Positions 1-32,120 of a stretch of 32,120 nt of DNA are shown one piece after another. Both the position numbers and the translations under genes were made by a program. How positions within the stretch are numbered: the first letter of the stretch is position 1; each line of letters begins with the position of its first letter. The notes below the pieces were generated by a model. It was not told the origin of the DNA. It did not search any database and saw nothing but the letters and a program-made list of their open reading frames with translations. Where the stretch lies: the NCBI GenBank assembly GCA_002067755.1, contig MVQH01000055.1, positions 1-32,120 on the forward strand. Reading direction: 5' to 3'. This DNA is from Methanosaeta sp. PtaB.Bin018 (GTDB taxonomy: Archaea; Halobacteriota; Methanosarcinia; Methanotrichales; Methanotrichaceae).

Positions 1-2
1 TG

Positions 3-155
3 CGGAGAGCCTTGGGTCTGAACACACAGGAGCACAATGGCATGATCAGGGATTATCTGGAAAGCAGGGGACGGCGGGATGGGGAGCGGGTGATACTGGA
101 GGATGATACTGTTCATGTGAGGATGTCGTGGAGGAGAGATACGGTGTCGCCCTGA
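3..155 (+). CDS. C-terminal end of an unidentified protein (partial)
   Basis: An open frame enters from the left edge and runs 50 codons to a TGA at 153-155. It encodes a charged tail rich in Arg, Asp and Glu (for example DYLESRGRRDGERVILEDD). The other two forward frames close early (TGA at about 19 and 109), and the frame is followed at once by a terminator-like hairpin, which supports it being a real 3' end. The family is not recognised and the start lies outside the window. Confidence 0.5.
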   Translation, partial: RRALGLNTQEHNGMIRDYLESRGRRDGERVILEDDTVHVRMSWRRDTVSP

Positions 156-173
156 GCAGCTACGTCAATATCT

Positions 174-195
174 CACCTCCTAGGGGGTGTTCTTA
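174..195 (+). terminator. Hairpin terminator candidate
   Basis: CACCTCC (174-180) and GGGGGTG (183-189) can pair, with one G-U, in a very tight hairpin followed by TTCTTATT. It lies 19 nt after the stop of the partial gene and before the promoter of the first binding-protein gene, so it plausibly separates the two transcripts. Confidence 0.4.
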
Positions 196-237
196 TTGGC
201 AGTAAATCTATTTTTAGCGTAATTTTCAAATATTTAA

Positions 238-305
238 TGCTAATGCGTAACATTAATACCTTAATACGTTATACGGATGTTCAACGGGGTCTCGAACTTG
301 AGGCC
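238..305 (+). promoter_or_regulatory. Promoter element and 5'-leader hairpin of binding-protein gene 1
   Basis: A 23-nt element (238-260), including GTAACATT, occupies the same position as the better-conserved element ahead of genes 3, 5 and 6; I count 16 of 23 identities to the gene 5 copy. It ends 60 nt before the ATG at 321. A hairpin follows: GGTCTC (288-293) pairs with GAGGCC (300-305) with one G-U and a 6-nt loop. GCAGGAGG comes immediately after. If transcription starts about 25 nt past the TATA-like part, the hairpin sits near the mRNA 5' end. Confidence 0.5.
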
Positions 306-320
306 GCAGGAGGAAAAGAG

Positions 321-1544
321 ATGAGATGGAAGATTTTTGCTCTGATGATAGTATGCGCATCGCTGATGGTCGGCTTAGCGTTTGCGCAAGTGACGGATGT
401 CCCTGGCGACAGTAATGGCGACAAGATCGTTTCTGCTGAGGAGGTGGCGGCGGCGGAGAAACTCGCGCAGGAGGGAAAGATAACCAAGGGACAGCTTGAA
501 GAGATAAAGAATATTCATGAAAATTATCCTAAGACAATAACAGACTCGGCCAACAATACTGTAACAATATACAAGCCCATTCAACGAGTAGTTATTGCCT
601 ATTGGATTGATGCTGCTATAACCTTGCAAGCGCTAAAAGCCGAAGATTCGGTTGTTGGTGTAACAGCACCCATTGCTGAGGAGAAGACTCTGTTCCCGAA
701 ACTCAGCAAGCTTCCAGTAGTTGGTGAGATGCCTAGGGTTGAGTCCCTTGATTTTGAAAAGATACTGGAGCTCAGTCCAGATTTGGTAATCACGGGCGGA
801 AATGCCTCTACATGGGATGCGATTCAGAAGAAGGTTCAATCACTAAATCCCGATATAGCAGTGCTTCGTTTCGATTACTGTCAACCGGCAAACTATTTAG
901 ACGAAGTCAACAAGACTGGTTATCTCTTTGATAAGAAAGCGGAAGCTAAAGAATTGATCGATTTCATAGATGATCATTTGAACCAAATTGAAGAGAAGGT
1001 AAATAGTATTCCCAGCGACAAAAGGGTCAACGTCTATTGTGAGGTCTTTAAGGATTATCAGACCGGAGGCACAGGAATGTACTACCCTCATGATTACATC
1101 GAAATGGCAGGAGGAATTAATATTTTCGGCGATACATCACAGGGAACATTTACCACAGATCCGGAAGAGGTGATCAAGCGCAATCCTGACATCATTCTTA
1201 ATCTCATGGGATCGAAGTATGCCGATAGGATTGGGTGGGAGGTAGACAATGTGACAGCCATGCGAGAAAAGAGAGACGAGATCCTGAATCGAACTGGATT
1301 TGGCAATATCTCTGCAGTTAAGACAGGACGGGTCTATGCACTGAGCTCTAATATCCTGATAAATGCCATTTATCCAGTTGGTGTTTCTTATTTGGCCAAA
1401 TGGTTCTATCCCGATCTCTTCCAAGATCTTGACCCTAATGCTGTACATCAGGAATATCTGAACAAATTCCTTGGAATAGACTACGATCTCAGCAAGCACG
1501 GAGCATTTGTGTACCATCCAGAGCAGAACCCTGATGGCAGATGA
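321..1544 (+). CDS. Secreted substrate-binding protein 1 (Fe-siderophore/cobalamin class) with EF-hand
   Basis: This is a 407-aa extracytoplasmic binding protein of the Peripla_BP_2 class (FepB/BtuF-like), which normally delivers metal chelates or corrinoids to an ABC importer. Residues 1-23 form a signal peptide (MRWKIFALMIVCASLM...FAQ). A single EF-hand/dockerin-like calcium loop follows at D30-E41 (D-S-N-G-D-K-I-V-S-A-E-E), then the SKP-like two-lobed fold from 'ITDSANNTVTIYKP'. The ATG at 321 was chosen because GCAGGAGG precedes it and the signal peptide begins there; an in-frame ATG at 237 lies upstream of the leader hairpin. It is the most divergent paralog: the WSYEP motif of genes 2, 3, 5 and 6 is replaced by YWIDAA, and the C-terminus differs. 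No lipobox or C-terminal membrane anchor is visible. The ligand is unknown. Confidence 0.85.
   Translation: MRWKIFALMIVCASLMVGLAFAQVTDVPGDSNGDKIVSAEEVAAAEKLAQEGKITKGQLEEIKNIHENYPKTITDSANNTVTIYKPIQRVVIAYWIDAAITLQALKAEDSVVGVTAPIAEEKTLFPKLSKLPVVGEMPRVESLDFEKILELSPDLVITGGNASTWDAIQKKVQSLNPDIAVLRFDYCQPANYLDEVNKTGYLFDKKAEAKELIDFIDDHLNQIEEKVNSIPSDKRVNVYCEVFKDYQTGGTGMYYPHDYIEMAGGINIFGDTSQGTFTTDPEEVIKRNPDIILNLMGSKYADRIGWEVDNVTAMREKRDEILNRTGFGNISAVKTGRVYALSSNILINAIYPVGVSYLAKWFYPDLFQDLDPNAVHQEYLNKFLGIDYDLSKHGAFVYHPEQNPDGR
417..479 (+). repeat. 63-nt tract identical to 7402-7464
   Basis: The DNA coding for the EF-hand and following helix of gene 1 is identical over 63 nt to gene 5, while the bases on both sides differ. 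This patchy identity suggests recent recombination or gene conversion between the paralogs rather than uniform conservation. Confidence 0.8.
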
Positions 1545-1587
1545 ACGCAGATCTTTTCCAGGCTGCAGATCTCTGACCATCACCTCC

Positions 1588-1593
1588 TTTTTT
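1588..1593 (+). terminator. T-tract after binding-protein gene 1
   Basis: A run of six T lies about 45 nt after the stop of gene 1 and fits an archaeal oligo-T termination signal. Two copies of CAGATCT lie just upstream (about 1547 and 1566). Confidence 0.35.
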
Positions 1594-1680
1594 CTCGGCA
1601 ACCAGCCCACCGAAATCTGATACCCCTTAAAGCGAGCTGTTTTTTATCCTCTGAAGCTTGCTGGACGATCGAGGCATTCA

Positions 1681-1914
1681 TTGATCGATTGGAACCAGAC
1701 CTGGAAGCTCTTAATGCTCGCCACCAGGCAAAGATATCTGACGATTGACTACAATATGTAAGAAGTCGTAGATCGATATGACGGATCTGAGGGCCGCCAG
1801 GCAAATGGCGAGAGACGGGCCGCAGCCCTGGAGATCTATCCCGCCTGGTTGGTCCTGGACATTGGCGCAGAGCCGGGAACCCTGGCCATGCCTTTAGGCT
1901 CGATCCTTCGATAG
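1681..1914 (+). pseudogene. Degenerate class I SAM-methyltransferase N-terminal remnant
   Basis: One reading frame contains (L)IDWNQTWKLLMLATRQR, an in-frame TAA at 1759-1761, then EVVDRYDGSEGRQANGERR and finally AWLVLDIGAEPGTLAMPL, before TAG at 1912-1914. The last segment is methyltransferase motif I (consensus VLDIGxGPGTLAxPLA), with Glu in place of the usual Gly. The ancestral start now reads TTG, and its upstream GAGGCATTCA matches that before the mini-ORF at 5295. Two stops and loss of the rest of the domain show it is dead. It lies between binding-protein gene 1 and the DUF4198 gene. TAG read-through would not help, because TGA follows two codons later. Confidence 0.7.
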
Positions 1915-2110
1915 AGCTGTTGATGAATCAGATGTTATCCTTTGATAGATGGAGTCACTATCAGTATAACATTTAACCTAATATTGATATTTAAACTTTT
2001 ATGATGTCAGAATAATTCTTATTTAGTATTACTTTTTTAGATAGATTTATCTCTTATAACGGATACTCATCCTATCTTGGTAGCATAAGCTGCATCAGGA
2101 GGAATGTTAA
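1915..2110 (+). promoter_or_regulatory. AT-rich promoter region of the DUF4198 gene
   Basis: This gene-free, strongly AT-rich stretch contains a TATA-like GATTTATC (2044-2051). It ends 59 nt before the ATG at 2111, the same spacing as the promoter elements of the binding-protein genes. GGATactcATCC (2061-2072) could form a small hairpin. AGGAGG (about 2098-2103) is the ribosome-binding site. Confidence 0.4.
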
Positions 2111-2839
2111 ATGCGTCACGAATTTGAGGAAAGCGCTGATTTGACAAAGATGGTTGTCGGCCATGAGCTCTGGCTAGGCCAAGCTAAACAAGAAGGCGAT
2201 CAAAGAGAGGTATCCCTGCTCTTTGGCCATAATATGCGCACTGATGGTGTCTTAAATCCGGCAAGGGTCAAACCCTTGATTTATAGACCCGATGGCAGTA
2301 CCATACAACCCACGATGTCCTCCGAGAGCGATAGACATCGGCTCAGATTCCCATTTGCAGGTGACGGTTGCTATACTGCTATAGTGGACCTCGTTCCCAT
2401 TGTCGTCAGTCAGAATAGCGAAGGATATCATATTGGCCCAAAATTTCAATTTAAAGATGTGACATATTCAGGCGCTATAATTTCAATGGCCAAGAGAATA
2501 ATGCCCTTAGGGAATGGTCAGCCAGAACTGAAAGATCCTATGCATGGAATTTTTGAAATAGTGCCTCGCGAAGCCAGATTCCGCAAAGGCGAGGATGCGG
2601 AAATAAGGATTTTCTATGAGGGGCGACCTCTGGCAGGAGCAGAGTTGCGGGTAGTCTCCGAGAAGGAGGGAAAGGAGATGGCGCAAATAAAGACTGATGA
2701 CGATGGGTGGGCGAAGACACCTATGACTGAGGATGGGGATTGGATGTTCTTGGCAAAACATAGAGATCCAGCTAAAAAAGTTAATGAGGAGTTTGACATG
2801 ACAAATTTTGTCACGACACTCGTAATGGAGGTCCAATAG
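2111..2839 (+). CDS. DUF4198-domain protein (nickel/cobalt uptake-associated type)
   Basis: This 242-aa protein matches the DUF4198 pattern: an N-terminal GHELWLGQ, then V-SLLFGHNM, a beta-rich middle, and a C-terminal segment ending in 'DDDGWAKTPMTEDGDWMFLAKH'. DUF4198 domains are known from NikK-like parts of nickel/cobalt transporters and from lone secreted proteins near metal uptake genes; the His residues are suspected metal ligands. Unlike most relatives it has no signal peptide: MRHEFEESADLTKMVV precedes the HELWL motif. An AGGAGG lies 7 nt before the ATG. It sits between binding-protein genes 1 and 2, and only 54 nt separate it from gene 2, so the two may be co-transcribed. Metal binding is inferred from family and context. 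Confidence 0.7.
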   Translation: MRHEFEESADLTKMVVGHELWLGQAKQEGDQREVSLLFGHNMRTDGVLNPARVKPLIYRPDGSTIQPTMSSESDRHRLRFPFAGDGCYTAIVDLVPIVVSQNSEGYHIGPKFQFKDVTYSGAIISMAKRIMPLGNGQPELKDPMHGIFEIVPREARFRKGEDAEIRIFYEGRPLAGAELRVVSEKEGKEMAQIKTDDDGWAKTPMTEDGDWMFLAKHRDPAKKVNEEFDMTNFVTTLVMEVQ

Positions 2840-2893
2840 AGCAAGTTAATGTAATGTGTTAATATTCAAGATAAAAGCAGGAGATTTGAAAAT

Positions 2894-4078
2894 ATGAAAT
2901 GGCAAGTTTTTGCATTAATCCTGGCGCTGTTTGTATCAAATGCAATTATGCCGGCGTTTGCTAAGGGAATCAATGTTCCAGGAGACCGCAATGGCGACAA
3001 GATAGTTTCCGCCGAGGAGGTGGCAGCGGCGGAGAAGCTCGCCAAGGAGGGAAAGCTATCTGCTGATGAGCTGCAGGAGATCAAGCACATCCACGAGAAG
3101 TATCCAATCAGCATTACCGACTCGGCAAACAGGACGGTGACCATCTACAAGCCGGTAGAGGGAATAGTGCTTCTGAACACATACTCCTACGAGCCACTAT
3201 ACATTCTGGGACTAAAGGACAAGCTGGTTGGGGTTACCTCCAGTGCCAAAAGCCTTTATCCGTGGCTGAATGGGATGAAGGAAAAACCTGAGGTGGGGAC
3301 CTATCTAGAATTTGATTATGAAAGGATGGTGGAACTAAAGCCGGACCTTATCATTGCTTCAGCAAAGGTTGCCAACGACCTGGAGGCGAAGGTCCCAGGG
3401 GCTAAAGTAGCAGTATTGCGCTTTGTTAATCAATCTTTATTTGAAAAGGAGCTGAAGACCATTGCTGAGATTACAGGATGCCAAGAGCGGTGCGAAGAGT
3501 ATTTGGCCTGGAGGCAGGAAAAATTGGATTTGCTCAAGACGAAGGTAGACGGCCTGGACCCCGAAAATGAGACTAGGGTCTATTGTGAGTGGGCAGAGTG
3601 GCCCTTGCATTCAGGTGGAAAGGGATCTCCCAAGGATATTACCATAAGCCAGGCGGGAGGAAAGAGCATTACAGGCGATCTTGGCCCTGATAGTCAGTAT
3701 GAGATCTCTCCAGAATGGCTCATTATGCAGAACCCTCAGGCCATGCTCTTCGATAACTCCCAGGATGCCTACTACAATCCAACAACTCTCGTTCAGTATA
3801 ACATGACCAGCACGGAAAAGGCTGAGAAGTTCCTGAAAGAGGTCGTGAAGAGAAAAGAGGTAGCAGGAACAGATGCGGCAAAGAATGGGAGGATGCTTAT
3901 CCTGGAAGAGATGATGGTTGATGGCACCAGAAGCTATATCGGGTCTCTTTATCTGGCCAAGTGGCTTTATCCAGATCTTTTCAAGGATCTTAATCCTGAA
4001 GCAGTTCACAAGGAATACTTCGAGAAGTGGCTCGGTGTGCCTTACCAGGGGATATGGGCTTATCCGCAGGCAGGCTAA
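2894..4078 (+). CDS. Secreted substrate-binding protein 2 with EF-hand
   Basis: This 394-aa paralog has a signal peptide (MKWQVFALILALFVSNAIMPAFA), an EF-hand loop at D31-E42 (DRNGDKIVSAEE), then the binding-protein fold starting at 'ITDSANRTVTIYKP'. It has the family's YSYEPLYILG motif, 'EISPEWLIMQNPQA' in the second lobe, and the paralog-wide ending KEYFEKWLGVPYQGIWAYP. AGGAG lies 10 nt before the ATG. It lacks the promoter/hairpin module of genes 1, 3, 5 and 6, so it is probably read from the DUF4198 promoter. Together with gene 3 it forms a pair that mirrors genes 5 and 6 in domain layout and spacing (140 versus 142 nt). Confidence 0.85.
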   Translation: MKWQVFALILALFVSNAIMPAFAKGINVPGDRNGDKIVSAEEVAAAEKLAKEGKLSADELQEIKHIHEKYPISITDSANRTVTIYKPVEGIVLLNTYSYEPLYILGLKDKLVGVTSSAKSLYPWLNGMKEKPEVGTYLEFDYERMVELKPDLIIASAKVANDLEAKVPGAKVAVLRFVNQSLFEKELKTIAEITGCQERCEEYLAWRQEKLDLLKTKVDGLDPENETRVYCEWAEWPLHSGGKGSPKDITISQAGGKSITGDLGPDSQYEISPEWLIMQNPQAMLFDNSQDAYYNPTTLVQYNMTSTEKAEKFLKEVVKRKEVAGTDAAKNGRMLILEEMMVDGTRSYIGSLYLAKWLYPDLFKDLNPEAVHKEYFEKWLGVPYQGIWAYPQAG

Positions 4079-4101
4079 AGCACGGATTGCCGTTACCAAT
4101 A

Positions 4102-4121
4102 CATTTTTGAGATTTTTTTAG
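4102..4121 (+). terminator. T-rich terminator after gene 2
   Basis: Two T-tracts (TTTTT at about 4104 and TTTTTTT at about 4113) lie 25-40 nt after the gene 2 stop and before the gene 3 promoter element, fitting archaeal oligo-T termination. Confidence 0.45.
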
Positions 4122-4137
4122 ACTTTCCTAATAATTG

Positions 4138-4204
4138 TAATAATAAGTAATATTTATATCCAAGAAAGTCTGTAAGCTGGCCGATTGGCCGAATCTGTTG
4201 GCCA
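4138..4204 (+). promoter_or_regulatory. Promoter element and 5'-leader hairpin of gene 3
   Basis: The 23-nt element at 4138-4160 (beginning TAATAATAAGTAA and ending TTTATATC) matches the gene 6 element at 8565-8587 at 22 of 23 positions and the gene 5 element at 20 of 23. TTTATATC is a good archaeal TATA box. It ends 58 nt before the ATG. TGGCC (4186-4190) pairs with GGCCA (4200-4204) across a 9-nt loop, and CAGGAGGG follows immediately. Confidence 0.65.
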
Positions 4205-4218
4205 CAGGAGGGAAATAG

Positions 4219-5262
4219 ATGAGATGGACGAAACTCGCTCTGGCACTGGTGCTGTGCTTTTCGTTTGCGGTGATGCCCGCTCTGAGTGCCGAAAGCTATC
4301 CCAAGACAATTGTGGATGATGCGAACCGAACAATAACCATTGATAGTCCTGCAGAAAAGATCATTCCTCTGGTTACCTGGAGCTATGAACCCCTGTATCT
4401 GTTAGGTGCAGATGATAAGATTGTTGGGATCACTTCCGATGCTCAGAGTTACTATAACTGGCTGGAGGGAATTATGGACAAGCCTGTAGTAGGCAGCTAT
4501 AAGGAGCATGATTACGAAAAGATAATTGAAATCCAACCAGATATAATAATAACCCAGGCCAGGTTTGCTGGCAACCTTGAGAAGAACCTCTCTGGGATTA
4601 ACGTCGTTGTTCTTGACTTCAGCAATCAAGATGGCTTCGAAAGAGATCTGACGCTTCTGGCCGAACTTGTAGGTGGGCAGGATAAAGCTGCAAGCTTCCT
4701 AGCATGGAGAGGTGAGGTACTAGCCAATTTGCAGAATAAAACTGACTCTCTGAAGCCAGATGAGATGAAGCGGGTATATATTGAATGGGACCATACTCCA
4801 TGGACAACAGCTGGAGCGGGTTCAGCTAAGGATACCCTAATAACCAGAGCTGGTGGCTTGAATATTGCCCATAACCTTACAGGGTCTCGCCCAACAGTAG
4901 ATCCAGAATGGGTTCTCAAAGAGAATCCTCAAGCGGTTGTATATTCTTCCTCTGGACCCACAGCTGTGGGGCTCACAGGATATTATGTGAATAGCACTGA
5001 CGTATCCAAAGCGTATCTAGAAGAGGAAAAGAGAAGGGCTGCTCTGAAAGATACCGACGCTGCTAGAGAAGACCACCTCTATGTGATGGATGGCATGTGC
5101 GTCGAGGCTTTACGGAACTTTGTCGGAGCGCAATATTTGGCTAAGTGGCTCTATCCCGAGCAGCTCAAGGATCTTGATCCAGAAGCCTTGCACAAAGAGT
5201 ATTTCGAGAAGTGGTTAGGAGTGCCTTACAAGGGAATATGGACCTATCCTCAGGCGAGCTGA
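4219..5262 (+). CDS. Secreted substrate-binding protein 3 (short form, no EF-hand)
   Basis: This 347-aa paralog has a signal peptide (MRWTKLALALVLCFSFAVMPALSA) leading straight into the binding fold ('YPKTIVDDANRTITI') with no calcium loop. It carries TWSYEPLYLLG, 'AGAGSAKDTLITRAGG', 'TVDPEWVLKENPQAVVYSS' and the shared ending YFEKWLGVPYKGIW. It is far closer to gene 6 than to the others along its whole length. AGGAGGG precedes the ATG by about 8 nt. A T-rich stretch upstream and its own promoter module suggest it is a single-gene transcript. No membrane anchor or lipobox is seen. Confidence 0.88.
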   Translation: MRWTKLALALVLCFSFAVMPALSAESYPKTIVDDANRTITIDSPAEKIIPLVTWSYEPLYLLGADDKIVGITSDAQSYYNWLEGIMDKPVVGSYKEHDYEKIIEIQPDIIITQARFAGNLEKNLSGINVVVLDFSNQDGFERDLTLLAELVGGQDKAASFLAWRGEVLANLQNKTDSLKPDEMKRVYIEWDHTPWTTAGAGSAKDTLITRAGGLNIAHNLTGSRPTVDPEWVLKENPQAVVYSSSGPTAVGLTGYYVNSTDVSKAYLEEEKRRAALKDTDAAREDHLYVMDGMCVEALRNFVGAQYLAKWLYPEQLKDLDPEALHKEYFEKWLGVPYKGIWTYPQAS

Positions 5263-5294
5263 AGGCCGAAAAAACCGATAATAGGAGGCATTCA

Positions 5295-5360
5295 ATGACC
5301 GACTGGAGCCAGGGACGGCTATCTCAAGCTAATTGCTGGATAAAGGAATGCATATTATGA
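5295..5360 (+). CDS. 21-codon mini-ORF overlapping gene 4; truncated methyltransferase start
   Basis: An AGGAGG (5283-5288) sits 6 nt before an ATG that opens a 21-aa frame beginning MTDWSQ and ending at TGA 5358-5360, which overlaps the gene 4 ATG as ATGA. The DNA around its start (GGAGGCATTCA, then TGA-CGA-TGGA) closely resembles 1671-1690, the start of the methyltransferase remnant after gene 1. It therefore looks like the broken 5' end of a second copy. It may now act as a translated leader that couples ribosomes into gene 4, whose own ribosome-binding site is weak. Whether the peptide is made is unknown. Confidence 0.4.
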   Translation: MTDWSQGRLSQANCWIKECIL

Positions 5361-6646
5361 GAGCATATACGAAAATTTGGCTGGTTTTTCTGACACTGAT
5401 GGCAGCGTCGCCGTATGCGTTAGGTGCCTTATCCGGTGATCAGAAAGCAGAGGATTTTACTCTAGGAATCTTTGGAAATGCGAATATGGATGCCAAGGTG
5501 GATGAGGATGATATATCGTATTTGCAGGGAATAATTGATGGAAAAAATGAAAAGACAAAGCTGGCAGATGCAAATTTCGATGGAAAAGTTGATGAGAACG
5601 ATGCCATTATGATAGAAGAGATCATTAATGGTGAGGAGAAGGAATTAACCGTTATAGATTCAGCAAATCGAACTGTAACTGTAAAGATGCCTGTGGCAAA
5701 TGTTGTCATCGCTTACATGGGGCCGCACGAGCCCATGATCATCCTCGCAAAGGAAAAGATCGCTGGATGGGAAGGAGGAATTCCGAAATACCGAGGAGAC
5801 ATAGTTGAAAAAGCAGGACTGGAAGATGTGCCCTTAGTTGGAGAGGGATTGGATGGCTCGGGCCTTGACTATGAAAAGATCCTAGAGATCAACCCGGACA
5901 TCATCCTGGCAACTTCATTCTGCGCAAAAGAGATTGCTGATAAAATCAACGAGACTGGCAATCAGGGAATTCCTGTAATAGCACTGGATTTCGATGAAGC
6001 GGGCACACAGGAGATGATACAGGAGTTCAGAAAGCTAGGGCTGATTGTGGGAAATGAGGAAAAGGCGGAGGAGGTTGTCGATTGGATCTTAAAATACGAT
6101 GGCATTATCGAGAATAGAACAAATAACTTACCAGAAAGCGAAATTCCCACGTACTATCTGGAAGCCTGGTCTAAGCAATATGTGACTTTAGGCTCAAATG
6201 CCTATGATGGAAAAGCCCTTGCTGGTTGCGGCGGACGGAATATCATAGACGGTTCAGATTTCGTTGCGGGGTCCTATGGCCAATATGAGGTGGACCCCGA
6301 ATGGGTGTTGGACCAGAATCCAGAGTTTATATTCATCTGGGTGAAGGTCTCCTCCGATCCAGCTGGGTTCTCATGGACTGAAGATAACGCTAAATTAGAG
6401 CTTGCAGAAGATATTGCAAGGCCCGGGTGGGACAAACTGGATGCAGTGAAAAATGGAAGGGTCTATATATACCACAGGACTATGGCGATGAGTCCCAGGT
6501 ATATCGTCGCCAGGCTCTATTTCGCCAAATGGCTACATCCAGAGCTATTCAAAGATATAGATCCTGAATCCATTCACAGGGAGTATTGGAAGAAATTCTT
6601 GGATATTGACCTGAATGGAGTATGGGTGTATCCGCCACCTGCATAG
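5357..6646 (+). CDS. Secreted substrate-binding protein 4 with full dockerin domain
   Basis: This 429-aa protein has a signal peptide (MRAYTKIWLVFLTLMAASPYALG), then two calcium loops at about 41-52 (NANMDAKVDEDD) and 71-82 (DANFDGKVDEND), each followed by a helix: a complete dockerin type I layout. The Peripla_BP_2 fold starts at 'VIDSANRTVTVKMP'. It differs from the others in HEPMIILA, 'GQYEVDPEWVLDQNPEF' and a C-terminus of FLDIDLNGVWVYPPPA. The ATG at 5357 was chosen over 5348 or a TTG at 5333 because AAAGGA then has proper spacing and the start matches the MR(W/C) paralogs. It lacks the hairpin promoter module. The dockerin could tether it to a cohesin or surface partner; none is in the window. 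Confidence 0.85.
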   Translation: MRAYTKIWLVFLTLMAASPYALGALSGDQKAEDFTLGIFGNANMDAKVDEDDISYLQGIIDGKNEKTKLADANFDGKVDENDAIMIEEIINGEEKELTVIDSANRTVTVKMPVANVVIAYMGPHEPMIILAKEKIAGWEGGIPKYRGDIVEKAGLEDVPLVGEGLDGSGLDYEKILEINPDIILATSFCAKEIADKINETGNQGIPVIALDFDEAGTQEMIQEFRKLGLIVGNEEKAEEVVDWILKYDGIIENRTNNLPESEIPTYYLEAWSKQYVTLGSNAYDGKALAGCGGRNIIDGSDFVAGSYGQYEVDPEWVLDQNPEFIFIWVKVSSDPAGFSWTEDNAKLELAEDIARPGWDKLDAVKNGRVYIYHRTMAMSPRYIVARLYFAKWLHPELFKDIDPESIHREYWKKFLDIDLNGVWVYPPPA

Positions 6647-6672
6647 ATTTTTCATTTTTATTATTTTACTTC
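6647..6672 (+). terminator. T-rich terminator after gene 4
   Basis: Immediately after the stop of gene 4 comes a long T-rich run (TTTTTCATTTTTATTATTTT), a typical archaeal oligo-T terminator. It also bounds the 3' end of the reverse-strand methyltransferase remnant. Confidence 0.55.
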
Positions 6673-6709
6673 TGTCATCATATAATAGCTCCAGTTAACC
6701 AGCACCTTC

Positions 6710-7196
6710 TTAATCCATTGCCTCCTCTGGCGAAAGCCCAGTTGGGTGTGGAAGGGATAATTCGATTGAGCGATCGTACCAGCCCTTTCGTGGGTTTTCG
6801 TGGTCCGCTAATACAATGGCCAAATCCGAGAGTAGCCTTCTAAACCTGCTTTCAATAGACCCATCCCTCCACTTGCCATCGATTACTGCCACCAGGCCAC
6901 CATCTCTTAGGACTCTGTATCACTCCATAAGGGCCTTCTCAGGATGGGGCAAGGTCCAAAGAAGGTATCTGTTGAAGACTAAGTCAAATGCCCCATCCTG
7001 GATTTTAAGGTCTTCTGCACCCCCCATGGCTGAACTTGGCCTCAAGATTCATCTTTTTGGCCTTGGACCTTGACCTCTCTACCATTTTATTCTGCTGAAA
7101 GACCCGATAGAGAAAGCCAAATCATGAACCACATTCGCCAGTCAAATCTAGAACAACATCATCTTTTGCCTCTATCGAGACGAGAACTTCGGGCCA
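6710..7196 (-). pseudogene. Class I SAM-methyltransferase pseudogene (stops and poly-G frameshift)
   Basis: Read on the minus strand from about 7196: WPEVLVSIEAKDDVVLDLTG (motif I region, VLDxGxG), an in-frame TGA at 7122-7124, then FGFLYRVFQQNKMVERSRSK and AKKMNLEAKFSHGG. A G6 run (+ strand C6 at 7021-7026) shifts the frame; removing one G gives HGGAEDLKIQDGAFDLVFNR, then LLWTLPHPEKALME, a TGA at 6920-6922 where the family has Trp (EWYRVL), and RVLRDGGLVAVIDGKW to a TAA at 6710. The order matches Methyltransf_11 enzymes. Three lesions show decay. The N-terminus ahead of motif I is not recognisable. It fills most of the 659-nt gap between binding-protein genes 4 and 5. Confidence 0.8.
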
Positions 7197-7223
7197 GAGG
7201 ATGCATAGAATGTACTGGATTAG

Positions 7224-7290
7224 TAGTAATAAGTAACATTTTTATCATAGAAAATCTCTAGACATAAAATGTTGACCTCTGGCTGAGGTC
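7224..7290 (+). promoter_or_regulatory. Promoter element and 5'-leader hairpin of gene 5
   Basis: The 23-nt element at 7224-7246 (TAGTAATAAGTAA then CATTTTTATC) ends 59 nt before the ATG. GACCTC (7274-7279) pairs perfectly with GAGGTC (7285-7290) across a 5-nt loop, followed at once by GCAGGAGG. The geometry is the same as for genes 1, 3 and 6, but the stem sequence is different. Confidence 0.6.
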
Positions 7291-7305
7291 GCAGGAGGAC
7301 AAGCG

Positions 7306-8505
7306 ATGAGATGTAGTGCTATAGTTCTGATATTAGCATGCATAGCACTGATGATTGGAACCGCGCTAGCCCAAGGAACAGATATTCCCGGCGATGATAA
7401 CGGCGACAAGATCGTTTCTGCTGAGGAGGTGGCGGCGGCGGAGAAACTCGCGCAGGAGGGAAAGTTATCCGCGGACGAGTTGCAGGAGATAAAGCACATT
7501 CATGAGAAGTATCCAATCAACATTACAGACTCGGCAAACAGGTCAGTGACGATCTATAAGCCGGTGAAGACCATTATATCTCTGCCATCCTGGTCGTATG
7601 AGCCCATTTTCATTTTGGATGGCCTGGATAAAGTAGCTGGTGTGACCAACACTGCCCAGGAAACCTACCCTTGGATTCCTGAAATGGTCATCAAGCCGAC
7701 AGTAGGAAAATACAATGATATAGACTACGAAAAGGTGATTGAGCTTCGACCGGATATGGTGATAGCGGGAAATCCCAAGAAGGTCAATGTTTCAGAGGAA
7801 AAGCTCAATCCAGCTGGAATTCCTTTCGTGGTTTTTCCCTTCAACAACCAGAATGACTTTGAGAAAGAGCTGAAGGCTCTGGCCAGCATCTTGGAGAAAG
7901 AAGAGAGGGCGGAAGAGTTTCTATTATGGCGACAGGGCTACGTGGATGAAATAGCGGAAAGGGTTAACGCTATAAAGCCCGAAGAGAGGGAAAAGGTTTA
8001 CGGAGAGAGCAACGGTCATGCCTTCTGGGCAGCAACCAATGCCTCTGGATTCCATAAGGCCATTGCGATGGCCGGAGGAGACAACATCGCGGCTAATTTG
8101 GTGGGTCAGCCTTATTATATCGATGTTGATCCGGAGTGGGTGCTAAACGAAAATCCTGCTGTTGTGGTAATAGCTGCAACCATGTCCGACCAGGTTCCTG
8201 GACCCGATTTGAACTACAATGCTCCGGCGAACGCCACAGAAGGCCTCGAGAAGTATCTGGAAGAGGTACGAAATAGAACCGGACTCAAGGGCACTAACGC
8301 GGCAAAAGACCGTCGTGTGTATCTCCTTCATGGATATTGCACCGAGGCGGTAACTAGGAGCTTTATCGGAGCGTATTACATGGCCAAGTGGTTCTATCCT
8401 GAGCAGTTCAAGGATATAGATCCCGATGCCATCCACAGGGAGTACTTCGAGAAGTGGCTGGGAGTGCCTTACAAGGGGATATGGGCATACCCGCGGGCGA
8501 GCTAA
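7306..8505 (+). CDS. Secreted substrate-binding protein 5 with EF-hand
   Basis: This 399-aa protein has a signal peptide (MRCSAIVLILACIALMIGTALA), an EF-hand loop at D30-E41 (DDNGDKIVSAEE), and the binding fold from 'ITDSANRSVTIYKP'. It shows SWSYEPIFIL, 'VDPEWVLNENPAVVVIAA' and the ending EYFEKWLGVPYKGIWAYP. GCAGGAGG precedes the ATG. In layout it matches gene 2 and is likewise followed by a short-form paralog. The 63-nt identity with gene 1 lies in its EF-hand region. The Cys in the signal peptide is not in a lipobox context, so a lipid anchor is unlikely. Confidence 0.87.
   Translation: MRCSAIVLILACIALMIGTALAQGTDIPGDDNGDKIVSAEEVAAAEKLAQEGKLSADELQEIKHIHEKYPINITDSANRSVTIYKPVKTIISLPSWSYEPIFILDGLDKVAGVTNTAQETYPWIPEMVIKPTVGKYNDIDYEKVIELRPDMVIAGNPKKVNVSEEKLNPAGIPFVVFPFNNQNDFEKELKALASILEKEERAEEFLLWRQGYVDEIAERVNAIKPEEREKVYGESNGHAFWAATNASGFHKAIAMAGGDNIAANLVGQPYYIDVDPEWVLNENPAVVVIAATMSDQVPGPDLNYNAPANATEGLEKYLEEVRNRTGLKGTNAAKDRRVYLLHGYCTEAVTRSFIGAYYMAKWFYPEQFKDIDPDAIHREYFEKWLGVPYKGIWAYPRAS
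7402..7464 (+). repeat. 63-nt tract identical to 417-479
   Basis: This is the gene 5 copy of the identical tract found in gene 1. The corresponding gene 2 segment (about 2992-3054) encodes nearly the same peptide but has several silent and a few coding differences. Confidence 0.8.
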
Positions 8506-8515
8506 TCGCCGATCC

Positions 8516-8525
8516 CTTTCTTTTT
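8516..8525 (+). terminator. T-rich terminator after gene 5
   Basis: A pyrimidine tract ending in TTTCTTTTT lies about 10 nt after the stop of gene 5, upstream of the gene 6 promoter module. Confidence 0.4.
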
Positions 8526-8564
8526 AGGCATATTATTAAATATTGCAATAATTCAAGATAATAG

Positions 8565-8631
8565 TAATAATAAGTAAAATTTATATCTAACATAGTAGGT
8601 TAATAAGGACCAACGGGCAGAGTTCGTCTGC
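8565..8631 (+). promoter_or_regulatory. Promoter element and 5'-leader hairpin of gene 6
   Basis: The element at 8565-8587 differs from that of gene 3 at one position and ends in the TATA box TTTATATC, 60 nt before the ATG. GCAGA (8617-8621) pairs with TCTGC (8627-8631) across a 5-nt loop, and GGAGG follows 4 nt later. Confidence 0.65.
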
Positions 8632-8647
8632 TGTCGGAGGGAAAAAC

Positions 8648-9691
8648 ATGAAATGGATAAAATGCGGTTTGGCGCTAATGCTATGCTTTTCGCTGCTAGC
8701 ACTGGTAGCGGCGGGAGCTGATGGATATCCAAAGACCATTGTCGATGATGCAAATAGAACCATAACAATTGATAAGCCCGTGGAGAAGATCGTGCCTCTG
8801 GTGACCTGGAGCTATGAGCCCCTTTACATGTTAGGTGCAAATGATAAGATCGTCGGGGTCACCACTGACGCGCAGCAAGTTTATCCCTGGCTGGAAGGGA
8901 TTCTAAATAAGACTGTAGTCGGTACCTACAAACAGCACAACTACGAAAAGATAATTGAACTTCGGCCTGATATAGTTATAACCCAGGCCAGGTACGCAGG
9001 AGCTTTAGACCAAAACCTATCAGGTATTAAGGTAGTAGTACTCGATTTCAGCCGGCAGAGCGACTTCGAGCATGATCTGAATCTCCTGGCAGAGCTGGTG
9101 GGAGGACAGGATAAAGCCAAGGAGTTCCTGGCCTGGAGAACAGAGCAGCTCGATAGCCTGAAGAAAAAGACAGATCTGCTGAAGAACGATTCGAAGAAGA
9201 GCGTTTATATAGAGTGGTCTGATACGCCCTGGGTCACAGCCGGAGCAGGCTCGGCCAAAGATACTCTGATCTTGCGGGCGGGAGGCGTGAATATCGCCCA
9301 TAACTTGACGGGAGCCAGGCCCACTGTCGACCCTGAATGGGTTCTAAAGGAGAATCCACAGGCTGTCGTCTATTCATCTACGTTCCCCGCACCTTCGCCC
9401 CTAACCGGATATAGCCTCAACAGCACCGATGCTGCAAAAGGGTTCCTGGCGAATGAGAAGAAAAGAGATGGCTTGAAGGATACGGATGCCGCTAAGAAGG
9501 ACCATCTCTATGTATTGGATCAGATATGCGTTGAATCTACCAGAAACTTCATAGGCGCACAATACCTAGCCAAGTGGCTCTATCCTGATCAGTTCAAAGA
9601 TTTGGATCCGGAAGCTGTTCACAAGGAGTACTTCGAGAAGTGGCTGGGCGTGCCGTACAAAGGAATATGGGCATATCCACAGGCGAGCTGA
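8648..9691 (+). CDS. Secreted substrate-binding protein 6 (short form, no EF-hand)
   Basis: This 347-aa protein is the same length as gene 3 and its nearest relative. The signal peptide (MKWIKCGLALMLCFSLLALVAAG) leads directly into 'YPKTIVDDANRTITIDKP'. It has TWSYEPLYMLG, 'TAGAGSAKDTLILRAGG', 'TVDPEWVLKENPQAVVYSS' and the standard C-terminus. GGAGGG precedes the ATG. It is the last intact binding-protein gene; a T-tract and a radical-SAM fragment follow rather than an importer permease. The ligand cannot be read from sequence. Confidence 0.88.
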   Translation: MKWIKCGLALMLCFSLLALVAAGADGYPKTIVDDANRTITIDKPVEKIVPLVTWSYEPLYMLGANDKIVGVTTDAQQVYPWLEGILNKTVVGTYKQHNYEKIIELRPDIVITQARYAGALDQNLSGIKVVVLDFSRQSDFEHDLNLLAELVGGQDKAKEFLAWRTEQLDSLKKKTDLLKNDSKKSVYIEWSDTPWVTAGAGSAKDTLILRAGGVNIAHNLTGARPTVDPEWVLKENPQAVVYSSTFPAPSPLTGYSLNSTDAAKGFLANEKKRDGLKDTDAAKKDHLYVLDQICVESTRNFIGAQYLAKWLYPDQFKDLDPEAVHKEYFEKWLGVPYKGIWAYPQAS

Positions 9692-9760
9692 ATGTCCAAT
9701 TGAAGCATGAAAACAGATAAACAGATTCAAGCCGTACCTTTATTGCTTCGTGACCATCGC

Positions 9761-9771
9761 TTATTTTTTTT
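9761..9771 (+). terminator. Oligo-T terminator after gene 6
   Basis: TTATTTTTTTT lies about 70 nt after the gene 6 stop and is the strongest T-tract in this interval. Confidence 0.45.
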
Positions 9772-9791
9772 GAGTTTAAATCTGCGGTCAA

Positions 9792-10130
9792 ATGGCAAGT
9801 TCTTTCGATCTGTTAGAAATGCAACTGCTGACACAATCAAGCATTGAATTAAGGAGTCTCAGAAAAAATGAAAGCAGTGTTTCGTTCGTTCAGATCGAGG
9901 GGATCAGGACAACGAAGATTCGACGATTTCTGATTTCCCGACAACCAGGCATGCTGCCCTATGGAGATGGCATTGCCAAGGCCTGGCGCTGCTTGCAGCG
10001 CGAAGTCGCCAACCTGAACGCGAGCTGCTCTTCCTGTTCGCAATTCGCCTCATGTGGCGGTGGCTGCCTGGCCAACAAAACCAAGTCTGGAAAAGAATAC
10101 TACTGTCCTTACAACGAAGTTGGAAAATAG
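9792..10130 (+). pseudogene. Truncated radical-SAM protein: SPASM-type C-terminal fragment
   Basis: The 112-codon frame carries a SPASM-like cysteine pattern in its last 35 residues: CSSCSQFASCGGGCLANK then YYCPY, that is C-x2-C-x5-C-x3-C and a later C. SPASM domains hold auxiliary Fe-S clusters at the end of radical-SAM enzymes. Just upstream, 'QPGMLPYGDGIAKAW' resembles the linker before SPASM domains. The radical-SAM core with its CxxxCxxC is absent here and not found upstream. The first about 40 residues look unrelated. No ribosome-binding site precedes the ATG. A stand-alone small Fe-S protein is possible, but a gene remnant is more likely. Confidence 0.5.
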
Positions 10131-10139
10131 CTGATGAAA

Positions 10140-10151
10140 AAGCATATATCG
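10140..10151 (+). promoter_or_regulatory. TATA box for the ABC-2 transporter operon
   Basis: AAGCATATATCG lies about 26 nt before the ATG at 10177, the spacing expected for a leaderless archaeal transcript starting at that ATG. No ribosome-binding site is seen before any candidate start. Confidence 0.45.
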
Positions 10152-10176
10152 TATGATATCCTCTTCCGCAAGTAAA

Positions 10177-11118
10177 ATGGACTCCCAAGAAATGATCCTC
10201 GTCGAAAACCTTGTCAAATCCTTCTCCACCCATAAAGTCGTCGACGGCGTCTCCTTCTCAGTCCATTCCGGCGAGACCCTAGGCCTCCTGGGCCCAAACG
10301 GCGCAGGCAAGACCACCACCATCCGCATGCTCACCGGCCTCGTCCGTCCCTCCTCCGGCACGATCCGCGTGGGAGGCTACGACGTCCAGAAGAATCCCAT
10401 CGAGGCCAAGCGCCTCTTCGGCATCTCTCCCCAGGAGGCCAGCTTTCATCCTCACTTAAGCATTGCCGAGGACCTCTACTTCTACGCCCGGCTGCGCGGC
10501 CTCTCCCGCTCCGAATCGAGGCTGCAAGCCCGTGAGACCATTGCCTGGGCAAAGCTCGAGGAGCACTCTGCCAAAAATGGCCATCAGCTCTCCGGAGGCA
10601 TGCAGCGCCGCCTGCTGATGGCACGGGCGCTGATAACCGATCCGCCCATACTCTATCTGGACGAGCCCACCACTGGCCTTGACCCGCAGAGCAGGCATGC
10701 TCTCTGGGACTACATATCTGAGCTGAAAGAGCGGAAGAAGACTCTCATCCTCACCACCCACTACATGGAGGAGGCGGAGGTGCTCTGCGATCGGGTGATC
10801 ATCATAGACCATGGCAGGATCATCGCCCAAGGCTCGCCCTCTCTGCTCCGGCGATCTGTGGGCATCGACTCAGTCCTCACCCTCAAACCCCGCCGCCCCT
10901 TTTCGTCTGCAGATCTTCTGGCACTGCGAAAGATTCCTGGCGTGATGGACCTTCATAGCTCCAACGGCTGCCTCCTGATTCATCTGCGAGAGAAGGAGGC
11001 CCTGGACGAGATAGTGGTAACCGCATCAAGGCTTGCGGGGATCGAGGAGCTTGACCTGAAGGAGCCCGGCCTTGAGGACGTCTTTTTGCAGCTCACAGGC
11101 AGGGGGCTGCGAGAATGA
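10177..11118 (+). CDS. ABC transporter ATPase, DrrA/CcmA-type (ABC-2 export)
   Basis: This 313-aa ATPase drives an ABC-2 membrane exporter. Visible motifs: Walker A GPNGAGKTT (39-47), Q-loop ISPQEASF, signature LSGGMQ (138-143), Walker B ILYLDEPT (D162, E163) followed by TGLDP, and H-loop TTHYMEEAE. The C-terminal about 90 residues form the extra domain usual in DrrA-like proteins. The start at 10177 was chosen from the TATA spacing; ATGs at 10153 and 10192 are in frame. Its stop overlaps the next permease start by 4 nt (ATGA). Codon use is notably C-rich in its first part. The substrate is unknown. Confidence 0.9.
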   Translation: MDSQEMILVENLVKSFSTHKVVDGVSFSVHSGETLGLLGPNGAGKTTTIRMLTGLVRPSSGTIRVGGYDVQKNPIEAKRLFGISPQEASFHPHLSIAEDLYFYARLRGLSRSESRLQARETIAWAKLEEHSAKNGHQLSGGMQRRLLMARALITDPPILYLDEPTTGLDPQSRHALWDYISELKERKKTLILTTHYMEEAEVLCDRVIIIDHGRIIAQGSPSLLRRSVGIDSVLTLKPRRPFSSADLLALRKIPGVMDLHSSNGCLLIHLREKEALDEIVVTASRLAGIEELDLKEPGLEDVFLQLTGRGLRE

Positions 11119-11867
11119 TTCCCCGCGCGGTGTCTGCCTCTCTGGTCACATTCGAGAGGGAGATCTATGACTATCGAAAGAATCTATTTCTATTCGCTCT
11201 GCGCAATCTCATCCAGCCGTTCTTCTTCGTGCTGGTGATTGGCATTGGCCTAGGCTCCATGGTGAGCCTGCCCGGCCGCGAGTCGTACCTGAGCTTCATG
11301 ATTCCGGGGATACTTATGATGTGCGTGGTGCAGGTCTGCTATCAGCACTTCAGCTCTGAGATCTGGATGTCCAAGAACCACGAGGGCTACCTGGAGCTGC
11401 TCACCATGGCAGCGCCCATCAAGCCGCACGAGGCGGTGGCCGGATATCTGCTGACGGGCGTAGTAGTTGCCTTCTTCGCAGTCCTTTGCTTCCTCCTGCC
11501 CGTCTGGCTGTTTCTTTCCGGATTTCACATCTCCCTTGCCGCCCTAATTCTATTCACCATCGGGCTTGCGCTTTTCTTCACCTCGGCAGGAATTATAGTG
11601 GGCGTAACCGTTAGTCATCCCCACAACCTGACAACTGTGAGCCTCTTCATCACCATGCCTCTTACCTATCTGTGCGGGGTATTCATTCCCACAGAGATGT
11701 ATCCCAGGGCAGCAAGAGTGCTGATCGAGGCTATTCCCCTAACCCAGGCCATCGAGGGATTGAGGAGTGGTGGTGTCCCGATATTCGAGATTGCCTATGT
11801 CTGGGCGATGGCTGCAATCGCAATGATCTTTGCAGCCAGGTGTTTTGAGAAGAATATGCACCTGTGA
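11115..11867 (+). CDS. ABC-2 type permease A
   Basis: This 250-aa protein has about six hydrophobic segments, the usual size for ABC-2 permeases of the DrrB/NodJ kind. The family features are the N-terminal 'TFEREIYDYRKNLFLFALRNLIQPFFF', the 'SYLSFMIPGILMMCVVQ' loop and a late 'PLTYLCGVFIPTEMYP...IPLTQAIEGLR' segment. It is translationally coupled to the ATPase (ATGA overlap), so the two form one exporter. A second, related permease lies at 16773, beyond cobN, so the working transporter may be a heterodimer. It converges with the flavoprotein gene 19 nt downstream. Confidence 0.88.
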   Translation: MIPRAVSASLVTFEREIYDYRKNLFLFALRNLIQPFFFVLVIGIGLGSMVSLPGRESYLSFMIPGILMMCVVQVCYQHFSSEIWMSKNHEGYLELLTMAAPIKPHEAVAGYLLTGVVVAFFAVLCFLLPVWLFLSGFHISLAALILFTIGLALFFTSAGIIVGVTVSHPHNLTTVSLFITMPLTYLCGVFIPTEMYPRAARVLIEAIPLTQAIEGLRSGGVPIFEIAYVWAMAAIAMIFAARCFEKNMHL

Positions 11868-11886
11868 CCTCTCCAACCAAAATAGG

Positions 11887-12429
11887 CTAAGATAGAGATG
11901 CTCCAAGCTCATATGCCCTCCTGATCTCCTCAGGACTCCTTTCTATCTCCCCTCGCTCATAGGCTCTGGCCAGTATGCTTCCTGCCATATTCATGCCCAG
12001 ATAATCGAAGGACCTGCGAAACATCTCCATCAGCGGCCCGCAACAGCCCGGCCCTTCTTCAGATGGCATTACTACTATCCCCCTCTTGCCTTTCAATCTC
12101 CTGCTCTCAATGTATGGCCGCAGTCGGTCGACCAGCAGCTTCATCTTCGCCGTAGGGCCGTACCAGTAGACCGGCGTCCCAAAGATGATAAGGTCCGAAT
12201 CCTCAAGCTTTGGGTATATCACCTGCATTCCATCCTTCAGAGTGCATGCGTGGTCGGCTTCCTGTCGCTTGCAGTGGCGGCAGTCAATGCAGGGCAGGAT
12301 CTCGTAGTCATAGAGGCGTACAGTCTCCACTACATGCCCCACTGCCTTTGAACCCCTGCAAATCTCATTCACTAGGATATCGGTATTGCCCTGTTTTCTT
12401 GGGCTGCCAATCAGAGCCAGGATTTTCAT
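11887..12429 (-). CDS. Iron-sulfur flavoprotein (NADPH-dependent FMN reductase family) A
   Basis: This 180-aa protein has a flavodoxin-like FMN fold: the phosphate-binding GSPRKQGNTD at the N-terminus, and 'FGTPVYWYGPTAKMKLLVDR' further on. The compact cysteine motif CIDCRHCKRQEADHAC (C-x2-C-x2-C-x7-C) is that of the methanogen iron-sulfur flavoprotein Isf, which binds a 4Fe-4S cluster and FMN and serves as an electron carrier or O2/peroxide reductant. It is on the opposite strand within the transporter/cobN group and shares a 47-nt divergent promoter gap with the gene at 12477. A redox supply to the chelatase system is possible but unproven. Confidence 0.88.
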   Translation of the reverse strand: MKILALIGSPRKQGNTDILVNEICRGSKAVGHVVETVRLYDYEILPCIDCRHCKRQEADHACTLKDGMQVIYPKLEDSDLIIFGTPVYWYGPTAKMKLLVDRLRPYIESRRLKGKRGIVVMPSEEGPGCCGPLMEMFRRSFDYLGMNMAGSILARAYERGEIERSPEEIRRAYELGASLS

Positions 12430-12455
12430 CGGATAATTGAAAAGACTTATGAGAT

Positions 12456-12470
12456 AATAGTGTTACTATT
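12456..12470. promoter_or_regulatory. Palindrome in divergent promoter gap (possible operator)
   Basis: AATAGT-GTT-ACTATT is a perfect 6-bp inverted repeat with a 3-nt spacer, midway in the 47-nt gap between the divergent flavoprotein and the gene at 12477. It would overlap or abut the start regions of both genes, so it is a reasonable repressor site. Confidence 0.35.
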
Positions 12471-12476
12471 GAGCTG

Positions 12477-13022
12477 ATGTTGGATATCACAGATCTCGGC
12501 GATAGCCTTCTGTATGTGGAGAGCGACCGCTGGCATTGCGACTTCGGTCACGGGAGACCGGTGATGCTCGGCCTTGTCTTTGAGGCGGTGGACCTGGGCG
12601 AGATCGATGGGCACTCATTCGTCATAGATGCCTCACTTGTCCCCCAGCCAGAATGCCTGAACGAGGAGGTCTTGGAGCAAGCGAAGGCCGAGTGCGCTCT
12701 TACTCGGAGGGAGATGATTCGCTATGTATACGAGTGCTATGGCGGTGTGCCTGTGAACATCGATGCCCTTCAGCCCGTGAAGTCTTCATGCGGCTTCTCC
12801 AGCTTCGTGGCGGATAGCAGCATCGGCTCACTGAAAGACGAATCCGGAGAGGAGATGGAAGTTCGTCGTTTTGAGAATCTCGAAGATGCTATGCACTTTG
12901 CCCGTGAATTTTACGCTGCAAATGCACATGTTCTCTTCGAATTCATCGACTTTGTGCTGGACCGTCCCCTTCGGTCTGGAGGAACTGGCTGGGACAAGAT
13001 CCGGCTGATAACAAAAAAATAA
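12477..13022 (+). CDS. Uncharacterised protein upstream of cobN
   Basis: This 181-aa soluble protein has no recognised family, signal peptide or membrane segment. It is acidic, with a well-conserved-looking N-terminus (LLYVESDRWHCDFGHGRPVM) and a helical C-terminal half ('FENLEDAMHFAREFYAANAHVLFEFIDF'). His, Cys and Asp/Glu are frequent in the first 90 residues. It starts at ATG 12477 without a clear ribosome-binding site. It lies 64 nt upstream of cobN in the same direction and so is probably co-transcribed; a helper role for the chelatase is guesswork. Codon quality and the bounded reading frame support a real gene. Confidence 0.7.
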   Translation: MLDITDLGDSLLYVESDRWHCDFGHGRPVMLGLVFEAVDLGEIDGHSFVIDASLVPQPECLNEEVLEQAKAECALTRREMIRYVYECYGGVPVNIDALQPVKSSCGFSSFVADSSIGSLKDESGEEMEVRRFENLEDAMHFAREFYAANAHVLFEFIDFVLDRPLRSGGTGWDKIRLITKK

Positions 13023-13069
13023 TCGCAAAATAATCATCGCAAAGTTAATCATCGCAAAGTGATCGCAAA
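13022..13069 (+). repeat. Four ATCGCAAA direct repeats in the cobN leader
   Basis: ATCGCAAA occurs at 13022, 13036, 13051 and 13062 (spacings 14, 15 and 11 nt), filling the gap between the upstream gene and the cobN ribosome-binding site CGGAGGAG. A fifth copy with a 15-nt match (CATCGCAAAGTTAAT) lies in the leader of the PRC-barrel gene at 22144. It may be a regulator site or simple repeat expansion. Confidence 0.6.
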
Positions 13070-13086
13070 ACATTCGGAGGAGATAA

Positions 13087-16000
13087 ATGAATATAGTCTC
13101 CATTACATGGAGCAGTGAGCTGCCCCTATTGCTGCAAGGTGCCAGAGAGCTTGGCCTGGAGCTGGTGGCCTGGTCCTCATCGCAGTTCTCCAACTCCCAA
13201 GACCTGGAGAGATGCATCCAGTCCCTGAAAGCAGCCAGGCTCATATTGCTCCATCCTTCAAGCGAGGCCTGCTGGGATGAGATCATTCCCAATCTAGACC
13301 CCAAAACGCCTGTCATCTCCTTTGGACGAGACCCGTCTCACTGGGCGCTGTCCACTGTCGACCTGGAGATAACTGCCACTGTCAACAAGTACATACTCTT
13401 TGGCGGGCAGGAGAACTACAATAACATGCTCAAATATGCCTGCTGCAAGGCCTTGAATCTCGATTACGACTATGATCCGCCACATGAGCTGCTCTGGCAG
13501 GGGCTTTATCATCCACGCTCCGATAAGGCGTTCTCTACCCTGGAAGAGTACATGGAATGGTATGGCCCTGTGCAGCATCCTGCTGTCGGAATAATATTCT
13601 CTCGCACCTACTGGGCAGGTGGGGACCTGGCTTTTGTTGATGCTCTCATCGGAGAGCTTGAAAGGCAGTATTCAGTGCTACCTGTCTTTTGTTTTGGCAT
13701 GGGAGATAAGGATCTAGGTGCTTGGTCGAGCGGCGAGGTAGCAGAGAAGCTCTTTGCGGGCAGAGTCGATGCGATAATCAATCTTCAACCTATCTTTCGT
13801 TCCAGAAACCAGGATGAGTCGGTCAAGATCCTCAAGCGGCTGGATGTTCCTGTCTTCCATCCCCTCATGGTCTACCACAAGACAGAAGAGGAGTGGCTGA
13901 AGGATGTCCATGGCCTCTCAAGCAGTGAGGTGGGCTGGTCCGTTGCCATGCCCGAGTTCGAAGGCGTCATCGAGCCCATTATCATGGGCGCCACCGACAA
14001 ATCGATCTCAGATGGCGCCCAAATCGAGCGGCATGTGCCGATCTCAGAGCGCGTCTCAAAGGTCTGTGCCCGAGTCTCCCGCTGGATCGCTCTCAAGAGC
14101 AAACCAGTCTCCCAGAGAAAAGTAGCTTTCATCTTGCACAACAACCCATGCGTCTCAGTTGAGGCGTCTGTGGGTGGGGGCGCTCACCTCGATACCCTGG
14201 AGAGCGTGGCTCGCATAATGAAGCGGATGGTGGATGCTGGATATGCCCTGAGAAATCCGCCGAAGAGCGGCAAGGAGCTGATAGATACCATCATGGGACG
14301 CAAGGCCATCTCAGAGTTCCGCTGGACGCCAATCGAGGAGATCGTCCAGAAGGGTGGCGCACTCGCATACATCAGCAAAGAGGATTACTTGCAGTATTTC
14401 GAAACGCTCTCGCCCAGCGTTAGAGAGTGCGTCAGCGCTGCCTGGGGAAGGCCGCCGGGAGAGGAAAAAGACGGCATTCCTGCTGCCATGCTCTATCAGG
14501 GAAAGATAGTGGTTACTGGATTGAACTATGGAAATGCCTTGGTCTGCGTCCAGCCGAAAAGGGGCTGCGCTGGAGCGCGCTGCGATGGACAGGTCTGCAA
14601 GATCCTGCATGACCCAGAGGTCCCTCCAACCCATCAGTATCTTGCGACCTACTGCTACATCGAGAAGGACTTCGGAGCTGATGTGATAGTGCACGTGGGA
14701 ACGCACGGCAACCTTGAGTTCTTGCCAGGCAAGTCCGTCGGCCTCTCTGAAGATTGCTACCCTGATATCGGGATCGGCGACATGCCGCACATCTACATCT
14801 ACAACTCAGACAATCCTCCCGAAGGGACCATCGCCAAGCGGCGCAGCTACGCAGTCCTCGTGGACCACATGCAGGCAGTCATGACCGACTCAGATCTTTA
14901 TGGGGAGCTGAAGGATCTGGAGGACAAGATCGCAGAGTACAACCGTGCAAAGGTGTCCGACGGCGGAAGGGCGCATGCTCTGGAGCATATCATCTTAGGC
15001 CTCCTGGAGAAGAGCAACCTGGCCAGTGAGATCAATCTGGAGAAATTGACGGCCTCGGGCGCAGGCTTTCAGCAGTTACTTGAGAGGGCGCACGATAAGA
15101 TCTCGCAGCTCTACAACACCCAGATACCTGATGGCATGCACATATTCGGCGCTCTGCCTGAGGGCGAGAGACGGCTGGAGATGGTGCGCTCCATATTGCG
15201 CTCTGAAGCCAGGAAGGCTGCTGCTGGACTGCTTGGAAAAGAGGTCTCAACCAAGATTGAAGATCTGCGGGAGGTGGACTTGCTTGCCAAGGATCTCATC
15301 CTTGCTATGATGCAGGATAATGATGCGCTGAGCACAGTCCTTGATGCAAGGGGGTTGAAGGGCAATGGCACCCTCACCGCTTTGCATGATCGCGTAAAGG
15401 AGCTCTGCCGGAGGATCGATGCCTCGAAGGAGATGGAGAGCCTGATGCACGGGTTTTCAGGAGGCTTCATAGAGCCGGGCCCTTCCGGCCTGATCACCAA
15501 AGGAAAGATCGAGGTCCTTCCCACGGGCCGAAACTTCTTCTCTCTGGATCCAGCTTCTGTGCCTACGGATGCTGCATGGATGATTGGAAGAAGGCTCGCA
15601 GACAGCCTGATTGAGAAGTACAGATCTGAGCATGGCCGGTTTCCTGAGAACGTTGCCATGTTCTGGATGGCAGGAGATCTCATGTACGCTGATGGTGAGC
15701 AGATGGCACAGATGCTTTCTCTAATCGGCGTCAAACCTGTCTGGAAGGGCAGCAAGCTCAAGGGCTATCAGATCATCCCTCTTGAGGAGCTGGGCAGGCC
15801 CAGGATCGACCTGACAGTGCGCGTTTCGGGCATCATTCGCGACTGCTTCTATGGCTGCATCGAGATCATGGACCAGGCCATCAAGGAGGTGGCAGCCTTG
15901 GACGAGCCTGAAGATATGAACTTCATCCGCAAGCACGACCTGGAGAATGGATCCACCCCGCGCATCTATGCAAGCCGGCCAGGAACATACGGAAACGGCG

Positions 16001-16776
16001 TGAACCTTGCAGTCTATGCCAGCGCCTGGAAGAAGGAGAAGGAGCTCTCGGATGTCTTCATCTACTGGAACGGCTACGCCTACGGCAAAGGCCTCTTCGG
16101 GGTGCAGTCGCAAGAGCGGCTGGTAAAGCAGCTAAAGAGCGTGGACGTCACCTTCAACAAGACCACGACCGACGAGAAGGACCTCTTCGGATGCTGCTGC
16201 TACTTCGGAAATCACGGAGGCCTGACGGCTGCCGCTCGGGAGGTCTCAGGTAAGGATGTCGAGGCCTACTACGGAGACACCCGCGAGCCTGATCACGTCG
16301 ATGTCAGGGATCTGGCAGATGAGGTCAGGCGCGTCGTTCGAACAAAGCTGCTAAATCCCAAGTGGATCGAGGGCATGAAGCGGCACGGCTACAAGGGCGC
16401 AGGCGACATCTCCAAAAGAGTGGGCCGGGTCTACGGCTGGGAGGCGACGACCCAGGAGGTAGACGACTGGATCTTCGACGACATTGCCAGGACTTTCATC
16501 ATGGATGAGGAGAACCGAAAGTTCTTCCAGGAGAACAACCCATGGGCCATGGAGGAGATGGGCCGAAGGCTTCTGGAGGCAAGCCAGAGGGGGCTGTGGA
16601 AGGCGGATCCTGATGTCCTGGCAGCTCTCAAGTCCCTGTACCTCGAGATCGAGGGCTGGATGGAGGAGAGGATGGGCGACGTTGGCGGAGAGTTTCAGGG
16701 CGGGGCGATAGATGTCATCAGCGCCGACGAGGTCGCAGCATGGAAGGATAAGATGGCCAAGGTCCTCAAAACATGA
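13087..16776 (+). CDS. cobN: CobN/ChlH-type chelatase large subunit
   Basis: This 1229-aa protein belongs to the CobN/BchH family of large tetrapyrrole chelatase subunits, at full family length. Landmarks: FGGQENYNNML (about 115), HVGTHGNLEFLPGKS (about 534), YNSDNPPEGTIAKRRSY (about 572), SRPGTYGNGVNLAVYAS (about 961), WNGYAYGKGLFG, and 'HGGLTAAAREVSGKDV...YYGDTREP' near the C-terminus. Two cysteine groups stand out: C494, C499, C504 in RGCAGARCDGQVC, and C1036-C1038 in FGCCCYFG where aerobic CobN has Asp/Tyr residues. CGGAGGAG precedes the ATG. In cobalamin synthesis CobN inserts cobalt with ATPase partners CobS/CobT; no such partners are in the window, so it may serve another metal or the reverse reaction. 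It overlaps the next permease by 4 nt. Confidence 0.93.
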   Translation: MNIVSITWSSELPLLLQGARELGLELVAWSSSQFSNSQDLERCIQSLKAARLILLHPSSEACWDEIIPNLDPKTPVISFGRDPSHWALSTVDLEITATVNKYILFGGQENYNNMLKYACCKALNLDYDYDPPHELLWQGLYHPRSDKAFSTLEEYMEWYGPVQHPAVGIIFSRTYWAGGDLAFVDALIGELERQYSVLPVFCFGMGDKDLGAWSSGEVAEKLFAGRVDAIINLQPIFRSRNQDESVKILKRLDVPVFHPLMVYHKTEEEWLKDVHGLSSSEVGWSVAMPEFEGVIEPIIMGATDKSISDGAQIERHVPISERVSKVCARVSRWIALKSKPVSQRKVAFILHNNPCVSVEASVGGGAHLDTLESVARIMKRMVDAGYALRNPPKSGKELIDTIMGRKAISEFRWTPIEEIVQKGGALAYISKEDYLQYFETLSPSVRECVSAAWGRPPGEEKDGIPAAMLYQGKIVVTGLNYGNALVCVQPKRGCAGARCDGQVCKILHDPEVPPTHQYLATYCYIEKDFGADVIVHVGTHGNLEFLPGKSVGLSEDCYPDIGIGDMPHIYIYNSDNPPEGTIAKRRSYAVLVDHMQAVMTDSDLYGELKDLEDKIAEYNRAKVSDGGRAHALEHIILGLLEKSNLASEINLEKLTASGAGFQQLLERAHDKISQLYNTQIPDGMHIFGALPEGERRLEMVRSILRSEARKAAAGLLGKEVSTKIEDLREVDLLAKDLILAMMQDNDALSTVLDARGLKGNGTLTALHDRVKELCRRIDASKEMESLMHGFSGGFIEPGPSGLITKGKIEVLPTGRNFFSLDPASVPTDAAWMIGRRLADSLIEKYRSEHGRFPENVAMFWMAGDLMYADGEQMAQMLSLIGVKPVWKGSKLKGYQIIPLEELGRPRIDLTVRVSGIIRDCFYGCIEIMDQAIKEVAALDEPEDMNFIRKHDLENGSTPRIYASRPGTYGNGVNLAVYASAWKKEKELSDVFIYWNGYAYGKGLFGVQSQERLVKQLKSVDVTFNKTTTDEKDLFGCCCYFGNHGGLTAAAREVSGKDVEAYYGDTREPDHVDVRDLADEVRRVVRTKLLNPKWIEGMKRHGYKGAGDISKRVGRVYGWEATTQEVDDWIFDDIARTFIMDEENRKFFQENNPWAMEEMGRRLLEASQRGLWKADPDVLAALKSLYLEIEGWMEERMGDVGGEFQGGAIDVISADEVAAWKDKMAKVLKT

Positions 16777-17534
16777 CTCGTCTGGCTCTAAGTGGGGTGG
16801 GCAGTGTATCTGCAGTCCTCTGGCCAGACCTGGTGGCCCTGCAGCGCAACCTGTCGCGCTATCTAATTGCCACTGTGGTCAGTCCCATCCTTTACATGGC
16901 TGCCTTCGGCTATGGTCTTGGAGGCAATATCCAGATGGAGGGGGCGAGCTATCTGGAGTTCGTGATCCCTGGAATCATAGCCATGACTGCCATGAACAGC
17001 AGCTTCAATGGCTCTGGGACGAGGCTCATCATAGACCAGATTCATTGGCGCAGCTTCGATGAAACTCTCATGGCCCCAATCGGCCAGCCAGCGCTGTTGC
17101 TCGGCAAAGCCATGATCGGCGTCCTGAGAGGCGGAGTCAGCTCCATCGCTTTCTTGATCGTGGCGTTCATCTTAAAGCCGGACCTTCATATCAACCTGCT
17201 CTTCCTCATCAGCCTGCTATTGACCTGCCTGATATTTTCTTTTTTAGGCGTTCTCTCTGCTCTACTGGCCCGCTCTTACGAGGATATGATCATGTTCACG
17301 AGCATCATCATCACGCCCATGGCATTCTTGGGAGGGACCTTCTTCTCACTGAGCTATTTGCCCGCAGGGTTGAAATACGCCCTCTATCTGCTGCCGCTCA
17401 CTCATGCGAGCATCTGCCTGCGAGCGTCGATCCTCGGCCAGAGCGTCCCATATGTGTCTTCATTGGCCCTGGTTGGTTTTCTGGCGCTCTTTTCAGGCGG
17501 AGCGCTGTTGGCTTTGAAGAGAAAGGATGCATAA
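16773..17534 (+). CDS. ABC-2 type permease B
   Basis: This 253-aa membrane protein has six predicted hydrophobic segments and ABC-2 hallmarks: 'SRYLIATVVSPILYMAAFGYGLG', 'SYLEFVIPGIIAMTAMNSSFNG', 'ITPMAFLGGTFFSLSYLP' and 'LLPLTHASICLR'. Its start overlaps the cobN stop as ATGA, so its translation is coupled to the chelatase. There is no adjacent ATPase; the nearest is at 10177, which is already paired with permease A. A shared ATPase and a two-permease exporter is the simplest reading. It ends the + strand cluster and converges on the FKBP gene. Confidence 0.88.
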   Translation: MTRLALSGVGSVSAVLWPDLVALQRNLSRYLIATVVSPILYMAAFGYGLGGNIQMEGASYLEFVIPGIIAMTAMNSSFNGSGTRLIIDQIHWRSFDETLMAPIGQPALLLGKAMIGVLRGGVSSIAFLIVAFILKPDLHINLLFLISLLLTCLIFSFLGVLSALLARSYEDMIMFTSIIITPMAFLGGTFFSLSYLPAGLKYALYLLPLTHASICLRASILGQSVPYVSSLALVGFLALFSGGALLALKRKDA

Positions 17535-17880
17535 TGAGGAGCTGCTCTGAATGCTGATTCTCTTTAGGACGAACACAGGGCTAATCCCCGCCGGATGCAC
17601 AAGCCCGTGCCTATTACTCTCGCCCTGCATACATAATCATACATGATCTATATCCCTAGATAGCCTATTGCCATCTGTCTGATCTTTGCTACTAGAATTA
17701 GAATAGACTCAGGCAGGCCAGTCAGACTGGATCTCAGAACTAGCTGGTTGCGCATGGAAGTCCTGCGCGAAGGATGAAAGATAAATAGGCAGAAAGAGCC
17801 TTTCATCGGATGCAGCAAAAAACCTTCTTTAGTCAGCCTATCCTCTGCCCTCCCTCACTGCACGAGCGTCGAGCCTCTCT
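17535..17880. other. Convergent intergenic region, no gene seen
   Basis: This 346-nt gap lies between converging genes. GATGAAAG (17773-17780) and CTTTCATC (17800-17807) form an 8-bp stem with a 19-nt loop and could terminate transcription from either side. The small frame at 17810-18004 mostly lies antisense to the FKBP gene and is not credible. Nothing else is recognised. Confidence 0.5.
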
Positions 17881-18648
17881 TCAGGCAGGGTTAGAGGCAG
17901 ATTCCGCATCCTTTGAAAGCTCGGCCTCCTCTGCTCCAGCCTCCTTCGCAGGTGGAGAGACGATCTCGGCCTTGAACTTCTCGCCAGTGTGCTTCTCAAC
18001 ATAGTCGACCTCTTTCAAGCCCAAGTGCTGCAATATCATGTCAGCCAATCCGCGCCGGATCATGAGCCAATCCTTGTAGTAGCTCAGCTCCCAGGGGACT
18101 GTCACACGAGCCACGTCATCTGCGATCTCAGCCTCAAGCTCCATGCGGGCAAACGTCTTTATCATCGCCTTGAGCTTCTCCAGCCGGTCCTCGATGCACT
18201 CTAGGATCTTGTACTCGTAGACGATGGTCTTGCCCGCAAGAGGATGGTTTAAGTCGATGACGGCCTTTCTTCCAATCACCCTGGTGACTGTGCCAACCTT
18301 GTTGTTCACTCCTACGCGCATCCCTGGTACCGGCTTCTCATCCTTGAACTTATTGATCGGCACGATCTCAATCTTCTTGGGATCATGAGTTCCGAAGGCC
18401 TTCTCAGGAGGTATCTCTATCTTTCCCGAGTATCCAATCTCTTTGTCGATCAGGTCTTCTTCAAATCCCTTTACAATTTGGCCTGCACCGACTATTATGA
18501 GGTGGGGCCCGTACATAGTATCCTCGTTAAAGATTCCCTTAGATGTTGCCACATCCTTATCAGTGGCCGCGATTACCTGCCCGTCAACGCTCTCGATGTA
18601 ATCAATTCTGATGAAATCTCCATTTTTCACAGTCATCTTGAAATCCAT
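17881..18648 (-). CDS. FKBP-type peptidyl-prolyl isomerase, long archaeal form
   Basis: This 255-aa cytosolic folding helper of the SlyD-like FKBP class catalyses cis-trans isomerisation at proline. The N-terminal FKBP domain shows NGDFIRIDYIESVDGQVI, the 'IVGAGQIVKGFEEDLIDKEIGYSGKIEIPPEKAFG' stretch and an inserted-in-flap region, closing with 'AVIDLNHPLAGKTIVYEYKI'. About 100 further residues form an archaeal C-terminal extension that ends in a low-complexity Ala/Glu tail. The start is either 18648 (MDFKM) or the fifth codon (MTVKNG). It lies 31 nt downstream of pyrI on the same strand, so it may be the last gene of the pyrBI transcript. Confidence 0.9.
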   Translation of the reverse strand: MDFKMTVKNGDFIRIDYIESVDGQVIAATDKDVATSKGIFNEDTMYGPHLIIVGAGQIVKGFEEDLIDKEIGYSGKIEIPPEKAFGTHDPKKIEIVPINKFKDEKPVPGMRVGVNNKVGTVTRVIGRKAVIDLNHPLAGKTIVYEYKILECIEDRLEKLKAMIKTFARMELEAEIADDVARVTVPWELSYYKDWLMIRRGLADMILQHLGLKEVDYVEKHTGEKFKAEIVSPPAKEAGAEEAELSKDAESASNPA

Positions 18649-18679
18649 CCTAACCTATGGCGAGGAATCCAATTATCTC

Positions 18680-19180
18680 CTAGATTAAGTACTCTGCTAT
18701 CCTATCCGTAAGGGGCTGCTCGCAGAATATGCACCTCAGCAGAACTGGATTTTTGGCCTTGACCAGCATCCTGGATTTGATCGGCTCGGATGTGTTGGAT
18801 ATGCAATTGGGGTTCTGGCAGCGCACAACGCCCACAATCTCATCTGGAAGATCTACTGAGTGCTTCTCGACAACCTTGTAGTCCCGGATGATGTTGATCG
18901 ACGCCGCCGGTGCAATCAGAGCGATCTTATTGACTTCATCCTCCAAGAGCTCGCGGTCCTCGACCTTGACTATGTCCTTTTTGCCTAGCTTTCTGCTCTC
19001 CACATTCATGACCACCGACACAGTAGCATCTGTGGTGCCTGAGATGCCCAGTATCTTGAGCACATTGAGGGCCTGCCCTCCTGCGATATGGTCTATCACC
19101 GTGCCGTTCTTGATGGGTTTCACACGCAGCTCTCGCGGCCCGTCCTTCTGCTCGACGCCAGCCCTACTGTCAGCCATCAT
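18680..19180 (-). CDS. pyrI: Aspartate carbamoyltransferase regulatory subunit
   Basis: This 166-aa subunit binds the allosteric nucleotides and holds the catalytic trimers together in the second enzyme of pyrimidine synthesis. The N-terminal allosteric domain begins '[30 protein letters not shown]'. The C-terminal zinc domain has the four cysteines CQNPNC (C-x4-C) and CIFC (C-x2-C). The ATG at 19180 was chosen: it overlaps the pyrB stop by one base (TGATG), with GGAGG 6 nt upstream. A TTG at 19183 and an ATG at 19177 are alternatives. Confidence 0.95.
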
Positions 19181-20103
19181 CAAGCGCCTCCGCCGATCAG
19201 CATCTTTAGCAGAGCCATGCGCACAGTGACGCCGTAGAAGGATTGCTGGAAGTAGCGAGCGTGGGGCGTGCCGTCCACAGCAGGGGAGATCTCATCCACG
19301 CGCGGCAGAGGATGCATGATTATCAGGTTCTCTTTGGCCTTGACCAGCGACTCTGGTGTCAGTCGATAGCATCGAGCGACTTTGTTGTATTCCTGGGGGT
19401 CCGGGAAGCGCTCCCTTTGAATCCGGGTCATATAGAGGACATCAACGTTGTTCACTACCGCAGAGAGGTCGTTCGTCTCGCGAACGCTTGTGCCCTTGCT
19501 GAAGAGATCTGAGCGAATCGCCTCAGGCATTCGCAAAGATGGTGGTGAGACCAGAGTTATATCTGCACCGTAAAGCGAGAGGGCATAAGCCAGTGAATGA
19601 ACTGTGCGGCCGTACTTGAGGTCGCCCACCAGGGCTACAGAGAGATCGTCGATGTGGCCCTGCTCCTTTTTAATGGTGTAAAGATCAAGAAGCGTCTGCG
19701 TGGGATGATGTCCTGCTCCGTCGCCTGCATTGAGCACAGGCACTGGAGAGAACTGGGAGGCCAGCCGCGCCGAGCCCTCTTTTGGGTGGCGGATGACAAG
19801 GGCATCAGCGTAGCCGCCTATGACGCGCACTGTGTCTGCCAGGGACTCGCCCTTGGAGATGGAGCTGCCCTCGGCAGGACCCAGGTTTATTACGGCTCCG
19901 CCAAGGCGTTTCATGGCAGTTTCAAATGACATGCGCGTTCTCGTGGAAGGTTCGAAGAAAAGCAGAGCCAGGATTTTGCCCGCGAGCATATCACTCTTCT
20001 TGCCCCGGGCATAGGGTTCCAGGAATGAGGCCAGATCGAGGACAGAATCGATCTCCTCCCTGGAGAACTCTCGCATGGAGAGCACATGCTTCTTCTCAAA
20101 CAT
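19180..20103 (-). CDS. pyrB: Aspartate carbamoyltransferase catalytic subunit
   Basis: This 307-aa enzyme joins carbamoyl phosphate and aspartate to make N-carbamoyl-aspartate in the cytosol. The carbamoyl-phosphate site [13 protein letters not shown], the '[12 protein letters not shown]' segment, '[15 protein letters not shown]' and the late HPLPRVDEI are all present, and the length is normal. ATG 20103 is preceded by a TATA box at leaderless spacing. It is followed directly by pyrI, the usual archaeal pyrBI order. Confidence 0.97.
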
Positions 20104-20127
20104 GCTTTTCTTGTCACTACCGAGAAG

Positions 20128-20136
20128 GATATAATG
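20128..20136 (-). promoter_or_regulatory. TATA box for pyrBI
   Basis: On the minus strand, ATTATATCC lies 24-33 nt before the pyrB ATG, consistent with a transcript that begins at or just before the start codon. It suggests pyrBI has its own promoter, separate from the exporter gene upstream. Confidence 0.5.
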
Positions 20137-20154
20137 CTTCTGAATCTGTCTCAG

Positions 20155-21399
20155 TCATCTTGGAGCGTCCCTAGCAGGCTTGACGATCCCATCCGGAACC
20201 TGTTTTACATACGGCTTTTTGGAGACCAGCAGCCAAAGGGCCTCGCACGTTAGCCCCACCAGGATGTTTATGCCGCCCAGGATCAAAATTATATTGCTCC
20301 AGTCGAGCGAGATGATGGTCATGCCGATGCTCCCCATGAAGATGCCAAAGCAGCTCATCAGCGCCGATGCAGAGCCCGTATCCTCAGTCTGCTGCTCCAG
20401 CATCAGATTTGCGCCTGGAGTGCGCACACAACTGGCGCTGATCGTGGCTGGCAGAAGCAAAGTCGCGAACATCCACGGCTGGCGATATCCAAATCCCGAC
20501 AGCAATAATCCACTTGCTGAGATTGCTGCAAAGCAAGTTATGATTATCGATCTGCGAGAGATTCGCTTGGACAGGCGCATATACAGCATCGGTCCACCGA
20601 TCATGCCGAGCGCATTGAGGGCGAAGTAGTAGCTGTAAACCTGCTCGCTCAGACCGAATCCATTTATATAAATGTAAGAAGACGATGCTATAAATGCCAT
20701 CGTCGATACGCTCAGCAAAGAGAACACCAGGAGCAGAGATGAAAAGCCTGGATTCTTGATCACAGTGCCAAGCCTCTTCATGGACTGAAGGAGCGTTCCG
20801 CTATAGCGTTTATCAATTGTCTCCTCCATAGCTATGCTCCCGACCAAAGCCAGCAGGCCTATGCCAGCTAACGTCCAGAAGACGCCTCGCCAGGAGACGA
20901 ACTTCAGAAGGAGAGCGCCCAAGACAGGTGCTGCTGCCGGAGATATCAGAACCATTGATTGAACCATGGCCAGAATTGGTTCCCTGTTCTTGACGTCGTA
21001 GACATCCTTGATCATGGCGGTCGCCACTGCAAAGGCGCCGCTGCCTCCAATGGCCTGTACAACTCGAAATGCTATTAAGTGGTAAATGTCCCAGGAACCT
21101 GCGCATGCCAGGCTTGCTGCAGAGTACAGAGAAAGCCCTATCAACAACACTGGTCTTCGGCCGTACTTATCGCTGAGCGGACCCCAGAGAAGCGTCCCAG
21201 CTCCAAAAAAGACAAAAAATAATATTAAAGTTAGGTTAACCAGATCGGCTGAGACGTCGAAATACTTCGCCATTCCTGGCAGCGCAGGGAGATACAGATC
21301 GGTAGACAGTGGCACAAAGGCGCTGAGGATTGTTATTAGTGCTATCAAGCCCCTATCTTTGAGATATCTCTGTCTACGATTCTTGCCAGGAAGATCCAT
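20155..21399 (-). CDS. MFS drug-efflux transporter, Bcr/CflA type
   Basis: This 414-aa inner-membrane antiporter has about twelve hydrophobic helices. The DHA1/Bcr-CflA signatures are clear: 'STDLYLPALPGMAKYFDVS' in helix 1, the GPLSDKYGRRPVLLIGL loop between helices 2 and 3, and 'RVVQAIGGSGAFAVATAMIKDVY' in helices 4-5 (motif C-like region). Family members export drugs or small metabolites with proton exchange; the substrate here is unknown. It begins 30 nt downstream of the iron-sulfur flavoprotein and probably shares its transcript. Confidence 0.9.
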   Translation of the reverse strand: MDLPGKNRRQRYLKDRGLIALITILSAFVPLSTDLYLPALPGMAKYFDVSADLVNLTLILFFVFFGAGTLLWGPLSDKYGRRPVLLIGLSLYSAASLACAGSWDIYHLIAFRVVQAIGGSGAFAVATAMIKDVYDVKNREPILAMVQSMVLISPAAAPVLGALLLKFVSWRGVFWTLAGIGLLALVGSIAMEETIDKRYSGTLLQSMKRLGTVIKNPGFSSLLLVFSLLSVSTMAFIASSSYIYINGFGLSEQVYSYYFALNALGMIGGPMLYMRLSKRISRRSIIITCFAAISASGLLLSGFGYRQPWMFATLLLPATISASCVRTPGANLMLEQQTEDTGSASALMSCFGIFMGSIGMTIISLDWSNIILILGGINILVGLTCEALWLLVSKKPYVKQVPDGIVKPARDAPR

Positions 21400-21429
21400 C
21401 TCGATTTGTTCCTCTCATGCAAAAAAAAT

Positions 21430-22017
21430 TCATTCTCCTGCCCAGCAGCCCCCTCTCCACTCCATCTTTCCCAGCAGATCGCAAAGCTTGTTTGCGCTGG
21501 AGACGACGGTCTTTCTGCCTATGCGGTCCTCTGCTGCGGGCCGGACTGCGATGCCTCCGAAGTGGGAGTCGTCTCCTACTACGATCATCCCGTGGATGTG
21601 CATCCAGGCATGCACAGTCTCCAAGGCCTTCTCCTGACCGCCATTCCTGGACCCGCCCACTGTGATAGCACACCCGATCTTGTTCTTCAGCTTGAAGTTC
21701 TGCCGACGCAGCTGTATGGTTCTGTCGAATATAGCCTTGAGCTGGGCTGTGATGGATCCGAAGTAGACTGGCGAGGCAACGATGATGCCGTCTGCCCTCT
21801 CCAAGGTTGCTAAAACCCGCGCCACATCATCCTCTTTTGGACACGGCCTGCCTTTGCTGCAATCTCCGCAGTCAGTGCAAAAGTCGATCTTCAGCTCTGA
21901 GCAGTGTATGTCCTCCGTCTCAAATCCCCTCTCTCTGGCCACGGCAAGTGCCTCGTTCAGCAAAAATTCGGTATTTCCGGCCTTTCTGGGGCTACCAGAG
22001 ACGCCAACCACCAACAT
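21430..22017 (-). CDS. Iron-sulfur flavoprotein (NADPH-dependent FMN reductase family) B
   Basis: This 195-aa flavodoxin-fold protein has GVSGSPRKAGNTEF at the FMN phosphate site, the cysteine motif CTDCGDCSKGRPC (C-x2-C-x2-C-x5-C) of Isf proteins and 'ASPVYFGSITAQLKAIFDRT'. The ATG at 22017 was chosen because GGAGG lies 8 nt upstream; a GTG at 22026 is adjacent to that site and too close. It is a second Isf-type gene, distinct from 11887-12429. Upstream TATTTATAAGC (about 22060-22070, minus-strand promoter side) is a TATA candidate. Confidence 0.88.
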   Translation of the reverse strand: MLVVGVSGSPRKAGNTEFLLNEALAVARERGFETEDIHCSELKIDFCTDCGDCSKGRPCPKEDDVARVLATLERADGIIVASPVYFGSITAQLKAIFDRTIQLRRQNFKLKNKIGCAITVGGSRNGGQEKALETVHAWMHIHGMIVVGDDSHFGGIAVRPAAEDRIGRKTVVSSANKLCDLLGKMEWRGGCWAGE

Positions 22018-22191
22018 CACATGCACCTCCTTTTTACGATTGGTGCAGCATTGACCACATATTTATAAGCTATGAATGTTTGCCGGACGTCGATATACCA
22101 TGGATGCGACAGGGCTTGGCGGACGCTGAGCATTTTTTGCAGCCATCGCAAAGTTAATATCTAAAACCCAAATTTTATTAGGGGATTTAAA

Positions 22192-22449
22192 ATGAATGCA
22201 GAGATCACATCGCTCCTGGACCAAGATGTCTACACTCAGAAAGGCGCCTTCGTGGGAAGGGTGGACGATGTAGTCCTCGATCCAGAGAAATGCACAGTAA
22301 GCGGCCTGGCACTGGGGGACGTCAATAAGGAGATCTTCGACATAAAGAGCAAGGGAATTGTAATCCCATACCGCTGGGTTACTGCTGTAGGCGACATAGT
22401 CATCATAAGACACCTGACCAGGAATGCAAAGGAACACAAGGACGGCTAG
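22192..22449 (+). CDS. PRC-barrel domain protein
   Basis: This 85-aa, single-domain PRC-barrel protein has the short beta-barrel pattern from 'DQDVYTQKGAFVGRVDDVVLDPEKCTVSGLALG' to 'IVIPYRWVTAVGDIVIIR'. Small archaeal PRC-barrel proteins include the CdpB cell-division factors that work with SepF and FtsZ in haloarchaea; others are RNA- or metabolism-linked, so the role here is open. AGGGGA precedes the ATG by about 6 nt. Its last 26 nt overlap the start of the Thg1-like gene. Confidence 0.85.
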   Translation: MNAEITSLLDQDVYTQKGAFVGRVDDVVLDPEKCTVSGLALGDVNKEIFDIKSKGIVIPYRWVTAVGDIVIIRHLTRNAKEHKDG

Positions 22450-23128
22450 CTGGGAGATTTATTCTGGCCTGAGAGCTCGCGTACCGCTGATAGTGAGGGC
22501 TGACGGCAGGGGGTTCAAAAAAATTCTGGAGAACTGCAAAAAGCCACATGATCCCGCAGTTGCCAGCTCATTTGCAGAGGCAGCTGCTTGCTTTTTCAAG
22601 AGCTCTGGCCTCTCTCCAGCCCTGGCATTTACGTTCTCTGATGAGATCAGCCTTCTCTTCACAGTGGCCCCCTTCTCAGGCCGGGTAGAGAAGATAGACT
22701 CTACAATTGCGGGCTTTCTCTCGGCTGCTCTATCACTGAACCTTGGTCAGCTGGTGTGCATGGACTGCAGGACGATCCCCATATGCGAGGCTGAGATCTG
22801 TGTGTACCTGGCTGAGCGGCAGGATGAGGCATGGCGAAATCATGTCTTTTCTTATGGCTTTTACACGCTCGTCGAAGAAGGGCTTACACATGCCGAGGCT
22901 ATGAATCAGCTCAGAGGCATGAGAGAACAGGATATTCATGAGCTGGTCTATCAAAAGGGCGTTAACCTTGCCAAGACTCCTGCCTGGGAGAGGAGAGGTG
23001 TGATGGTCTACAGAAAAGGCAGTCAGGTGACCTCGGACTGGGATCTGCCACAATTCCGGTCGGAAGAAGGCAGGAGGTTGCTTGCAAATATAATCTGGGG
23101 ATTGGGTGGGCCTGGGAATGATCAATAA
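22424..23128 (+). CDS. Thg1-like 3'-5' RNA polymerase (tRNA-His guanylyltransferase family)
   Basis: This 234-aa enzyme of the Thg1/TLP family adds nucleotides to tRNA 5' ends in the 3'-to-5' direction, either as G-1 of tRNA-His or for 5'-end repair. The two-metal catalytic residues are present: D27 in RADGRGF and D73-E74 in FSDEIS. 'WEIYSGLRARVPLIVRADGRGF' is the standard N-terminus, and no other start codon lies between 22424 and that block, so the 26-nt overlap with the PRC-barrel gene appears real. No in-frame amber codon occurs, in contrast to some Methanosarcina Thg1 genes. The usual helical C-terminal region follows. Confidence 0.9.
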   Translation: MQRNTRTASWEIYSGLRARVPLIVRADGRGFKKILENCKKPHDPAVASSFAEAAACFFKSSGLSPALAFTFSDEISLLFTVAPFSGRVEKIDSTIAGFLSAALSLNLGQLVCMDCRTIPICEAEICVYLAERQDEAWRNHVFSYGFYTLVEEGLTHAEAMNQLRGMREQDIHELVYQKGVNLAKTPAWERRGVMVYRKGSQVTSDWDLPQFRSEEGRRLLANIIWGLGGPGNDQ

Positions 23129-23149
23129 CCAGCTTTGGGATTGGTCTGA

Positions 23150-24412
23150 ATGCGCAAAGGATCATCGCGGATAATCTGTGCCTATCCCATCAACCTCGAT
23201 GCAGTTTACGACATCAAGTGCGAAGAGGTCGCACCCCTAGCATTAGGCGCAAGGGCGGAGGCCGTCGGCATGATAAATAGCCTGGAAGATCTCTTCTCTG
23301 CTCTGCTGTTCTGCATGAGGGAAGGCTCTGGAGCTGAGTTGCTGATCGAGCGAGAAGAGGTCAAGAAGAGAATTGAAGCGCAATTTCAATGGAGTCTTCG
23401 CCTCGGCGGCAATGCGGGAATCATGGCGAACGTCCTGGCGACCCTCGGAGCGAAGCCCGTTCTGAATGCGCCTGCGCTCAGCCGCAGGATGGCTAGAATG
23501 CTGCATCCTGGCGTCGCAGTCCCAGTTGGCAAGGGGCTCATAAGCCCTATCCGAGCGGCAGGAGAGATGGAGATGATGCACTTCGTCTTTCAATTCAAAA
23601 AAGGAGAGAGCCTTCCATCGCTCCAGGGTAAGATAACTGCGAAGAATGATAACCGCCTGATAGCCTCATTCGATCCCCTGAATTCGAGGCTTCATTCAAA
23701 CAAGGATTTCGATGATTATTGCCTGGAGAATATCCTTGATCTTGATGGTGCTCTGATCTCAGGATTTCATCTGGCGCCATTATCAAGTTACAAGGAGATT
23801 TATGAGCAAAAATTGTTGCAAATAGGATCGTGGAAACGGAAAAACCCGAGGATCTACATCCATGCTGAAATGGGCAGCTTTCAAGACCCGAGGATGATGA
23901 AGTATCTCCTGCCCCGCCTGTGTGCAGACAGCATCGGTTTGAATGAGGATGAGCTGGCCATGATAGAAGGAGTTGGGCCTGGCTGGCGCGGGACCGTCGA
24001 GGCTGCGCTCCGCCTCAGGGCCGACTTAGGAGTTCGCAGGATAGGAGTTCATACCAGAGATTTCATCCTCAGCGCCATGAAGGGACTGATTGAGCCCGAG
24101 GCCGAGATAGAAGCTCTGACAAGGGGTGCAAACGCCGCTGCATCTATGGCCTCCACGGGATCTGCAATGTCTCCCCCTCCCAAGGAAGTAAATGCTGCTG
24201 GGCTTTTAGCTAGGGACGAGTTCTGTCAGGATGGGGCTGCAGCCACAGGACGGGGGGCTTTCAGAGAATCAGGCGGCGTGATAGTGTGCCTGGTTCCATC
24301 CTTGCTGGCAAGACGCCCAAAATTCACTGTGGGACTTGGCGATACATCCACAGCCGTGACATTTTACGAGGAGCTCATGGCGATCAATTCGCACTCTGCT
24401 CCAAAAAGGTGA
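23150..24412 (+). CDS. ADP-dependent sugar kinase (phosphofructokinase/glucokinase family)
   Basis: This 420-aa ribokinase-fold enzyme uses ADP rather than ATP to phosphorylate fructose-6-phosphate or glucose in the modified archaeal glycolysis. Visible features: WSLRLGGNAGIMANVLATLGA (sugar site), 'ALISGFHL', IHAEMGS (the HxE magnesium motif), 'IGLNEDELAMI', and the catalytic GLGD at 395-398 with the Asp base at 398. The length is slightly below the usual about 450. In Methanosarcinales the ADP-PFK form is typical and serves glycogen breakdown; the exact sugar is not decided by sequence alone. It starts 21 nt after the Thg1-like gene. Confidence 0.85.
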   Translation: MRKGSSRIICAYPINLDAVYDIKCEEVAPLALGARAEAVGMINSLEDLFSALLFCMREGSGAELLIEREEVKKRIEAQFQWSLRLGGNAGIMANVLATLGAKPVLNAPALSRRMARMLHPGVAVPVGKGLISPIRAAGEMEMMHFVFQFKKGESLPSLQGKITAKNDNRLIASFDPLNSRLHSNKDFDDYCLENILDLDGALISGFHLAPLSSYKEIYEQKLLQIGSWKRKNPRIYIHAEMGSFQDPRMMKYLLPRLCADSIGLNEDELAMIEGVGPGWRGTVEAALRLRADLGVRRIGVHTRDFILSAMKGLIEPEAEIEALTRGANAAASMASTGSAMSPPPKEVNAAGLLARDEFCQDGAAATGRGAFRESGGVIVCLVPSLLARRPKFTVGLGDTSTAVTFYEELMAINSHSAPKR

Positions 24413-24440
24413 CCTTAGCTTCGGTCCGCCATCGAATACC

Positions 24441-24448
24441 TTTAGATA
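24441..24448 (+). promoter_or_regulatory. TATA box for the mcm operon
   Basis: TTTAGATA ends 27 nt before the mcm ATG and no ribosome-binding site is present, so a leaderless mcm transcript is likely. Confidence 0.4.
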
Positions 24449-24475
24449 CTTTGCCACTTTTAGTTACTCCGTACA

Positions 24476-26560
24476 ATGATTGCTGATCTCGTTGCCAAGT
24501 GGGAGGAGTTCCTCCGCTCCCGTTACTGGGATGACTTGCTGGAGCTGGCAGATTCTTACCCGGACGAGCGCAGCCTTGTGGTAAATTTCCCAGATTTGGA
24601 CCGCTACGATCCGGAGTTTGCCGAGGAGCTTCTCGAGAGGCCTGAACAGGTCCTGGAGGCTGCACAGGCAGCTCTGTTGCAGCTCGACCTGCCCATGGAT
24701 GTCTACATGGACAGGGCGCATGTGCGCATCGCCCAGCTTCCCCGCCATTACAAGACCCGCGAGCTTCGTTCCGACCACATCGGCAAGTTGATAGCCATCG
24801 AGGGACTTGTCAGGACTGCCACGGAGGTCCGGCCGAAGATCGTCTCCGCCGCTTTTCAGTGCCAGAGGTGTGGCTTTACATTTTTCAAGGAGCAGGCTGG
24901 CAATAAGTTCGATGACCAAAACCTGAAGTGCCAGAACCAGGCCTGCGATCGTGGCGGGCCCTTCAAACTGATACTGGCCCAGTCCAAGTTCGTCGATGCC
25001 CAGAAGATAAGGGTGCAAGAGTCCCCAGAGGACCTGCGGGGCGGAGAGCAGCCTCAGACGCTCGATGTCGAATTGGAGGATGACCTGGCTGGCCAGATCT
25101 TCCCTGGCGACAGGGTGATCGTCAACGGCATTCTCAAGTCTTACCAGCGTTCTAGTCCACAGCAGGGCAAGAGCACTTACTTCGACCTATTTCACAAGGG
25201 CATCTATGTGGAGATGAAAGAGCAGGAGTTCGAGGAGATCGAGATATCCCCCGAAGACGAGAAGCTGATACTTGAGATGTCACGTGACCCAGACATCTAT
25301 GAGCATGTAACGAGATCGATTGCACCCTCGATCTTCGGCTACGACGATGTCAAGGAGGCCCTGGGGCTTCAGCTGGTCTCTGGCTTCGAGAAACACCTGC
25401 CCGACGGGGCCCGAATTCGCGGAGATATCCACATCCTGCTTGTGGGAGATCCGGGGATCGCCAAATCCCAGCTTCTGCGCTACATGACCAAGATCTCGCC
25501 TCGCGGCATCTACACATCGGGCAAGAGCTCCACGTCGGCAGGCTTGACTGCCACTGCTGTAAAAGATGAATTGGGCGACGGTCGCTGGACCATCGAGGCA
25601 GGCGCGCTGGTGCTGGCAGACAAGGGCATCGCAGCCGTGGACGAGATGGACAAGATGGACAACGAGGACAAGAGCGCTCTGCACGAGGCGATGGAGCAAC
25701 AGACGATAAGCGTTGCCAAGGCAGGCGTCATGGCTACGTTGAAGTCCCGCTGCTCTCTTCTTGCAGCTGCGAACCCCAAGCTTGGCCGCTTTGACAAGTA
25801 CGAGCCCATAGCACCCCAGATCAACCTCACACCGGCCCTCATGTCCCGCTTCGACCTGATCTTCGTCCTGACCGACGACCCTGACACCAAGAGGGATTCT
25901 GCGATTGCCGAGCACATCCTGAAGAGCAACTTCGCAGGAGAACTATCAACGCAGGTCTCCTGGAATCCCAAGATCTCCCAGGAGGATATCGATAATGCAA
26001 TGACCGTCATAAAGCCTGTGATAGATCCAGAGCTTCTCAGGAAGTATGTGGCTTATGCCCGCAAGAATATTTTTCCCACGCTCACAGATGAGGCCAAGGA
26101 GCACTTCCTCAGGTACTACGTAGGCCTGAGGAGCCAGGGCCAGGATTCAAACAAGCCGGTGCCTGTCACAGCCCGACAACTGGAGGCGCTGATCCGCCTG
26201 GGGGAGGCGAGCGCTCGTCTCAGGCTGAGCGACAAGGTCACGCTAGAGGATGCAAAGAGGGTGGTCAAGATCCTGGAATCCTGCCTTCGCAAGGTGGGTG
26301 TGGACCCTGAGACAGGCTTCCTGGACGCAGACATTATCGCATCCGGCACCACCAAGAGCACAAGGGATAGGACCAAATCGGTGATGGACATCATAAGAGA
26401 TATAAGCAAAGAGAATAGAGGTCCGGCCCCAAAGGAGGATGTCCTGGACAGAGCTGAGGAGCTGGGCATAGAAAGAGCTAAGGCTGAAGAGATCATAGAT
26501 CGGATGAGACGAGATGGAGACGTCTTCGAGCCACGGCCCGGTATGCTGAAACTTCCTTGA
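24476..26560 (+). CDS. mcm: Replicative DNA helicase MCM
   Basis: This 694-aa hexameric 3'-5' helicase unwinds DNA at the archaeal replication fork. The N-terminal domain contains a zinc site (C129, C132, C152, C157) and an OB-fold ('HIGKLIAIEGLVRTATEVRPK'). The AAA+ core has Walker A GDPGIAKS (324-331), Walker B VDEMDKM (D389, E390), sensor AAANPK and arginine finger SRFD (R458). A winged-helix C-terminus ends 'GDVFEPRPGMLKLP'. No intein interrupts it. Its TGA is directly abutted by the ATG of the DUF424 gene, and NMD3 follows, so the three are one transcription unit. Confidence 0.97.
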   Translation: MIADLVAKWEEFLRSRYWDDLLELADSYPDERSLVVNFPDLDRYDPEFAEELLERPEQVLEAAQAALLQLDLPMDVYMDRAHVRIAQLPRHYKTRELRSDHIGKLIAIEGLVRTATEVRPKIVSAAFQCQRCGFTFFKEQAGNKFDDQNLKCQNQACDRGGPFKLILAQSKFVDAQKIRVQESPEDLRGGEQPQTLDVELEDDLAGQIFPGDRVIVNGILKSYQRSSPQQGKSTYFDLFHKGIYVEMKEQEFEEIEISPEDEKLILEMSRDPDIYEHVTRSIAPSIFGYDDVKEALGLQLVSGFEKHLPDGARIRGDIHILLVGDPGIAKSQLLRYMTKISPRGIYTSGKSSTSAGLTATAVKDELGDGRWTIEAGALVLADKGIAAVDEMDKMDNEDKSALHEAMEQQTISVAKAGVMATLKSRCSLLAAANPKLGRFDKYEPIAPQINLTPALMSRFDLIFVLTDDPDTKRDSAIAEHILKSNFAGELSTQVSWNPKISQEDIDNAMTVIKPVIDPELLRKYVAYARKNIFPTLTDEAKEHFLRYYVGLRSQGQDSNKPVPVTARQLEALIRLGEASARLRLSDKVTLEDAKRVVKILESCLRKVGVDPETGFLDADIIASGTTKSTRDRTKSVMDIIRDISKENRGPAPKEDVLDRAEELGIERAKAEEIIDRMRRDGDVFEPRPGMLKLP

Positions 26561-26887
26561 ATGATTGCCATGTATGAGGAGTCCGAATCTGAAGAGATGT
26601 ATCTCAAGACCTACCGCCACGGCTCCGAGGTGCTCATTGCCGTCTGCGACTGCGAGATCCTGGGAAAGACATTCATTGAAGGCCATCTGCATTTGGAGGT
26701 TAGCCGGGAGTTCTTTGGCGAGGATAAGGCTACGCCTTCCGATGTAAAAGCAGCTTTGTCTATTGCGACAATGGCCAACTTCATGGGCTGCCGCTCAGTG
26801 GAGCATGCCATATCGCTTGGCTACGTGGAAAGGGAGAACGTAATCTCCATCAATGGAGTTTTATATGCCCAGATGGTGCGAATGTGA
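26561..26887 (+). CDS. DUF424 family protein
   Basis: This small archaeal protein of up to 108 aa follows the DUF424 pattern: MYLKTYRHGSEVLIAVCDCE, 'LGKTFIEGHLHLEVSREFFG', 'CRSVEHAISLGYVERENVISINGVLYAQMVRM'. The molecular role is unknown; the family is archaea-wide and tends to sit with translation and ribosome genes. Family members usually begin at MYLK, which would be the ATG at 26597; the ATGs at 26561 and 26570 add 12 or 9 residues. It abuts mcm with no gap and overlaps NMD3 by 4 nt. Confidence 0.88.
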   Translation: MIAMYEESESEEMYLKTYRHGSEVLIAVCDCEILGKTFIEGHLHLEVSREFFGEDKATPSDVKAALSIATMANFMGCRSVEHAISLGYVERENVISINGVLYAQMVRM

Positions 26888-27927
26888 ATCGGTCCATCTG
26901 TCCGAGGTGCGGCCAGCCAGCCGATCTGGGTCTGTGCCCGCAATGCGCTCTGGATTTGGCGGAGCTCTTTCATCTTCCAAATCTGGTTGAGGTTACTTTA
27001 TGCTCAGTGTGCGGTTCGCGGCAGATTAAAGGAAAATGGCAGCATCCCGACGATCGATCATTAGAAGAACTTGCATCCCAGGCAGCAGTCGATGCCATCT
27101 GGCTACATGAAGAGTTCAGAGAGCCCAAGATCGAAATCGATCTCAGACAAATAGGTGCCACAAGGTATCTAGCTAAAGCCGACATCAAAGGCGCCTTCAG
27201 GGGTCGGAGAGTTGAGGAGCACTGTGAGATTCCTGTCAGGATAAAGCTGGTGGCATGCGACCGCTGCAGCCGTATGGCCGGCAAGTACTTCCAATCAACC
27301 GTCCAGGTTCGAGGAAACAGAGCCAGGGATTTGACTCAGCATGAGATCGAGCAGTGCAAAAGCATAGCCAGGTCCATGGCAGACGCTGGATACAGGAATG
27401 GCGATCAGCTATCATTCATACGGGAGATGAGAGAGGTCAAAGGCGGCCTGGATATAGTCCTGGGCTCGACTCAACTGGGGAGGCATATGGCCAGGGCAAT
27501 CTACGAGCGCTTCGGCGGAAGGCTTCTGGAGTCGTGCAAGCTGGTTGGGAAGAAGGACGGCCGCGATGTATACCGCTCCACTCTGCTGGTCAGACTTCCA
27601 AGGCTGAAGCGGGGCGACATCGTCTCCTTTCGTGGCTCCTTCTTCGAGGTAACGGGTTTCGATGGCAAGATGGCATCGATCACATCTCTTCGAGAGGGCC
27701 GCAGGTCCAGCCTGAGCGAGGAGGTTGCACAGGCAGTAGAGATCTTGGGAAACAGGGCAGACGCAAAGAAGGCCATTGTGATCCTGGCAGACGATGACGC
27801 CATGGAGATCTTGGACCCGGATACTTTCAAAACCACTCTCGCGTCCAACCCGAAGGGACTGTCGGTCAGGCCAGGCGAAGAGGTGTCAGTGGTGAGGACT
27901 GTGAATGGATTTATAGCATTGGAGTAA
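26884..27927 (+). CDS. NMD3 family protein
   Basis: This 347-aa homologue of eukaryotic NMD3, the 60S export adaptor, is thought to act in archaeal large-subunit maturation or translation control. The N-terminal zinc-binding CxxC pairs are at C6/C9, C18/C21 and C39/C42, with a further CDRC pair at about residue 129. The middle resembles the NMD3 core ('RLPRLKRGDIVSFRGSFFEVTGFDG'). Translation starts at GTG 26884 within the DUF424 stop (GTGA overlap), implying coupling. It lacks the C-terminal nuclear-export region of eukaryotic proteins, as expected. Confidence 0.92.
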   Translation: MNRSICPRCGQPADLGLCPQCALDLAELFHLPNLVEVTLCSVCGSRQIKGKWQHPDDRSLEELASQAAVDAIWLHEEFREPKIEIDLRQIGATRYLAKADIKGAFRGRRVEEHCEIPVRIKLVACDRCSRMAGKYFQSTVQVRGNRARDLTQHEIEQCKSIARSMADAGYRNGDQLSFIREMREVKGGLDIVLGSTQLGRHMARAIYERFGGRLLESCKLVGKKDGRDVYRSTLLVRLPRLKRGDIVSFRGSFFEVTGFDGKMASITSLREGRRSSLSEEVAQAVEILGNRADAKKAIVILADDDAMEILDPDTFKTTLASNPKGLSVRPGEEVSVVRTVNGFIALE

Positions 27928-27928
27928 C

Positions 27929-27940
27929 TTTTATATATCC
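27929..27940 (+). promoter_or_regulatory. Strong TATA box just after NMD3
   Basis: TTTTATATATCC is a near-ideal archaeal TATA box directly after the NMD3 stop. It would start a transcript near 27962, about 370 nt before the next gene. Confidence 0.5.
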
Positions 27941-27959
27941 TGACAAACTCTGATGCTCA

Positions 27960-28300
27960 GACCTTCGCCCACAAAGTTCTTAAACTAGTTTTGTGCAATT
28001 TCTATTGGTAGAAGCACGCATTTGAGCTTCGAATCACATGATGATTAAGCCCTGTATGTAATTAAGGGCGATGAAATGCCAGCTAAGTGAGGACTAGAAT
28101 GCTCATGTGTGGGCATTTCTATCTAATGCTCCATGATATTGGCAAATGGACACTAAAATAGTTGGATGAACTCATATTCACCATCATTCACTGCTCATTG
28201 CTCGCCTGGATCTGATGAGGCTGTACTGCGACAGAGGTCGCGAACTGGTCTTACAAGGCTGTTGATAGCCTTGGCTATTTGAGTGTGGGTGTGAATTTTA
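27960..28300 (+). ncRNA. Candidate non-coding RNA or long structured leader before dnaG
   Basis: No credible ORF lies in the 405 nt between NMD3 and dnaG. Downstream of the TATA box are ordered hairpins: GCCCT (28049-28053) with AGGGC (28065-28069); GAAATGCC (28073-28080) with GGCATTTC (28112-28119), enclosing TGAG (28088-28091) with CTCA (28102-28105); and a perfect 7-bp CAAGGCT (28254-28260) with AGCCTTG (28267-28273). dnaG has its own ribosome-binding site and a weak T/A-rich promoter-like stretch just before it. The transcript boundaries are guesses, and it does not match any RNA family that I recognise. Confidence 0.3.
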
Positions 28301-28332
28301 TCTGACTATTTTAAAATAAGAGGTGTCTTTAT

Positions 28333-29664
28333 ATGCAAAATGTTGATACCACTAAATATGTAATTTACGCGGATATAACAGCTGAGGGGATAGTGGAGCG
28401 ACCAGATGTGGTCGGTGCCATTTTCGGTCAGACCGAAGGTCTCCTCGGGAGCGACCTCGATCTTCGAGATCTGCAAAAAACTGGGAGACTTGGCAGGATA
28501 GATGTTCAAATAACGTCGAGCGCTGGCAAGTCCAGCGGCACCATCTCCATCCCCTCCAGTTTCGACAAGGTAGAGACTGCTATACTGGCCGCAGCTCTGG
28601 AGACCATCGATCGCGTGGGACCGTGCATTGCTCGCATTGCCATCAACCGCATAGAGGACGTCAGAGCCTCTAAGAGAAAGTATGTGATAGATCGGGCCAA
28701 GCGCATCCTTGTTGAGATGTTCGACGAGAACATCCTTGAGACCGAGGAGATCACAGAGGAGATAAAGCAATCTGTGCGCGTTGAGGAGATAACGCACCTG
28801 GGAAAGGACAGCCTCCCCGCAGGCCCAAATGTGCTGGACTCTGATGCTATTCTTGTGGTAGAAGGCAGGGCAGATGTCCTCAATCTGCTCAAGTACGGCA
28901 TCAAGAATGCCGTGGCTGTGGGCGGAACCAATGTGCCTCCAACGATCGCCGATCTATGTGCCAAGAAAGTTGTCACTGCCTTCACAGATGGCGACAGGGG
29001 AGGAGAGCTCATCATCAAAGAGCTGCTTCAGGTTGCGGATATCGATTTTGTGGCCAGGGCTCCTGAGGGCAAGAGCGTCGAGGACATGACCCAGAAGGAG
29101 ATCGTTCGGGCGTTACGCCAGAAGATCCCCGTGGAACAAGTACTGGACCTATATAAGATCAAGAGCCAGCCCAAGAAGCGGCGCGATCTCACAACCAAGA
29201 GAAAAAGCCTCATCCGCGAGAAGCCTCTTTGCATCAAAAATGCTGCTGAGCGAGCTGAGGCCATTGCACCGCGCCGGATCGTTCCTCGCGAGGTCATGCC
29301 AAGAGCCGTTCCAGGAGCCACCCAGGAGGTCGAAGAGATCCCGATACCTGCCACAGCTCCACAACCAGTCCATGAGCCAGAGAGAGAGTGGTTCAGGCAG
29401 CACGTGGACGAGCTTGACGGCACTCTCTCAGCAAGGCTGATGGACAGGAATCACAATGTCCTGCGTGAGGTAGCTGTGAGGGATCTGGCCAGAGAGCTGA
29501 AAGAGTCCAATGGGGATGTCAACGGCATTATCTTCGATGGCGTGGTTACACAGCGCATCCTGGATATCGCAGCAGAGAAGGGGCTCGAGTACATCATAGG
29601 AGCGAAACTGGGCAACATCGCCAAGAGCCCTGTATGTGTCAGGGTCCTAACCAAAGAGGCGTGA
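28333..29664 (+). CDS. dnaG: Archaeal DnaG-type primase / exosome subunit
   Basis: This 443-aa archaeal DnaG homologue binds the RNA exosome, where it favours poly(A)-rich substrates, and has weak primase activity in some species. The TOPRIM domain is clear: [16 protein letters not shown] (E177) and FTDGDRGGE (D219, D221). The N-terminal domain starts '[34 protein letters not shown]'. A variable, basic, Pro-rich linker (about 280-355) separates it from a conserved C-terminal domain. GAGGTG lies 7 nt before the ATG. There is no zinc finger or helicase-interaction domain, as usual for archaea. Confidence 0.96.
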
Positions 29665-29703
29665 GCATCTAATCTTTTTTCGTACTGGATCTCTTGGGGT
29701 TAA

Positions 29704-30057
29704 ATGGAGTTCAAGCAGTGCATTGTGGTTCGTGAGGACCTGAAGCTTTCGTCAGGCAAGCTGGCCGTCCAGGTGGCCCATGCCGCTGTGATGGCATTGG
29801 AGAGAGCTGAGAAGATGGACAAGTCCGCAGTCGCAGACTGGAAGGCGGAAGGCCAGAAGAAGGTGGTCCTAAAAGTATCAGGCGTGCCCGACCTTTTCAG
29901 GATCAGGGAGGACGCAGAGAGGGCCGGAATTCCCAGTGCCATCGTGGCCGATGCAGGCCTGACAGAGATCCCACCCGGGACAATTACCGCTCTAGGCCTT
30001 GGACCCGCACCCAGCAAGCAGATGGATAAAGTGACGGGCAGGCTAAAGCTGGTCTGA
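29704..30057 (+). CDS. pth2: Peptidyl-tRNA hydrolase, Pth2 type
   Basis: This 117-aa cytosolic enzyme frees tRNA from peptidyl-tRNA dropped by the ribosome. The whole short domain is visible: KQCIVVREDLKLSSGKLAVQ, VAHAAVMALERA, 'VVLKVSGVPDLFRIREDAERAGIP' and the closing 'DAGLTEIPPGTITALGLGPAP' plus 'KVTGRLKLV'. Length is exactly that of the family. It lies 39 nt after dnaG and 15 nt before truD, a common archaeal pairing. Confidence 0.97.
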   Translation: MEFKQCIVVREDLKLSSGKLAVQVAHAAVMALERAEKMDKSAVADWKAEGQKKVVLKVSGVPDLFRIREDAERAGIPSAIVADAGLTEIPPGTITALGLGPAPSKQMDKVTGRLKLV

Positions 30058-30072
30058 TATTTTTGAGGCAAG

Positions 30073-31389
30073 ATGTTGGTTGCAACAGATCTGGATCGGG
30101 CCCTGGGAATGGATTACTACGCCACAGAAACTCCGGGGTGCGGAGGAGTCATTCGCAGCAGTCCAGAGGACTTTTGGGTCGATGAGGTCTATGAGGACCT
30201 CGGGTACGAGGGCGGAAGGTATCTCATCTTGGAGGTGGAGAAGAAGAACTGGGATACCCATCACCTCGTTCGTGAGATGTCCAGGCAGCTTCGCATCAGC
30301 CAAAAGAGAATCAGCTGGGCAGGAACCAAGGACAGACGTGCGGTAACCAGACAGCGCATCAGCATCATGAACCTGGACGAATCTGAGCTGAAGAAAGTCA
30401 CACTGCCAGATCTGAAGATAAAGGTGCTGGGCAGGACCAACCGTTCTGTGAGCCTGGGGGATCTCCTGGGAAATAGGTTCAAGATTGCCATTCGCGATCT
30501 GACCTGTCCTGAGCCGAAGAGCCGTCTTGCTGGCATCACCGAGGAGATCATGCGCCTGAATGGTCTTCCAAACTATTTTGGCGTGCAGAGGTTCGGGGGG
30601 ACAAGGCCTGTGACTCATAAGGTGGGCGAGGCTCTGGTGCGGGGCGACATTGAGGGTGCCGTCTTCACCTATCTTGCATTGCCCTTCCCAGGAGAGCTTG
30701 AGAGGACGAAGGAAGCGCGCGAGCAGCTCTGGCAGAGCAGGGACATCTCTTCGGCCCTCAAGAGCTTTCCTGGTTATTTGCACCACGAGCTGGCTATGCT
30801 GAACTATCTGGTCGAGCATCCCAGGGACTATGCACACGCATTCGATGTTCTGTCCATCAATCTGAGACGCTTATTCGTTCATGCCTACCAGTCATATCTC
30901 TTCAACAAGATCCTCAGCAAGAGGCTAGAGGCAGGCCTGCCGCTGGACAGGGCAGTGGAAGGGGATGTGGTCTGCTTCTCGAATGGCTGTCGGCCCGACA
31001 TCGACAGGCTCCAGCCAGTGACTTCTGAGAACCTGGCAGCTGTGAATCGGCTGGCCGAGCGCAGTCGGGCCTTCGTCACACTGCCCCTGATCGGCTTTGA
31101 GTCAGACCTTGCAAAAGGAGCAGAAGGTGAAATAGAGGATGCAATTCTCCGGGAGCAGGGCGTGGCCCCTCAGGACTTTCGAATTGGATCCAACCCTGAG
31201 CTTGGCTCACGAGGAACAAGACGCGCTGCCCTGTTGAGGGTCTCTCCCACCATCACATGCGAGGGCAGTTGCGCAATGCTGGATTTCTTCCTGCCCAAAG
31301 GTGCATATGCCACTGTGATATTGCGGGAATACACCAAGGGCGTTACTGTTATCCCCGAGGAAGCCGGAGGGCTTGATTCGTGCAACTAG
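30073..31389 (+). CDS. truD: tRNA pseudouridine synthase TruD (archaeal)
   Basis: This 438-aa enzyme converts U13 of tRNA (and, in archaeal relatives, other sites) to pseudouridine. The catalytic aspartate is D87 in WAGTKDRRAVTRQ; the family block NYFGVQRFGGTRPVTHKVGEAL and the 'VHAYQSYLFNKILSKRL' segment follow. The N-terminal 'FWVDEVYEDLGYEGGRYLILEVEKKNWDTHHLVREM' is typical. It is preceded by pth2 and overlaps the next gene's GTG start by 10 nt. Confidence 0.96.
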   Translation: MLVATDLDRALGMDYYATETPGCGGVIRSSPEDFWVDEVYEDLGYEGGRYLILEVEKKNWDTHHLVREMSRQLRISQKRISWAGTKDRRAVTRQRISIMNLDESELKKVTLPDLKIKVLGRTNRSVSLGDLLGNRFKIAIRDLTCPEPKSRLAGITEEIMRLNGLPNYFGVQRFGGTRPVTHKVGEALVRGDIEGAVFTYLALPFPGELERTKEAREQLWQSRDISSALKSFPGYLHHELAMLNYLVEHPRDYAHAFDVLSINLRRLFVHAYQSYLFNKILSKRLEAGLPLDRAVEGDVVCFSNGCRPDIDRLQPVTSENLAAVNRLAERSRAFVTLPLIGFESDLAKGAEGEIEDAILREQGVAPQDFRIGSNPELGSRGTRRAALLRVSPTITCEGSCAMLDFFLPKGAYATVILREYTKGVTVIPEEAGGLDSCN

Positions 31390-32120
31390 AACTGGAAGAT
31401 CCATATGTGGTTGTCTACAGGCAGATCCATGCCATAGTCGATGCAGATGAGAGCCGGGTGGAGCTCCTCGAGCGCTCCAACTGCTATGGCGGATCTGCCT
31501 GGGCTCAATATCATTACTCAAAAGGACCGCTGGTAATCAGTGCCCGCAACCTGGGCGATTGGTTCCGCTACATGATATCGCCGGGACATGTCGATCTGGA
31601 TCTGATCTCATCCCGAAGATCCGCTGGTATCGAGTCCGTTCGTGTATTTGGCGATGAGGTAGAGGTAACTTATGCAGGCCTGGGGGGTGGCGGCGTTGGA
31701 GCAACCCTCTCCCGGGCCAAGGCGGGGGATGTCCTTCGCTATAGCGTCACGGAGTGTGGCGGCGGGAGGATCGCTCGAGGAACGCTTGTTCTGCCAAGGA
31801 GAGAGCGATTGATCATTGGCGTGGATGATACCGACTCCAAGACGACTGGAGCTACCTGGACGTTGATTCATAACATCGCCACCAGGGTTGATAGTCTCGA
31901 GGCGCGCTATATCTCACATTCACTGGTCCAGCTCTTTCCTGTTCCGACCAAGACCCAAAACTGCGTCTCCACTGTAGTAGAGTTCGCATGCCTTCCCGGA
32001 AAAGCTGAAGGGATGCTAACGAACTTCGAGGCATTGCTCAGGAGGTATTCGGTCTCAGATGAGACTGGCATGGCAGTCTTCAGGAATTTCGATCCTTCAG
32101 CTCTTATGCCCTATGCCCAA
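31380..32120 (+). CDS. Methanogenesis marker protein 11 (partial, runs off the window)
   Basis: The frame from GTG 31380 is open for 247 codons to the window end. GGAGGG lies 8 nt before it, and a stop at 31374 rules out an earlier start. Key segments: an N-terminal domain 'NCYGGSAWAQYHYSKGPLVISAR', VTYAGLGGGGVGATLSRA, and LIIGVDDTDSKTTGATWTLI, the DDTD motif shared with the tRNA-Ile agmatidine synthetase TiaS. The N-terminal block before DDTD and the GGGGVGAT motif point to methanogenesis marker 11 rather than TiaS, which begins near the DDTD motif. The function is unknown; it is found in methanogens. The 3' end is missing. Confidence 0.75.
   Translation, partial: MQLELEDPYVVVYRQIHAIVDADESRVELLERSNCYGGSAWAQYHYSKGPLVISARNLGDWFRYMISPGHVDLDLISSRRSAGIESVRVFGDEVEVTYAGLGGGGVGATLSRAKAGDVLRYSVTECGGGRIARGTLVLPRRERLIIGVDDTDSKTTGATWTLIHNIATRVDSLEARYISHSLVQLFPVPTKTQNCVSTVVEFACLPGKAEGMLTNFEALLRRYSVSDETGMAVFRNFDPSALMPYAQ

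Follow-up and report, generated by a model that had tools for sequence, protein, structure and literature searches.

Short hairpins at the 5′ ends of mRNAs are well known from bacteria. In the 5′-terminal stem-loop stabilizers, such as those of Escherichia coli ompA and papA and of the Bacillus subtilis aprE leader, the hairpin lies at or near the 5′ end, ahead of the ribosome binding site, and it is the structure rather than the sequence that matters. The effects of these leaders on stability have been measured, and stabilization of bacterial mRNAs by 5′ hairpins is documented more widely (PMC3997798). In archaea, decay in the 5′-to-3′ direction exists and involves an exonuclease that acts on mRNA (PMC3792030). 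Two other kinds of structured leader are also relevant to the present case. The cobalamin riboswitch and other cis-regulatory elements in Rfam occupy 5′ leaders before uptake genes, and in the methanogen Methanolobus psychrophilus the ribosome binding site is buried by a predicted stem-loop within longer 5′ UTRs (PMC5378194).

The leader described here, from a Methanothrix-type archaeon, resembles the ompA, papA and aprE kind in its position ahead of the Shine-Dalgarno (SD) sequence and in the retention of structure despite two-sided changes in three pairs and variable loops; a place at or near the mRNA 5′ end is predicted from the TATA position. It differs from them in being archaeal, in being known from sequence alone and in being common to a duplicated gene family. 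Like the cobalamin riboswitch and the other Rfam elements it precedes uptake genes, but it matches no Rfam family, has no conserved core and consists of one small hairpin. Like the M. psychrophilus leaders it is a methanogen 5′ UTR with a predicted stem-loop, but one of short predicted length, whose SD is not part of the hairpin. In the literature searched we found no comparative case for selection on a short 5′-end hairpin in archaeal leaders. We regard the leader as a real and narrowly distributed structured element, of a kind that is known and of which this example is uncatalogued.

Genomic setting and shared promoter

The DNA analysed (hereafter the window) is a stretch of 32,120 nucleotides that corresponds to contig C55 in a Methanothrix-type genome of 2.2 Mb; related contigs carry the names Methanosaeta or Methanothrix. 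Genes 1 to 6, which start at 321, 2894, 4219, 5357, 7306 and 8648, all encode Peripla_BP_2 substrate-binding proteins. Genes 1, 3, 5 and 6 are paralogs within this family, and a search with gene 3 as query gave 32 matches in the genome. An EF-hand/dockerin-like stretch was spotted by eye in gene 1. Beside the binding-protein array (window 9792-17534), a gene for a 1229-aa CobN-type chelatase is flanked by genes for ABC-2 type exporters.

The initial annotation placed a TATA element 60, 58, 59 and 60 nt before the ATG of genes 1, 3, 5 and 6, respectively, and these distances proved correct when they were re-measured (Table 1). Genes 2 and 4, which were said to lack the leader, do lack it, and both sit behind other genes. 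That the four genes share the element is true of genes 3, 5 and 6. Gene 1 carries a degenerate form, which was not picked up by a pattern scan of the genome even when up to three mismatches were allowed. With at most one mismatch, the pattern TAATAAGTAANATTTWTATC occurs at six sites in the whole genome, namely those of genes 3, 5 and 6 and three on contig C21, and all six precede members of one Peripla_BP_2 subfamily. An extension of the pattern beyond this subfamily was considered and rejected, as outside matches in 26 genomes of the genus were near the level of a reversed-pattern control.

The shared element reads as a BRE plus a TATA box. Transcription in a related methanogen starts about 19–22 nt from the promoter (PMC5378194), and this spacing would give 5′ UTRs of about 37–40 nt here, with transcription predicted to begin just upstream of the hairpin.

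Table 1. Positions of promoter elements, hairpins, SD sequences and genes in the window.
Feature	Position	Strand	Basis
Promoter element, gene 1 (degenerate form of shared BRE/TATA)	238..260	+	11/14 core positions; ends 60 nt before ATG
Hairpin, gene 1, GGTCTC 288-293 / GAGGCC 300-305; 7-column family stem	287..306	+	53.6 bits with R1 (training member); covariation
SD GGAGG, gene 1 (ATG at 321)	309..313	+	Sequence; predicted 91% unpaired
Gene 1, ABC substrate-binding protein (Peripla_BP_2) with signal peptide	321..1544	+	Pfam PF01497, 5.8e-25
Shared promoter element, gene 3 (TAATAATAAGTAATATTTATATC)	4138..4160	+	Exact match
Hairpin, gene 3, TGGCC 4186-4190 / GGCCA 4200-4204; alternative left arm 4178-4182	4186..4204	+	26.1 bits, structure model
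Gene 3, Peripla_BP_2	4219..5262	+	Family match
Shared promoter element, gene 5	7224..7246	+	Pattern match
Hairpin, gene 5, TGACCTC 7273-7279 / GAGGTCG 7285-7291	7273..7291	+	42.1 bits with R1 (training member); covariation
SD, gene 5 (ATG at 7306)	7294..7298	+	Sequence
Gene 5, Peripla_BP_2	7306..8505	+	Family match
Shared promoter element, gene 6	8565..8587	+	Exact pattern match
Hairpin, gene 6, GGCAGA/TCTGCT	8616..8632	+	Stem found; without homology support
Gene 6, Peripla_BP_2	8648..9691	+	Family match

Hairpins in the four leaders

The arms originally described, GGTCTC/GAGGCC for gene 1, TGGCC/GGCCA for gene 3, GACCTC/GAGGTC for gene 5 (7274-7279 and 7285-7290) and GCAGA/TCTGC for gene 6 (8617-8621 and 8627-8631), were all found in the sequence. 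In most leaders the left arm lies 25–26 nt past the TATA element (range 19–28 nt) and the right arm 14–16 nt before the ATG, although the spacer sequence cannot be aligned. For gene 3 the second TGGCC is the better candidate for the left arm because the first is probably upstream of the transcription start. The predicted minimum-energy fold of this leader pairs otherwise and partly covers the start.

Pairing maintained by different letters in the four leaders had been taken as the mark of a selected RNA structure. However, no alignment over the left arm is possible between the leaders of genes 3 and 6 and those of genes 1 and 5, so that the four leaders by themselves do not demonstrate compensatory change; this comparison is too weak to carry the conclusion, which nevertheless holds for two to three of the four. 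Stems of at least 6 bp are also common in the slot that the hairpin occupies, being found in 12.6% of ordinary leaders, taken from the sampled genome stretches, versus 8.8% of shuffled leaders. Thus, a single hairpin in a single leader proves little, and a comparative test is needed. The idea that the hairpin is a general feature of leaders was discarded, as no genome-wide enrichment was seen relative to shuffles or to shifted slots.

Covariation among homologous leaders

We aligned eight gene 1/5 type leaders, comprising those of window genes 1 and 5, two from C21, three from PtaU1.Bin060 and one from PtaB.Bin039, and thus spanning three Methanothrix genomes. From the hairpin to the SD the alignment has gaps at only two places, a base in the loop and a base following the SD. 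A stem of seven pairs is present with 94.6% of its cells paired, and three of the pairs have changed on both sides. None of 500 shuffles reached the observed pairing or covariation score, and sliding of the stem partners lowered pairing to 25–59%. Of 5040 random matchings of left and right stem columns, 0.24% reached the values observed, and RNAalifold returned the same 7-pair stem unprompted.

Comparisons between individual leaders reveal the same pattern. Five positions differ between the C21A and B39 hairpins, four of them in two pairs whose changes compensate each other (C-G to U-A and G-C to A-U), and the sister leaders P60c and P60d are distinguished by a change of U-G to A-U and one loop base. 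The P4 pair is U-G in half of the leaders. When 12 leaders are considered, 58 of the 60 outer-stem cells are paired, a count that is biased by three leaders found with the structure model; whole-arm swaps among ten non-redundant leaders equalled the observed pairing in 0.005% of trials. These figures come from a subfamily carried by few genomes, in which gene conversion leaves some leaders non-independent.

Outside the stem, only the SD and the ATG are conserved. The loop columns are variable, and the loops differ in sequence and in length from 5 to 22 nt (for example GAACTT, TGGCT, CGGTTT, GGACGC and TGTCAT) with no conserved motif. The covariation that was anticipated in leaders of related species is present for the gene 1/5 type. 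These comparisons indicate that the hairpin has been selected as a structure and not as a sequence in leaders of that type, and the structure model described below supports the same view for gene 3.

Recovery of held-out leaders

The initial annotation proposed a search of Methanothrix genomes with a covariance model. Two models, R1 with structure and R2 with sequence only, were trained on this set of eight leaders and applied to leaders that had been held out. The addition of structure raised the scores of these leaders by 13–19 bits, from 30.5 to 49.4 bits for a PtaU1.Bin112 leader (L210), from 12.8 to 25.6 bits for P60b, and from 12.5 to 26.5 bits for the leader of a different binding protein in another species (L213, from G006). 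The leader of window gene 3, likewise held out, was missed by R2 and reached 26.1 bits with the structure model, and unrelated places in the same sources scored at most 17 bits. Such structure-dependent gains argue that the signal is carried by structure and not by the SD alone, and that gene 3, with its left arm at 4186-4190, belongs to the group. Weak R1 matches in other genomes (L211, L212, L214–L218, L236 and L237) lie in coding context or ahead of unrelated genes, and we ascribed them to chance. The G006 leader, which belongs to a Methanothrix gene (G006:C265, 1501-1533), has a CGGCC/GGCCG hairpin together with CAGGAGG.

Gene 6 scored only 11.8 bits with R1, in a different register. Its 6-bp hairpin is stable but receives no support from homologs, and for this gene the claim of a selected structure does no better than chance. 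Good hairpins are also missing from three related leaders, C21C (one C-A mismatch), P60f and P112. Two of these, C21C and P60f, have the same promoter, and the hairpin is therefore not essential.

The hairpins of both genes 3 and 6 could be chance stems in diverged leaders, with the gene 1/5 type alone being real. We consider this possible but on the whole doubtful. The background frequency of stems of at least 6 bp, the three leaders that lack a good hairpin and the low score of gene 6 all speak for it, but gene 3 obtained its score from a structure model built without it, and its outer U-A pair alternates with C-G in G006. As a claim about scope, this explanation is compatible with a passive hairpin in the leaders of genes 1 and 5.

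A copied 5′ module

The coding regions of gene 1 and C21A are 98–100% identical over their first 120 bases, and their hairpins and SD sequences are close. Upstream the two are unrelated (spacer 43%), and from position 180 onward they are about 53% identical. The near-identical block (window 287-480; L050, minus strand from about 10729) includes the hairpin, the SD, the signal peptide and the dockerin-like stretch. This block is a sign of recent gene conversion, and for gene 1 and C21A it shows that hairpin, SD and signal peptide were copied as a unit between paralogs. The module is present on the G006 gene, and neither it nor the hairpin was found in the nearest sampled relatives of that gene. 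A leader and signal peptide can evidently spread together between paralogs.

Possible function of the hairpin

The fixed distance from the TATA element to the hairpin, despite an unconserved spacer, makes a passive 5′-end hairpin the simplest reading. We hold with moderate confidence that such a hairpin protects the mRNA end, keeps the SD open or does both, and that it is carried as a mobile 5′ module. The leader would then consist of a BRE/TATA promoter, a predicted start site, a few unpaired nucleotides, a hairpin of 5–7 bp, the SD and the ATG. Located at the mRNA 5′ end, the hairpin would block decay that depends on that end, and its folding on itself would prevent pairing between the neighbouring SD and nucleotides upstream. 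Strong and steady synthesis of a secreted binding protein would be the expected result.

In line with a protective role, a homolog of RNase J is found in the genome, although the match has one internal TGA. Predictions for the window leaders give an SD that is 48–91% unpaired, with the minimum-energy fold of gene 3 as a partial exception. Predicted SD opening exceeds the scrambled-leader mean in 12 of 14 leaders with a hairpin versus none of three without, an effect that is modest in individual leaders and does not hold for B39 or gene 6. The earlier proposal that a selected structure forms at the 5′ end of the mRNA stands for genes 1 and 5, on covariation and on constant placement between TATA element and SD, and for gene 3 through the structure model; it does not stand for gene 6, and the 5′ end itself is a prediction.

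Two switch mechanisms were considered and rejected. In one the ribosome binding site would be masked, and here the SD lies outside the hairpin and is not paired by default in the predicted folds. In the other, the CCUC of the left arm in gene 1/5 type leaders, which is able to pair with the real SD, would act as an anti-SD; this is not conserved in the leaders of gene 3, gene 6 or G006.

It is unlikely, in our view, that a regulatory protein (a translational repressor or stabilizer) binds the short stem near the SD and thereby co-regulates the paralog set. Such a site would suit an element that is confined to a single set of co-duplicated genes sharing a promoter, is no general feature of leaders and is fixed in position relative to the SD, but the unconserved sequence and length of the loop leave little except the stem for a protein to read. 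We would likewise give little weight to a broader proposal, in which an undescribed, genus-restricted archaeal leader element within a mobile 5′ module (hairpin, SD and signal peptide) jointly sets the post-transcriptional output of the paralogous binding-protein set, possibly via a dedicated RNA-binding protein.

Less plausible is a DNA inverted repeat that has no RNA function and is kept by templated (quasi-palindrome) correction or by recombination. The gene-conversion tracts of gene 1 and C21A do end near the hairpin, but several stems have G-U pairs, which templated correction would remove and RNA tolerates, and the position is locked to the TATA element and the SD. A riboswitch that responds to metal or corrinoid and controls translation, as the suggested response to metal or cofactor would require, is very improbable even though the genes lie near a CobN-like gene and code for binding proteins of the metal-chelate type, given variable loops, the lack of a conserved unpaired ligand-binding core in the aligned leaders, a single hairpin of about 20 nt in a leader of about 40 nt, no conserved alternative pairing seen, an SD that is left open, and an Rfam scan of window 1-13100 (E ≤ 1) that gave no plausible match and one spurious match, to the n-myc IRES, at 10764-10914.

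The duplicated genes supply natural compensatory changes, which makes the element open to testing by breaking and repairing the stem.

Other loci

A stem ahead of the DUF4198 gene at 2111, GTAGC(ATAA)GCTGC (window 2087-2113; 5 bp, before the SD), was set aside as uninformative. Its only close homolog has an identical stem, remoter homologs have none, and no covariation was seen. A contig filed under a Dehalococcoidales MAG (L096) holds a Methanothrix-like pair of DUF4198 and binding-protein genes, probably as a result of misbinning. Finally, an exact copy of the promoter with a leader precedes a short broken reading frame in another sequence (L061, G022:C70, minus strand, about 2327-2236). This frame lies directly upstream of the gene 4 ortholog and is probably the remnant of a lost paralog.
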